A DNA stretch of 64,000 nucleotides from Paracamarosporium sp. OC-R06-R3. Its lineage: Eukaryota; Ascomycota; Dothideomycetes; Pleosporales; Didymosphaeriaceae. Below the pieces are notes generated by a model that saw only the letters and a program-made list of their open reading frames with translations, ran no database searches and was not told where the DNA came from. The stretch covers positions 210,718 through 274,717 of the forward strand of contig JACVRA010000152.1 of the NCBI GenBank assembly GCA_019828545.1. The letters are read 5' to 3'. Shown piece by piece: positions 1-64,000 of this stretch. Within the stretch, counting starts at the first letter, position 1, and each line of letters starts with the position of its first letter. The translations under genes and the position numbers were made by a program.

Positions 1-25
1 ATACAAGCTAATGTACGCATCACAG

Positions 26-681
26 CGGCGCCACTCCATCCTTCAAACCTAAACTTACCCTCGAAGACCTCATGTCCCGCAAAGCCGTCATAATCATCTC
101 GTGCGTAGACCCGCGCGCAGACCCAAAGGATTTCTGGGGCATAAAGCCTGGGATGCCGCCTGGTATAGTGAGGAATGCGGGGGGTAGGGCGGCAGATGCG
201 TTGAGGACGTTGGAGGTGCTGAATGCGTTGGGGACGGGGCTGGATGCTGTGGCGGTAGTGCATCATACGGTATGTTCTATTAGCTGTTTCCTTTCATATC
301 TGTTTGTCTTTGCTTCACGCGCGAGAGGGATTGTGTAGAGGATGCTGATTCGTTGGTGCTGATGCAGGAATGCGGCGTAGGTCCGCATGGGATTGACGAT
401 GGGTACATCCGGGATAAGCTGCAGGAAAGGAAGAGGGGCAGTGATGAGGAGACTAGGGAGTTGGGGACTAAGGAGTGGGATACGTTTAAGCAGTAAGTGA
501 TTTTCGTGGACATTGTTTGGGTGAGAGTGGTTGGCTAATGAGGTGCAGTCAGAGTGAGGAGGAGAGTGTGAGAGAGGATATGAGGATTATTCTGGAGGAT
601 AAGTTGCTGCCGCGGGATGTACAGGTTTTGGGGTTTGTGCTGGATGTTGAGACGAATAAGACGACGGAGGTGGTGTTGTGA
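26..681 (+). CDS. beta-carbonic anhydrase-like protein, 5' end outside window
   Basis: Exons 26-269, 368-492 and 549-681; the gene starts before the window, because positions 1-25 look like an intron end (GCTAAT branch site, then CACAG) and the frame is open from base 26. Introns are GTATGT..CAG and GTAAGT..CAG and keep the frame. Three zinc ligands typical of beta-carbonic anhydrases can be placed: the Cys of CVDPRADP, and the His and Cys of HTEC, which is created by joining exons 1 and 2. RNAGGRAADALRTL follows the first motif as in the family. Beta-CAs interconvert CO2 and bicarbonate; small fungal members with a changed first motif (CVDPR rather than CSDSR) are called CA-like and their activity is not assured. 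The C-terminal part is short and acidic. I am confident of the family, not of activity. Confidence 0.85.
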
Positions 682-913
682 TGGGAGCGGTGTGGGGAAC
701 ATAGCGTCGCGATATGTTAGTAGCTCTGAAACCACAGTACTGTGCCGCTCATGCCTGCAGTCAGTTCCATAATAGCTTAGCTGTGTGGTATTATTCCGTG
801 TAATCCTACCACTATTAACATTGCTAAGCTTTGAGTCCTCACATTTCTGTCTGCCGTGGCCTTTCATTCCCCGTCTTATCGCTAACGCTCTTGGCCGCGA
901 CATCGACACGACG

Positions 914-2516
914 ATGGCGGTATTTCTCAATTTTCTCATCGCAGGCCTCACTGTACTAGTGCTTTACGTGATCCAGCGTCGACGAGCGCGTAAGATTCCC
1001 GCCTCGCTTCGAGAGAGATGCGGCCGAATAGCAACGTATTGGGGTCGGGATATCTTTTTCCATCTAGACTTCTCTATTGGTCTTCACTTCGAGTTAGATT
1101 CGACGACGCGCCTTCACGAACGGAAAGGATGGACCTACTTGATAGACTCGCTGCTTAGGAGAGTAATCATTCAAACCATAGCACCCGAGAATCTGCACGC
1201 TATCTATTCACAAGGAAAAGACTTTGGTATTCAACCCATCAGATTGCCAGCTATGGAGCATTTATGTGGTCAAGGATTCCTCACGACTGATGGATCTGCC
1301 TGGAATCAGTCAAGAAGGATGCTGAAGCCAACCTTTGCAAAGACTAACATCACAGAGCTCGGCTTTCTAGATCGTGAGATAAACGTTCTTCTTAAAAAGA
1401 TCAAAGAAGGAGACACATTCGACTTACAGTCTCTTCTCTTTGTCACCGTGTGTACTGGCAACATCTATATCTGGTGTATAACTAACAGACTTAGTTTTTG
1501 AACACCTCCATTCACTTTCTTCTTGGAGTAGATGCCACAGCTGACTCTTCAGACGCGCCATGCACACCAGAACAGTTCATTGACGCCTTTCAGGCTTCAA
1601 TTGTCGGTACTGGACTTCGGCTATTGCTTGGTCCACTCAGGTTTTTGTCAAAGTTTAAAGCCGCACGTCAGCGCGTCCACGGCTATATCGACTTCTACAT
1701 TAAACTAGCTCTTCAAGAGAACTCTATTTCGTCCCCTCAGATAAATGGTGCTGTAAGCTTAACGCGACGAAGTCTTGTTCAGGGTCTAGCATCGCAAACC
1801 GACGACGTTGTTTACGTGCGCAATCAAATACTACAAGGCATGCTAGCTTCGCAAGAAACAACGGCTGTTTTGGTTGCAAATACAATATTTTCGCTAGCTC
1901 GGTACCCAAAGTACTGGGAGCGATTGCGGAAGACGGTCTTGGAGCGCGGTGATAGCTTCTTCACATTTGACAACCTCAGTAAATTCGAATTCTTGCAAGA
2001 TATCCTTAAAGAATGTAAGTCTGGAGTGCCATGACCGCATGAAATGGGCTTTGGAAAAAACGCTAATTCGAGCAAGCTCTGCGCTTATATCCTATCTTCC
2101 CACTTAACAATCGTATGGCACTCAGAGATACGACTCTCCCAGTTGGTGGCGGCCCGCATCAGGACCAACCAATTTTCATTGCGAAAGGTACCATTGTGCA
2201 AACGAGTTTCTACGCCCTTCATCGCAACCGGGAGGTGTTCGGGCTAGATCTGGAAGGAAAAGATGTCGAGGAATTTTGTCCCGAGCGGTGGCGTAAGATA
2301 CGACCGAAACAGTGGGAATACGCCCCATTTGGCGGTGGCCAACGAGCTTGTCTTGGAAAGGAGAAGGTTCTTGCAGAAGCTGCTCTTGTAATTTGCCGAC
2401 TAGCACAAGCATTCGAACATCTAGAGAGTTGCGATGCAGAGCCTTGGAAAGGACAACAGATGCTTACCGCAAAAAATGCGAACGGGTGCAAGGTTGCTAT
2501 GCATCGACCTGGATGA
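914..2516 (+). CDS. cytochrome P450, CYP52-like
   Basis: Three exons, 914-1447, 1495-2014 and 2077-2516, give 497 residues, a normal P450 length. The first intron is only 47 bases. An N-terminal membrane anchor (about residues 4-20) is followed by a basic stretch. The I-helix reads ASQETTA, the K-helix ExxR is KESLRLYP and is formed by joining exons 2 and 3, the PERF-like motif is FCPERW, and the heme loop is FGGGQRACLG with the ligand at about Cys443. The overall pattern is that of the CYP52 clan (n-alkane and fatty-acid hydroxylases), but subfamily and substrate cannot be read from sequence alone. An in-frame ATG lies upstream at 785; I chose 914 because it places the start directly before the membrane anchor. 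The open frames look broken, but splicing restores a complete protein, so this is not a pseudogene. Confidence 0.88.
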
Positions 2517-3088
2517 TAGAGGTTTGAACCTTTTGGCAGTTCCTCTGGCGAAGAGTCAGCTCAGTCTGCATGCGACTATGTTCCGTACATTTCTATGGAC
2601 GCACAAGTCGAGTCATCGGCTCATCTGGAGGATTGAGTTGATAAAATCGTACGTTTGTGTGCAATCTAACTGCGGTGGTCGGAACTAGCCAAGATAACCT
2701 ATTATCTGGTTCAGGGTGAATTCTCAGTCTACCTTTCTTGTTCTTCTTGTTCTGTTCTGTAAGAATGGTCTCTATCCTGGGGCTGGTCCTTCAGTTCTAG
2801 TCTTCGAACGGCGGGCAGTGTCTCTAGCTAGAATTAACTACCTTACCCGTCAGATAGTATGCAAAGTGGTATGTCAAATATAACAGGATTCCGCGTTAGA
2901 TGAAAGTTATAATGTCAAAAGTCCCCGGGCATTAGCACTGTGAACTTATTGCAAAGTTGACATCCGAATGAAGTGCGGGCTAGTACGAAAAAGACTAGCG
3001 TCGCGGATAAAACGCTTTGAAGCTTATTCTACAAGGGTGCACGCTCAACTACATACACAACCAAGGTGTACCACCTGCTGTTATTCCA
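2517..3088. other. intergenic, P450 to TFIIIC subunit
   Basis: No gene seen. It should hold the P450 terminator region and the promoter of the next gene. No repeat or RNA gene was recognised. Confidence 0.5.
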
Positions 3089-3904
3089 ATGGCACAATCA
3101 AATGATGATGATGAATGGGAGTACGAATATGACGAGGATGAAACCGAAGACTACTACATCCCCATCGACCTAGCCAACGTCCCAACAATTCAAGGCGCAC
3201 TTGGTGTTGGTGGCACTGCGCAAAGAGGCCATCCGATGCTGCTCAAGACTAAATTAAGGGCAATCAACACCGAGAGGCGAGATGCAGGAGGAGCTGTGGC
3301 CGTCCAGAATGTCGACGATGCTGATGAATTTATCGGCAAACTTCAGATCATAGGTCTCCATACCGAGAACCCTCTGATGATGTACAACGACCAACTGCTC
3401 AGCTGCGAATGGAACAAGACCATTGGCACGGACCTTATCTTTGCAAAACCTGGTGCTATTGCGGGCGAACCGCTGCGCTCCTTGCCTTCGGTGGATCTTC
3501 TGGCGACGGGTTCTGCGAGACTGGTGGCGAGGGTTGCGCGGATGCGACCGAGGGATGACCTTTTTGATGAACATCTAGAAGTCGAGAAAGACGCAAATGA
3601 AGCGATGGATACTTCTGGAGGTTGTGAGCCTGCTGCTGCCAATGAGGGGAGCAGTGAGGTTGTGCCTGCGCCTGCAGCTGCAACTGCTACAGAAGTACAA
3701 GCGACCACGGAAGCAAAGGCCCCATCTACTCAGCCAGCAGCTTCGAGCTTCTTGGGACGACTCAACGCGCTCAAGGCTCGTCGTGGAGAGGCCTCGCGCT
3801 TGACACTGTCCTCTGCGCCGGACGGATCACGGCTTGCCGCTGCAAAGGAAGGTGTGACTTCTACGGCTACAGCAGGCGAAGACACCATCATGGGCGGTAC
3901 GTGA
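3089..3904 (+). CDS. TFIIIC subunit with triple-barrel domain (Tau55/Sfc7 type)
   Basis: Single exon, 271 residues from the ATG at 3089; an in-frame ATG at 3017 would add 24 unremarkable residues. The protein begins with an acidic stretch (DDDEWEYEYDEDETEDYY) followed by a compact region up to about residue 165 with the pattern of the TFIIIC triple-barrel domain (TFIIIC_sub6), including a segment around GKLQIIGLHTENPLM. This subunit is part of the RNA polymerase III general factor TFIIIC, which binds the A and B boxes of tRNA genes in the nucleus. The last third is rich in Ala, Thr and Glu and is probably disordered. Family call is good; the exact yeast counterpart is inferred. Confidence 0.75.
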   Translation: MAQSNDDDEWEYEYDEDETEDYYIPIDLANVPTIQGALGVGGTAQRGHPMLLKTKLRAINTERRDAGGAVAVQNVDDADEFIGKLQIIGLHTENPLMMYNDQLLSCEWNKTIGTDLIFAKPGAIAGEPLRSLPSVDLLATGSARLVARVARMRPRDDLFDEHLEVEKDANEAMDTSGGCEPAAANEGSSEVVPAPAAATATEVQATTEAKAPSTQPAASSFLGRLNALKARRGEASRLTLSSAPDGSRLAAAKEGVTSTATAGEDTIMGGT

Positions 3905-4917
3905 GCAGCGTCTGCTATTTAGGACTACACTAGAACCATCTTTTGTCCTTTGGATTTCTTGGTGGATGATGCACGAGGTTGACTTTTACTCCCTACTCAC
4001 GGTCTGCAAAACCTCGATTGCCGATCGAACTTACGCCGACTCGCAGCGAGCAGGCCTTGCTCACGGCCCGCGCCTGACATTAGCTTAATTACCAGCTTCA
4101 CTTGATCTCGACCGCAGAGTCCGTTTCCCATTTCCACATGACGCTTCCGGGACGAAGAAACAAGATCCCAGAACCTCACACGACGTCTGGCAACCAAATC
4201 CTACAGTGACACCCCGACCGAGCCCTCGCCAGTGCTGCAGTAAGAGCTGTCAAAATTCCTGGTGGATCAAGATATTCGACGGTGGCAAGCGAGGCAGTTC
4301 GCGAGCGGAAATGGTGGATCATAGTCCAGCTATGTTTGAGCATCGATCCATGCGTACCTGGATGCGTGTGTCATGTTAGCTTTCGATTTGTCTGTCTTGT
4401 ACGTGCGATTGGATGGGATGACGTTGCGTAGTACGCGTTCCTGTGGGCACGCATGTATGTCATGGTGAAGCGTTAAATCGAAGCACTACTGTATCTAGTC
4501 AATGGATCCCAACGTCGAGTGCGGTGTTCCGGTTGTAGCGCTTACAAAGAATGTGACCGCATGCAGCGAACGCATTCCACTGTAGATCCCCACGCACGCA
4601 TTCAGCCGCTCACTTAGCAAGCTTATTTACAACGCCGGCGGGGGTTGGTTCCGGACGGCGGATGTCATTCACACTGATTGCGCGTGTTTAGCAGCAATCT
4701 AACCCGCTTGCAGCAAGGGTACATTTGAAACGCGTCACTAGCCCCATTCTTTCCTTTCCGCGCACGTCGGAGCAGTAACCACCCCACTGCCACTCGCACG
4801 CTGAGCGTCCCTGAAACCACATCATTGCGTCGCTCTCCTCGATGCTAGCCATGATTCCTCCTCATCCCACCCGACACCCTGTACGGTGAAGTCCACACCT
4901 CTTGGCCGCCGCGCATC
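3905..4917. other. intergenic, 1.0 kb
   Basis: No gene, repeat or RNA gene recognised. The small open frames here have no recognisable motif. Presumably the promoter of the DUF3431 gene. Confidence 0.5.
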
Positions 4918-6216
4918 ATGCTGGCTGGTCCTCCCCGCCTTGTTTCGCTCGTATCCGTCGTCGTTCTGTTCATTCTGACATGGAGCTATTTGCACCTCGA
5001 CCGCGCTCCGTATTCTGCGCTTCAATTTGGTACAGGCCATTCCAGGCCGGCTTCGCTGCGTGGTGATCCGCTTGATTTCGGCATTCCATTGCGCTTCAAG
5101 GACGGGGAAGCCAAACCGCCCGGCGCAAACTATTCCTGGGCCATTGTGGTCCCGAAAACGAAGAAGGAAGATTTGAGATGGCTGCAAGGAGAGGTACCTG
5201 AGGCGAAGCTAGTGGCGTATGAAGTCGACAATCCAAATGCAGAGTACAAGGTGCCCAAAAACAAGGGCAGAGAGGCCATGGTATGTCGCTGAATACGAGC
5301 ATCCTTCCCCCACATCCACCAATTGGGAAAGGTATTGCTGATCTGACGGCTCCACCAGGTCTATCTCACCTACATGATCGACCACTACAATGATCTACCC
5401 GATACTGTCGTCTTCATGCACGCGCATCGTCATGCGTGGCACAACAACAACTTGCTTATGCAGGATGCGCTAGGCATGCTCAAGCGGCTGAATCACGACC
5501 GTGTCGCGAGAATGGGATATATGAACGTGCGATGCCATCACGAGCCTGGGTGCCCCGACTGGATTCATATGGACCGCCCAGGCGGGGATTTCGACTTTTT
5601 CCACAAGCCTGAGGAGATATACTGGCGCAAGAGCATTTGGGAGGAGATTCACCCTGGTGCACCCATACCTTCATCGCTGTCTGGTGTTTGCTGCGCGCAA
5701 TTCGCCCTGAGCAGGGAAAGGATTCGCCAAGTGCCTATCGAACGATTGTTACACTACCGCAAGTGGCTGTTGAACACCGGCATGGATGACACCTACTCGG
5801 GCCGCGTCTTCGAATACATCTGGCACTACATCTTCACCGGCCACGAAGTCTACTGTCCTGCGCAAAACACATGCTATTGCGATGGTTACGGCATTTGTTT
5901 CGGCGGACGCCAAAAATACGAGGAGTACGAAGAGAAGCAAATGCAACGTAATACCTTGTTCGCAGAATTAGATACGATCGGCAAGAAGCAAGACACGGCG
6001 AAGGAGGAGGGCAAGGAGCCTGACCTGACTGAGGAAGAGAAGAAGAGGGTTGACTCGTTGACCAAGACAATCCCAGAAATTGATCAATGGTTAGAGTCAA
6101 AGAGGAAGGAGGCGTTCGAGCGAGGTGAAAATGAATCTGCGCGGAAAGAAGAGAGGGAATCCTACGAGAGCAGTCGTATTTGGGATTACGGACCGCCAGC
6201 TGGTTTGGTTCCGTAA
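4918..6216 (+). CDS. DUF3431 family protein, predicted type II membrane protein
   Basis: Two exons, 4918-5280 and 5359-6216 (GTATGT..CCAG intron), 406 residues. A single hydrophobic segment at residues 5-25 suggests a signal anchor with the rest in the secretory lumen or outside. The body carries the usual features of fungal DUF3431 proteins: WAIVVPKTKKEDLRW, the block YMIDHYNDLPDTVVFMHAHR, and a C-terminal Cys-rich part containing CPAQNTCYCDGYGICFGG. The family is widespread in ascomycetes and has glycosyltransferase-like character by inference only; no function is established that I can name. The last 90 residues are highly charged (Glu/Lys) and probably a helix or coiled coil. Confidence 0.85.
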
Positions 6217-7413
6217 ACTGCGGTATATGGCGTTTAGGACTCGGAACAGATTCACTGTACATATTTGAGCGCTGCACCTCGTGGGGAGGTGATATATATA
6301 TATATATATATATGGGCGTCTGTTGGGAAATGCAAAAGGGAAGGTGAGGGCATTTGTCTCGCTCAAATGGGATACAAATAAGATACTCGTTTGAGACTGA
6401 ATAGGAAGCTACGATTATTTCTGTCACGGGCTTTGACCTGTGTGCAGCGTCAAGGTACGCTTAGCTGTTGCTCCAAAGCGTGGACAGTGAGAGAAAACAA
6501 CAAGGCGGGTTGAGAAGGCAGTAACGCTAGGTAAGCTAATATTCTATCATCAGTGATAGCTGATAGGATTGGTATTTGACTGTTCAGATAGTGGCGGCTC
6601 AACTGCATACATGGGACAACCAGTATATTGCTACACCTTCCACCGTCAGCACGAGGGCATCTATTCAACGCACGCATCTCCAAATAGGTTTTCAACGTAC
6701 CCTCCAATCATTGTCCAGAATTAAATCCGTCGAAGCACGTGTAGACGCGTTGAGATAGGCGCGTACAGCCCCACCATCGTCGCATTTGTGCAACGACCCT
6801 AATTGTCGCCTTCTTCCCTTGTACGTCTCACCTTCACCTTCACCTTCACTTTCATTCCGCGCTTTTACCTCAAATCAGACATACGATGTCGTCGAGCCGA
6901 TTAGATCTCTATCGGTGGCAGGCGGGTTTCCAACGTCGGGCGCTCCCTAAACAGGCCTGGCGGATGTGCAATGTACCTTGTACCTGCAGGGCGGGCGTTG
7001 AGCAACTCCTCGCTATCCCACAACGTCGTCGCCGACTTTCGCTATTGCTCGTGCTATCGCATGCCGGAATGACGCTATTCGGTCTCTGACTGTCATCAAT
7101 GAAGAGCGCGCAAGGGCTGTCTCATACCTGAATCTCAACGCTCGTCGGCTTTCTGTTTCAGCGTGGTAGCTTATGTTTGTTCACCTTACTTGCCTATCAG
7201 TGTTTGGATTGAGAAAAGTTGTTTGGCAGCGACACCTTTCCGCTGTGATGTGCCTTTTCCCTCACAAACGACAGGCCACGTTCTATTTTGCTGCCTATTC
7301 AACAACCACAGTTTCACACTTCTTCTGGCTAGCTTCGCTCGCTTTCGTACCGCTACCCCCATCACTTAAACAGCAAGACCGCGAAGCTCCTTCAGCTTTC
7401 CTTAATTTCCTCA
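6217..7413. other. intergenic, 1.2 kb upstream of dim-2
   Basis: Apart from the TA repeat I see no gene. The short open frames at 6576-6758 and 6886-7089 have no start context, motif or composition that supports them. A pyrimidine-rich stretch with repeated CACCTT (about 6826-6852) may belong to a promoter. Confidence 0.45.
6292..6313. repeat. (TA)n microsatellite
   Basis: A run of alternating AT, about 22 bases, 75 bases after the stop codon of the DUF3431 gene, so probably in its 3' UTR. Confidence 0.95.
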
Positions 7414-10400
7414 ATGTTACAAAAATCTAGCCAAGGAGACAGCAAGCGACGGTCGCATAGTCCAGCCATTGTCATCAGAAAGCCATCTTCTACCGCCGCG
7501 CAAACATTTACAGACGAAGGTCACTTTCCGAGGCACTATGACAAAACATGGAGACACGCTGTGCCTCAAATATCAGAACTAAGCGCGATTAAATCCTTAA
7601 AAGTAAGTGCCTCGATAAGATAAAGATAGCATATCGGGATACTGATCGTAGCAGGCCGCGTGGAACACCCAACAGCACGGCACAGATCTACGGGATGGCT
7701 ACAGAAACAGGAAGAAGCCACTTTACATAGACATAAGTGACTACGAAATCTACACTCATCCGGAGCGCAACTTCTTTGGTGAATTGCACTCCTTAGACTA
7801 TATGGACCTGGCTGGAAAGAAGCTGCTATTCAACGGCGTACTATCGATCGGATCGGTCAGACATTATGTACAGGGTATCCCGATCAAAAGCTACTCCATC
7901 GAAGGGTACGGCGTGGAAGATGATACCAATATCACAACCTATATAATTTCCCAGGAGGCTAGTCGCGACCAAGAGTACGATGTCTGGTACAAGCTAGGAT
8001 CCCCGAGTCGTCAATACAAACGCTTCCAAGACGCATTCCAATGGGTAGCAACACTCGGAAAACACGTTATAGACTTTTTGGACGATCAACAGAGTGTCGG
8101 TTTAGCCGACTTCCGGCAAAACTTTAACAAGTGGCTTCGGCAGCGCTTCCCAAATAATCCAGATCTCAACAAGTGGTACGAAGCTTATGGTTCAACCGAC
8201 TTTCGAAAGATAGTCCACGCACACATATCTTATTTGTGGTCCGAAGTCGTGTGCCTCCAAAACGACGATTTGCTACAGCATCATCCATTATGGGATCAAT
8301 GTGGAAGGAGTAATGACGAGATGATCGAACCGAAGTGTGCCAAAACGGTCGCAACTCCACACGTCTACAATTGCTTCAAGAATAGGTATTTCGCGGGACA
8401 GATTACGGAGATGCAGCCATCAGATGCTGTCCAAGAAGCTCGCGAACAAAGAATACACGCCCTTGCTCTACCTTCAGAAACGCGTACCACCTCGTCTTCC
8501 ACTAGGCTTTCGTGGCCCACTCAACAACAAAATGCGAAATTCAGAGTCGGTGACGTAATTTCCATTGCTCCTGACGAGTATGAGAATCGTATTTGGCGGA
8601 AATCAGCAAAAGACGCAGCCGTTCGCGAATGGTTCGGATATGTTCAGCGCGTTACGCCTTTTGCGTACGATTGCCAACGTTTATACGTCATCTGGTTGTA
8701 TCGGCCAGAAGACACCACTATCAGCACAACCGATTACCCTGTCCCAAAGGAACTCTTCATGTCAGACAATTGCAACTGTCAAGAACATAGTCTTATATCT
8801 TCAGACGTGATCAGGCGCTGTTCTGTTGATTGGTTCTCCCGAGGATACAATACGCCCAAAGATTTCTTGGTTCGACAAAAATATGAGACGAAGACCTCCT
8901 CTTTCGTAACATTGAAGGAAGCAGATTTCCGCTGCACATGTCAGCGCTTATATCAAAAATCCTCATCCACCGTTCCGTATCGCCAAGGCGACACGGTGTA
9001 CCTGAAAGAGAGAGGTGTTTTGGAGCCAGTGGTCATAGAGGAAAACAATGCAGCGGTAGACCAAGTCAAGATACGGCGCCTTGAAAGATTGGGCAAGATG
9101 CAACCAGAAGCTGTCCATAACTTTCCTCAGCGGCGTATTGCCGCCAATGAACTGGCTTGGACGGAGGACTTTGAAGTTGTGCCCAATGTCAGGATTAAAG
9201 GAAGATGCTATGTGCGCTTCTTCTTCTTATACCACGGCATAACAGCCGATTGCGTCCAATTTCCTTACGATCAAGGAGGAACCGGGCACTGTTGGATCCT
9301 TTCTATGCGCTTAATTACTACTACAAAGGGCCAGAGGCTTGAGAAGCTCACCACTGCACCGCAGTGTCTGCATGAAGGGCCAGATTATACATCAAGAGGA
9401 CCGTCAGAGAAGCTACCCGGGCTCAGCCTTTTTAGCGGTCTGGGTAATCTTGACAAAGGATTGGAAGCTGGCGGCGCGGTTCACTTCAATACTTTCGTTG
9501 ACATGAATGGCCGTGCTATACAGACGTTGCATGCTAACGCTGAAGATCCTAAGCAGCTGAACTTGTGGTTCGGTTCCGTTGACGACTACTTGTACGCTCT
9601 GCTCAAAGGAAAATCACCGAACATGAGGCTGGTCGCAAAGATTGGAGCCGTAGCCGTGATAGCTGCGGGGAGTCCGTGCCCTGGCTTCTCTAAACTTCAA
9701 CCAAATTGGCAGAGCGAACAGTCGCTCCGAAACGCTGCACATGTAACAACATTTGCTTCGTTTGTGGATATCTATCGACCAGAGTATGGGTTCCTTGAAA
9801 ACGTGGTCAATATGGGTGTGACCAGGAAGGGGTTTGAGGAAGAACTAGTGCTTTCTCAGCTTGTTGGATGCTTGGTATCTATGGGATACCAAGTCCAACA
9901 ATTCATCATGAGCTCTTGGAACTTTGGCAGCCCACAGAATCGAAATCGACTTATCATCTCGATCACAGCGCCGGGGAGAATACCGATCGCGCCTCCACGT
10001 CCAACTCACAGCGACCCCGAAGGATTTGCGAGTAAGAGCGTTGGAAAGCTTTTGAATGGAGAAAGATTCGGAGTACGTGACGCACAATCTGCACCTTTTA
10101 GGCATTTTACGGCAGGAGAAGCACTAGGACATCTCCCTTATATTGGCTGTGGTGTCCGACATCCCTGCATCCGCTATCCAGATCATGTTCTGCGTCTACG
10201 ACCCAACATAAAGGAGCGCCGTTGTATGGCTCATATTCCCACATCTCCGCCTGGCGTAGGACTTGAATACGCTGTCAAGCATGGGCTTATTCCGGAATAC
10301 CTATATGCGACGAAGAGCGAGGTAAACGGGAAATCTTACAAACGTATTAAGAAGGACGGGTTGATTGGCACCATTGTCACTGCTCCCTCAGCATACGATT

Positions 10401-11587
10401 CTCGTTCAGGACCTTTCGTACATTGGAAACAGAATCGGTGCATAACTCTTGAAGAGGCACGACTTGGACAAGGCATACCAGATGAGGAGGTCCTTATAGG
10501 TAATGTCAATGACCAGTACAAGATGGTCGGCAACGCTGTCGATAGACGTGTATCTAAGCCCCTTGGACTGGAACTTCGGAGAGCTGTGGACCAACATACT
10601 CACCGAAAGGCCTATGCGAAGAGACAATCTGTATCCGTGGTCATTAATGTCAAGAGGCAGAGCCTGTTCGATGCACCAATGACTGAAAACTGCACTGATG
10701 AGATACCTGCTATGCCCGTTACATCAATCGAGGGTCAATACACTGACATGGATGACGAATCTGACAGCACTCATACAATCATTAAAGCGGATATTACGAA
10801 TTCTCCAAGGTCCACTTCCCAAGATGAGACGCACGACAACACAATATCCAAGACGTCAGTTAGCAGTCGCAGCAGATCAGAGTATTGCAGTTCAATTCTA
10901 GCAGTTGAAGAGGACGAGGAGCGCCAAACATCAACTCCCAAGGTTCGGAAGCAGTTACGCCCATCGACCAGCACCGCCATTTCGAACGATTTAACACATG
11001 ACGCTAACCTCGATGCGCAACCCGAAGCTGATTACGGACTTGACCTCAGAGTCAAGCCTGGTGGGGGCTTTAGCAGCAATGAGGAGATGGTTGATTACGA
11101 TACTTCGTCAGCTACGCCGGCGCTCGCATGGAGCCGCACCGGCTTTCTTGGAAATCTATCAAAATCTTTTACAACGGTTGCGTCATCTCGCCTATCCTCA
11201 CCAGTCACTTTACTGGATTCATCAGCTTCTCCTACAATAGGGACATCAGATTTTACGACGTCAGAGCTACCTTTACGAAACAAGCGTTCCCGAGATCAAG
11301 ATGAGGTAGATAGTGAGGGGCGTTCACGTAGCATCATCTTAGGGATATCAAATCCGCGCAAACGAGCGAAGGAATCCAGTCGAGTCGCTTCGCGAGTGAG
11401 CAAATATTCGCCTACCATTGCAGGAGATTATTCGGAGCTTGCAAGGGAAGGCGAGTCGTCCCGCAAGACTCGCCATTCGGGTTCAAATTTGGAATTTGTT
11501 CCTCAGACATGGAACAGAACGGTTGAGGATCAAATCAATGTGGATGCCAAAGCGATGAAGAATCCCCACTCTAGATCATATGCTTGA
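7414..11587 (+). CDS. dim-2: DIM-2-type DNA (cytosine-5) methyltransferase
   Basis: Exon 1 is 7414-7602; the GTAAGT intron ends at 7651 or 7654 (the two acceptors differ by one Gln codon); exon 2 runs to 11587, giving about 1373 residues, near the length of Neurospora DIM-2. An N-terminal region of about 350 residues is followed by a BAH domain (about 355-455, starting at FRVGDVISI), a second BAH-like domain (from about 505, YRQGDTVYL) and a C5-methylase domain. Motif I is LFSGLGNLDKG (about 655), the catalytic loop is GSPCPGFS with Cys at about 738, motif VI is ENV, motif VIII QNRNRL and motif X GNAVDRR (about 1022). DIM-2 makes the 5-methylcytosine that follows H3K9 methylation and HP1 at repeats. 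About 340 residues after motif X are Ser/Asp-rich and probably disordered. No inactivating change was seen. Confidence 0.93.
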
Positions 11588-11884
11588 ATATCTTGGGTTT
11601 TTACCGCAGATAACAGTGGAGACTTTGCTTGTTAGGCAACGCTGCGTGCGTGCAACGAGGATATTAAACGGCTCGTACGCTGAGTGGATACGATAAAACA
11701 ATTAAACATGTTTCGCGACACTTTACACGAGTACTTCAACTATCCGACGCATTGAGTAGCTATTACTGTGACAATTGCTGGTGACTACCTCATTGGGGTT
11801 TAGCGCCAATGCAGCTAAATAGCCCACCACAAAAAGCATTCAAACTTCGTGACCAAACCATAGAGACGACCACATTCGCCGACC

Positions 11885-13143
11885 ATGGAGTTCACCAAAG
11901 TAAACGAGATCGAGCTACCGGCTGCGTTCGACGCGCACGTTCATTTGAGAGATGGCGAGATGTCGCAGCTCGTTACGCCGACGATTCGACAGGGTGGTGT
12001 GAATCAGGTGTATGTCATGGTACGATCCTCTCGCTTCCCCACATACTCCATTTTCGTGGCCATTATATTGCATCTCTACGTTTTGGATCCACAAACTTTA
12101 ATGTTAATACCTTGTCGTAGCCCAATTTGGTCCCGCCTGTTACTACAGTGCAGCAATGTCTTGAGTACCGTGACCGGCTGAAGGCAATCGAGCCTAATGT
12201 TGATTATCTCATGTCGCTATATCTGCATGAGTCCATCACGCCCGAGGTGATTCGCGAAGCGAAGAAGGCGGGTATTACAGGCGTCAAGTCCTATCCCGCC
12301 GGCGTGACAACCGTAGGTCTCACTTCTCTCTACTTGAACTAGCTCTAATATAGCTCATAGAACTCTTCATCCGGTGTTATCGACTACGAAACTTTTTATC
12401 CGGTCTTTGCAGAAATGGAAAAGCAAAACATGGTCCTGAACCTCCACGGCGAAGTCCCTTCTACTCCCTCCCATGCCCACACCTCCACGACGAAGGACAG
12501 TACCGCCATCACTATCCTCAACGCGGAGCCCGCTTTCTTGCCCACACTCAAAGCCCTTCATGAGAAGTTCCCGAACCTCCGCATCATCCTTGAGCACTGC
12601 AGCACAGCTGCTGCCCTTGCGGCTGTTCGTGCCTGTGGCCCCACCGTCTCGGGCACAATCACCGCGCACCACCTCTCCCTCATCATCGATGACTGGGCCG
12701 GCGACCCATTCTGTTTCTGCAAGCCCGTTGCCAAGACACCCGAGGACCGCGACGCCCTGCTCAAAGCCGTCGTCAGCAGCAAGGGCAAGTTTTTCCTAGG
12801 CACTGACTCGGCGCCGCACGATCAGGGGAAGAAGCGGGGCGAGGACAAAGTTGCTGCGGGAGTGTTTACGCAGCCCAATGCAGTAGCTTATGTGCTTGAT
12901 GCGTTAGAGAAGGGGGTTGAAAGGGGTGTCGTCAGTGAGAAGGATATTTCGCAAGAGGGACTTGAAGGGTTCTTTGGCGGGTGGGGACGCGCATTCTACC
13001 AGGTCAAGGACGAGCGCGGTGAGCGGATTGTGCTGAAGAAGGGACAGGGTAAGGTCGTGGATGTTTTGGAGAAGGATGGCGTGAGTGTGAGGGTCGTACC
13101 CTTCCGTAGGGGCGAGCAGACGTGGAGCGTCACGTGGAAATAG
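11885..13143 (+). CDS. URA4: dihydroorotase (homodimeric PyrC/URA4 type)
   Basis: Exons 11885-12019, 12121-12312 and 12361-13143, 369 residues, matching the usual length of the yeast and E. coli type. It cyclises N-carbamoyl-aspartate to dihydroorotate in cytosolic pyrimidine synthesis. The binuclear zinc site is visible: DAHVHLRD (His18, His20), the lysine that is carboxylated in GVKSYPAG (Lys101), NLHGE (His138), LEHCST and GTDSAPH near the end. The join of exons 2 and 3 gives VTTNSSSG, as expected after the carboxylated lysine. Lone-standing, unlike the CAD-type domain. No defect seen. Confidence 0.95.
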
Positions 13144-13734
13144 GGCTCTCTAAATGTACTTATCGGTAGATGTAGCATGATTGATACATGAAAAGTAACA
13201 AGAATACAATTCAAAAGTTCTGCTACGGATCTACATTGATTGACACAACTACGATGACAGTGAACCACTCCCCCTCCAGCAAAAACCGTCGGCACATATC
13301 CATCCACAGAACATCACATCCCACGAGATCATACAGCCTTCTGCGTCGCCCACCATCATTCTTAAGCCATGTCTTCTCTTACATTCGACGTCCCTTGCTT
13401 CACATCGTGTCCGCCCTGCTGCTGAAACTCGACCATGCATTTGGGTACGTATAATTTGCATATCGCAGTCTTTCACGCATGCTGACTATTGAACAGGGAC
13501 AATCGACGGATCATGGCCTTCCCATCGACAGGAATCTGTGCAGCTCAGATCATGGGCATTCATAGGCTTGGGCAAGATCCGGCTGCGCATTTCTCACCAT
13601 CCGATCGCATTCAACGCGAGGATTTAAACCGTGTCTGGTGCTTTCTTTGCATATAGGACGCTTATCTTGCGTCTTTCAATAGATCATATAGTATCGTCAC
13701 ATCTCACAGCACGACACCATTACCGTCAAACAGA
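13144..13734. other. intergenic, 0.6 kb
   Basis: No gene called. A minus-strand 24-codon open frame around 13364-13436 has a coding look but no visible partner exon, so it is not called. Confidence 0.4.
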
Positions 13735-14172
13735 ATGGATTCTGACGAAGACCTGATGTGCCATGATGTCACACCAAGCCTACCTCTCGATGTTCCCACG
13801 CATAGCATCTACATGATACTGCAGCTTAGGATGACTGAAATAGCTCGCTGGCAACACGACGCGATCTGTTCCGTGGAAAAGGACCCGCACACCATCCACA
13901 ATGTGTACGAAAAGGTTCTTGAAGCCGACGCAAAGTTGCTAGATCTCGGCCGATGGCTACCTGCCTGGTTGAAATCTGACCTGCCAATCCATGAGGAAAA
14001 CCAACTTGCTCCATATCTACAGAACATGCGTCGCACATTCCGGATATCATTTGCACACAAACGCATTAAGATGAATCGCTCACTCTTCCGCAAAGCCATG
14101 ACGAATCGTATGTTCTACTACTCAACAATTGAGTTATCAAGAGACAAGGCTCTTGTGAGGATGAACGGCTAG
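13735..14172 (+). pseudogene. fragment of a fungal transcription factor middle-homology region
   Basis: A 145-codon open frame. The stretch around LRMTEIARWQHDAI, then LPAWLKSD and FRISFAHKRIKMNRSLFRKAM, follows the pattern of the C-terminal part of the regulatory (middle homology) region of Zn2Cys6 transcription factors, where HRPFLLR normally follows the KRI-like block. There is no zinc cluster upstream and the frame stops where the family normally continues for more than 100 residues. It could be a decayed second regulator or a truncated expressed protein. It stands 384 bases before the deaminase gene, at the edge of the amino-sugar cluster. Confidence 0.5.
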
Positions 14173-14555
14173 TCACGCGAAGATGTATCATGAAAAGGGG
14201 GCAGAACACAAAGAAGGACATAGGCTGGCACTCACCTTGTCATAATCATGACTGCTCTTTCGGGTTCTAGTCTTGCTAGTCAAGAATTAATTGTTGCACA
14301 TCGGTATTTTGCTTTATCCTGGACTGAACCCGATATGTCGGGCAGGTCGTCGGATAAGCCGCCGGACTACCAGCCACCTGCGGGAATGAACTTTGCACCC
14401 AATGAGTATCAATGATCCATCGGAAAGGTCGCCAAACATACGCAGTAGAACACGAGTCATCTCATCAATATGAAAGCCATTGCATCTCGGCTTCCTGCAA
14501 TTCAGTTCTTTCTTTAAATTAGGATGAGATTGCGTTCTAGCATTCCACATCCACC
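14173..14555. other. promoter region of the glucosamine-6-phosphate deaminase gene
   Basis: No coding region. It holds the CGG-N5-CCG site at 14351-14361 and, just before it, a small palindrome CCCGATATGTCGGG at 14328-14341. Confidence 0.5.
14351..14361. promoter_or_regulatory. CGG-N5-CCG site, one change from the cluster motif
   Basis: CGGATAAGCCG, 195 bases before the deaminase ATG. It differs at one base from CGGATAACCCG, found exactly in the other four promoter regions of this cluster. Inferred binding site of the Zn2Cys6 regulator at 15995-17933. Confidence 0.6.
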
Positions 14556-15742
14556 ATGAGACTCATTGTCCGCAACGACCCAAGCACAGCTTCTAAATAT
14601 GTTGCAGAATACATATTACACCGGATAAACCAATTCAAACTAACTCATGAGCGTCCGTTTGTCCTAGGTTTGCCCACCGGTGGCAGTCCAATCGAGGTCT
14701 ACAAATTGCTCGTCGAACGCTTCAAGGCGGGTGATGTAAGTGACGCTACGATCTCGAAATGTCGGTTTCTGACAAAAGGTCGCTACAGATATCATTCAAA
14801 AATGTAGTAACCTTCAACATGGTCAGTAGGTTGTATAGACCAGCTTTGAATGTAGACATAACGAGCATCTAGGACGAATATGTCGGCATACCGCGAGACC
14901 ATGCACAAACATATCATTCCTTCATGTGGCGTCATCTTTTCTCACACATTGATATATCCCCCGAGAATGTCCACATCCTCGATGGCAATGCCCCAGATCT
15001 CGATGCGGAATGTGCTCGATACGAAGCTGCAATCCAGCATGTTGGAGGCATCGACCTTTTCCTTGCTGGTATAGGCGAGGACGGCCATATCGCATTCAAT
15101 GAACCTGGATCTAGTCTAGCTAGCCGAACTCGAGTCAAAACTCTTGCCTACGACACAATTCTAGCAAATTCCCGTTTCTTTGGAGACGATGTCCACCAAG
15201 TACCTCGAATGGCACTCACTGTTGGCGTACAAACCGTGCTGGAAGCAAAAGAGGTGGTGACCTTGGCCTTAGGTACTCGCAAGGCTGTGGCCCTGCAGAA
15301 ATGTATAGAAGGGGCGGTGAATCATATGTGGACTCTATCTGGCCTTCAACTACATCAGCATTCGATGATAGTGGCTGACGAGGATGCCACGCTTGAGCTG
15401 CAGGTGAAAACCGTGAAGGTAGATTCTGGTTGCCCTTCAATACACGACACATCGAGTTGACATTTTCACTAGTACTTTAAGTCGATTGAGAACATCGCTC
15501 GCCAGCAGGGATTCGAGTATACATTGCCCAGAGGCCTTCTAACCGAGAAGGAAGATGTGAAACTCGATGATCATGTGGTTCAGGAGAGAATTGTCTCACT
15601 TCCGAACTCAAAGCCTGATCTGTCTGACGCTTCTTTGCTACGGCCAGATGGTCCTGTTAATGCACCGCTATCGATTCGGCCACTCACTCCTGAGCCCACA
15701 CTGGATAACATGGGTTCTCGCGTCACCTCAACTAGATCATGA
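14556..15742 (+). CDS. nagB: glucosamine-6-phosphate deaminase
   Basis: Four exons, 14556-14735, 14789-14821 (only 33 bases), 14873-15418 and 15473-15742, giving 342 residues. It converts glucosamine-6-phosphate to fructose-6-phosphate and ammonia in the cytosol, the last step of amino-sugar breakdown. Splicing produces LPTGGSP near the start, FNMDEYVG with Asp72, and [15 protein letters not shown] with Asp141, His143 and Glu148, which fall at the same positions as the E. coli catalytic residues. The C-terminal 75 residues after the enzyme core are extra and low in complexity, as in other fungal homologues. Its 3' end converges on the regulator gene with 252 bases between. It completes the MurQ-NagA route encoded further on. 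Confidence 0.95.
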
Positions 15743-15994
15743 TGCTAGAGCGGCGATCAGAGAGGCATAGGAAAAGAGAGCGAAAACGCTGTATCATAAT
15801 GATGTTTGGAACCAATAATCATATTTGGGCTCTTTAACAGTATGTTATACAGGTTAAATAGCGAGGTTATGCTGCACTATAGACGAAAATGTAAACTACC
15901 TTACCCCTTAGTAACTATCAAGTATCAGGAAGAGCGCAGTATCGGTTCTTGAACCCTCTAGAGTCTATTGTTTGTTTGGTTATCCACATGAATC

Positions 15995-17933
15995 CTATGA
16001 TATCTCTTCTTCAACACCATCTTGTACACCATAGTCTCGAGATCCACTAGGACTTTCCAACAAAATAGCTGACGTAGCAAGATTGTACGGCCAACCACCA
16101 GAGAGTTGCAGCCAGATAGATTGAATATCTATAAATCTTGCAGATGTATCGCCTGTAGCAAATTTGATAGAAGCCTGTAAGTGTGGAAGAGAGATAAGTG
16201 AAGGGTAGCCATCTCCAGGCTGAGGGCGGAACTCATCTGTCGAATCGCCGTCGGGTAGGGTTGAGCCTGGGCTAATCATGGCCTCGCGTATTTCACCAAG
16301 GTAAGCTGCCTTGTAGAGGGCCTGCATAACATTAAGAGCCATTAACCATTGCTTGGCGGCCTTCCACTCAGATAGCCATGACGTGAAGTGCTGCTCGATC
16401 AGGTCTAAATAAACTCTGGCTCTCTCTTGGAATTCATTGCTTGAGTAGAATTCATCTTGCGCATGTTGGAGCCACAGGAAAGTGTTTGCGACAATTAGAA
16501 GCGAGGCAGCAACCCAGATATTTTGCAATGAACTTTGAACTTTCCCCTGCTTTCGTTCAAAGTCCGTCAGGCATGAAAGCATATCTCCAAGCTCTAATGC
16601 ATTAGAGACGCAGATTTCTATAAGTGACTGCTCTCGGTGTAGGTAGGGCCAACCGGCACCGTCTATAGCATCACATAGTTGTGTATAAATAGCCAAATGA
16701 GGAAGATAACACTGGTGAGCGACACAACCAGCACTGCGAAGCAGAAAGTGCATGGCTACGAATGACCTTCCCGTTCCAAGATCACATTGAATCTGGAAAT
16801 TGGGAATACTCCATCGAAGGTTAGGGTGTAGTGAGCTAGTCCACGCATCAAGGGCACTGGACCGATGAGAGAATACGCTTCGGGAGTCAGTTGGTATGAA
16901 CTTGTCCAGATTCCTTCGCGAATAAACGGCGAAGTCAGCGAGATCGCTCCACAGGCAGATAGTCCTAATGAGATAGGGACCCAGGCCCAAATCTGACGGA
17001 CGTTGATAGAACAAGAGATCATGCAGGCCCACACCTCGAGTCTCCTCGTGATATATCAATGAGATGTCTGTGCCGGGAAGCGGTATGCCAACATTCTCAA
17101 GATCAATAGTGCGGTGTTTAGCGAGGAAGTAGGCCAGCGCTCTGTCAAATACTAAACAAGCCCAAAGGATGCGCCTACGCACTTCCTGTTCCCTGAGATT
17201 GTGTTTTTTATGAAAGTCCTTGTTCAGGCGCATGATCTCAGCCATTCGTATGGCTGTGCCTGCGAACATCCAATGTCGGGAGCCCGAGTTGGAGACAAGC
17301 TCGGCGTGTGCAAGCACAAGGTTTGCTTGTATGTGAGTAACTAGACAATCGTGTCAGCGAGGTGAACATGGCTAGTAGCGGTGGAGTTTACCGGTCGGTT
17401 GATCCGACGATGCCTTCGCAAGGGATCGAGCCACCTGCAGGTAATGGGTGGATACCTCAGAACCCGACGGAAGTCGGAACAGGTCGTATGCCTTATCGGC
17501 GTCTAGATATCGGCCGCTGAGAGCGATAATGGAGGATGCAAGGAAAGTATTCTGTATGCATTTTTCTTCGAAGCTCGGGCGGTGGTCAAAGGAGCAAAAG
17601 TCACTAGCAAAGTGACGATCCAAAAAAAGACTCAAACATGCTTTGATCCCTTCTGGGCCATACTCGGGAAGCTGCACATCGACGACAGGCTCAGGCGAGG
17701 CCGTGCTGGTGGTTTGAAAGCTGTCTGGCATGGACCAGACGCAGGCGATGTTTCTGTTGGCGCACCGTTTGCACCGAGGGCGCACACCATCGCACTTCGA
17801 CTTACGTCGACGACTGATCCCGTCCACAGACGTTAGTGTGCATCTTTCTACAGTGTAGAGAAAGATCGCCTAGATTGGGATGAACATACCATGCGTCGCA
17901 TGCCTGTGGGGTCCTCACAAACGTTCGAGGCAT
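15995..17933 (-). CDS. Zn2Cys6 transcription factor of the amino-sugar cluster
   Basis: Exons (minus strand) 17933-17890, 17813-17392 and 17340-15995, 603 residues. The zinc cluster is split by the first intron and is perfect once joined: Cys12, 15, 22, 29, 32 and 39 in the C-x2-C-x6-C-x6-C-x2-C-x6-C spacing. A middle homology region follows (about residues 90-450), with the typical WMFAGTAIRMAEIMRL and RRRILWACLVFDRALAYF blocks. Such proteins bind CGG triplets as dimers in promoters. The gene is divergent from the amidase-like gene and lies within the cluster whose promoters share CGG-N5-CCG, so I infer it is the pathway regulator and may control itself (a site lies 122 bases before its ATG). 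The inducer is unknown. Confidence 0.9.
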
Positions 17934-17970
17934 GCTGTCGATGCAAAATTGGTGGGCATGCAAGTCTGGA

Positions 17971-17981
17971 CGGGAGACCCG
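17971..17981. promoter_or_regulatory. CGG-N5-CCG site with different spacer
   Basis: CGGGAGACCCG, 38 bases before the regulator ATG. It keeps the two CGG half sites and the 5-base gap but not the ATAAC spacer. It may be a weaker site or chance. Confidence 0.35.
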
Positions 17982-18054
17982 ATGGGCCTTTGGAAAGTCC
18001 GGGGTTCAGTCGACCTATCTAGCAAATAGCGCTTATCGGAAGACTTCCTTGGGT

Positions 18055-18065
18055 CGGGTTATCCG
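18055..18065. promoter_or_regulatory. exact cluster motif between regulator and amidase-like gene
   Basis: CGGGTTATCCG, the exact reverse complement of CGGATAACCCG. It lies 122 bases before the regulator start and 386 bases before the amidase-like gene start, in their shared 517-base divergent promoter (17934-18450). Confidence 0.65.
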
Positions 18066-18450
18066 GCCGCAAGCCCCGCAAAAATAGGCGTAGCGGCTAA
18101 TCCATGCAAGTGCCTTCATCTCATAACAGTCTAAACTAGAGTAAGGCCGTCGATGCTTTCCCCACTACTGTGAAGTCTGGTGAATGTTTGATTCGGGGCC
18201 GCATCCTTGCCATTGTACTGGCAACGTACAAGAATCATCACCCAGGTTTATCTAAAGCTTATCGAAAAGTGATAGGGTTGAGATGCATGCGGGTTATGTT
18301 TTCCCCACGAATGTTGCTAGTGCTATCGCGTCTCGAAGCATGCTATTTCATTATATATCACTATATCTCAGTCTCTCTTCGTCCTAATGCTTCATTGAGC
18401 AATTCAACTTTTCTCGGCATCAAAGTCATTCGTACCCAATTCTCCTCGCT

Positions 18451-19737
18451 ATGAAATTTCAACTCTCTGCCACAGCTGTCTTTACGGTCATAGCATTTCC
18501 GGCATCTGCAGACTATGTGCTCCGGCGTGGGAGTCCTTCGGCGGTCGGGATGCTATCCCAGCCACTGATATCTATGGTTCAAAACCTCTCATCGTATAAC
18601 ACTCCGGCCGACTACGGGACCGCGTCCCACAACGAGATACGGGCGCTCGAACCCGGGTCAGCCAATCTCGTAGCTCGCCATGGAGTCATCGTGAGCGCTT
18701 TTGCTGTGGGAAAGAGGAAGCTATATGCCGATGCCAATGGTACTTATCTCGATGCAGCGGAGCAGGAAGAGACAACCCTTGACACCATCTATGACCTTGC
18801 CAGTATCTCAAAACTCTTCACTTCTATTGCTGTACTTCGGGAAGTGGATAATGGACGAATTCACCTCAATCAAACCGTGGCATCGTACCTACCCGAGTTT
18901 GCGGCCAATGGAAAGGACGACATAAGGGTGATCGACCTACTTACCCACAGTAGCGGTCTCTTGCCTTTGCCCATCCCTGATCTCTGGAAGTCGAATTATT
19001 CATCAATAGATGAACGGATCGCGACATTGCTTAATCTGGCTCCTCAAGAGCCGCGACGCACTAAATTTATTTACTCTGACATTGGCTTCATGACACTCCG
19101 CTACCTGTTAGAACAAGTAACAGGGATGAACCATGAGCTGCTTGTCTATTCTTTCACCATTCCACTGGGCATGAGATCAACCTTTTTCAATCGTGGCAGC
19201 CTCGAGGGTCCCCGCAACCCGTTTTATCACCGTACTGCACCGACCGAATTCGAAATAGAGGCACAAGGACCAGAGGAGCCAAAACGCCCGCAACCAGTCC
19301 GAGGAACTGTTCATGACGAAAATACATGGGCTCTAGGAGGTGTCTCTGGTCATGCGGGTCTGTTTTCCACGGTTGAAGATGTTGCTATCTTCTGCCAAAT
19401 GATCCTGAACAATGGAACATACAAGGGCCATCGGGTGCTGTCAAAAAAATCCGTGGATCTCATCTTCACCGATTTCAACGGGCAATTTCCTGGTAATAAT
19501 TACGGAGCAGGGTTTGCGCTCAACCAAACCTACACGCAGGGCAGTATGCAGAGCATGCAAACCGCAAGTCATTCTGGTTTCACCGGCACCACCCTTGCAA
19601 TCGATCGGCCTTCTGGCACATTCTGGCTCCATTTTAGTAACCGTGTGCATCCGAGTAGGCATTGGTCAACGAATAACCCTGCTCGCGAGGCAATGGGCTA
19701 TTGGGTGGCGAAGAGTCTTGGGAGGAAGGTGGATTAA
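18451..19737 (+). CDS. secreted serine hydrolase of the beta-lactamase/PBP family, AmiE-like
   Basis: Single exon, 428 residues, with a signal peptide (hydrophobic residues 5-19, likely cut after ASA20). The class C beta-lactamase/DD-peptidase catalytic set is present: SxxK as Ser118-Ile-Ser-Lys121, the YxN equivalent Tyr208-Ser-Asp210, and His374-Ser-Gly in place of KTG. The blocks HSSGLLPLP, VHDENTWALGGVSGHAGLFST and HSGFTGT resemble the PF00144 hydrolases that sit beside murQ in bacteria, such as Bacillus subtilis AmiE (YbbE), which removes the peptide from MurNAc. I infer an extracellular enzyme that strips stem peptides from muropeptides before uptake; an esterase or DD-peptidase is possible. 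It is divergent from the regulator. The lack of introns, unlike the rest of the cluster, is notable. Confidence 0.82.
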   Translation: MKFQLSATAVFTVIAFPASADYVLRRGSPSAVGMLSQPLISMVQNLSSYNTPADYGTASHNEIRALEPGSANLVARHGVIVSAFAVGKRKLYADANGTYLDAAEQEETTLDTIYDLASISKLFTSIAVLREVDNGRIHLNQTVASYLPEFAANGKDDIRVIDLLTHSSGLLPLPIPDLWKSNYSSIDERIATLLNLAPQEPRRTKFIYSDIGFMTLRYLLEQVTGMNHELLVYSFTIPLGMRSTFFNRGSLEGPRNPFYHRTAPTEFEIEAQGPEEPKRPQPVRGTVHDENTWALGGVSGHAGLFSTVEDVAIFCQMILNNGTYKGHRVLSKKSVDLIFTDFNGQFPGNNYGAGFALNQTYTQGSMQSMQTASHSGFTGTTLAIDRPSGTFWLHFSNRVHPSRHWSTNNPAREAMGYWVAKSLGRKVD

Positions 19738-20048
19738 TCTTTGTAGGTTCTTTTATAAAAGTGTCTCCACAGAGGATCAATGTAAAGTCTTGCACTTTTA
19801 TTGACAAGCCGTCGACAGTGGCTATGTAATTTGGTAGAATGGTTGTGTGTTAATAGTAGGGGTAGTATCACCACAGCGTATGGGCAAAGAATATTAGCTA
19901 CCTTGATTTAACTTGGACGTTTCAATCAAAAAGGCATATTTATTTTGATACTTCGAAATATGCTACATGACATTATAAGAACGAGCTTCTTTCTCACTTA
20001 TCGTAGGCCCGTCTAGCTACTAAATGCACTACAGCGATAGGATGATGC

Positions 20049-20064
20049 TACAGCGGTACTACAG
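20049..20064 (+). repeat. 16-bp direct repeat, copy 1
   Basis: TACAGCGGTACTACAG; the identical 16 bases recur at 20405-20420. A related word, CTACAGCGATAG, lies just upstream at about 20028. Confidence 0.8.
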
Positions 20065-20404
20065 CTTCGTCAGGCTGTCCCCAGAGACTCCGCGTGTTAA
20101 CATAGCTGAGGCTCTTGCCGCGATAGTTTTGGAAGGGTATTAGGAACGACATTCGAAGTTGTCTGTGGAGGTGTCTGTGGAAGGATTGCAAGGCTCTGCA
20201 GCCTGCATGAAATATTCGACTACCACCTTACCTGTTGAGCCATGACTCCTCACTATTCTCACCAAACCATACTTTTGCAATGACTCCCAGAGTCGTTGTC
20301 TCCTATAATCTCAACAGCTTAGTAAAGGTATAGCACTCAGTGCGCAGCTCTGCTGTGGTACTGACTCACTAGGGTCCCACGCTGGGCCAACACCAACTCG
20401 ATCG

Positions 20405-20420
20405 TACAGCGGTACTACAG
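20405..20420 (+). repeat. 16-bp direct repeat, copy 2
   Basis: Identical to 20049-20064. No target duplication or element boundary was recognised around either copy. Confidence 0.8.
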
Positions 20421-20812
20421 GATTGCATGTGCAATTATCTGGACAGGAGCGTGGAATGCATTCCTTAGGCTAGAGTCTCTTTTACTGACAGATCTTGACA
20501 GTCAGAAGAGTGACCATCTAAAGTCTTATCAAGACTTATCCAGAACCAATCTAGGGCTTGGGGTAGCCTACGATAGCAAATCCTAAATCAATATTTCTCC
20601 AGCCGTCTAGTACATGAACTAGTAATTCAAAGCGCGGGTACTTTAACGAAATGTTTCAATTGATTCCGTATTAACTTTCTGTTAGATCTAATCTATGCAG
20701 GGTCTCGTGATACTACTGCTATGTCCTACAGACATGTGTATCACGCGAAGTGATATTATACTTGAAGGGGACCAGGAATGTGATATATGGATCAGGAGGC
20801 TTCACAATGAAT

Positions 20813-22851
20813 TCAACCAAAAGCCTTTTGTTCTTGTTTTCTCTTCTCCTGCAATTCGAAGCCTTCATCTTTAGCTTCGGCATCCATATCAGACCTAAGG
20901 GGATCCAGTCGGGATGTATTCCTATCCTGCCACCAAACGACACAGATCCAAGCAGCAAGACTGACTGATACAACAACCATAGCGATGGTGCCCTTTCGAA
21001 AACCCTAAGAGCCCAAGTCAGCATCTTAGAGTGGGTACTAATCAATATATAACCTACGGTAGCGGCGTCGTTGACCGGATAAAGTGTGATACCCCAAAAC
21101 GAAAAGAGGACGGAAGAAGCACCTATACAGTCTCAGTATGTCCCAGTGTTTACAGAAGGTATAATTACCATTCATGGAATAGAGAATCACAGCTCTCGAA
21201 GCGTCGTCTCCATTTCGGGCTAGGATTTTGTTCGCCCAGGTGAACACAACGGGCTGAATCAGGTAAGCAGTTCCGGCAAGATCTTTTCTGGTCAGCTATA
21301 TGTCGCATAGATACGAACGCGATCGGACATCTCACAAAAAGCAGCCATCTTAGCTTGTGTACCAACGAAGTCCCAGCAAAGAAGAACAGTGCAGGTGATG
21401 ATCTGAACACCACAAGCGAAAATGCCGTACGGAGCATGGACTCCGGTGGCATCAATTGCCACAGAAGTGCACAACGTGAGAACAATACCTAAAAAATAGG
21501 ATTAGAATCGTTCTAGACTCTTTCTCGATCGAAATACGAACCTATAGCGGTTATTCCTAATGGATAGGTGTTATTTTGCGGAACAGTGAATAAACCAGAA
21601 GCCTTCATCCAGAGAACCATGCAAGTCTGAGTTGAATAAGCCTCGAGTGCTCCCCCGAGCATCCAGAATATGGTAAAGATCCAGCTTCAAAGAACCGTCA
21701 GCATGAGTTCAAAGCATTCTTTTAAGACGTACAAATTAGCCGTGAAAAGGACTCTCCTAATGATTGAGGTGCCAATCTTGTGTCCATCAGGGCTTTTAGG
21801 TGGCAAGCGACTCAAAGCAAGCTCACGTTCGTTTTCCTTCAGATAGAAGGCTTTTGTCGTTTCAGGTAAATCGGGGAAAAATAGAAATCCAAAAACCGCA
21901 ACAGGAAGGGTAACGATGCCGTCGATTATAAAAGACTGGGGTTGTTCAATCAGCAGGCAAATTTGTGCAGGATTGTATTAAGAACCTTACCCATCTCCAA
22001 CCTGGGAGGCCAGAAACGCCATCCATCGTCTTCCAAATTGCTGTCATCAAAATACCTGGGAGCTAAGATCAGAGACACGCTATAAGACGGCCACGAATAA
22101 CGTACCAGCGAACATGGTCCCAACCATTCCTGAAGCCTGAAAAAGACCAACCCGCTTCCCGACCTCGGGCCCTTTGTACCAACTTCCGATGATGTATTGC
22201 GTGCCGCTATATGTGGATGCTTCGGCAATGCCCTGGAAGAAGCGTACTGGTGCAAGCTGGGCGAAGCTGTGGCAGGCACCACATGCCATAGTCAGGAGAG
22301 CCCAGACAAGCGTCATCAAAGGAAACCAGATGCGAGGAGCTACCTTTTGGATGACAAGGCCGTGGGGCACCTGACCAACAATATCTAGTAACGGTCAGTG
22401 TCTTTTCAAGGCCCCCGGTTGAATCATAATAGCATCCTACATCCAACTGCCAGGCAAGTGACCAGAAGGTTGTACTGGTCACCTGTAATATTTATATCCT
22501 CTTTCATTCCAGATACATAAGCGTTTCCAAGAACGGCGCGGTCTGCGTTGTTAAGTAGATGACTTTTGTCAGTTCGAGGTCAGGCTACTAACCGAGGTAG
22601 TTGAAGAAAAAAGCGACACAGCAATATGTCTTGAAAACAATCAGAAATCCGACTGATCACGCATCAATGGGCGCACCGTGTGATATGGGGCATACCAGTA
22701 TAAAAAAATCAATCTTTCGCAACAGCTAGATGAGATGTCAGTTAGCGATTCTCAGCGAGATTCATATGCTTTCGCCCACCTTTCGCTCTTCGGGGGAATC
22801 GGGGGCTTCACCCCAGACTGCATTGCGCAGCTGGTGAAGTTTGATACCCAT
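20813..22851 (-). CDS. MFS transporter, anion:cation symporter family (Fen2/Liz1-like)
   Basis: Twelve exons on the minus strand: 22851-22780, 22725-22696, 22629-22593, 22542-22441, 22384-22106, 22055-21991, 21935-21733, 21684-21542, 21488-21336, 21282-21169, 21122-21057 and 21003-20813. All phases match and give 484 residues. Motifs of the allantoate/pantothenate permease group are clear: NYLDRAVLGNAYVSGM in the first helix, then GQVPHGL, RFFQGIAEAS and SWYKGPEVGKRVGLF. These plasma-membrane proteins import organic anions with protons. Because MurNAc carries a lactyl carboxylate, and the gene is divergent from murQ with two CGG-N5-CCG sites between, I infer that it imports MurNAc, anhydro-MurNAc or a similar product. 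Substrate unproven. The acceptor of intron 9 (AAAAG at 21283) was chosen because nearer ones break the frame. Confidence 0.85.
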
Positions 22852-23238
22852 GCTGGTCAAGAGGACGACTACTCTTAAAGGATAAAGTTCAACAGCCCTG
22901 AATAGCTTACAGTAACAACTTCAATTTGTCGGATGAGAATGCAACAAGATGTTCCAAGTTCTCATTTGTAGTGACTGCGCGGGGTTTTAAAGAAGTTCAG
23001 ATGTAAAGTAAGACGTCACGTCTGGGGAACACCCCTATTCAACCCCGCTCCAAAACCGTATCTTCTGTGGGGAATCGGATCTCTTCTTGGCATGTATATC
23101 GGTAAGATATCTGAGAACAGATTAATCAGTCTTCCTGCCGTAGATAGCGATTCGAAAGCTGATATTCTCAACTTAATTTTAGCTCCACTGAGTCATGCAA
23201 TTCGGGCCGCGTGATGTAACCAATACGGTTGGCGCAGT

Positions 23239-23249
23239 CGGGGTATCCG
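23239..23249. promoter_or_regulatory. CGG-N5-CCG site, one change from cluster motif
   Basis: CGGGGTATCCG, one base from the reverse complement of the cluster motif, 22 bases before an exact copy in the divergent transporter/murQ promoter region. Confidence 0.55.
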
Positions 23250-23270
23250 CCCTTGTCCTTTGTCGAACGG

Positions 23271-23281
23271 CGGATAACCCG
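23271..23281. promoter_or_regulatory. exact cluster motif, transporter/murQ promoter
   Basis: CGGATAACCCG, 420 bases before the transporter start and 287 before the murQ start. With the site at 23239 it forms a close pair in the 716-base gap 22852-23567, which has no other recognisable content. Confidence 0.65.
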
Positions 23282-23567
23282 ATTTTGATCTTCCAAGAAT
23301 TGCTTCCTCGCAGAATAGGATCGGATGGTGTTTGAGGCTCATTGGATGAATGCATTCACGAATTTTGCGGGTCATGCAAATTCGGGATCGGATTGCGGGA
23401 AAACACTCCATCGACGATTGCCTACGCGGACCACTTGAGTCAGACATCCACGACAGAATTCTAGTTGGTCCTACCGTACCATCAAGGTTTCTACAATCTT
23501 CATTACTGTCATCGAGAAGAATTTCCCAAGGAGTTTTTGCGGCACTGCCATTTCACCCATCTTCAAC

Positions 23568-24894
23568 ATGTCACCTGCGGCCCTCTACGAGTCGTCACCC
23601 TCTATCCAAACACATCAATTCGCTGGCTTTGGGTCCGATGGTGCCAAAACAGGAGAAAATATTACCATAGGCGCCAACTCCAACGAGAGCACTGGGCTGT
23701 CCTCTGAGTCCCTCGCTGGCCTTCAAACGGAGCAAAAGAATTCGAGAACAGCAAACATAGATTCAATGTCTTCATTAGAATTCTGTCGTAAGGACTATGG
23801 AAGCGTGTGGTTATATAGATATCTAACAGAGAATCAGAAGTCATGAATGAAGAAGATGCCAGCGTTGCGCAGGCAGTTAAGACTTGCTTACCGCAGATTG
23901 CAGCGGCTATTGATATCATTGTGCCTCGACTTTTGGTTGGTGGACGGGTGATATATACAGGAGCTGGCACAAGTGGGCGGTGCGTTGGTAAACTCCAGCA
24001 ATTTAAGGATGTTAGATTACTAATTCATTCGTAGGCTGGGGATTCTAGACGCATCAGAAATGTGAGGCCACTCAACTGCGTTTATGTATCTCACCCAGCT
24101 GATCAAATGCAGTCCTCCAACGTTTTCAGCCCCAGTAGGCCAGTTTGTCGGCTTAATTGCTGGAGGAGACTCTGCTATTCGCAACGCCGTCGAAGGCGCC
24201 GAAGATTCAGAGACAATGGGCGCATCCGACCTCGCGAGTTTATCACCACCTATCAACAAAGACGACGCCCTGATAGGTATTGCATCTTCAGGGAGGACGC
24301 CTTATGTGCTGGGTAGCTTGAAACATGCTCGCTCAGTGGGAGCTGCAACAATAGGATTGGCTTGTGTCCAGCCAAGCTCACTCCGAAGCTCTTGTGATAT
24401 CTCAATCGAGTGTGTTACTGGGCCTGAGGTAGTGACAGGGAGTACTCGTCTCAAAGCGGGGACTGCAACGAAGATGGTTAGTTCTACAATGCAAATTTAT
24501 ATGCTCACTTGTTGTGGCTCACAAGACTATCCAGATTCTGAATATGATTTCGACCGGGTCTCAAATACAGACAGGAAAAACATATGGAAACCTAGTGAGC
24601 AACGTACCGAAATGTAATGTTCTTATCTAATTTTAGCAGATGGTTGACTTGCAAATGTCTAACCGGAAACTCCAAGATAGGGCACGCCGCGTTGTGCGCA
24701 TGGTGGTACCACCATCGTCAGCCCTTGATATTGAGAGCGAAGAGGTCCTAGATTCTGTGCTTATGGATTGCGATGGCCAGGTTAAATTAAGCATTCTGGT
24801 GGCGACCCTGGGTTGCTCTCCAGCGCAAGGGAAGGCGCTATTGGATGCTTCGTCGGCCTCGCTAAGACATGCCTTAGCAGGAAGATGCGGGTAG
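23568..24894 (+). CDS. murQ: N-acetylmuramic acid 6-phosphate etherase (MurQ family)
   Basis: Six exons, 23568-23787, 23838-23979, 24035-24061 (27 bases), 24113-24476, 24535-24594 and 24640-24894, giving 355 residues. MurQ cleaves the lactyl ether of MurNAc-6-P to GlcNAc-6-P and D-lactate. The SIS-domain blocks are intact: TEQKNSRT, IYTGAGTSGRLGILDASE, GLIAGGDSAI, and the C-terminal small helical domain containing DGQVKLSILVATLG. The two acid residues important in E. coli (Glu83 and Glu114, 31 apart) correspond to Glu129 and Glu160, also 31 apart. It is much shorter than animal glucokinase regulatory protein, which is a two-SIS relative, so it is an etherase-type protein. About 48 residues at the N-terminus are extra. 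Five introns argue that it is long resident in fungi and not bacterial contamination. Confidence 0.93.
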
Positions 24895-25434
24895 TCAGGT
24901 CAATACTTTGCTATTCGACTACATTGTACACAGAATTTGTTCATCCGTTGCCGTACACTATGGTCCTTATTTCTTGCGAAACTTCTTTCCTGCACATAGA
25001 ACCTTTCTAATTCAGCGGTCGCCCACACTAATGTCCACTTTCTATCGTTATATCCCTCGGTCAAAGGACACAACGTCTTAGTCTTGGCACTACGTTCAGA
25101 GCATTGAAATCCGCACAGCAACCCTCTTCTTGCTAATACAAAATCTTTGATAGTTTACTATCGTTGACTAAAATCTACTAAGTTTCAGAAAGAATGGTCC
25201 TATGATTTCCAGAACTTACGTACTTGTCCTAGAGAAGAATTCTAGGTATATACAGTTCAGAGAAGCCTGCTGTAAGGCTTAGGGCTGTGAAATTATTTTG
25301 AAGAACATGTCCGCGTAAGCAACAGAGACAAGCGCCAAGAGCTACAAGCCGCGCAGGCACTAGGTAACGCCACTAGTAGTTTTTCGTTCGAATTGAGCAG
25401 GGCCACTAAGCAGGCCCTAAGGCTTTCCGCACGG

Positions 25435-25445
25435 CGGATAACCCG
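25435..25445. promoter_or_regulatory. exact cluster motif, anmK promoter
   Basis: CGGATAACCCG, 236 bases before the anmK ATG. The 786-base gap 24895-25680 around it holds no gene that I can see. Confidence 0.65.
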
Positions 25446-25680
25446 TGAATTACCCCATCCATTCTTATCGCAACCCGCGTCTTTTAACATAGCAATAGAG
25501 TCTTTCCTCATGGATCAGGATTAGTACTCAGACACCAGGATATCTATAGCTATCGGTGGGCAAAGCCGACGTAGCATGTTCCTAGTCAGGAATTTGGCCA
25601 TCTTAAAGGCGACGCGATCGCGTTGATAAGACAAAGACAAAATTACAGATTCAGCCTGGACGCTAGACTTGATTGTCATT

Positions 25681-27156
25681 ATGGTGACTCTCAATGTTCT
25701 CGGGCTTAACTGCGGCACCAGCATCGACGGTATGTGTGCTGCCATAGGCATTCCACCGTAATGCTGTGACAGTGTCCTCACAACATGGCATTCCGCTCAC
25801 AAACACTTAGGTGTCGATGTTGCGCACTGCCGTATAACCTCTAATACATCTTCAGCTGATGTAAACATTGAGGTCCTAGCATATGCCGAAGTCCCAGTCG
25901 ATCCTAGGCTACGGTCACAAGTCCTGCGTCTATGTCGTCCAAATCAAGAAAGTGCTGCAACCTCTATGGCTGAGGTTTGCGACCTGAACTTCGCTCTTGG
26001 AAGAGAGTTTGTACGTGCTATACTGGAGTCAGGCATCGACCTAGCTGCAGTCGATATTGTTAGTAGTCATGGACAGACACTCTGGCATAATCCATTTGGG
26101 GAACATCGCTCCACTCTCCAATTGGCTGAACCCGCCGTAATTGCTCAAAGGACGGGACGGTACTATATTCAATGTCTGAGGTCTGTTTTGCGTGAGCTAA
26201 TAGAAAATGCAGAACCGTCATCAGTGGTTTTCGGGTTGCTGAACTGGCTGCCGGGCGGCAAGGGGCTCCTTTGTCAGGCTTCTTTGAGGCTGCACTGCTC
26301 ACCGACTCACACGTCACCCGGATCGTCCAGAATATTGGTGGAATAGGTACGTTGAATTTTTCGAGACACAAAAGATGCCGCTATTGATAAAATCGCCTTA
26401 TAAACAGGTAATGCGACCGTCCTACCAGCCTTGAACTCTTCAAGGCCCCAAGAACCGCAACCAACATATCTGGCTTTCGACACCGGTCCTGGAAACGTTC
26501 TAATAGATGCTACAATGCGTATCATAACCAAGGGAAAGCAGCACTACGACCACGACGGCCTTCTCGGTGCCAGAGGCGAGGCAGACATAGACGAGTCGGT
26601 TATCAACAATTACCTAGCTAGCGAGCCCTACTTCAGATTGAACCCACCTAAGACCACAGGACGCGAGCTGTTCTCTGACGATGTTGCTAAGCAACTAGTC
26701 GACAAATTGAAGGCTACAGGGAAAACCCCAGAGGCAATTGTTGCGACAGTCACACGTATAACGGCAGAATCAATCGCCAGAGCATACAACCAATTCGTTT
26801 TACCACGTCTAGGAGAGAAAGGGAAAATCGACGAGATTTACATATGCGGCGGTGGAGCATACAATCCTAATATCCTAAAGCATTTACAGAGATGCTTTCC
26901 AGAAAGTCGAGTGTTGAAGCTCGATGACGCGCCCGTGAAAATCGATCCCAGTGCAAAGGAGGCAGTCTTGTTTGCATTGCTAGGCTTTCTTGGGGTTTGT
27001 GGGCGCACGGTACCTATCGCGGCGGACTCGGAGACTCAGGATCCTGCTATTTTGGGCGTGATCACTCCCGGCGCAAACTACCATGAGGTTATGAGAAGAG
27101 TGGTCAATGATACGGAATTCTCTGGCAAAAGGGTTCTCGGACGCGTTGTTATATAG
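25681..27156 (+). CDS. anmK: 1,6-anhydro-N-acetylmuramic acid kinase (AnmK family)
   Basis: Four exons, 25681-25729, 25811-26159, 26213-26346 and 26408-27156, 426 residues (bacterial AnmK about 370). AnmK opens the anhydro ring of anhMurNAc and phosphorylates it with ATP to MurNAc-6-P, the substrate of MurQ. The sugar-kinase fold motifs are present: GLNCGTSIDGVDVA at the start (exons 1-2 joined), SSHGQTLWH, RVAELAAGRQGAPL, NIGGIGN (exons 3-4 joined), FDTGPGN and, near the end, ICGGGAYNP. All splice phases agree and no defect is seen. It lies between murQ and nagA, all three on the plus strand. No separate MurNAc kinase is present nearby, so the cluster seems built for the anhydro form. Confidence 0.93.
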
Positions 27157-27500
27157 GGGTCGCAAATTGTTCGTATGTGGTGTGTTGATTTTGTTCTGTC
27201 AATTACGATACACATTTCAATTCTACCTTGAATTGCATTCCAAACGTAGTCGCTGGATACACGGTCTAAATTCATATTGATCTTCAAACGGAATCCGATC
27301 GACTCGCTACACTATAGCAATCAATTTGACAATTACGGCGGACGATTTGTGCTCATGGAAAAATCATCCATTCCCCGCATCTTTCCTTATCATCTTCTGA
27401 TAATCGTGGCGGTTTCTTCTAAGATTCACATGGGCTAGAATAAACGGGAAATCCGATGGCATGAGTATTCCTGAGAAGACGAAACTGATACCAGTATGTG

Positions 27501-27511
27501 CGGATAACCCG
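27501..27511. promoter_or_regulatory. exact cluster motif, nagA promoter
   Basis: CGGATAACCCG, 318 bases before the nagA ATG, in the 672-base gap 27157-27828, where I see no other gene. Confidence 0.65.
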
Positions 27512-27828
27512 CCAACCCGAGCGCCGAAAGCTATGTCTCAATAGGCAATATTCCGCCCCAGATCGGTACATCAAGACTATCTGTGATTTGGACACGCTTG
27601 AAGTATTTTCAGCTGCGGTGAACGAAACCACTGGTGCTTTTAAAGTTAGGCAGGGTGTTCATTGTATCGTGTCTCCGTTCTCTTATTACAGACTACCAAG
27701 TACTAGAAACTGCCCTCACTATTTAAAGGGAGACACCTTGTTTTACCAAAGATACCCCAGGTATCCAACAAAGAATCTACCTGGCCGCGCCTGTTTTGGT
27801 TTTGTTTCATATACTGATCGAATTAGCA

Positions 27829-29253
27829 ATGCCTACTGTTGCCTGCTCCAGCGGCATTACCAAGTTCACGAATTGCCGACTTGTCCGAGATGGGGAATTC
27901 GCATATGAGGATCTCTGGATAAGCTCAATCACTGGCACTATTCTATCTGGTCAAGCAACCTTTTTTGATACTGGAAGTCTTCCCGATCAAGTTATTGACC
28001 TCGGAGGACGCATCGTCTCTCCTGGCATGATCGACGTACAACTAAACGGAGCATTCGGCTTCAACTTCTCGACATTGATGGAAGATATCAAAGAATATCC
28101 ACATGCCGTGGCGGATGTAAATAAGAAGTTGGTTTCTATTGGGGTCACATCGTATGTTCCGACTTTGACTAGCCAGACGCCAAATCTTTATCAGACGGTG
28201 AGAGAATCACGACATACACTGCAGCTCGAATACAGCTGATAATCGATGCTAGGTGCTACCTCACCTTCGCCCAAGCGGCACAAGGTCTGCTTATGATGGT
28301 GCAGAATCGCTTGGGGCACATGTTGAAGGTCCTTTTCTAAATCCAAGCAAGAACGGAATCCACAATGCAAGCGTGCTTCAGCAAGCAAGAAGCCTCCAGG
28401 ATCTTGAAGCATGTTACGGTGCAGAGAATTTAGGCGCTCTAGAACGACCGAGCACCTACACAGGATCTATTAAGAAAATAACTCTTGCTCCAGAATGCGG
28501 TAACATGACTCAGATCATTCCAGAACTGACATCCCGAGGGATTGTCTGCTCAATAGGTCACTCTGAAGCCACTTACGAGGAGGCATCGAATGCTGTCGCT
28601 GCAGGAGCCACAATGATCACACACATGTTCAACGCGATGAGGCCGCTACATCACCGTAACCCAGGAATCTTTGGGGTTCTCGGAATCACTGCTGAGGCCC
28701 TTCCGAAACCTTACTTCGGCATCATTGCTGATGGCGTTCACCTCCACCCTACTGCTGTCAACATCGCTTTCAACACGCATCCCGATGGTCTCATCCTAGT
28801 CACAGATGCTATGCATCTGGTGGGACTTCCCGATGGTGTATATACATGGACCAACGGTGACATAGAGAGCAGGATTGTTAAAGTCGGGCCGACTTTACTT
28901 CTTGATGGAACAGACAAGATCGCGGGAAGGTTAGTACCTCATCTATTGATCAAAAACTACTGCTAATATATATACCTCAAAGTTCTATCACTCTGATCGA
29001 ATGTGTAAACAATTTCCTGCAGTGGTCCAACACTTCGATCAGCAAGGCGCTTAAGGCAGTTACTGCTACACCTGCAGCTATGCTAGGCATCCAGAATAAC
29101 AAAGGAAATTTAAACATAGGCGCTGATGCCGACCTGGTCATTTTCTCTGAGGAGAGAACAAACGATGGCAAAATCCAGTTGGTAATTGACGAAGTGTGGA
29201 AGTTTGGTACCCAAGTTTATGCACGAGAAGGAATAAAAGAATATAAAGGGTAA
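27829..29253 (+). CDS. nagA: N-acetylglucosamine-6-phosphate deacetylase
   Basis: Exons 27829-28197, 28253-28929 and 28983-29253, 438 residues. It removes acetate from GlcNAc-6-P to give GlcN-6-P, linking MurQ to the deaminase at 14556. The amidohydrolase metal and active-site residues are present: HVEGPF with His146 and Glu148, GHSEAT with His226, THMFNAMRPL with His247, and VTDAM with Asp308. Other family features are SPGMIDVQLNGAFG near the start and ATPAAMLGI plus GADADLVIF at the end. An in-frame ATG exists 33 bases upstream at 27796, but 27829 gives the usual N-terminus. It is the last recognisable gene of the cluster. Confidence 0.95.
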
Positions 29254-29309
29254 GATACAGATGGGGAGGGTATTTATATTAAGAAGTAGAATAACATATT
29301 TAATTCTTT

Positions 29310-29705
29310 CTACACATCGTCTGCGATGTATTGAAAAGCTGCGGCGTGGTCCTTACGATTAGTGTCTTTGCTCAGCATATTATACGACATACCGCCGTCG
29401 TACGTCGCAGTCCCGAGAATACGCGCCTCAACTGGCGTCGCCCACTCGCGCCAGTTCCTAGGCGCCATTTCCCCCTTCCTCAGTGCCTCCATCGACGGCT
29501 TTCCTACGGGAAAGAACTCGCTGTTTGCGCAGGGAAGGCTGACCCACGCCAGATCCCGGATCTTGCCTACATCAACGGTAGCTATATCTTCCGCGATCTT
29601 CTTCGCGCTCCTTTCCCCGCCATATTTATCCTCAACACGAATCCCAAGTGCCTTGGCCTGAGTGAGAAAATTCCCGTGGTGCTCTCCCGGCGTTAAACTA
29701 GGCAT
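29310..29705 (-). CDS. hypothetical protein, possibly the last exon of a larger gene
   Basis: An open frame of 131 codons with a protein-like composition (for example WVSLPCANSEFF and ATPVEARILGTATYDGG) and no low complexity. I do not recognise the family. It stops 57 bases from the nagA stop and converges on it. A possible upstream exon lies on the same strand near 29900 (a 23-codon start followed by a GT), but I could not fix a join. No cluster motif was seen in front of it, so I do not assign it to the amino-sugar cluster. Confidence 0.45.
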   Translation of the reverse strand: MPSLTPGEHHGNFLTQAKALGIRVEDKYGGERSAKKIAEDIATVDVGKIRDLAWVSLPCANSEFFPVGKPSMEALRKGEMAPRNWREWATPVEARILGTATYDGGMSYNMLSKDTNRKDHAAAFQYIADDV

Positions 29706-30364
29706 CGTGACGGGAGGATGGCAGCATCTATTTCTTGATCGCTTCTACCATCTTCCTAGATACAAAAAGTCTACACTGTCAATGCATAACTCGTATCCCT
29801 CCACTTGAACTAATTCCCCCAGCCTTGCGGTACCTCATCGCCAGCGGCAGCTAGGCCTCCAGGGCCTACTAGCGCACAACCAGCGAAGCTCACGATATCC
29901 ATAAACAGACAAAGTTATTACGCTCAAGCATCCGCTTGAGCACTGTCCAAGAAACAAAAAAACGACTTCTCAGCCAAGTCACAGCCCAAGCAAGGACCTA
30001 GCCGACTACCCGACCCCAACGCTCCAATCCCAACCATCACCCATCCACCCGTCCCATCCACCCCACACCCCATCCCATCCGCCACCCGCACAAGCAGCCT
30101 CCCACTCCTACAATGCAGATCGCGCCCAACACATCCCGACAAGCCACTCACAACAAGGCAACCCACTAGCCCGGGTCCCCGCAATGACATATTTCCAAAT
30201 TCCAGAATCTCTGCTTCCGTGCTGGCTCGCTCGCTTTCCTGTTTATTTGACATCGCTCTCCTCTTCAAGTTTCTTTTTTAAAAGTACAATTCAGCTTTGT
30301 TTTGTTCTGTATTGTCTTGTTTGTGTCTATCGATATTGCATAATTTGAGTTACGATTTGGAAAT
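29706..30364. other. intergenic or unresolved 5' exons, 0.66 kb
   Basis: May contain 5' exons of the minus-strand hypothetical gene. A C-rich plus strand (29990-30110) with CCATCC words gives long open frames on both strands by composition only. Nothing else recognised. Confidence 0.35.
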
Positions 30365-30659
30365 ATGTACCACACAGATACCCAAGTGTTTCAACGGCTG
30401 CATTCGTTTTCTCGGCCGCCGGGGGCGCAGATGGAGACGGAGATGTCGCAGGAGATGGGTTCGAAGATGGAGGGTGCGATGCTGAGGGAGAAGATGGCGA
30501 GGGAGGCGAATGGGAAGTGTGAGATAGGAAAGGGTGAGAAGATAGGTGGGGATGATGCAGGTATGTTCCGTGTATGATGAAAGTGTTGTTGCTTGATTTG
30601 GTGGACTGACTTGATGCTTTGTTGCAGACACCAAGCAGGCACCGAAGCAGACCTCATGA
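30365..30659 (+). CDS. small Met- and Lys-rich hypothetical protein
   Basis: Two exons, 30365-30560 and 30628-30659, joined by a well-formed intron (GTATGT, TGACTTGA branch region, TTGCAG). The product is 75 residues, hydrophilic, with a methionine- and glutamate-rich middle (METEMSQEMGSKMEG) and no signal peptide or membrane segment. The family is not recognised. The clean splice signals and start support a real small gene. Confidence 0.45.
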
Positions 30660-31107
30660 AAAGGAGGACTATACGCCTGAACCAACGATGTTACTCTTTT
30701 TTTGACATATGCAAGCGAAGAAAGAGTAATACATCACACACACACGAAGATGATGTTTGAAATATCGACGCGAATCCATTTTCATCACCATGTTTACCTA
30801 TTGCGATAATGAGAACTGGACTCCAGCACCTGCAAAAGCTTTTCAATATGAACGCCTATGTGCATTACACCAATAGGAAGACGCCGCGATAAAGAGAAAA
30901 GGGTATCAATCGGATGATAAGAAAACGCCGATTTGAATGCCTGTCCACGGCCTCAATGCATATGCAATTTCTTTGCATGTCCTCCATACCAGTACATGCC
31001 ATTGTTCATCATGGGTATCGTAAGTTTTTCTGGTATGCCCTAATGCATGGCGACAAGCGCCCGTGTACTGTAGTTAAAAAGATTTGTGTGTACTTTTAGA
31101 CGCACAC
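30660..31107. other. intergenic, 3' of frq
   Basis: No gene seen. In Neurospora the 3' region of frq starts an antisense transcript; nothing in the bases here shows or excludes that. Confidence 0.4.
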
Positions 31108-34100
31108 TCATGCGTCTTGATCAAGCTTCTGGCTCTTCTGTCCCTTGCTGCCTTGAAGGGCAGTGGCGACGGACTCACGAGTGCGGTTGCGCTTCAACTT
31201 GGCCCGCGAAGAGAGACTGCCGCTTGTAGTGCTCTGCCTCTTCAGCCTTGTCTTCTGACCTGCTTGCTCCGCTTCATCATTAGCGGCCGCGATAGCGCTT
31301 GCCGGGCTGTTGAAGCCACTGCCACCGCCAGCCGTGGCAGCAGAGCTTCCAGCGGGGATGTCTTCGGCAAGGCGATCGGCTAGTGCGGCGTCGTACTCGC
31401 GTTCGGAAGCGATGATAGTGCGCGGGTCCATCCGGCGGGCAGTGGCGAGGAGATCAATTGAACCGTCATCAGATTCACTATCTTCACTATCCTCATCGTC
31501 GCAAGAGGAAGACGGGATTTCCGAAGCTTCCGACTGTTCTTGTTCGTTCCTATGCATGGGGGAGATATTGAGTAGTTGGAGCGCGGTTGCCGGACCAGCA
31601 TCGTCTGAAGAACTGGTACTCGAAGGGTTCGATGACACGTTAGACTCAAGATCCGAGTCTACGTCACCAGATGAAGTCGAGTCGAAAGGTAGGAACGATG
31701 CAGGGGGGAGCGTTGAATTCGGTAAAGTTTGGCGCGAAGCAGACAGAATCTCTTCTTTGATAACGGGCTGCTGCTTTGGGGTAGATGACTCGGCTTCCGG
31801 AGATGCACGTTCGTTGAGCGCTTCAAGGATTCTCTTTGGATATAACTGTGACCTGTGTCGGGTACCAGATGCGCTAGCTGGAGTGGTCGGTTGATGTGAG
31901 CGGCGCACGCGGATGTAGAAGTTGTCCTCCGGTTGGACTCCGCCCAGCCCGGACGCTTCAAAATCCATAAGATCAGGGCTCTCAGTCCCATTGTCGTCCT
32001 TTAAAGAATCGGGCGAAAAATCTATCTCTTCACTGCTTGACACGGTCCGACTGCCCTCGTTGGAGTCGATTTCCATCATAGATGTAGTGTCAAGCGGGCC
32101 GCGGGATTCTGCGATATCGGAAGACCTGTAAGTACGCTCTAAGGGAGAGATAGCGGCTCCAATAGGGTGACTCGTGATGTTTTGATAAGAATCCGAAGAA
32201 TGACTTGCAATGCCGCGACTATCCCCAGTCAGATCAGTGCAAAACTTTGCTTTGCTGTAAAAGATCATGGGTCCATCGTTACGTCGTCTCTTGGAGGAAG
32301 AACTTTGCATTGCCGAGCTTCCAAAGCCAGAAGAGTCGCCAGTTTGATGGTGTTGATACGGCGAATTGTTGGAGGATCCTACGTCGAGACCGTATGAATC
32401 TTCCTCGTCATCAGAGTCCTCCTTATGGAAGAACAAAGGTGTGTAAGAAAACTGGCTTCGTTCCTTTTCCTTCTGCTGGCGAGCAAGTAGTTTCGCTGCT
32501 CGTTCGGGATTCAAGGAAGGGTCTGTACTTCCACTTCCCCCAGACTTGAGGTATTTGGAAGGGGATCTACTGTTGGCGTAAGTGTCAGATGGAGAGCCGT
32601 TACCCGTATATTCTGAGTTAGATCCAGTACTACTCAATGTGGCGTCTGGTCCACCCCTCCATCGGATTTTTCGGCCGTCATGCGATAGCTCGAACATGGA
32701 ACTGTAGTCCGTGACAGCTTCCTTTACGAAATCAGGGGTAACGTTGAGCGTGTGGAGCTGTGCCATGTTGATCAAAAGATTGAGATACAGCCATCCGTGG
32801 CCTTCTTCTGGCGAATGTTCAGATATCATGTTTGGCGGAGTGAACCCCAGATGGCGAATATAATCCATGTTGTCGGAGGGTACTTGAGCTCGGTACGGAT
32901 CGAGATCTAACGGTCGTGTGGGTCGCTGGTCGGGGGATCCAGAGCCGGCAAAGTCTTGTTCATTGATTTGGAGGTTCGGACGCAGCTTCTGCACAGCTTC
33001 TTGGTGTCTAATGATATCCTCATCATCTGCCCGTACTGGCATGATGCGTGCTTCACGGTTACCCTCTGTCTTGGTGCGATGTCCCGCTGCTTCTCTGGCA
33101 CGGCGATCGGCAGTGGCAGCTGATTGGGCGACCTCCTCCTGCTGCATAGGCTGCGGGTGATTTCCAGGCGCCGATCGCTTACCTGCAAAGATCTGCTCCA
33201 AGCGACGCACCACCAACTTCTTCTTCGATTTCTCCGTCATCGGCGTGTGGCTCTTCGGAAGCAAGCCTTGAGGAATATCATGCAAGTAAGACTGAATGTT
33301 TTGCTGCTGCTGGCTGTACTGCGACTTGGTCATGCGGCGACGGTCTTTCTCATTGCTAGAAGTGGTGTTTGAGGGTTGGTTCGAACGTGCCGAGTTGGAA
33401 TTGTTACCGGACATGGACGCATAACCGGACTCGGCAAACCGAGAGGCATGCGAAGAAGCGGTCTTCTGGGTATCGAATGGCGGCGGATGAGAAGAGATAG
33501 CGGGGTATCCTTGTTCCGACTTGTTATCGAGATCGGCAGCAAACTTGCGTAAGGTTTCCTCGAGTTCTCTCTTCTTGTGGTCAGGTAGGCCATGGAAACG
33601 GACTTCGAAGAGTTTATCATCTTGCAGGTGTGTGTCATGCAGCTTCTCATACTTCTTCAGCTTCTGCTTCAATCTCTTGTTGGCGACAGTCAGGTCATCA
33701 ATGACACTCCTGAAATCTTCCACGCTTTCACTGTTCAGGGGACCAACTCCAGGACGGTAGGGCATAGACGTCTTTGACTGGTACATGTGATCGTGCGTGT
33801 GGGCGTCTGGAGGGGTTTCAGACGAGGACGAGTTGCGTAGGAAGAATGGCGGTTCATCTATGCCATCATGGTCAGACAGGATCCTGGGCAGCAGCGTACA
33901 ATACTTACTGTCCAAGTTGCTACTGCTCTGCACGGCATTGTTGGTATTTTCGAACCACTTGCCAGCATCGCTACTTTCTCCTGAGCTATTCTTGTTGGAC
34001 TGGACTTTGGGCGAGGTAGTTGACGGCGGGTTTGCCTTGTCGCTTGCGGCAGCATTGGGAGAGCTCACGGTCGTGTTTTGCGGCTGGTAGAAGGTGGGTG

Positions 34101-34233
34101 CTCTTGGGGGGATGCCAGTCGCGGGAGGGCTGTGACGAAGGGACACGGACTTGTGTGCTGGGGGTCGGCGCGGGTGGGATGTCTGACGCTGCGGCGGTAT
34201 GGTGCCAGGTATGGTGCCAGGACGGTTGTCCAT
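31108..34233 (-). CDS. frq: circadian clock protein FREQUENCY
   Basis: An open frame of 1041 codons containing a 51-base intron-like segment (33908-33858) that does not break the frame; splicing it gives 1024 residues and restores NEPPFFLRNSSSSETPP as in other FRQ proteins. FRQ is the negative element of the fungal clock: it dimerises, binds FRH and CK1, and inhibits the White Collar complex. The dimerisation coiled coil is at about residues 171-200 (VEDFRSVIDDLTVANKRLKQ), followed by KLFEVRFHGLP. The middle and C-terminal parts are rich in Ser, Asp and Glu with many potential casein kinase sites, and a nuclear localisation-like basic stretch is found near the C-terminus. Neurospora FRQ has 989 residues. 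No truncation seen. Confidence 0.93.
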   Translation of the reverse strand: MDNRPGTIPGTIPPQRQTSHPRRPPAHKSVSLRHSPPATGIPPRAPTFYQPQNTTVSSPNAAASDKANPPSTTSPKVQSNKNSSGESSDAGKWFENTNNAVQSSSNLDSKYCTLLPRILSDHDGIDEPPFFLRNSSSSETPPDAHTHDHMYQSKTSMPYRPGVGPLNSESVEDFRSVIDDLTVANKRLKQKLKKYEKLHDTHLQDDKLFEVRFHGLPDHKKRELEETLRKFAADLDNKSEQGYPAISSHPPPFDTQKTASSHASRFAESGYASMSGNNSNSARSNQPSNTTSSNEKDRRRMTKSQYSQQQQNIQSYLHDIPQGLLPKSHTPMTEKSKKKLVVRRLEQIFAGKRSAPGNHPQPMQQEEVAQSAATADRRAREAAGHRTKTEGNREARIMPVRADDEDIIRHQEAVQKLRPNLQINEQDFAGSGSPDQRPTRPLDLDPYRAQVPSDNMDYIRHLGFTPPNMISEHSPEEGHGWLYLNLLINMAQLHTLNVTPDFVKEAVTDYSSMFELSHDGRKIRWRGGPDATLSSTGSNSEYTGNGSPSDTYANSRSPSKYLKSGGSGSTDPSLNPERAAKLLARQQKEKERSQFSYTPLFFHKEDSDDEEDSYGLDVGSSNNSPYQHHQTGDSSGFGSSAMQSSSSKRRRNDGPMIFYSKAKFCTDLTGDSRGIASHSSDSYQNITSHPIGAAISPLERTYRSSDIAESRGPLDTTSMMEIDSNEGSRTVSSSEEIDFSPDSLKDDNGTESPDLMDFEASGLGGVQPEDNFYIRVRRSHQPTTPASASGTRHRSQLYPKRILEALNERASPEAESSTPKQQPVIKEEILSASRQTLPNSTLPPASFLPFDSTSSGDVDSDLESNVSSNPSSTSSSDDAGPATALQLLNISPMHRNEQEQSEASEIPSSSCDDEDSEDSESDDGSIDLLATARRMDPRTIIASEREYDAALADRLAEDIPAGSSAATAGGGSGFNSPASAIAAANDEAEQAGQKTRLKRQSTTSGSLSSRAKLKRNRTRESVATALQGSKGQKSQKLDQDA

Positions 34234-36065
34234 GTCGACTTTTCGTTTTGGACGCTCTTTGCTGACTATGAGCAGGACATGCTCCGCTTCCTTGAGCGAG
34301 GGAAAGCCCCGATCGCTAGTTGCAGCTGGATCGTCAGTCGAGGGTCGTGGGATCGTGCCGAAAAGGCGGGTGGTTGCTCAGGATGGCGGGGCACACTTGT
34401 GCTGCAAGAGTGTGTGCGGCGAGTTGTATCGTCGAGGAAAACAGGGCAGCAGGCGTGTTGGGGCTGCAATGTGGTAGAAGAAGGAGCCCGGATGGCTGGG
34501 GTCGGCGGCGCAAGGCGAGGGATCGATGATAGACGTGGGAGATCAGGCGCGGCGCCCCAACGGCGGGCGTAAGGGCAGAAAGAAGCTCCCATGGTGTGAA
34601 CGGAACCTTGGGCGTGGGCTGGCAACGATTTCCTACCGATTTCAAGATGCCAAGGCTGGTGCTTCAGATCGGGCCTGTGAGCTCGCTTGAGAGGGCCAAA
34701 GCAGGTGGCGTTCCTGGCCAGGGCTAACCGGCCTAGACCCGTCGGCCGGCGTGCATCGACGATGGCTTGTGTCTGCAACACCTCACGCCGCCTGATGTCT
34801 GCAAATGGACCCCGGCACCGATGTCCAGTGCAATCGGTGATCGCGACTTCGCATTGAACAAGACGGCGCCGATCTGCTGCTGCTGGAGAGGCACCTCGCC
34901 GCCCACGGAGCCCCAGAGCACGTCCAGCACGTCCAGACTCCTGCTTCGGCTCGCCAGTGTCCACGAGCAAACGACAACGGCTCGACCCGCCGCACAGGGC
35001 TCGAAGCATCTTGGCCCTGGAGCGGAGTCGGTCGCGCTCCAATCACGGTGCTGCCTCACCACGCCCACCACCACTGCACGTCGGGGAAACGCCTTCCGAT
35101 GCCCCACGACATGACCTCATGCCTCGACGACTGCCGGATCAGCTCGCGGCCGCTGGACCCTGCGGCATCAAGGACGTGGGCGCTATTGGTGCCTGCGCGG
35201 CGTTGTGTTGCTGACTATGCCGCAGGATCGCAGCCTGCGGTGTGCATCTTGTCTTGTTCCGCGTGCCAAAGGACCCTGAGCAACTCCTTCGGCCTGCCCC
35301 AGCCGACCAATGGGACGCCGAGCGCATACGATCACGATTGCTTGCAGCAGCTGAGGGGGTTGTGCTGCAAGGTAGTACGTCATTGGACTTTATCGTCTCC
35401 TGAATATTGTGTCTGGCCTTGATTTTCACACTTCGAGAAGTTTCTCTCCTCGCCATGTGACGTCTTTGCTGACGGGCTCGAGTCAGACAATACAACAACC
35501 ACCACCAACAAGGCTGGATGAACGTTGAGCAGGAGCTGGCTAGACCCCTGCGTATTAGTCGATTGTTATAGTTCGTGTCGAAAGACGCGCCAGCGTCCTG
35601 CGCACATCGCTTATTGCTGCAATGTGATGGTGTCTCGCGCTTCTGACACTCAGGTACCGGACACAAGCTTGCCACGTGTAAGAATCATGGCCTGACTGAA
35701 CGGTCCAATGTAGTACATCACGCCATCGGCGATACAAGCGCGACCGTATACTAAGGGTCGATGGATGCATCCCGATAGTGAAATATGCTAAGGTGTTATA
35801 GAATGTCAGACCTTCTTTGCTCGTCTGGGTAATGGTACATGATATTGTACAGCAAAATGCATGAAAGGTTGTCTCTATCTTCAACACACAACGAGGTCGA
35901 TGCAGTCCGCAAACAGGTCAATGTCGTGCAGTGCCGCAGCAGTACAGTATGCGTAGGAGGTTTGTCTTTGCTCGTCACTGCCTGTCTCACGGTGGCCAAC
36001 ATCGTATCGCCGATTAAAAGTTGCCATAGCGAACCGATTTGGTATGAGCTACAGGCCTGGAACGT
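34234..36065. other. long frq upstream region, 1.8 kb
   Basis: GC-rich DNA between frq and the 3' end of COQ9, both on the minus strand. Open frames here, up to 258 codons on the minus strand (34266-35042), appear on several frames at once and have no motif, so I treat them as composition effects. frq genes have long 5' leaders and light-response elements. GATCG words lie at 34311, 34329, 34351 and 34521, within 300 bases of the frq ATG. Confidence 0.5.
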
Positions 36066-36898
36066 TCAGACCCGCATTCCCTTGCTCCTGAGGACATTGA
36101 CAGCAGAATGCGCCGTGTAGTCTACCCACTCAGTCAGAGCCCCAATGAATCCCCCAGCTTTCACAACATCCCCCAATCTCGAATCCAGGAATTGCTCAGT
36201 CTCGATGAAGTCTTTCGACGTATCCTGGGTCATGAAAACCTCGGTAGCCGAATAAATAGCGGACAGACTGGCACGTTTTGTATACCAGCTACTGTCAACG
36301 CTTTCGTCGCCGGCAAGGTACCAGATCTCATCTGCGAGACGGGCCAGTTCGGCAAGAGAGGTGGGAGCGTAGGAAGGTTGTGCCATGATTGCCAGAGCCT
36401 ACTATCGTCAGCCGCGCGGATCTCGCGTATACCTCCTCACTCGTCTCCAAACATCAAACGTGCCTCTTGCCAGCGGTGTATGATGGGCTCATTGGCTCGC
36501 AAGCGCGCCAGCGTCAATGTGCGCACTTTAACTCCAGTGCCCAGTTTCTTGCCCTGCTCGCCTGTTGAAGGGAATTGGACGGAATTCTTCAGCGCTAGTC
36601 TCTGCGTGACGAGGTGGTAATTGACGAGATCGAAAACGCCGCGCGGGAGCAGGTTTGTGGAGACATCCATGTAGCCAGCATCGCGTGCTCCAAGGCGGAG
36701 AGCATCCGTTGTAAAGCCATAGCTTGGTACGTGTGAAATGGCGGCGGAGAGGATAGCGGACTCGGCGGGCGGGAATGGTGGAGGCTGACTATATTCATAT
36801 GAGTGATAACCGCATTGCTGTCTCCAGACAGCTGCGGAACGACGTGAGGTTGCTCGGACAGTGCCGAGAAGTGCGCTAGAGGAGCGCACCGAAGCCAT
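36066..36898 (-). CDS. COQ9: ubiquinone biosynthesis protein COQ9
   Basis: Exons 36898-36464 and 36398-36066 on the minus strand, 255 residues. COQ9 is a mitochondrial matrix lipid-binding protein that presents intermediates to COQ7 in ubiquinone synthesis. The N-terminus is Arg/Ser-rich without acids, as a mitochondrial presequence. The core ILSAAISHVPSYGFTTDALRLGARDAGY and the C-terminal LADEIWYLAGDESVDSSWYTKR are typical of the family. The only joining that gives the family block RWQE-ALAIMAQPS uses a GC donor (GCACGT, intron 36463-36399, branch CTGAC, acceptor TAG); a GT donor nearby at 36449 leaves the wrong phase. Confidence 0.9.
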
Positions 36899-37600
36899 TG
36901 TGGTAGATGGAGAAGTGATGTTGAGTTTAGATCCTGATCGATGGGGAGAGCTCCATCAAGCTCCGCGCATCGCCAAGAGTTCTTTCAAGATTGAAGCACA
37001 TGTCGATCAGGAACACAAAACGGTGCGACATCTAATGCAGGCGCATGCTAGCGTGGGCGTCCGGCATTTGTCACATATGGATCTGTTTTAGCAGTCTCAG
37101 CGTGGCGTTCTCTGGAGGCTGCGGTGGAGCATGGTGCAGGCGTTCAGCATCTGACTTCTGGACCAGGCCTGCCACGTGCTCTCGCCTCGCAGCGACGCGT
37201 CTCGAACGCGTCTCCACCCACGTTGCCACCTCAAAGCTCGTCAACCATAATCATATACTCTAGACGCTCTCGCCTTGCGGCTATTTTCCTTCGATCTTCA
37301 GCTACCTATTTACAATTTGCCTCATCCCGTGAGATCGTGACACCAACATCATCCAGACTTCCTGGGTCTTGCTTCTACTGGTTCGATTCTTGGGTACGTC
37401 TTCTTCTTGCTCCTTCAGCGCTTCGATCGCGAAAACATTCCTAAGATGCCACTGCATCCAGAACCCGCAGTTACTCTACAGCTGAGTGGCACCGCTCCAC
37501 TCCACTGCTCGATCCTACCCTCTTCACCGCGCACACGCCGCCACGCTATCGATCCGTCCGAAGTTAGTGACAAAACCTGAACAAACACGCAGTAGCCAAC
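36899..37600. other. divergent promoter region COQ9/CMR1
   Basis: 0.7 kb with no gene or repeat seen. Confidence 0.5.
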
Positions 37601-39214
37601 ATGGCGCGACCGAAAGCCGCCCTAAGCGAGTATGAGCGGAAACGGCAGGAGAACATTGCGAAGACCCAGGCGCTGTTGCGCAATCTGGAGATGGAGGCGG
37701 CTCAGGCCGGCCTAGCTCCAACCACAAAGTCCGCCTCTACTGCGAAGGCGAGTAGACCGAAGAAGCCTTTACCGAAGAAGATTAAGCAAGAAGAAGTGGT
37801 TCCGCGGCGTACATCCTCTCGTCTAAAGGGCATTGAGGCGGATAGCGAAACGGCGAAACGCAAGGCAGAGGAAGAACTTGAGGCACGGAAGGAGGCAGAT
37901 AAGGCGAAAAGGCAGCGCATTAGTGACGCCTTCAATTTCGGTGATATACTGGTTGCGGGTAAGGGCGGGGACGCAATAACAAACCTGCTGTCTGTTGTTG
38001 GCCCTGCAAATCCATATGAGCGCACCTTTGACGAAGATGATGTCAAGGAAACGACGGACAAGGAGCTCAAAGCATTACGTGAGAAAATGAGCGGACTAGA
38101 GTTGTGGCCTGAGTATGAACCTAATGAACTTAAGATAACCCCTGAGCGCATCGTAAGTGGTTTGACTCAAGACCCTCACCGAGATGCTTACCCCCTTTAG
38201 TACGCGCTGGGTATGCATCCAACTACGGAAAAGCCCTTAGTATTCGCAGGTGACAAATTAGGAAACCTTGGAATATGCGATGGGTCACAGAAGGCGTCTG
38301 AGGTCAAAGTAGAAGACGACGAAGATGCCGACGTAGAAGGCCCCAGCATCACGACTCTAAAGCCACATACCCGGACGATACATACTTTTCAATTCAGCCC
38401 TCACGATGCGAATGCATTGTACTCCGCATCCTACGACTCCACAGTTCGCAAGCTCGATCTTGCAAAGGGGGTTGCAGTTGAGATATATGCACCATCTGAT
38501 GCAAACGAAGACGCTCCACTTTCTGGCGTAGAAATTTCCAAGGACGATGCCAATATGCTTTATTTCTCTACTTTAGACGGCCGCTTCGGCATGTATGACA
38601 TGCGCACGCCTGCCGAAAAAGCTGCCGGTCTCGAGATCTTCCAGCTCTCAGAGAAGAAGATTGGCGGCTTCAGCTTACACCCACTACATCCACACTTGGT
38701 TGCAACCGCATCTTTAGATCGTACACTGAAGATCTGGGACCTGCGTAAGATAAACGGCAAAGGCGAGTGGCGTCTGCCAGCGCTAGTTGGCGAGCACGAA
38801 AGTAGGCTTTCCGTATCACATGCAGCGTGGAACTCTGCGGGCCAAGTAGCCACCGCCTCATACGACGACACGATCAAGATTCACGACTTTGGAAGTCTTG
38901 CAACCAGCAAGGCTGGTACTACGCTGACCGATGCTAAGATGAAACCAAGCGCTGTCATACCACATAATAATCAGACGGGGAGGTGGGTTACAATTCTAAG
39001 GGCACAGTGGCAGCAGTTCCCTTCGGATGGGGTACAACGCTTTTGCATAGGGAACATGAATCGCTTTGTTGATATTTACACTGCAAAAGGACAGCAACTC
39101 GCACAGCTGGGAGGCGAGGGCATCACGGCGGTGCCTGCTGTAGCTAAGTTTCATCCGTCACAGGATTGGGTTGCTGCTGGGACTGCAAGTGGAAAGCTAT
39201 GCTTGTGGATGTAG
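37601..39214 (+). CDS. CMR1: WD40 protein CMR1 (DNA damage-binding, YDL156W type)
   Basis: Exons 37601-38152 and 38201-39214, 521 residues, as usual for this family. The first 130 residues are charged with a basic SRLKG motif ([14 protein letters not shown]) and a coiled-coil-like Lys/Glu stretch; the rest is a seven-bladed WD40 propeller with repeats such as [25 protein letters not shown] and [14 protein letters not shown]. Cmr1 in yeast binds chromatin, responds to DNA damage and gathers in intranuclear quality-control sites. The joined sequence at the intron is [14 protein letters not shown], as expected. No defect seen. Confidence 0.9.
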
Positions 39215-40117
39215 TTCGGTTCTTGGTTCTGTCGCTTTGAGATATTGAAAGACTTGGGTAAGTATCGTATTTTCCGAAAGCAGAGCCTCATGCTTGAATA
39301 CGAGAAGAAGATCATATTCCAGTGTATTGATTTCGACGTGCTTCTGGACAATCAATCGGTGTTGCATTGCCAAGTCATCAAGATGCAGGCCGAATACGGC
39401 AGCATGTCCCTGTCGATTACTCTATATCAACGTCCTCTAGGGCTAGCTCACTGGCACGTTACAACAAGTGTACGCATGCACGAGCTCGTACAATCGACAA
39501 GAGCCTCAAACACCAAACATGTAGATTACCATTTTATCAAATGCCCGAACAGGCGGTTGATCATCGTTCTCAACGCAAAAACATAAAAAGGAGTGTTCCA
39601 CTGACATCGCGTCGTGGCTGTGCAGAGCGTACATGATGTCATAGAATAAGGCAAGCCTCTTGTATTACAATGACTGAGTATTCAAAGTGAAACTTCGTGT
39701 GGATAGTGCGCGCTCCGAGCGTATGCAAACACCATGCCTTGAACCACATCACACTTGTGGCCATGATACAACCCAAGCTTACAACGTTCGCCACCGATAG
39801 ACTGACTTTCCAGAAGTGTATCTTAATACGCGAGATATAAACGCATGAAGGAGGTCACATTGGTGCTATTCTCATCCCTCAGCGAATTGTAAGGTTGAAC
39901 TAAGCAACAAGTGGCATTGCGCCGCAAGCAAGCATGGTATGCTAGTAGACACTTTCAATGCAAAGTTCGTACCTCGCACTCGACAACACTTGCAACCGTC
40001 AGCAATTCCCAACCGTCCCAATCCGTCTCTCGTGCCGCCTCCCTCACCTCCAACAACGACAACGTTGCTTTGAGACAGTCCCAGCAAGGCCAACCACATG
40101 TTGTATCCCAGCCATAA
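39215..40117. other. intergenic, 0.9 kb
   Basis: Downstream of CMR1. Several overlapping short open frames on both strands, none convincing. No repeats recognised. Confidence 0.4.
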
Positions 40118-40499
40118 ATGATGACGCTCGCAAGATCGTCAGCTATTATGGGGCCAGCACCACTGCAGATCGTCCCCTCACCCACAATATCTCGACTATC
40201 GAAATTTCCTAAAATGAACAGGATATGTGAGCAAGGGTCTACGCGAACACCAAACGGCCGAGCTAGGGTTTCGAAAAGATGGGTGCGCAGGGTCAGACCT
40301 GCGCACGCGACTATCAGTCCGCGCTGATCGTGGCTTTCTCGCGCGCTGGCTGGAGGGCACGATGCAACGTGGGTCGCGGATGGCAGCGGTCGTGGACGTG
40401 CCGGGTGTGCCGCTGTGGAACGTTGCGAGAGTAACGCCCGCGGTTCGTGAGGCCAAGGCTACGTATACGCTGTCAAATGCTGGGTCGCAGTTGTTTTAG
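40118..40499 (+). CDS. possible two-exon small protein, unrecognised
   Basis: A possible gene with exons 40118-40226 and 40291-40499 (GTGAGC..GCGCAG), 105 residues, with a basic middle and the end AKATYTLSNAGSQLF. The frame after the acceptor is open to a stop and looks protein-like, but competing open frames exist on the minus strand and no family is recognised. Low confidence. Confidence 0.22.
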
Positions 40500-40723
40500 C
40501 TTCGGGAGGCGATATGAGTGGGCTGGTTGCGATGTTTGCCCCTCGCTGCAGGACGCCTGGTCGTGCGTATAAAGGCGCATTGGGTTCTTCTTCTGCACCG
40601 CGAACGAACATTCCAAGAGCCGCTTTCCTACCATCTTCCCACGAATCCGAGAAATTGTTTTCGTTCTTCCACGCTCGCTGCACCATCCGAACTCTACACA
40701 CATACATATAAGATATCGTCAAG

Positions 40724-41383
40724 ATGAAGTCCATAGCAGTCTTCTCCACGCTGCTCGCCAGCGCCCTAGCACAAGCCCCCGCCTACTTCTCCGTCATATC
40801 CGCCCGCAGCGCATCGCCCATCCACCTCCTCCCACTGCAAGCCAACGGCGGGAAATTCTACCTCGGCGGCATTGCCTCAGGATACTGCCCGTCCAGCGCC
40901 GTCGGCAACGAGACATGCGCCAAGTATCCCGGCAACGAAACCACACTTGCAGGCGGATATTCAACGCTTAGTCTGGGCGTGGTTGTTCCCGGCGGACAGC
41001 AGGGTAAGATCATCATCCAATTGAGAGACAGGAAAGAAATGGCTAATCACAAGTAGTCTACGTCGCGCCCGACGGCACACTAAGCTACACGGTCCCCCAC
41101 TCAGCCTACATCCCCGAAGGAAGCGTCGTAACAGGCTGGTCTCGAGAGGAACAACCCGAGAACAACCTCGGGACGCTCAGCTTCGAAGGCGGCCTCATTG
41201 CGTGCCCCAAGAATGAGACGCAGCCGTGGCAAGTGTACGGACAGATTGCGAACTTTACCGCGCCGAGTGACGAGTGCTTGGGTTTCGATACTCTGACCAG
41301 TAAGTCCATTGATATATTTTAATAGAACGAAAGCTGATCATGTTACAGCGAATACTACGGATGCGGATGCATGGCAGTATTAG
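40724..41383 (+). CDS. PhiA-like secreted cell-wall protein
   Basis: Exons 40724-41003, 41057-41299 and 41349-41383, 185 residues, with a signal peptide (MKSIAVFSTLLASALAQA). The sequence follows Aspergillus PhiA and related IgE-binding cell-wall proteins: an SARSASPIHL block near the start, VVPGGQQVYVAPDGTLSYT across the first splice, PHSAYIPEGS and a C-terminal AWQY. Four N-glycosylation sequons (NET, NET, NET, NFT) and several cysteines fit an extracellular protein. PhiA in Aspergillus nidulans is needed for phialide and conidium development; the role here is inferred. Length equals that of PhiA. Confidence 0.85.
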
Positions 41384-42255
41384 GGGAAGAGAGGAGAGAA
41401 AAAGTAGAAGAAGTGTAGCATAGGCTGTGATGAGTACGCTCCTGCGTAAATAATGATAATGAATAGATCACCATACCACGACCACCCCTCCGCTGCTAAC
41501 CCATGTCTTACAAGTGTCTCCCTACCACGTACGATACTCCTCCGCACCGCATCGTCCGCGTCCATCACCAACCCACAAGTTACAACACGCTCCCCACCAC
41601 ACAAACACTTCCCCTTAAGCATCTTAAACTTCCCCGTTCCTCACTCGCTCTCACTCTTCACCCAATCCCCCCTTTCCAAATCCTCCCACAAACAAATTGG
41701 AACTGCAGTCAGCACAACACACCGCACAAGCCTCCATCCCACATATCTAATACAAGCACCATTCAGTTTCGGCCCCGACATAGAACCGTCTCCTACGGAG
41801 GATAAGAACGTAAGTAGTACAGTGAGAACGAATGCAATGAAGCACGCAACAAAACGAACGTTATAGAATATGGGAAAACGGAGGGTGAATGGTGTGGCCT
41901 GGGGGCACCTTCCATGTCTTCGACGGACTATTGGTGATTCGACGCTATGCGAAGGCATAAACTGCGTACGCTGGGATGGATATTAGGAATCAAGCATACA
42001 TGTGGTTATTGTGGTGTACGCTTTCGCGGGCTTCTGACAGGCAGTGCGTAGTTGCAAAGTACAGGAGGAAGGAGTAACAACACGTTGCAGTACGGAGTGT
42101 CAACAACAAATAGACTCCCATGGTAAGAAGTGCATATTGAGGACCTAGTTGAATAGTCGGTGGCAAAATGGATACAATAAGTCGTCTGCTATGTACAAAC
42201 CCCGAGGAACGCCACTATGCAGCAAAGCGAGATGAACGTTACTATGCTTTTGGGT
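41384..42255. other. intergenic between convergent genes
   Basis: 0.87 kb. A 137-codon plus-strand open frame at 41453-41866 is Ser/Thr/Pro-rich and has no motif; I regard it as chance. Nothing else seen. Confidence 0.45.
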
Positions 42256-44041
42256 CTAAGGGCTCTTCACCCAGGGAAGGCTGAACGTGCCGACCCAGTC
42301 CTCAACCTCCTTGCGGAGCGACACAATGTCGGTGATTTCCTCGCCTTCGCCTACGTACTCCTTGAAAGCAGCGACGCTGCCAGGAGCTTTCCTGCCCGCC
42401 TTCTCGGCCTTGGCCTTGGCTTCCTTGTCGAGCTTCTGTGTGATGCCGACGGCGCGGTGTACGACATCGGCAACGCGCTTGAAGTCCTCGGCCTGGAAGC
42501 CTCGCGTGGTCATCGCGGGTGTACCCATGCGCAGACCACCAGGCTTCATTGCTGACTTGTCGCCTGGCACAGTGTTCTTGTTGCTGGCCACGCCTACCAG
42601 TTCAAGGATACGCTCGACACGAGCGCCATCAACGCCCTTGTCCTTCAGGTCTATGAGGACAAGGTGGTTGTCAGTGCCACCGCTGACGATCTTGTATCCA
42701 AGACCTCCCTCCTCCTTGGAGTTGCCTAGTCGCTGTGCGAAAGCCTTTGCGTTGTCAAGCACAGTCTGTTGGTAATCCTTAAACTCCTTCGTTTGGGCCT
42801 GGGCCAACGCGACAGCCAACGCTGTGATGGTGTGGTTGTGAGGACCACCCTGGTGTCCAGGGAACACTGACATGTTAATCGGGCCTTCCAAGTCATACTT
42901 CTCCTCGACACCCTTCTTATCTACCCGCCTAACTCCCTTGCGGTAGAAGATCATAGCGCCACGAGGGCCACGCAGGGACTTGTGGGTCGTGGTGGTGACG
43001 ATGTCGGAATACGGGAAGGGCGAGGGAATAACGCCAGCAGCGACTAGACCCGATATGTGGGCCATATCCGAAAGGACATAGGCGTTGACGCTGTCTGCGA
43101 TCTTCCGAACCCGCTCGTACTCGATCAGACGGCTATAGGCGGATGTTCCCGCAACGATGACCTTCGGACGGTAGAGGTTCGCCAGCCACTCCATTTGTGC
43201 ATAGTCGATGATTCCGGTCTTCTCATCTAGTCTGTATGGAAGGGTCTCGAAGTATTTGGATACTGCTGAGATCTTCTTTGTGGGTGTCTGGTAGCCGTGC
43301 GACAAGTGGCCGCCGTGGGGGAGGTCAAGACTGAGGATGCGGTCGTGGGTATTGAGGATAGCAGAATAAGCGTACAGGTTCGCCGGAGAGCCAGAGAGGG
43401 CTTATGGAATACATTAGCTGCGCAATTGTAACGGTAGCTTGGCATAACTCACGCTGTACATTGACACCCCATTCCGCTTCGTTCAGGCCGAAAGCCTGGA
43501 GCGCTCTCTGCTGGCAAAGTCGCTCTGCCTCATCGATCCACTCATTGCCTCCGTAGTATCGTGCTCCGGGGTAGCCCTCGGAATACTTGTCTGTTGAATA
43601 CGTCAGATGCTGCGGGTGGCGTGACTGCGTAGAACATACTTTGCATTACACTGCCGAGGGCATCGAGAACGGCCTGCGAGGTGAAGTTCTCCGAAGGAAT
43701 GAGGTTTATGAAGTGCTTCTGGCGGGTTTTCTCCTGTTGCGGGCGACTGGTAAGCTTTGTACGGGCCAAAGCGAGAGCAACCGGCGTACATTCTCAATGA
43801 TCTTGTAGACGGTCGGGTCAATGTCTTCGAGGCTAGAGGACAGCAGCTAGACATGAATTAGTACGCTGTGCATCTCCAATGCCGCATTGCGAGAGCGCAC
43901 CTTGTGCTGGCTGTCCGACGACGAAGCGTAGCCCCGCCACTGGCGCGGTGGCAGTCTGGGATGGTTTGTGGCGATGGCGAAGGAAGAGCGGGGGCAGAGC
44001 TGCCTCAGCGGCGCGCGGCAGACGGTCTTGAGCGTCGCCAT
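42256..44041 (-). CDS. SHM1: serine hydroxymethyltransferase, mitochondrial
   Basis: Five exons on the minus strand: 44041-43901, 43846-43790, 43733-43640, 43590-43453 and 43400-42256, 524 residues. It transfers the serine hydroxymethyl group to tetrahydrofolate with PLP. The first 40 residues are rich in Arg, Ser and Ala with few acids, a mitochondrial presequence, which separates it from the cytosolic form. Family blocks are complete after splicing: [48 protein letters not shown] and the PLP lysine in [13 protein letters not shown] (Lys284). Symbol chosen for the mitochondrial form in yeast. No defect seen. Confidence 0.95.
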
Positions 44042-44880
44042 TGTGAGGTGTTGTGCAGTGACGAGGGAAGGGCGGTGTCGCCAGGGCACTGATAAAGCAG
44101 CTGGGAATCCCGTCAGTATCCTGTGGCGCGATGGTGAATCGATTCCTATTCGGTAGCGCCGACGCCGAGCAGCTGGCTGGGGCTCCCCGCACCAGCCTCT
44201 CGTGTGCTCTTTTCCGTTTTCTGCAGCTCGTCCCCCGTCGGGCGCCGGGCCGACTCGCTCCGAGACGCATTTTTAACGTCGCGCATCCCTCGGGCCTCTC
44301 TGCTCTTCATGAACTAAAACCAAGATGATTCAACGCCTTTGAGACAGCCCCATCCTCGCTCGGCGGGCGCAAGCCTGCCGACGCGGGTGCTGCTGACATG
44401 CTCCGGGCTCCCACCACCTTGAGGAGACAAGGAAACCTTATGATTGGTCTTAGTTCTGTCCTGCCTGTCTTCTCACAATGGCTTCCAGAGAGAAGACATC
44501 AATGCGACGTGTCTTTGCTTTGGCCGTGTCTGTGACCTGTCTCTCGGTAATCTCCTGTCTCCTGTTCCAGTATATGTACTTAGAGCAATGTCCATGTTCT
44601 GTTCCTACCCGCTCTTTTCCCTCTCAACACAAGAAAACGCTGTTCCCTCACTGCCAGTACTGTCTATCAACTCAACGCCAAGGCTGTTTACAATCGCACC
44701 TGCCCCACGCGACCCGGCCGCGATTGCCAGCAACGTGCCTGCCCACGAAGGCTCTCCCCACGCCTTCTCTAACCTCCCGCTATAGCTTTCAAAAGCGTGT
44801 CCCGCCCGCACTCCAACTCCACCCCAACACCCCAGAACAGCACGCCACGGCAGCTCCTGTATCCGACCTTGGACTTCGCC
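44042..44880. other. divergent promoter region, 0.84 kb
   Basis: Between SHMT and the DUF7730-like gene. No additional gene is supported; the plus-strand frames beginning at 44444 and 44478 have no motif. Confidence 0.45.
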
Positions 44881-46059
44881 ATGGCAAACGAACAATCGCA
44901 CGTCAGCCCCTCCCATTCCTTGAGCACCGTTGGCTCCCTTCTAAGCAGCCCGGAGCTCGGAAGCTCACGTTACAAGACCCAATACTCCAAGAAGACTGGC
45001 CGACCGATACGCCATAGTGCGGGCAAAGTGAAACAGACGGCGGGCTATGTCGACTCCAAAATCATCGAAGAAGAGTACGAAGAGCCCATTGAGATACCCT
45101 CGGAAGACGAGGATGGACACATCAAGCCCCACCAGAAGCGCAAGCGCAAGCGGTCACCATCTCCTCCACCCCCACCACTTGATGACGTGATTCGCAACGA
45201 GTCCACCGACGAGATTTCCGAGGACGAAGGTCCGTTCCACAAGAAGCCAAACTTGCCACCCATTGAGCTGCAGTTCAACGTCCCTCTTGGGTTCCATGGC
45301 CCCTTGGTGGTAAAGCTGGACCGGGCCATGTTGCAACAGAATATGGCGTACGACATGCGACCAGGACGCACCGCGAAATCCATATCGCCATCAGATGCAC
45401 AGAAAAGGTCCCTCGGATTCTCTGACCTGCCTGCGGAGCTACGCAATAAGGTATATCGCCACCTTTTCGTCAATGACAAGTCTATACATTTCCCGGAAGC
45501 TATGTACTTGAGTCGGTCGAGTCAGTTCTTGAGCACATGCAAACTTGTGCATAGCGAAGGGTGTAGTATTCTTTATGGAGAGAATAAGTTCAGATTCGAC
45601 CGCAACCCGAAAACTCGTGGCCCGTTCTGGCACCCAGTGCCTCAGGAGATTGGCTACAAAGACATCCGACAATTCCTCAAAATGATCGGTCCTGAAAACC
45701 TGGTCTACTTGCGAGACATCACTTTGGTTCTGAATGACGCTCTGCCCAGCACAACGCCACATCTCGACCACGAGTCTCGTCGCTATCTCCGAGATGAACA
45801 TCTTCTCGACGTGATTCGAACCCTCCGGAATGCCAAACTGCGGAAGTTCAATGTCGTCTTTCTTGGCCGTCGCTCTATCGCTCGTACCGATACCAAATTT
45901 ATGGATTACTTGTTGCAGATCAAGGCCGACGAAGTTGTGTCCGACTCAGGCAATACGTGGTATCCCCATTACCGAAAAATTGAGCACTATCTCTGGAGGG
46001 AGATGAAAGACGCCATGACCCGAAAGAAGAAGCTCTATCTCCCCGAGCCCGGAAAGTGA
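44881..46059 (+). CDS. DUF7730/F-box-like protein
   Basis: Single exon, 392 residues from the ATG at 44881; an upstream in-frame ATG at 44797 would add 28. The first 185 residues are charged and probably disordered, with a nuclear-localisation-like KPHQKRKRKRSPSP. The second half starts with GFSDLPAELRNKVYRHLF, the F-box-like helix seen at the start of many DUF7730-type fungal proteins, followed by the usual LSTCKLVHSEGCSILYGEN block. Members are expanded in Dothideomycetes and no molecular function is established. It may act in ubiquitin ligase targeting by analogy to F-box proteins, which is speculation. Confidence 0.75.
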   Translation: MANEQSHVSPSHSLSTVGSLLSSPELGSSRYKTQYSKKTGRPIRHSAGKVKQTAGYVDSKIIEEEYEEPIEIPSEDEDGHIKPHQKRKRKRSPSPPPPPLDDVIRNESTDEISEDEGPFHKKPNLPPIELQFNVPLGFHGPLVVKLDRAMLQQNMAYDMRPGRTAKSISPSDAQKRSLGFSDLPAELRNKVYRHLFVNDKSIHFPEAMYLSRSSQFLSTCKLVHSEGCSILYGENKFRFDRNPKTRGPFWHPVPQEIGYKDIRQFLKMIGPENLVYLRDITLVLNDALPSTTPHLDHESRRYLRDEHLLDVIRTLRNAKLRKFNVVFLGRRSIARTDTKFMDYLLQIKADEVVSDSGNTWYPHYRKIEHYLWREMKDAMTRKKKLYLPEPGK

Positions 46060-46092
46060 GCTACCCATCAACCTTCACGCAGAGGGTAGCAC

Positions 46093-46137
46093 NNNNNNNN
46101 NNNNNNNNNNNNNNNNNNNNNNNNNNNNNNNNNNNNN
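46093..46137. other. assembly gap (45 N)
   Basis: The bases before the gap (GGGTAGCAC) are repeated directly after it, followed by 18 C. The true length is unknown and one copy may be an assembly artefact at the C run. Confidence 0.98.
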
Positions 46138-46920
46138 GGGTAGCACCCCCCCCCCCCCCCCCCGTACGTGTGGGGACCATGTAATACTCAAGATGGCCAA
46201 CTCTGAAAGGAAAGAGCATACCAAGTATCCTTTTACCAGACGCACATTTCATTGTTCGTACCATCACGGCTGTTATCCACGGTTCATCCTTCTGTTGCTT
46301 GGTTCGAAAAACTCACACGGAAAAAACATGAACCTCAATCCACGGATAGAAGTCGTCGGTTTAAGGTGTAATTAAGCATCCATATACCCTTGCATGCTAT
46401 ATGTTTGTCGTGCAGTCTGTTCCAATATCACATCAAATGTATTCTCTGGGCGTTCTGATTTTTGTGGGCGGAACCAGGTAAAGCACAAGGCTTCCTCTTT
46501 TCTGCCAGTTTCCTCCCTTTTCTTCAGGCTTCATCAACTTCTTTGATTGGAAATTCGTTACGGCGGGTATACGATGTGCAGCCAGCTAGCCAGCAAAATG
46601 CGAAAACTTTAATAGATTGCGATTTCCCGTGCATGCAAATCATCATGTATAATAGCCCGCCAGTAACATCCGCCCGCGTGGAACACGGCAAGTGGCTCTT
46701 TCGTTTAGTCCTGACATAGCACCCCCGTCGTGTGGTGCCAGCGGGTAAATTGCTACGCTACATGTGCACACTCGCATGCACGTCGTACCGTACCTTGCAT
46801 TAGCGCTCCCTCCACACATACACACTGTACATACATCACGCACCACACCAGACCAACCAGCAATTGCATCCTGTATTGTATGTACTGCGTAAGCACAACC
46901 ATGCCATGCCCGTGCGCACT

Positions 46921-46940
46921 CATCCCATCCCATCCCATCC
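46921..46940 (+). repeat. (CATCC)4 microsatellite
   Basis: Four perfect 5-base units, with a degenerate fifth and sixth following. Confidence 0.9.
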
Positions 46941-47477
46941 CAGTCCATCCAAACGTTCCACCAATCTATCCCACACGTCACACATACCCGCTCGCTTCCA
47001 CTCTTCCCACGCCTCATTGTTACCTACGCAAACCGGATTCCTCGGGCGCTCCGTTCCTCAAACCGGGACGTCGGGCTGGCTCCGCATCGTTTTCGGAAGG
47101 ACGCACGGGAAGGCCGTTTTAGCCGGATGAGATGGGTTGCGTTGGGTTGAGTGGTGGGACGGCGAGCGGGCGGGAGGGTGATTCCGGCACGCGTTGCTGC
47201 AGGTGCAGGTGCAGGTGCATGTTGCTGGGGCAGGCTACGTTAGCTGCATGCATGCTGGGGTGGGTTAGGTGCGTGTTGGAGTGGGGTTTTGCGGGATGGG
47301 GGTGGTTGGGAGGGTGCATTGGACCGGTATGGTGGCTTTTGCCGAACGCGAACGGTGAGGAGGATGGCTTGGGGTTGCGCGAGGATAGGGAGCAGGCGGG
47401 TTGGACGCGCGGGCGAGACCCTGGTGTTGAGGTGGTGTGGGTTGACTTGACGTCTGGTTTATGGGTCACGGGCCGGA

Positions 47478-49119
47478 CTACGGCATCCACTCTTTCCCTT
47501 CTGTGCTCTCGTATTCCTCGTTCTGTTCGTCTGTTTGTCTTAGAGATTGCACTACTTCGCGGAAGAAATGTTGAAAGGACAGTGCGGGCACGGCGTTGCC
47601 AATTAGCGTGCGTAGAGCCGTGAGCTTTAGGTGGCGCGGGAATTTGTGCCATGAGGGAAAGCCGTTTAAGGCTGCTAGTTCTGCCATGTTGAAGCTTCTC
47701 TTCTCGTGTGGGTGGACATCTGCGGCTCCGCCTTTGGTGGTGATGCAGCCTTTCAGAGCCTGCTTTGCATCAGGATGGATGGCGTTGGGCTTCGGCGTGT
47801 GTTGGCGCATATGAGGTGGTAAGAGGTCGGTATCCGGGACGAGGAGAAGGGCGTCCTCGATGGTGACGGGGTCCGGAAGCCTGGCATCAGTGCCGTTCAT
47901 TGCTTTGGGCCATGACGGAAGGGTTTGGCCCGGACAAGCGGCCATGATGATGGCACGTTCGCGCGCTTGGGGGTTGCTGTAATTCATGAAATTTATGACA
48001 CGCCATCGGCATTCGTAACCATGTTCAGTCAATGCTTGGATATATGACCGAAGATGCTGTCCGTCGTCAGAACGCTTCTGGACACCCGGTACCTGTTCCT
48101 TTGCTGATGTTAGTCTACCAAGCAATAGCATGTTTGGTGCACAACTCGGGTGCTGCCACTTACCATGGTTATAATCCTAGGCTTGCACACCTTTATAAGA
48201 TCTGATAGTGCGTATCCAAGCGCGATATGAGCCGCGTCCCTTTCCGGATTTGTGTTGCGGTTTAGAGCAGAGTGACCTTTGCAAACGAACGAACAGTGAA
48301 GCACGTCGACGACAAAAGTGTCCTTATTTCGAGCAAATTTGCAAACATCGATTTGCAGAACGACTGTTTGACCAAAATTGAGTCTTAAGGTCGAGCATGC
48401 GTGCGGATCGTTGTCCAAAAGGAATCGTGGTGTCAAACCTGCAAGAACTGCTGCCTGACTCGTACCACCACCACCGGCGCAGATATCTCCATATGTGTAG
48501 TTGGCTTTTCTATTTTTCGGCTGGTATTCGCCGGATCGGTATTGCTGGAGCAGCCAGAACGGTGCAATGCCACAATCAACATCGCTTTCGTCCCTAGTTA
48601 CACGACATATCTGGAATTCGGAGACTTTCCGTTTCTTACCATCTTCCTTTTCGATGTATTTCCAACGACATATCAGAGTTTCCGCGCTGTCCATGCCCTC
48701 CTGTGGAGCCTCGTTGAAATTAACTTTCTCGGTAAACCAAGGATGTAGAGTATTGGTAAAGATGATCTTCCGTTTGCGCACAACCTTGGTGAGCGGCTCG
48801 GTGACCATGCAGGAGTCGATGGCATGTACGTCGGAAAGTGTTTTAAGGATAGCGCACACTTCGTTCCGGTCGCAGGGTAATAACGCTTTAAGGTAATGCC
48901 CCACTTTAGTCGAATATTTGGAATTCACTTCCTCATTGCGTAAAAGCTGTATACCGTGCAGTTCAATTGTGTCACTTCCTTTTTCGCGATGACAACGATT
49001 CTAAGATAACTCCCATCCGACAGCTCTACGCTGTCGTTTGGTCCTAGTCTTTCGCCGCTAGCTGTGGTAGTTTCATCTAAATATTCCGCGTCTTGAAAAT
49101 CGTGCAGGAAGTCGTCCAT
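47478..49119 (-). CDS. rid: RID-type DNA methyltransferase homologue, apparent frameshift
   Basis: Minus strand, 49119-48164 and 48098-47478 with one intron (GTAAGT, CTAAC branch, AAAG acceptor). RID (Masc1 family) is the methyltransferase-like protein required for repeat-induced point mutation in Neurospora. Motif I YTYGDICAGGGGTS, motif VIII QARERAI, motif IX RSFNMAELAALNGFP and motif X IGNAVPALSF are present; the EQT motif of the family reads EQV after splicing. The catalytic loop reads HCSFVCKGHS: the cysteine (codon 48283-48281) is kept but the usual PPCQ surroundings are changed. The BAH-like start (DSVELSDGSYLRIVVI) is in a different frame from what follows (SDTIELHGIQLLRN), with no room for an intron, so one base appears missing near 48985 or two are extra. 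It is either a sequencing error or a recent mutation. Confidence 0.8.
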
Positions 49120-49149
49120 GTTGACGTAGTGTTGATAGGCTATGGTTGA

Positions 49150-49267
49150 TAGCTTGATGGGGTGATTGCTTGGAGGGTAATGGCATGGGGGTAATAGCTT
49201 GGAGGGTAATAGCTTGGGGTCATAGCTTGGGGGGTCATAGTTTGGAAGGTGAAAGTTTGGGGTTGTG
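49150..49267 (+). repeat. degenerate 13-17-bp tandem repeat upstream of rid
   Basis: About eight head-to-tail units of the form AGCTTGGAGGGTAAT or AGCTTGGGGTCAT, starting 31 bases before the rid start codon. Unit length varies from 13 to 17. A plus-strand open frame here merely translates the repeat. Confidence 0.85.
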
Positions 49268-49485
49268 TAGTATATGTTCCAAAAGGTTATTAGTGGGACG
49301 TTGTCTAGTACGGTGGTTTATTTGGGTATTGGAAGAAGCAAGATCACTCAAGCTGGGTGAAATCCCGAAGGTAAAAGCCACGATGAAGATGAAAATAAAT
49401 CTGTCGACAAGTGGCAGAGATATTTAAACAAGCACAAGGTAGCAAAAAGACATCAGATGGCTTGTACGCTTGATCGCGAAATGAA

Positions 49486-50667
49486 TTAGCTAGTCCCCCT
49501 CCTCTTTTTGAACTCGTCTATCCATTCTGTGGCCTTTGCTTTGGGAACCACGCTGATCCTAACAAGCCCATCCTTAACCTCGCACTTCCCGCTCCCCAAC
49601 ACCTTGTTCAACGTCATCTTCTTGCCCATCTTAATCAGCCCACCTGCAGTCGTCTCCATGTACGCCTCCACATCATTCACCGTAAACTCCTGCTTCTCAT
49701 CCCACGGCAGCGGGAATATGTACTCAAGATGTTGGGTGAGCGTGTCCCATTCAGTGAACGCTTTGATGAAGTCTGATTGTGAGTGGGTAGGGTACAACAG
49801 TATTACTGGGAATGATAGCGTCGAGCTTGGATCCATTTTATCCTCGAGTTGCACGGCTGCATCTTCGAGATCCGGCGCTTCATCTGTTTTCCTCGTCTTG
49901 ATACCGCGGCTCTTGAGAGCGAGTGAGAGGGTCGCGCGTTCAGAGGCGGCTTTTGCTTCCCGCTCTCTGCGTGCCTTTTCAACGGACTCAAGGTGGGCTT
50001 TGCGGGTAGAAATCTTGGTCTGGAGAGCTTTGAGGGGAGCGTTGGAGGAGTCCAGGGCGAGGCCAAGGGTGCAAGCGTCTGTTGCTTCGGGGATCTTGTC
50101 GAGAGATAGGCATGCGGTGGCGGAGCGATAGTAGGCTTTTATGTTGGAGGGATTGAGGCGGAGGGTTGCTGCACAGTCCTGGATACAAGAGCGGTAGTTC
50201 TTCTTCTCCAGGTTGCACAGGGCTCGGTTAATATAGCATGCCTCCTCGATATCCTTCTCCTTCTTTGCCTCTTCCTCTTCATTGACCTCGACATCAGTTA
50301 CATCAATGACAGGTGGGCCATCCTCCGGCTCCGGCTCCCTTTTCGGCGCTTTCAAGGCTGCTATTGCTTTGTCGTAGAACTCTTTTGCATCGGTCCACTG
50401 CTTCGTCCGGGCACAGTCATTCCCCTGTTGTCGGAAGTTCTCCGCAATTTCTGCCTTGGTTCCCTCATACGCGAGAGCTTTGAGGGCTTCTAAAGCTTCG
50501 TTTTCGCCGCCTTCACCATCGGTCTCGTCTAGGGTCGTCATGAAAAGAGGCATGCGGTTCATTTCTTTGAGGACTTCGTCCACGCTTTGTGATTTTATTT
50601 CTGCCATCGCTGGCGGCATAGCTGCTGAGGACGCGGGAGCGCCATCTTGAGAAGGCTGTTGTGCCAT
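49486..50667 (-). CDS. CNS1: Hsp90 co-chaperone Cns1/TTC4
   Basis: Single exon, 393 residues, as yeast Cns1 (385). A short N-terminal part with the MPLFMTTL motif typical of the family is followed by TPR repeats (about residues 80-225: AENFRQQGNDCARTKQW, ACYINRALCNLEKKNY, KAYYRSATACLSL), a charged linker and the C-terminal wheel domain (about 275-390, ending with SVVPKAKATEWIDEFKKRRG). Cns1 binds the C-terminus of Hsp90/Hsp70 and is essential in yeast, where it also helps translation elongation factor eEF2 fold. A poly-acidic insert separates the first two TPRs. No defect seen. Confidence 0.92.
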   Translation of the reverse strand: MAQQPSQDGAPASSAAMPPAMAEIKSQSVDEVLKEMNRMPLFMTTLDETDGEGGENEALEALKALAYEGTKAEIAENFRQQGNDCARTKQWTDAKEFYDKAIAALKAPKREPEPEDGPPVIDVTDVEVNEEEEAKKEKDIEEACYINRALCNLEKKNYRSCIQDCAATLRLNPSNIKAYYRSATACLSLDKIPEATDACTLGLALDSSNAPLKALQTKISTRKAHLESVEKARREREAKAASERATLSLALKSRGIKTRKTDEAPDLEDAAVQLEDKMDPSSTLSFPVILLYPTHSQSDFIKAFTEWDTLTQHLEYIFPLPWDEKQEFTVNDVEAYMETTAGGLIKMGKKMTLNKVLGSGKCEVKDGLVRISVVPKAKATEWIDEFKKRRGTS

Positions 50668-53600
50668 GTTTGGTGATGGCTGTGAAAATCAGTGCTCCGT
50701 GTTCGGAGTGGTCACTGAAATTGTATCGAGTGCAGATACTGTATCAAGAAAGCAGTAGATCGCTTGATAAGTCCTCTTTCTTTCCTAGAGAATTCTAAAT
50801 AGGATTCGATCTCGTGTTGCGCGTCATGTATATTCGCCCCGCTTCAGTCAACTTTTTCGATATCATGTTCGCTTATCGATAACGGTCACGTGCAGCACCA
50901 TACTTCCACGTTCGTTCTTTCGGCTTCCATGCGCCGGGTACCATACGGATGGCATCGCGCAGTATCCCGAGCGTGGAGCCCTATTAGGCGGGCCATGGAA
51001 AGCGGCGGGTGTCCCCTTACGAATAAAGCCCCTTTCTGAACGGGAGGGGGTCCTATAGCGGGTCTGTTATAACACCTAAATTAGAGGGCACGCGAGACCC
51101 ACATGATATGAGCAAGGCAATGCTGGATGCTGCGAGTAAACTACTGAAGCACAAGAGCGTAGAACTTGTCGCCTAAGTAGAACTGGGTGCGACTTCTGTC
51201 GGTATTGCACGGTGATGCAGAGTGAAATCCACGCTCAGTGGTTCAACAAGGAAACAGTCCTGATTCAGCTAGAGTCGCAAGTCCTTCAATGAACATACTA
51301 AAACACGACAAATTTTATCCCGATTCTGGTACCCTTGTATCATCGGGGTGATCATGGCAAAATCGCAAAGGGCTGGCTTGAGCATCGTACGAGGCGTTGC
51401 CGTTGAAGAAAATTTGTGGAATGAGCTATCCTTTGTCACATCCCTTTCGTCGTTTCAATCTAGTAAGGAGACGAAGGAAATGAGAAGGCTTTGAGTGTAA
51501 GACTTTACGATACAATCACATATAACAACCAGAGGCGCATGTTTCATTGTGGAGTTACGATACTAGACCTAATATTCTGGATAGGCACCATTGGACTCAA
51601 TTTCCTTACTCGAGGACTTTGTTGTAGGCTGGTAATGCAAGTCCATTCCACAGTACCGGAGAACGGTTCACCCGTTTACTCCGGCCACTAAAATGTCCGA
51701 CTGTACAAGGTACTAGGACCTTTGACTTGGTGCTGTGCAAGTGGAGTCAAATGAGAGTTTAGTCACCGACAAGCCTAGGCTGTCGTCTGATAGAGTACAT
51801 TGCACGAAATTTGTAAGCACGGCTTTGTCCTTGTATTTCTCGCCGTGTTTTGAGATGACTTTGCAATTAGCAAAGATGGCTTCAGCTCATCTGTTGTTCG
51901 CCACAACTTTTAAACTTTTGTTGAGCATGAGCGTGGGGGCCTGATACGGTTGCGTATTGTGTACTGTACGCGGTTACAAGGTTAAACGGTTACGCCGGCG
52001 ATTTAGCGAGTTATCCTGGAAAAAACTACCAAAGGTAGCTCGAGACTTGCTGCGGCTGTCAGACGTGTTGCCGAGATGAATGAGCCGAGACTGCAAGTGT
52101 TATCGTGCAGCGGGACAGGGTTCGATCAAGGGTGCAGCGGCCAATTTGCCAGGGGGCTGCGCTGCCCACGGCCACGCTCCACTGCCCCAGACCTCGGAAG
52201 TATTCAAGCGAGCAAAAGCAAGAGGGACATGGCATGACGTTCGAGTTTTCAAGTGTCTGAAGCTTTGCCGCATGACTGCGTGTGGAGGTCCACGATTCTA
52301 TGGTAGGTGTGGCGTGGTGACGAGATCAATCTCGGAGACTTGTGTGCACAGCTTGCCTTGGCTTCCGAAGCCACGGAAGCGTCACTGTCCAACAACCACA
52401 CCACGTCGAACCATTCTCGACTCCACTCTCGCAGCGCCGTGATGCGCGCCGTTGGAGGCTTTGCTATGTCCATCTTTTTCGACCCGTCGATGACCATGTC
52501 GTCGGTTTAGCGATAACATATTGGAGGAGCCGCTCGAAACTGCAAGCTTCCCTGTCGATCCCTGGGCGTCCTCCCGATCAGACATAGACACGACCAAAGC
52601 TCACATCTGATCCGGCACTGCTCCTGAGTCGCAGTTCCCAATACATCCGACCGACGCTATAGCATAAACCAAAGGCCCGGGATCTTGACGCGTTCATGCA
52701 ACGCTTCTGTCCGACGTGCGATGTGCAAATGTCAGAACACGGTGACGTTGCTCAATAAGTCGGATGCCAACGGTTGGCCTTAATGGGCCGCAACGGCATT
52801 TGGACGCTAGGTATGCGGCGCAGACGGGCACCACTGAGCGGCGTTGCCGCGCAAGCTACCACGCTGCAAGGCGGACAGAGACAGCGTCCTGCTCGCCGAA
52901 CCCAAGCCCAATCACCAAGAGGCTGAAACCCTGGCTTTGGTCGTGTCTGTAGCGTTGGAGCTACCGATAGGCCCAACTTTGGCGGAGGGTTCGATCGCGA
53001 GGGACCTCATTTTATCACGGGCTGGCAACCAACCGTGGCAGGTGTCAGCATGTGGCAATCTCTCACAATGTGCCATGTGGCCTCCATCACGCAGCATCAC
53101 ATCCTCGCGTTGCGGCGTGCGGTGCACGAGACTGCTCCGAAGGACAATCCCACGCGTCCGGGGCCTCGCCGCACCAGCGCTTGTACCCGTGTCATTTCCT
53201 TCTGCTCGACAGGAGATTCGCTAGCCTGACGGAACGGGGTGCGTTGGACCATTAAATGGACCAATGAAGGGTGAACTATGGACCTTTAACTCCATGTAGT
53301 GTTTCCGTTAGCCTGGGCTTTCGAGCTCGGTTGCATGCAGGGGAGTGCACTTGCTCCGTGCTCGCCAGCCAAAAGCCAAAGGAGTGTGCACAAATGCGGG
53401 TGCAGCATGTGCTGGCCAAATTAAACATAGCCTCAATTGCACAGCTGGTCCTCATTTGCCCTCGACCCTCGGTCCTTTCCCTTTCCCGTTTCCCCCGGAC
53501 AGAGCCCGGTATGGCGTTCTACCAGGATCTGGAGGATGCATGAACCCAGCACTTGCGGATCATCAATTCATGCCACCCCGTTCTTGTTCATCTTTGCTCC

Positions 53601-54307
53601 CCCTCCTTACGACCCGCGCACGAACTCGACAACGCGTCTGGAGTCTGGGGCTTGTTTTGAAGAACCATGCCTGCGCGCTAGCTTCTTCTCATCTTTGCTT
53701 GCTCCTCATCCCATTCTTTTCTGTACATTGCTTCCTTGAGAATCTGAGCGTTCAAATTTCAATTGCACAAGTCGCGAAGAAGCCTCACTTTGCATAACTT
53801 CGTCATATGTCTAGAATGTAAGTCAACACACGGTCCTCGCGTTCAGATCGCACACAGAGCATGGCGAACGGAGCTGCGGGCTGACATCACGCACCTAGCC
53901 ATTAAGCATTGCACTACGTTCACGAACCTGTCCGGTCTCACAAAGCGTTTGCGAAGACTCGTTCGACCCTGTCCCATTCTCACAGTATCGGCACCACCTG
54001 TTTTCCAATCGCACAGCCAGATCCTACTGCGCTCCCGCTCAAGGCTTGCTGTTTACAGCACTGCGCTCTTCGATCGGTGCGTTGGGATTGCGGTAAGTGC
54101 TCTCAGCAGCTCCTGTAGAGCCTCCTAGCATGCAGAGAGCGGAGCGCTGTGCCTGACCCCGCACCAGAACGATGCCTGATCGTGCAATAGGAATGTATTA
54201 AGTATTCTAGTCTTTAGCACCACTTGGTTGTGGTTCTGCTAGTTGACTTGTTTGTAATCGATTCGATCCGGTACCCCTGGCCCGAACAATTGGTCCTCTC
54301 TGACAAG
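50668..54307. other. 3.6 kb without a recognisable gene
   Basis: Between divergent CNS1 and the ApsA gene. I read all frames on both strands and saw only short, overlapping open frames (for example 52080-52442 and 53345-53797) without motifs or consistent splice sites. No transposon ends, tRNA or rRNA were recognised. It is not strikingly AT-rich, so it does not look like heavily RIP-mutated repeat DNA. It may be a long promoter and leader, or hold non-coding RNA. Confidence 0.45.
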
Positions 54308-57300
54308 ATGGCCACCGAGTATTTCTCCGATAATGAAGCATATATAACCAACCAACCTTTACCATCCCCCGCCGACACGCCGTACCATTCCCTCTCGCGG
54401 AGGACTTCGCGCTATGGGACGCCCGCCAGCGAGGCCCCCTCCTCTCCAGCACCGTTCCCACCCGAACCCAACGATATCCACGACGCTAATAAAAATGGAG
54501 ATGGCGTTTCAATTCTCGATCCACGGCGATTTACACCGACACTACACGCTTCTCTTGTCTCCGAGATACTTTCTTTGCGACGAGAACTGGATTCCAAACA
54601 CAAGTTTATTGAAGATCTCGAGACATCATTACACACGGCCCGGAACGAGAACAATACTCTTACGAACCAATTATCTACGAGCACAAGAGAGGGCCGGGCT
54701 GTTAAGGGTCAGCTCCAACAACTTGAGACTGCGACGTTGTCGGCGCTGGAGGAGATAGCGGATGAGAGAGACAAGTTAAAGGAGGCGAATGTGGATTTGA
54801 AAGACAAGCTTGATTTGGTACAAAAGAGACTGCGTAGCCAGGAGGATGACTCAAATCGGGTTCACGACATGTGGGCGCATGAGAAGGATACCTGGGCCGG
54901 TGAAAAGCGCTCTTTGGAACGCCGCGTACACATCTCAGAAAGTCGGTTGAAGATGCTCCTAGAAGAGATTGCTATTCATGAGGAAGCGCAAGACCGTGAT
55001 CTAGAGAGTGAAGGTGAAGGTTTACCTCGCGATGTTGGAGCAGGGGCTGAAAGCGAAGCCGGAAGTGTACGATCGTCACCTGCGAGAAGGACATCTACAC
55101 GCATTGCGCGTCACTCCCGGAACTTGAGCAACAGCAGCTTCCGGAGCTTTGGACGCGGTTATCGAATGTCTCTTATGAGTGGAACAGGCTCCGAAGGCCA
55201 TGGACGTACTAACGGCTTGAGCTTAGCTGACGAATTGATATTTGACGAAGAGGAAGAAGACCTTGACGAACTGGAACTCGACTCAGATGACTTCACAGAG
55301 CATGAAATGAAAGCATTGAGAGCTCTCGAATCGCGGCAATCTATGCGTCAAGACGAAAAGGCGAAACGCATTCTTGGTTTGAGTCTGGATAGCGAACTGC
55401 CGAACAGGGATATCCTGCCTAGTGCCCCAGACGTTGAGCCAGCAAAGACCATGTTTGAAATGACCCAGAACCTTGTCGCCGTTGCGCCGCAAGACATCAC
55501 ATTGGTCTTTCCTCCTCCAAGACCGCAGTCCATGGAAATACCCGAAGTGGAGTCAGAGTCAGAGCCAGAGCCAGAGACGGAGCCAGAGCCAGAGCCAGAA
55601 CTAGAGCCAGAACCAGAACCAGAGCCCAGACCTCAGTACGTCGACACTGGCGTGCAACCTTCCCCTCCGTCATCTCCTGTACGCCCTGCAACATCGGAAT
55701 CATCTTTGACCTTCAAACTCTATGATGGAGCCTCATCTGGTGCCGAAGTAGAAGCGAACCAAAGGAAGAAGCGAGTGTCTGCAACATCTAGTCCGTCAAT
55801 AGGGGCCTCTCATCCTCCGCCAGTGCCCCGCTTGATGACATCCGCGTCATCACAGACCAGCGATCAACCATTGAGTCCTCCAGCCACGCCTAAGATTGAT
55901 ACATCCTTCGATGATGCACCTTTGCCGACTAATCACCGACCTGCAGTTGCCTCCATCGCTACTCAGACTGAGCCCATTCAATCCATCGAGCCCGCTCTTG
56001 AGACGTCTACGCAAGAGCAATTCAAATCTGCGCCACCAACGCGTGCACCTCCTCCAGCGCCGATACCCATACCTTCGATTGCTATCCATGCTCCGTCGTC
56101 TACCCCTTCATCGCCTAAAGACCCTATACTGCCTCCCGGCACGAAGAGTGTTGCTACTCAGACGACAGTTGACTTGAAATCGAGCATGCGTACAGTCGGA
56201 ATGCAAACTGAGCCCATCATGGTTGATAGACGATTCAACAAGCTACCTCCTCATTTACAGCCGTCGGCTATCACATCTAAGCCTGGCACACCGGAGCCCG
56301 GACAAGAGCGGACGCTCCCAAGCCATGCTACTAAGACAGATATGAAGAAGGCTAAGCCTAGTACCGCCGTTCCTTCCGCTCGGCAAGATCTCATGGCCTT
56401 ACTTGAAAAGACTACAGACAAGATTGAGGATCGATATCCAGGGAATAATGACAACGGTCCTTTGGCTCGAAACAAGGACAGTATTATCAGCAGACCTTTC
56501 CGAACAAGTAGTCTTTTCGCTGGATTTGACGGACCGTCTTCAGACGAAGAAGAATCGGATGCCGAACTCAGCGACGAAGAGCAGCACCAGCCGCAGTACG
56601 CGACTCCTATGCTCTCGTCCCGTAATGTGAAGAGCGGCAAAGTGTTCAACAACCCACCTACTCCTGTCCCTGAGGAGAAAGAACCTTCGCCTTCACCCGC
56701 TCGCCCATCAGAGGACTCGTTCAACTCCCAAACATCTGCGCGCCTTTCAATGGAGAAACCAGCGAAGGTTGGCAAGCTCGGTCGAGCGCCTAGCATCCGA
56801 CGATCAGCTATGATTCATAGTGGAACGTCAGCACACATGCGTTCACGTAGCCCTAGCATTGGAAGCCTCGACACGAACAGCTTTCTCACAAAACCCCCAT
56901 TCCCAGTGCCCACACGCTCAAGCTCGCGCAGACTCCCTGTTAGCAAGAGCGAGGGCTCACAGAGTCCTACACCGCGTAATAGTGGTGCTCTTGCTGGACG
57001 TCGGCCGTATGGCACCAAGCCACATCAACGTAAAGACAGTCTTCGAAAAGTACGATCAGCAGCGGTTATGCCCAGATCCGGACGCCCACGAAGTCGATCT
57101 CCACCGTTACCGGCTACTCCTACCATACCTCCGAGTCCCTCTCTTCCGCCAATACCCAGTGACGTGAGCAGTGGGTATAGGTATGGTCACCGTCACCAAC
57201 TCTCGACCACAACCACCCAAACTGCACAAACAGGAAGCGCTTCGGTCGGGAGCAGTGCTGCTTATCAAGCTAATGTGGTCGATGCTATCGCAGCCACTAT

Positions 57301-58425
57301 GGTTGGAGAGTGGATGTGGAAGTATGTGCGAGGAAGGAAGGCATTTGGTGGCCAGGAATCTCCCGCGGATCTCGCTCGGGCCGGTGAAGAGGGAGTAACC
57401 ACCATCAATGGTGTGCGTCACAAGCGATGGGTCTGGATCTCGCCGTATGAGCGCTCAGTATTGTGGAGCAACAAGCAGCCGACAACTGGCCCTGCCTTGA
57501 TGGGCACGAAAGGTCGAAAACGTAAGTTTCGTGCAAGTTATACTGGCCGCACCTGTTAATGTCTTCTTCAGTTACCATACAGTCCGTCCTGGATGTTGTC
57601 GACAACACGCCGCTGCCTCGAAATGCAGGAACTCAAGCGCTGTTCAACCGATCCATTCTTATCCTCACCCCGGCGCGCGCACTCAAGTTCACGACTGCCT
57701 CGCGAGAACGTCATTATCTCTGGCTAACGGCCCTCTCTTTCCTAGCTCATTCCAGCTCTCCAATCCCAGACCTAGGAGCCGCACCGCTTGCACCGCCTCC
57801 TGATGAAGAGCCAACATATCGCCCGGTGGGAGCGACACTCCGTCGATCGCACGTACGAGACTCGGTTCGCCTTGCGAAAGGGAAGGCCAACCCTGTAGCC
57901 CAGCGCTACCAGTCGTCTATGGAGCCCATGCCCGAAGTGAACACATTCGGACCGGAGCAGCCCCTGGCAGACTCTGCCGACCCACCGACCATCCCTCGTG
58001 GCCCTGTCCATAGTCGGAAGAGAAGCTCTACAGGGCCCGTCGCACCTCGTCCGAGTCAACCGTATAGGACCTTCTCTCACCAACCCGTGCCCTCGATATA
58101 TTCTTCTGGCTCCTCCGACATGTACAGCAGCAGACAGCCCCCGTCGGTACCTTCGTCCGTATACAACCCAAACAGTGTCATCGCTAGTACACGAACATCT
58201 GAAGCTAGTACCTCGACCCGGCCTTTCTTCGACTGCATGGGCACTGTGCGCATGGAGGCTTTCATCGACGACAGTCTAGGCAAAGACCCTTCGCTACGGG
58301 CCAGCCACGCACCTTCCCGCCCAGGACATCGCAGGCGGCGCGGCAGCCAATGGAGCGTTAACGAAGCAAACAGAGTCGGCGGTCTATACGACGACATCAC
58401 GGCCGATCCATTCCGCGGGTTCTGA
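54308..58425 (+). CDS. ApsA/Num1-like cortical anchor with C-terminal PH domain
   Basis: Exons 54308-57521 and 57572-58425, 1355 residues. The N-terminal part has a coiled coil (about residues 75-230, from TLHASLVSEILSLRREL to EIAIHEEAQDRD); the middle is disordered with a Pro-Glu run (55560-55630) and four QT-containing repeats; a PH domain of the Mcp5/Num1 type spans the intron (about 57280-57760, NVVDAIAATMVGEWMWKY then LTIQSVLDVVDNTP). In yeast and Aspergillus such proteins sit at the cell cortex, bind phosphoinositides and anchor dynein and mitochondria so that nuclei move. The classic internal long repeats of Num1 are absent here. The name ApsA is by domain order; no identity was computed. 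Confidence 0.85.
55545..55632 (+). repeat. coding Pro-Glu low-complexity repeat
   Basis: A run of CCAGAG/CCAGAA-type hexanucleotides encodes alternating Pro and Glu (EPEPE). It lies in the disordered middle of the ApsA-like protein and is likely to vary in length between strains. Confidence 0.85.
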
Positions 58426-59747
58426 TCGACATACGTAACTCTGACTACGACTGCAACTGCAACGATGATACGCGACCTATGTGCTATTGCCGACCATGTG
58501 TTCTGGCTCTGCGCTTGTCTTGTTTCCACACCTTCCAAAAAGTCATTCCTTAATGTCTTCTCACACATTCTCTTTTTTTTCCTTGTGTAATCTTCTTCCA
58601 TTCACTATTGTCTTAACAGGTTTTCAAAGCAAAGGCGTAGAGGTATAACCAAGTGCTCATGCGCAAAGATATCCACGGCACCACGTGGTAGCCATTCAAT
58701 GTGTAATATTTCCTTTATTCTTCTACCCCTTTATTGAGTTATTTGTTTATTTGGCAAGCACATCAGCCAACTAGGTTTATCTAGTTGTGCTTTGATTGAT
58801 ACCCTGGGATGGCCGGTCCGGGCTAGGATCGAGAGGCTGGGGTCGGGTTGGTGGAATTTACCTTGGGGTCTCTGGGCGGATATTGTGTTTTGCTGGATGG
58901 TCTTCGGACTCAATTATGGATACTACTGAATATATCCATTCGTATGCGTTCGTGTCTTACTGGTGAACAGTGACGTTTCGTCGCTTCCGTATGAAGTTAC
59001 GGCAGCTATCCTCCAAGCGATTTTGATCTCTGTCACGACATCACCGGTCTAACTTCCTGTGAGCGAATGCACAAACCAACCAATAAAACTGCCATGGTCA
59101 TTACTAAGTAAGTAGGTGATTAAGGAGGAAGGTGACAATACTACTCGCCACGCCAAGCGTTTCGGCGACAGGCATGGCTATGGTGCGGGAGTGGATTGTT
59201 ACGGGCAGTAATAAGGCTGGGAAACCTAGGACTTTCGATATATCGGTTTGAATAGTTACTAGTTGTTAGTAATAATCTGTTAAGCGTCTGACGGTCTGCA
59301 ATACGTAGAATATACGTAGGGAGGAAAATAATAATGATAATGAACAAGGTTCAGAAACGAGGATGGAGGATGGCAAGGTCAACAGTAATGCCAGTAGAAT
59401 AGGTTTTGAGGCGAGGTCATGGCGGCTTGTTGGGGGCTGAGCATTGCAGCCACCGAAGTCTGCCTGCTGAGATGGCCATGAAGACGAAATTCTCTGCGCC
59501 ATCGAAATTTACCAAAGAGACGATTGCGGGTAATATTGCAGGATAGCCTCAGCCTTATTCGCTTAAATTTTCTGACTCTATTATCGTAGACAAGATCACG
59601 TTATCTAACCCCGCTTCAAGGCAGCATGACAACCATATTCGAAGCTCCTCGCGATAGCTCTGCGCTGCTATTGCTTCGCGCATGCCAACACATGTCTCCC
59701 ACTGTATCAATTAGCCTCGTAAAATTGCACTAGCACGAAAGACCAAC
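58426..59747. other. intergenic, 1.3 kb
   Basis: No gene recognised. AT-rich toward the HET gene; the only open frames are short. Confidence 0.5.
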
Positions 59748-61097
59748 ATGAGTCGTTTTTCAGCGTATGACCTTGATTTCAGTACCGCGGGCTCGTCTCG
59801 CAAGGCTGAGCGAGCGCAAGCTTTGCTTCGCAAAAGCCATGAGAAGAGGCGGAAGAAGGGTGACAAAAGTGAATTTGCTGTCCCGGAAAGCCAAGGGCAC
59901 GACTCTAAGGAAGGAAAGCGAGATAAAGCTAGAACAGTGTCCGTTCAAGCTTTCTGGGATTATGCCGCATTCCCGTTGGATGATACGAAAAAGGAGATCC
60001 GTTTACTGGAATTGCTGGAAGATGACGAAGATATACGCTGTGTATTCTATGCCTACAGCTTAGATGATTGTCCCCCTTATACAGCGCTTTCATACATGTG
60101 GCATGATTCATCAGCGACGAAAACAATATATCTGGGTAGCAAAGAAATAAGAGTTACCAAAAATCTATGGGCCTTCTTGAGGCGTGCGAGGTCCATGCAG
60201 GGGAAACTATTTTGGATAGACAGTTTGTGCATTCACCAGGCAGACACAAATGAAAGAAACCATCAGGTTTCGCTAATGGGGGATATCTATTCGAAGGTAA
60301 GCAATTTTTTAGATTGTATCGGTCTCGAGCTTGTCACTGAAATTCTATAGGCTGCAGAAGTCGCTGTGTGGCTTGGACCTGGTAATGAAAACGATATGAT
60401 TGCAATGAGTGCTCTTAACGCCTGCTTCGGCAGCATCCCGGGTAGTAAGAGGGGGCTGGAACTAAACTGGACGGCAAATGAGGGAAGAATGATATTAAAC
60501 CTCTTTCAGAGGCGGTACTGGCGACGTGTCTGGATTCTTCAAGAAGTTGTCCTAGGGAAGAGAATCACTATCTATTGCGGCGACAATAGCGTACCTGGCT
60601 GGATTGTTGATACTCTGTTTGGCCGGTTACAGGATATTGCAGACATGGACACTATTGGCACGATACCTCATGGCTCACAAATCCACTACAGTTCCGCGGC
60701 CTTGGTACTACATTTACGACTACAATGGAAGCAAATGCCGGATCATTCAAAAGGATTCGAGCTTCGCTGGCTGCTTACAACGTACAGAGAGTTGGAGTGT
60801 AGTGAGCTGCGGGATAAGCTCTATGGCCTTCTATCGCTTGCACAATACAGTCAGCTTGAGAAATTAGGTATAACAGCCGACTATTCCAAAACAGCTTTCG
60901 AAATCTACCAACACGTTCTCTCATCATACTGCCATGTTACCTTCATGGATCGTTCCGAAAGCCTCATATTCGCGAAGATGCTCCACCAATCGCTAGGATA
61001 CGCCCGGATTGATCTCTCCGAAGACGAAGCCTTGCGGAGGGTTCTGAATAGCGAATGGCGTAACGGATACCAAGACGTTAAAAATATCGAAGAGTAA
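59748..61097 (+). CDS. HET-domain protein (heterokaryon incompatibility type)
   Basis: Exons 59748-60296 and 60351-61097, 431 residues. The HET domain (about residues 105-245) has its three blocks: YTALSYMWHD, LFWIDSLCIHQADTNERNHQV and, after the splice, AAEVAVWLGP, with RRYWRRVWILQEVVLG after it. HET domains trigger cell death when incompatible strains fuse, or act in innate-immunity-like responses. The N-terminus (60 residues) is basic and lacks a NACHT or other partner domain. The C-terminal part is short for the class, so it could be a truncated member, but no frame break is seen. Confidence 0.88.
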
Positions 61098-61566
61098 AGT
61101 CTAGAGCTCTGATCGTGTGCCATCCCGCGAGGGCGAGGCGTATTGACAGTCCTATGCGATTCAATGTATATTAGTTGATACTGCCATTACTTGTGTACAC
61201 AGGCGACTGAGAAAAAAGTTAGCCAATTAGCAATGCTCTAAAATTATGGAGCCAAGAGACCGTCAATATCTATGATTGATTAGGTAGAATTTAAGCAGTG
61301 TTTAGTACCCACAAGTATATCAGATAAGAGGCCTAGCTCAGAAAGAACGCCACTTGATAAGCCGTAGCCACGATAGTGGAGTATTACGATGTAGATTTAG
61401 CTCATTGCTCAAGGGTGGATATTGTGGTACGAGGTGTGGTTGGGCAGTCTGATTTGTGGCTGCATCGCTAAGCTCTTGTCAACGTGGCGCAGCGCAAGTC
61501 CCAGCATATACATTACAGTAGCTTTCCTGCATATTTCTGCGCTTCTCAGCTCATTCAATTATTCAA
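61098..61566. other. intergenic, 0.47 kb
   Basis: Nothing recognised; promoter region of the following membrane protein. Confidence 0.5.
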
Positions 61567-62673
61567 ATGGATGAAGATAAGTCCCCATACAGTCTGGTGG
61601 AATCTCTTTACGGTCCTGGCACCGTTGGTGCCTGGCTTCTCACCCTTCTAGCCGTCGTCATTAGCTGGATCTTCAACAAGCGCTCGCGTTGGAAGGATAC
61701 CATATCACTCGACTTCATCGCCGTTCTACTTCTTCCATTCGTATCTGCAAGCCATCTCGTCTTCCAAGTCTGTCGTCTTAACGCTCCCGTCGCTCATGTG
61801 ATTACATCAACCGATATTGCCGATATGCAGCTCACCGCAGCGCTCGAGGCTCCACTCAACATCTGCGAATCGTTTTCCATTGCAGCTCTGATTCTAGGTC
61901 TGCTTTGTACCGGCCTGATGGGTGGTCGTCCCAGACTGAAACGCCTAGGCGCCGTCCTAGGCGTGGGTCTTTTAAGCTGGGCGACGGAGAATATTTTATT
62001 CGCAACAGCCACTACAAAGAACGTTGGCGTGTCAGACGCAATGTTGAGCAGGCCATATGCATTCTTGTTCATGCCTATCGTCGCTATATCTTGGGTGTTT
62101 TTAGCTATATCCTTGGTTATAGTTGTCGGAATCTGGATACTACGTGCCTTGCTCCAACGCAGAAATCAGACGCAGGACAACCATCCAGGCCATTCTGAAG
62201 CGCAAACTGAAGATGACAACGTCCTTTATATGCAGCAAATCTACGATAGTATAGGACATAGAGCAGCACAGCAGAATGGGGATGAACAGCTCGCTCGAGC
62301 ATTGGAACGATTCACACACGATACGAAGCAGAACAGCGCTCAAACAAGAGAGATGATTCAGATGAGTCAAGACAGCGCTCAAATGAAATTGCTGGCTCTG
62401 ACAACAATATTGTTCCTTCCAGGCTCATTCGTTGCAGCCCTGTTTAGCATGTCTTTCGAGACACATTTTGAAAAACTACCGGAAGTTCCTAGTAAACGTG
62501 CACCTCTCTTTTTCTTACCCAAGTCCCAGGAGTCAGTCTTTAACTTGGATCAAGCACTAGCCCTGGTAACAGGAGTGATTGTGGTTATTCACTCGGCATG
62601 GAGTGCATACAAGTCAAGGAAAGTTGATATCCTAAGTTATGACAGTACTATAGAAAGACGAAGATCAATATGA
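61567..62673 (+). CDS. multi-pass membrane protein with CorA-like C-terminal helix pair
   Basis: Single exon, 368 residues. Five hydrophobic segments are visible in the N-terminal part (about 18-36, 50-68, 100-120, 125-150 and 165-200), then a soluble region with a helical Gln/Asp stretch repeating QNSAQTREM/QDSAQMKLL, and a final pair of membrane helices. The block MKLLALTTILFLPGSFVAALFSM is the signature of fungal CorA-like proteins, which share the helix but lack the GMN motif of true magnesium channels; none is seen here. Transport is therefore unlikely or unproven. It follows the HET gene by 470 bases on the same strand. Confidence 0.7.
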   Translation: MDEDKSPYSLVESLYGPGTVGAWLLTLLAVVISWIFNKRSRWKDTISLDFIAVLLLPFVSASHLVFQVCRLNAPVAHVITSTDIADMQLTAALEAPLNICESFSIAALILGLLCTGLMGGRPRLKRLGAVLGVGLLSWATENILFATATTKNVGVSDAMLSRPYAFLFMPIVAISWVFLAISLVIVVGIWILRALLQRRNQTQDNHPGHSEAQTEDDNVLYMQQIYDSIGHRAAQQNGDEQLARALERFTHDTKQNSAQTREMIQMSQDSAQMKLLALTTILFLPGSFVAALFSMSFETHFEKLPEVPSKRAPLFFLPKSQESVFNLDQALALVTGVIVVIHSAWSAYKSRKVDILSYDSTIERRRSI

Positions 62674-62719
62674 ATCAGGAACTACCGTCATTACTCCAAT
62701 TATGAACCACCGTCTTCTA

Positions 62720-63590
62720 ATTTAATGAAATCTATCTTTGCCTTACTTTGTACCGTTAGTCTTCTCCTCATCGACACCATTCTCCTACAGCGCAGTCGCC
62801 CCAACCTTAGCAGCCATATACTCACTCTTCATTGCTACTCTGTCAAATCTTCAACAAGCACGGCGGATACTTCTTGCATAGTGGTGCTAGGGGTAGATAG
62901 GGCACAGATCAGAGCGGCGCTGAAACTAGTATCATTCGCAGCATCGTTGGCACCTGAGCGACAATTTCGTCGGTTCACTAGTTGTAGTGCCTCAAAGTGG
63001 CGGTACAGTACCATTTTCTCTTTGGCCCAACGATTGGCTGTGTGCTCTGTTATGCCTATAACAACCTGGGACTCTTCAGGCGAGGCGCGTAGCAGATCGC
63101 GGATGGCGGCCTCAAGTAGTTGCAAAACCGCAGCGACGTCAACTTCACCGAGTCCGAGCTTTGAAAATCGCTTGAGAATTTTGTCGACGTCGCCATCGAC
63201 ACGGTTTTCAACACTACCAACTTCTAGGATGACACAAAAGTCGACATTAACTACAGGCAACCCGTTCTCGTTGCGGTGCCGGGAAAGCGATCTTGGTAGG
63301 CGTTACCCGCAGTATGGTTGGATTGAGATGTACCTCCACAGATACCGAGCCAAGAATATAGCAAGGTGAAGGATAAATCTTTAGGGAAAATACGGTGGCC
63401 TGCAAGCAATGTTAGTATATACTACAAACTATCATCGTTAATGGGTAGTATCTATGGACTTACATCAAATACCATGGTACCGTTTAGGACTCCGCGGATT
63501 GGTGGTAATTCACTGGAAAAGTCCACTTGAAGCTTCACTACGCTATCCTCATCTATGATGTCGCAGTCACGAAGCTGGAAATTGCATCTA
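62720..63590 (-). pseudogene. polyketide synthase fragment (ketoreductase to carrier domain), decayed
   Basis: On the minus strand three separated pieces match a reducing polyketide synthase: ELPPIRGVLNGTMVFD (about 63530-63460), then CGGTSQSNHTAGNAYQD (about 63345-63295), then NENGLPVVNVDF through a linker ending in QEVSAVLVEDLTE (63270-62835). The ketoreductase is missing about 50 residues between the first two pieces, a frame change lies between the second and third near 63285, and a stop at 62835 cuts the start of the carrier domain. An intron-like GTAAGT..CAG remains at about 63463-63405. No rest of the synthase is found up to the window end. A dead remnant, source and product unknown. 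Confidence 0.75.
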
Positions 63591-63920
63591 ATAACCTTAC
63601 CGGAGTTCGAACTCCCGCTCCGTCCGATATTTCTGCTTAAGTAGGGAAAAAGTCAAAAACTAAAAGCCACTTCGAAGCCCGGCTCAAAGAACCCAGTTAC
63701 GAGTTTTTGTTTGATTCGGTGATAAAAAGGCTACTTAATAAATATATATATAGTCTAGATATAGGTGTGGGTGATGGATTAGTGAATGATTTGGTTGGAC
63801 GGTAATGATTGAGTGAGTGAATCAAGTTGTTGTTGGGTGTGACGGCCTGGTGCACTGGCAGGTCACATGATCTCGCGTTCAGACGCAACTACGCGCTCAG
63901 GCGCAACTACCTTGTACGAC

Positions 63921-63958
63921 GTTGCTACCCGGAGCGGAACGTTGTTCCGCCGGGCAAC
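63921..63958. repeat. imperfect inverted repeat (hairpin) at window edge
   Basis: The arms GCGGAAC and GTTCCGC, separated by GTT, are perfect; further outside GTTGC and CCGG pair with CCGG and GCAAC with small bulges. Just upstream CAGACGCAACTACG is repeated as CAGGCGCAACTACC (63880-63912). Such a structure could be part of a small transposon end. Confidence 0.65.
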
Positions 63959-64000
63959 TGCGCATAAAAGTGAGCGCGCCCTTTGTACCTATTATCTCCT

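What the first reader, a model, noticed from the sequence alone, without database searches (positions are those of the whole stretch)
14173..29253. A complete fungal gene cluster for catabolism of bacterial muramic acid
Seen: intact, mostly intron-bearing genes for MurQ (etherase), AnmK (anhydro-MurNAc kinase), NagA (deacetylase), NagB (deaminase), an MFS organic-anion symporter, a secreted AmiE-like serine hydrolase and a Zn2Cys6 regulator lie together with nothing else between. Known: in bacteria AnmK, MurQ, NagA and NagB convert anhMurNAc to fructose-6-phosphate, and AmiE removes the stem peptide. Fungi have no muramic acid of their own. Inference: this fungus feeds on bacterial peptidoglycan fragments with a dedicated regulon. 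I do not know a description of such a cluster in fungi, but could not search.
Basis: partly seen in the sequence, partly recalled or inferred. Interest (0 to 1): 0.96.

Follow-up and report, generated by a model that had tools for sequence, protein, structure and literature searches.

The report
Fungal cluster for bacterial muramic acid
A fungus carries an intact, apparently co-regulated set of seven genes that looks built to take up and burn muramic acid, a sugar that bacteria make for their cell walls; no such fungal gene cluster turned up in the papers searched.

Summary
Seven intact genes (NagB, Zn2Cys6 regulator, PF00144 hydrolase, MFS transporter, MurQ, AnmK, NagA; 6 of 7 with introns) lie at 14556-29253 in a 43-Mb fungal genome. 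The strongest rival was that 'AnmK' is a levoglucosan kinase (LGK), its best PDB match. It fails: the genome has a separate LGK-type gene; the window protein falls outside the LGK clade; it keeps AnmK-type His109/Gln120 where all 17 LGK rows have Leu/Thr; and relatives share a contig with MurQ in 8 other fungi. The hydrolase resembles YfeW, encoded beside murQ-murP in E. coli. New here: an 11-bp CGG-N5-CCG motif, CGGATAACCCG, exact or with one mismatch, stands in all five promoter regions and nowhere else in the window; 4 of the genome's 10 exact copies are here, and a count that names no motif finds it too (0 of 500 shuffles). Best reading: a catabolic regulon for 1,6-anhydro-MurNAc from bacterial wall turnover, ending in fructose-6-phosphate. 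Enzyme activity, transport, regulator binding and expression are inferred. Ten searches of an open-licence library listed no description of such a fungal cluster; one 2026 paper calls murQ transfer potentially unique to ants.

The parts
14556..15742 (+). NagB, glucosamine-6-phosphate deaminase, 342 aa; exons 14556-14735, 14789-14821, 14873-15418, 15473-15742
   Evidence: model; TIGR00502 389.5 bits over cut-off 236.9
15995..17933 (-). Zn2Cys6 transcription factor, 603 aa; exons 17933-17890, 17813-17392, 17340-15995
   Evidence: model; PF00172 and PF04082 over cut-off
18451..19737 (+). PF00144 serine hydrolase resembling YfeW, 428 aa, intronless; N-terminal signal-like segment seen by eye
   Evidence: best NCBIfam PBP4B/YfeW, below its cut-off; 30% identity to E. 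coli YfeW over almost the full length with the VHDE...GVSGHAGLFS stretch; the only match to this protein in the genome at E 1e-6
20813..22851 (-). MFS transporter, 484 aa, 12 exons
   Evidence: PF07690; nearest solved structure a D-galactonate transporter, weak (33 bits)
23568..24894 (+). MurQ, MurNAc-6-phosphate etherase, 355 aa; exons 23568-23787, 23838-23979, 24035-24061, 24113-24476, 24535-24594, 24640-24894
   Evidence: model; TIGR00274 344.2 bits over cut-off 302 (on the 358-aa version); 45% identity to E. coli MurQ with E83 and E114 conserved; only strong MurQ match in the genome
25681..27156 (+). AnmK-type anhydrosugar kinase, 426 aa; exons 25681-25729, 25811-26159, 26213-26346, 26408-27156
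   Evidence: model; PF03702 246.5 bits; tree and signature residues
27829..29253 (+). NagA, GlcNAc-6-phosphate deacetylase, 438 aa; exons 27829-28197, 28253-28929, 28983-29253
   Evidence: TIGR00221 244.1 bits over cut-off 225.65
14351..14361 (+). promoter motif, 1 mismatch (CGGATAAGCCG), about 200 bp upstream of NagB
18055..18065 (-). promoter motif CGGATAACCCG between the divergent regulator and hydrolase genes
23239..23249 (-). promoter motif, 1 mismatch (CGGATACCCCG), between the divergent MFS and MurQ genes
23271..23281 (+). promoter motif CGGATAACCCG between the divergent MFS and MurQ genes
25435..25445 (+). promoter motif CGGATAACCCG, about 241 bp upstream of AnmK
27501..27511 (+). promoter motif CGGATAACCCG, about 323 bp upstream of NagA

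Best explanation
A dedicated, inducible fungal regulon for feeding on bacterial peptidoglycan turnover products, with 1,6-anhydro-N-acetylmuramic acid as the key sugar. Proposed route. (1) The YfeW-like hydrolase, which carries a signal-like N-terminus, removes the stem peptide outside the cell (inferred). (2) The MFS permease imports the sugar acid (inferred). (3) AnmK opens and phosphorylates anhMurNAc to MurNAc-6-P. (4) MurQ splits this to GlcNAc-6-P and D-lactate. (5) NagA and NagB give GlcN-6-P, then fructose-6-P and ammonium. Steps 3-5 are inferred from family membership and conserved residues. The Zn2Cys6 regulator is inferred to bind the CGG-N5-CCG motif that stands in every promoter region of the cluster; that the motif is shared is shown, the binding and the inducibility are not.
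For: Intact genes and families. Motif within one mismatch 6 times in the window, all 6 in the cluster's 5 promoter regions (shuffle mean 0.58, 0 of 100 shuffles reach 6); 4 of the genome's 10 exact copies are here; without naming a motif, 8 8-mers are shared by at least 4 of the 5 regions, all pieces of it, against a shuffle mean of 0.056 (0 of 500 reach 8). AnmK lies outside the LGK clade and shares H109/Q120 with bacterial AnmK; a separate LGK-type gene exists at C89. AnmK and MurQ relatives share a contig, judged by equal contig length, in 8 other fungi, with consecutive locus tags in 3, and are joined in 2 gene models; the hydrolase is on that contig in 3 of the 8. Of 80 bacterial AnmK loci, 35 have MurQ, 20 a relative of the hydrolase and 15 both nearby. 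E. coli has murR-murQ-murP-yfeW. A GlcNAc-type gene set lies separately on C18, so a further NagA/NagB pair in this cluster fits a distinct substrate.
Against: No activity, transport, growth or expression data. AnmK's best PDB match is LGK, 351 vs 156 bits for bacterial AnmK; it misses all 14 NCBIfam AnmK cut-offs; 9 columns set all fungi, LGK included, apart from bacteria (e.g. R148 for G in all 69 bacterial rows) and 6 set the fungal AnmK-type rows apart from both others. The hydrolase misses the PBP4B cut-off, 156 vs 385 bits. The MFS match to a solved sugar-acid transporter is weak, 33 bits. The motif was seen by eye in these promoters, so those figures are after the fact (one search names no motif). 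In Mariannaea AnmK and MurQ lie on contigs of different length. NagA and NagB relatives are rarely near bacterial AnmK: 3 and 1 of 80 loci. The genome has no PF01464 match, so no own source of anhydro ends was found.
Confidence: 0.82

Rival explanations
1. The kinase is a levoglucosan kinase: the cluster phosphorylates 1,6-anhydroglucose or another anhydrosugar, and MurQ is there for another reason.
For: Best solved relative is Lipomyces starkeyi LGK, 351 bits. One fungal enzyme labelled AnmK (R. toruloides) has clear levoglucosan kinase activity, 10.65 vs 1.25 U/mg for empty vector (PMC9476349, one section read); its clade was not tested here.
Against: The same genome has an LGK-type gene with 687 bits to 4YH5. 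The window protein lies outside the LGK clade (support 100) and keeps H109/Q120 where all 17 LGK rows carry L/T. Relatives share a contig with MurQ in 8 other fungi. The low readings of S. stipitis and M. guilliermondii enzymes in PMC9476349 (2.98 and 1.76 U/mg) do not help, since the known LGKs of L. starkeyi and K. imperatae read just as low there (1.67 and 1.78).
Confidence: 0.06
2. The pathway works but its purpose is sensing, competition or detoxification: clearing muropeptides or responding to bacteria rather than feeding.
For: The PF00144 superfamily includes beta-lactamases; the genome also has two GH25 lysozyme-type genes.
Against: The route runs on to fructose-6-P through its own NagA and NagB, which a clearing function would not need.
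Confidence: 0.08
3. An ordinary amino-sugar (GlcNAc or chitin) cluster in which MurQ and AnmK are passengers.
For: NagA and NagB are shared with GlcNAc catabolism.
Against: A GlcNAc-type set is elsewhere: C18 has NagA, GH3, a hexokinase domain and NagB, much as in T. reesei (PMC4950302, passages). This cluster has no hexokinase among its seven genes, and the AnmK and MurQ promoters carry the same motif as those of NagA and NagB.
Confidence: 0.03
4. Silent relic of transfer: intact frames but not expressed.
For: No expression data were available.
Against: Open frames, introns, conserved catalytic residues, shared promoter motif and close relatives in other fungi.
Confidence: 0.01

Closest known systems
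Bacterial MurNAc/muropeptide catabolism: E. coli murR-murQ-murP-yfeW; B. subtilis murQ-murR-murP-amiE-nagZ-ybbC
   Same: MurQ etherase in one gene group with a wall-active hydrolase, a transporter and a regulator; the window hydrolase resembles YfeW
   Different: Eukaryotic genes with introns and separate promoters; AnmK and an MFS permease in place of the MurP PTS; Zn2Cys6 regulator in place of MurR; own NagA and NagB in the cluster
Chloroflexota muropeptide loci, e.g. Ktedonobacter NamZ-AnmK-MurQ-GH3 (L024)
   Same: AnmK-MurQ adjacency and the best bacterial AnmK match to the window among those fetched, 44%
   Different: NamZ and a GH3 in the locus, ABC transporter genes by eye; no NagA or NagB match in it
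Fungal GlcNAc catabolic cluster with RON1 (Trichoderma reesei, PMC4950302, passages)
   Same: NagA and NagB functions; clustered, regulated amino-sugar catabolism
   Different: Zn2Cys6 factor rather than an Ndt80-like one, and no hexokinase or GH3 among the seven genes here; MurQ, AnmK and the hydrolase added; a GlcNAc-type set exists separately on C18
Fungal levoglucosan kinase (Lipomyces starkeyi, 4YH5)
   Same: PF03702 family and fungal sister clade
   Different: Signature residues, clade and MurQ linkage
murQ transferred to Camponotini ants (PMC13320244, passages)
   Same: murQ in a eukaryote
   Different: There a single gene from Mollicutes, read by its authors as defence; here a seven-gene catabolic cluster with AnmK

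Membership tests
MurQ etherase (TIGR00274) | score over curated equivalog cut-off | tested here: met
   344.2 vs 302 bits (358-aa version)
MurQ etherase (TIGR00274) | catalytic glutamates (E. coli E83 and E114; their role is recalled) | tested here: met
   both conserved, 45% identity
MurQ etherase (TIGR00274) | cleaves MurNAc-6-P to GlcNAc-6-P and D-lactate | not testable with these tools
   needs an enzyme assay
AnmK | PF03702 domain over full length | tested here: met
   246.5 vs 24 bits, profile positions 3-366 of 367
AnmK | NCBIfam AnmK equivalog cut-offs (models built for prokaryotic genomes) | tested here: not met
   0 of 14 reached, best 350.5 vs 387 bits; so it is filed as an AnmK-type PF03702 kinase of a fungal clade, not as an NCBIfam equivalog
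AnmK | residues that separate AnmK from LGK (H109, Q120) | tested here: met
   bacteria 68 of 69 H and 68 of 69 Q; 21 fungal AnmK-type rows H 100%, Q 95%; LGK rows 17 of 17 L and T; their part in binding the sugar is inferred from position
Levoglucosan kinase | inside the LGK clade | tested here: not met
   17 LGK rows form one clade (100) without the window
YfeW/AmiE-type muropeptide hydrolase | PF00144 with SxxK and the VHD...GHAGLF stretch of YfeW | tested here: met
   the stretch as a subfamily mark is my own reading; AmiE itself was not compared
YfeW/AmiE-type muropeptide hydrolase | NCBIfam PBP4B (NF002968) cut-off | tested here: not met
   156.3 vs 385 bits, yet best family by about 96 bits
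YfeW/AmiE-type muropeptide hydrolase | MurNAc-L-Ala amidase activity | not testable with these tools
   needs an assay
NagA (TIGR00221) and NagB (TIGR00502) | equivalog cut-offs | tested here: met
   244.1 vs 225.65 and 389.5 vs 236.9 bits
Fungal GlcNAc cluster (RON1 type) | Ndt80-like factor, hexokinase and GlcNAc transporter with NagA and NagB | tested here: not met
   Zn2Cys6 factor and no hexokinase among the seven genes; a GlcNAc-type set lies on C18, where an Ndt80-like factor and transporter were not confirmed

The most novel reading that the evidence does not exclude
Fungi hold a dedicated, self-contained regulon for living on bacterial wall debris, specific for 1,6-anhydro-MurNAc. It was built from genes taken from bacteria (AnmK nearest to Chloroflexota among those sampled), was rewired under a fungal Zn2Cys6 switch with its own promoter motif, and recurs in part across ascomycetes and in at least one basidiomycete. 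Fungal levoglucosan kinase is the sister branch of this fungal AnmK and may have arisen from such an enzyme by loss of the muramic-acid signature residues.
Probability: 0.6. Interest if true: 0.93.

Novelty: new variant of a known kind. Interest (0 to 1): 0.89.

Why it matters
Muramic acid is used in soil science as a marker of bacterial residue, and fungal attack on bacterial walls is mostly discussed as defence (both recalled). A fungal pathway that carries the sugar to fructose-6-phosphate would make bacterial necromass a direct fungal food, link fungal carbon and nitrogen budgets to bacterial turnover, and hand geneticists a small regulon with a named motif and candidate regulator. It would also correct a recent statement that murQ transfer is potentially unique to Camponotini ants (PMC13320244, passages), warn that several fungal proteins named anhydro-MurNAc kinase in databases belong to the levoglucosan kinase clade (names, clade), and suggest how one enzyme specificity may have come from another.

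Tried and rejected
Rejected: (a) AnmK as levoglucosan kinase. (b) MurQ as a glucokinase-regulator-like protein: it exceeds the MurQ equivalog cut-off and matches GKRP chains far less well in the PDB, 69 vs 265 bits. (c) Bacterial contamination: introns in 6 of 7 genes on a 274.7-kb contig. (d) A wider regulon by exact sites: the 6 exact motif copies elsewhere (L117-L122) all fall inside open frames, 5 of them in frames of 456 aa or more, and none of the 3-kb loci showed a wall-degrading gene by eye (no family search was run on them). (e) Own makers of anhydro ends or a PF01869 kinase: no PF01464, PF01869 or PF07075 match.

Led nowhere: the AnmK and LGK structure papers are not held, nor is a MurNAc etherase review, so contacts of H109 and Q120 with the sugar could not be checked. 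DNA of the fungal relatives was not available, so whether the motif is conserved there is untested. No structure was predicted (not tried). A pattern for the hydrolase stretch was first too strict (12 of 20 bacterial rows and 2 of 8 fungal relatives; 18 of 120 listed relatives); loosened, it fits 18 of 20 bacterial rows and 120 of 120 listed relatives. My note says 13 of 20; 12 is right. The F. lateritium relative P0244 lacks the DxASxxK pattern. Rows dropped: of 80 bacterial AnmK loci, 11 left out of the tree for stops or odd length; the Talaromyces row P0013 left out of the residue counts; 2 of 35 bacterial MurQ rows left out as short.
Full report
What is there. The window lies in contig C41 (274.7 kb) of a 43.1-Mb genome in 337 contigs, for which no relatives are held. 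I rebuilt seven genes by hand from GT-AG introns and homology. All frames are open. MurQ, NagA and NagB exceed NCBIfam equivalog cut-offs. MurQ is 45% identical to E. coli MurQ, and E83 and E114 of the E. coli enzyme (catalytic by recall) are conserved. It is the only strong MurQ match in the genome; one further weak match at C53 has 23 bits. The hydrolase query finds only itself in the genome at E 1e-6.

A shared promoter motif. While reading the sequence I saw GCGGATAACCCG recur. The 11-mer CGGATAACCCG occurs 6 times in the window with at most one mismatch, all between 14351 and 27511 and all in the five intergenic regions upstream of the seven genes (shuffles: mean 0.58, largest 3, 0 of 100 reach 6). 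Positions: about 200 bp before NagB; in the divergent regulator-hydrolase region; twice in the divergent MFS-MurQ region; 241 bp before AnmK; 323 bp before NagA. It has the form CGG-N5-CCG, as Zn2Cys6 factors often bind (recalled). Because the motif was picked by eye from these promoters, I also counted all 8-mers in the five regions without naming any: 8 are shared by at least four of the five, all pieces of this motif, against a mean of 0.056 and a maximum of 2 in 500 dinucleotide shuffles. Genome-wide there are 10 exact copies against 9 for the reversed control pattern, so the motif is not common in general, yet 4 of the 10 lie here. The other 6 all fall inside open frames, 5 of them in frames of 456 aa or more. 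The binomial figure of 2e-12 printed is after the fact and should not be taken at face value.

AnmK or levoglucosan kinase. The best solved relative of the window kinase is the Lipomyces starkeyi levoglucosan kinase, 351 bits, against 156 for P. aeruginosa AnmK. This was the most serious rival. Four results speak against it. First, the genome has matches to PF03702 at two further places: C89 is an LGK-type gene with 687 bits to 4YH5; C85 is divergent and lacks the SHGQT motif in its frame (by eye). Second, in a tree of 109 proteins (window, 22 fungal AnmK-type, 17 fungal LGK-type, 69 bacterial) the LGK rows form one clade (SH-aLRT 100) and the window sits outside it with the AnmK-type rows (window and 21 of them at 99; with all 22, only 89). 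Third, at 12 columns bacteria and the fungal AnmK-type rows agree against LGK, among them H109 and Q120 close to the SHGQT motif: 68 of 69 bacterial rows have H and 68 of 69 Q; 21 fungal AnmK-type rows have H 100% and Q 95%; all 17 LGK rows have L and T. Against that, 9 columns are shared by all fungi against bacteria, such as R148 (G in all 69 bacterial rows), and 6 by bacteria and LGK against the fungal AnmK-type rows. Fourth, gene linkage, next.

The cluster in other fungi. Relatives of AnmK and MurQ lie on the same contig, judged by equal length of the longest contig, in 8 fungi: Fusarium nematophilum (tags ACJ41O_013622/013621), F. oligoseptatum (CEP52_004235/004236), F. lateritium (ACHAPJ_006654/006655), Dactylonectria macrodidyma, Penicillium riverlandense, Cephalotrichum gorgonifer, Clonostachys rosea IK726 and Naematelia encephala, a basidiomycete. 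Two gene models join both domains (F. decemcellulare, Paramyrothecium foliicola). In Mariannaea the contigs differ in length; in F. falciforme and Purpureocillium lilacinum the listed proteins come from different assemblies and cannot be compared. The hydrolase is on the same contig in 3 of the 8 (F. nematophilum ACJ41O_013618, F. lateritium ACHAPJ_006653, Dactylonectria); in P. riverlandense the listed relative is on another contig. NagA, NagB, MFS and regulator were not searched in other fungi, so the whole cluster is shown only in this genome.

Bacterial context. For the first 30 of these genomes the hydrolase query has 140 matches in about 171 Mb, so about 0.26 would be expected in the 322 kb of those 30 loci, against 7 loci seen; the two searches used different thresholds, so this is rough. 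The best locus, Ktedonobacter (44%), reads NamZ-AnmK-MurQ-GH3. E. coli K-12 has murR-murQ-murP-yfeW, B. subtilis murQ-murR-murP-amiE-nagZ-ybbC (PMC5061867, passages). The window hydrolase is 30% identical to YfeW over nearly its whole length and shares the VHD...GHAGLF stretch with 18 of 20 linked bacterial homologues under a loose pattern, 12 of 20 under a strict one. B. subtilis AmiE is described as a MurNAc-L-alanine amidase acting outside the cell; that it belongs with YfeW is recalled, not tested. A peptide-removing role is the natural guess; a DD-carboxypeptidase or esterase role is open.

Origins. In the MurQ tree (70 rows) all 27 fungal rows and the window form one group at 100; in the AnmK tree all 40 fungal rows, LGK included, do so at 99. 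Roots are by midpoint and bacteria were sampled as best matches, so a single early gain from bacteria fits but is not proved. The window's NagA is closest among own paralogues compared to the C18 gene (56% and 49% in two pieces) and its NagB to an apparently intronless C79 gene (62%); so these two may be fungal paralogues drawn into the cluster.

Which sugar. The genome has no match to the PF01869 kinases, to SLT lytic transglycosylases or to NamZ; it has two GH25 lysozyme-type genes and, in the GlcNAc-type region of C18, a GH3 with a GNAT domain, a family that the T. reesei paper likens to bacterial NagZ (PMC4950302, passages). AnmK acts on the anhydro sugar, which in bacteria arises from lytic transglycosylases (PMC5061867, passages). 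The simplest reading is that the fungus takes anhydromuropeptides shed by bacteria. Whether a fungal hexokinase could phosphorylate plain MurNAc is untested. Other fungi carry MurQ joined to a PF01869 kinase (P0164 A. fumigatus, P0167 P. angulare, P0172 Beauveria), which would suit plain MurNAc.

Literature. Ten searches listed no description of a muramic-acid catabolic cluster in fungi; five of them found more papers than were listed, and the library holds open-licence PMC papers only. A Monascus genome paper names one gene as murQ in a chitin pathway (PMC9159588, passage). An ant genome paper of April 2026 states that murQ transfer had not been reported and is potentially unique to Camponotini (PMC13320244, passages). 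The T. reesei GlcNAc cluster paper has no occurrence of 'muramic' or 'peptidoglycan' in its main text (PMC4950302, find). The levoglucosan kinase comparison was seen in passages and one section (PMC9476349). A review notes fungal GH25 lysozymes (PMC6272156, passages). A 2010 survey of prokaryotic genes in fungi (Marcet-Houben and Gabaldon) I know by recall and by citation only; I did not read it, and it may mention some of these genes.

Verdict. Observation confirmed; interpretation supported and strengthened by the promoter motif, the AnmK/LGK separation, the YfeW likeness and partial recurrence in other fungi. The pathway kind is known from bacteria; a regulated fungal version is the new part.

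Noticed in passing
G000 C89:118111-119268 (L001): A separate levoglucosan-kinase-type gene; several fungal proteins of this clade are named anhydro-MurNAc kinase in databases.
   Followed up: yes
G000 C85:474492-475508 (L003): A third, divergent PF03702 gene whose frame lacks the SHGQT motif; possibly a changed or inactive enzyme.
   Followed up: no
proteins P0164, P0167, P0172: Fungal MurQ joined to a PF01869 kinase in Aspergillus, Penicillium and Beauveria: a likely second fungal route, for plain MurNAc.
   Followed up: partly
L037, L046, L050: AnmK and MurQ in one open frame in three Chloroflexota loci; fungal gene models P0006 and P0027 join them in the opposite order.
   Followed up: partly
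L049: By eye, a GH3 and a GNAT-like stretch lie in one frame with the YfeW-like domain, but masked bases lie between; the fungal C18 GH3 also has a GNAT domain.
   Followed up: no
G000 C79:177000-186900 (L127): An apparently intronless NagB (62% to the window's) beside a hexokinase gene: a third glucosamine-related locus.
   Followed up: partly
window 7652-11587: A 1311-aa open frame that reads by eye like a cytosine DNA methyltransferase; no family search was completed on it (the only call that held it, 73, failed).
   Followed up: no
window 13657-14172: A 171-aa open frame left of NagB that reads by eye like a fragment of a fungal transcription factor; no Pfam match.
   Followed up: partly
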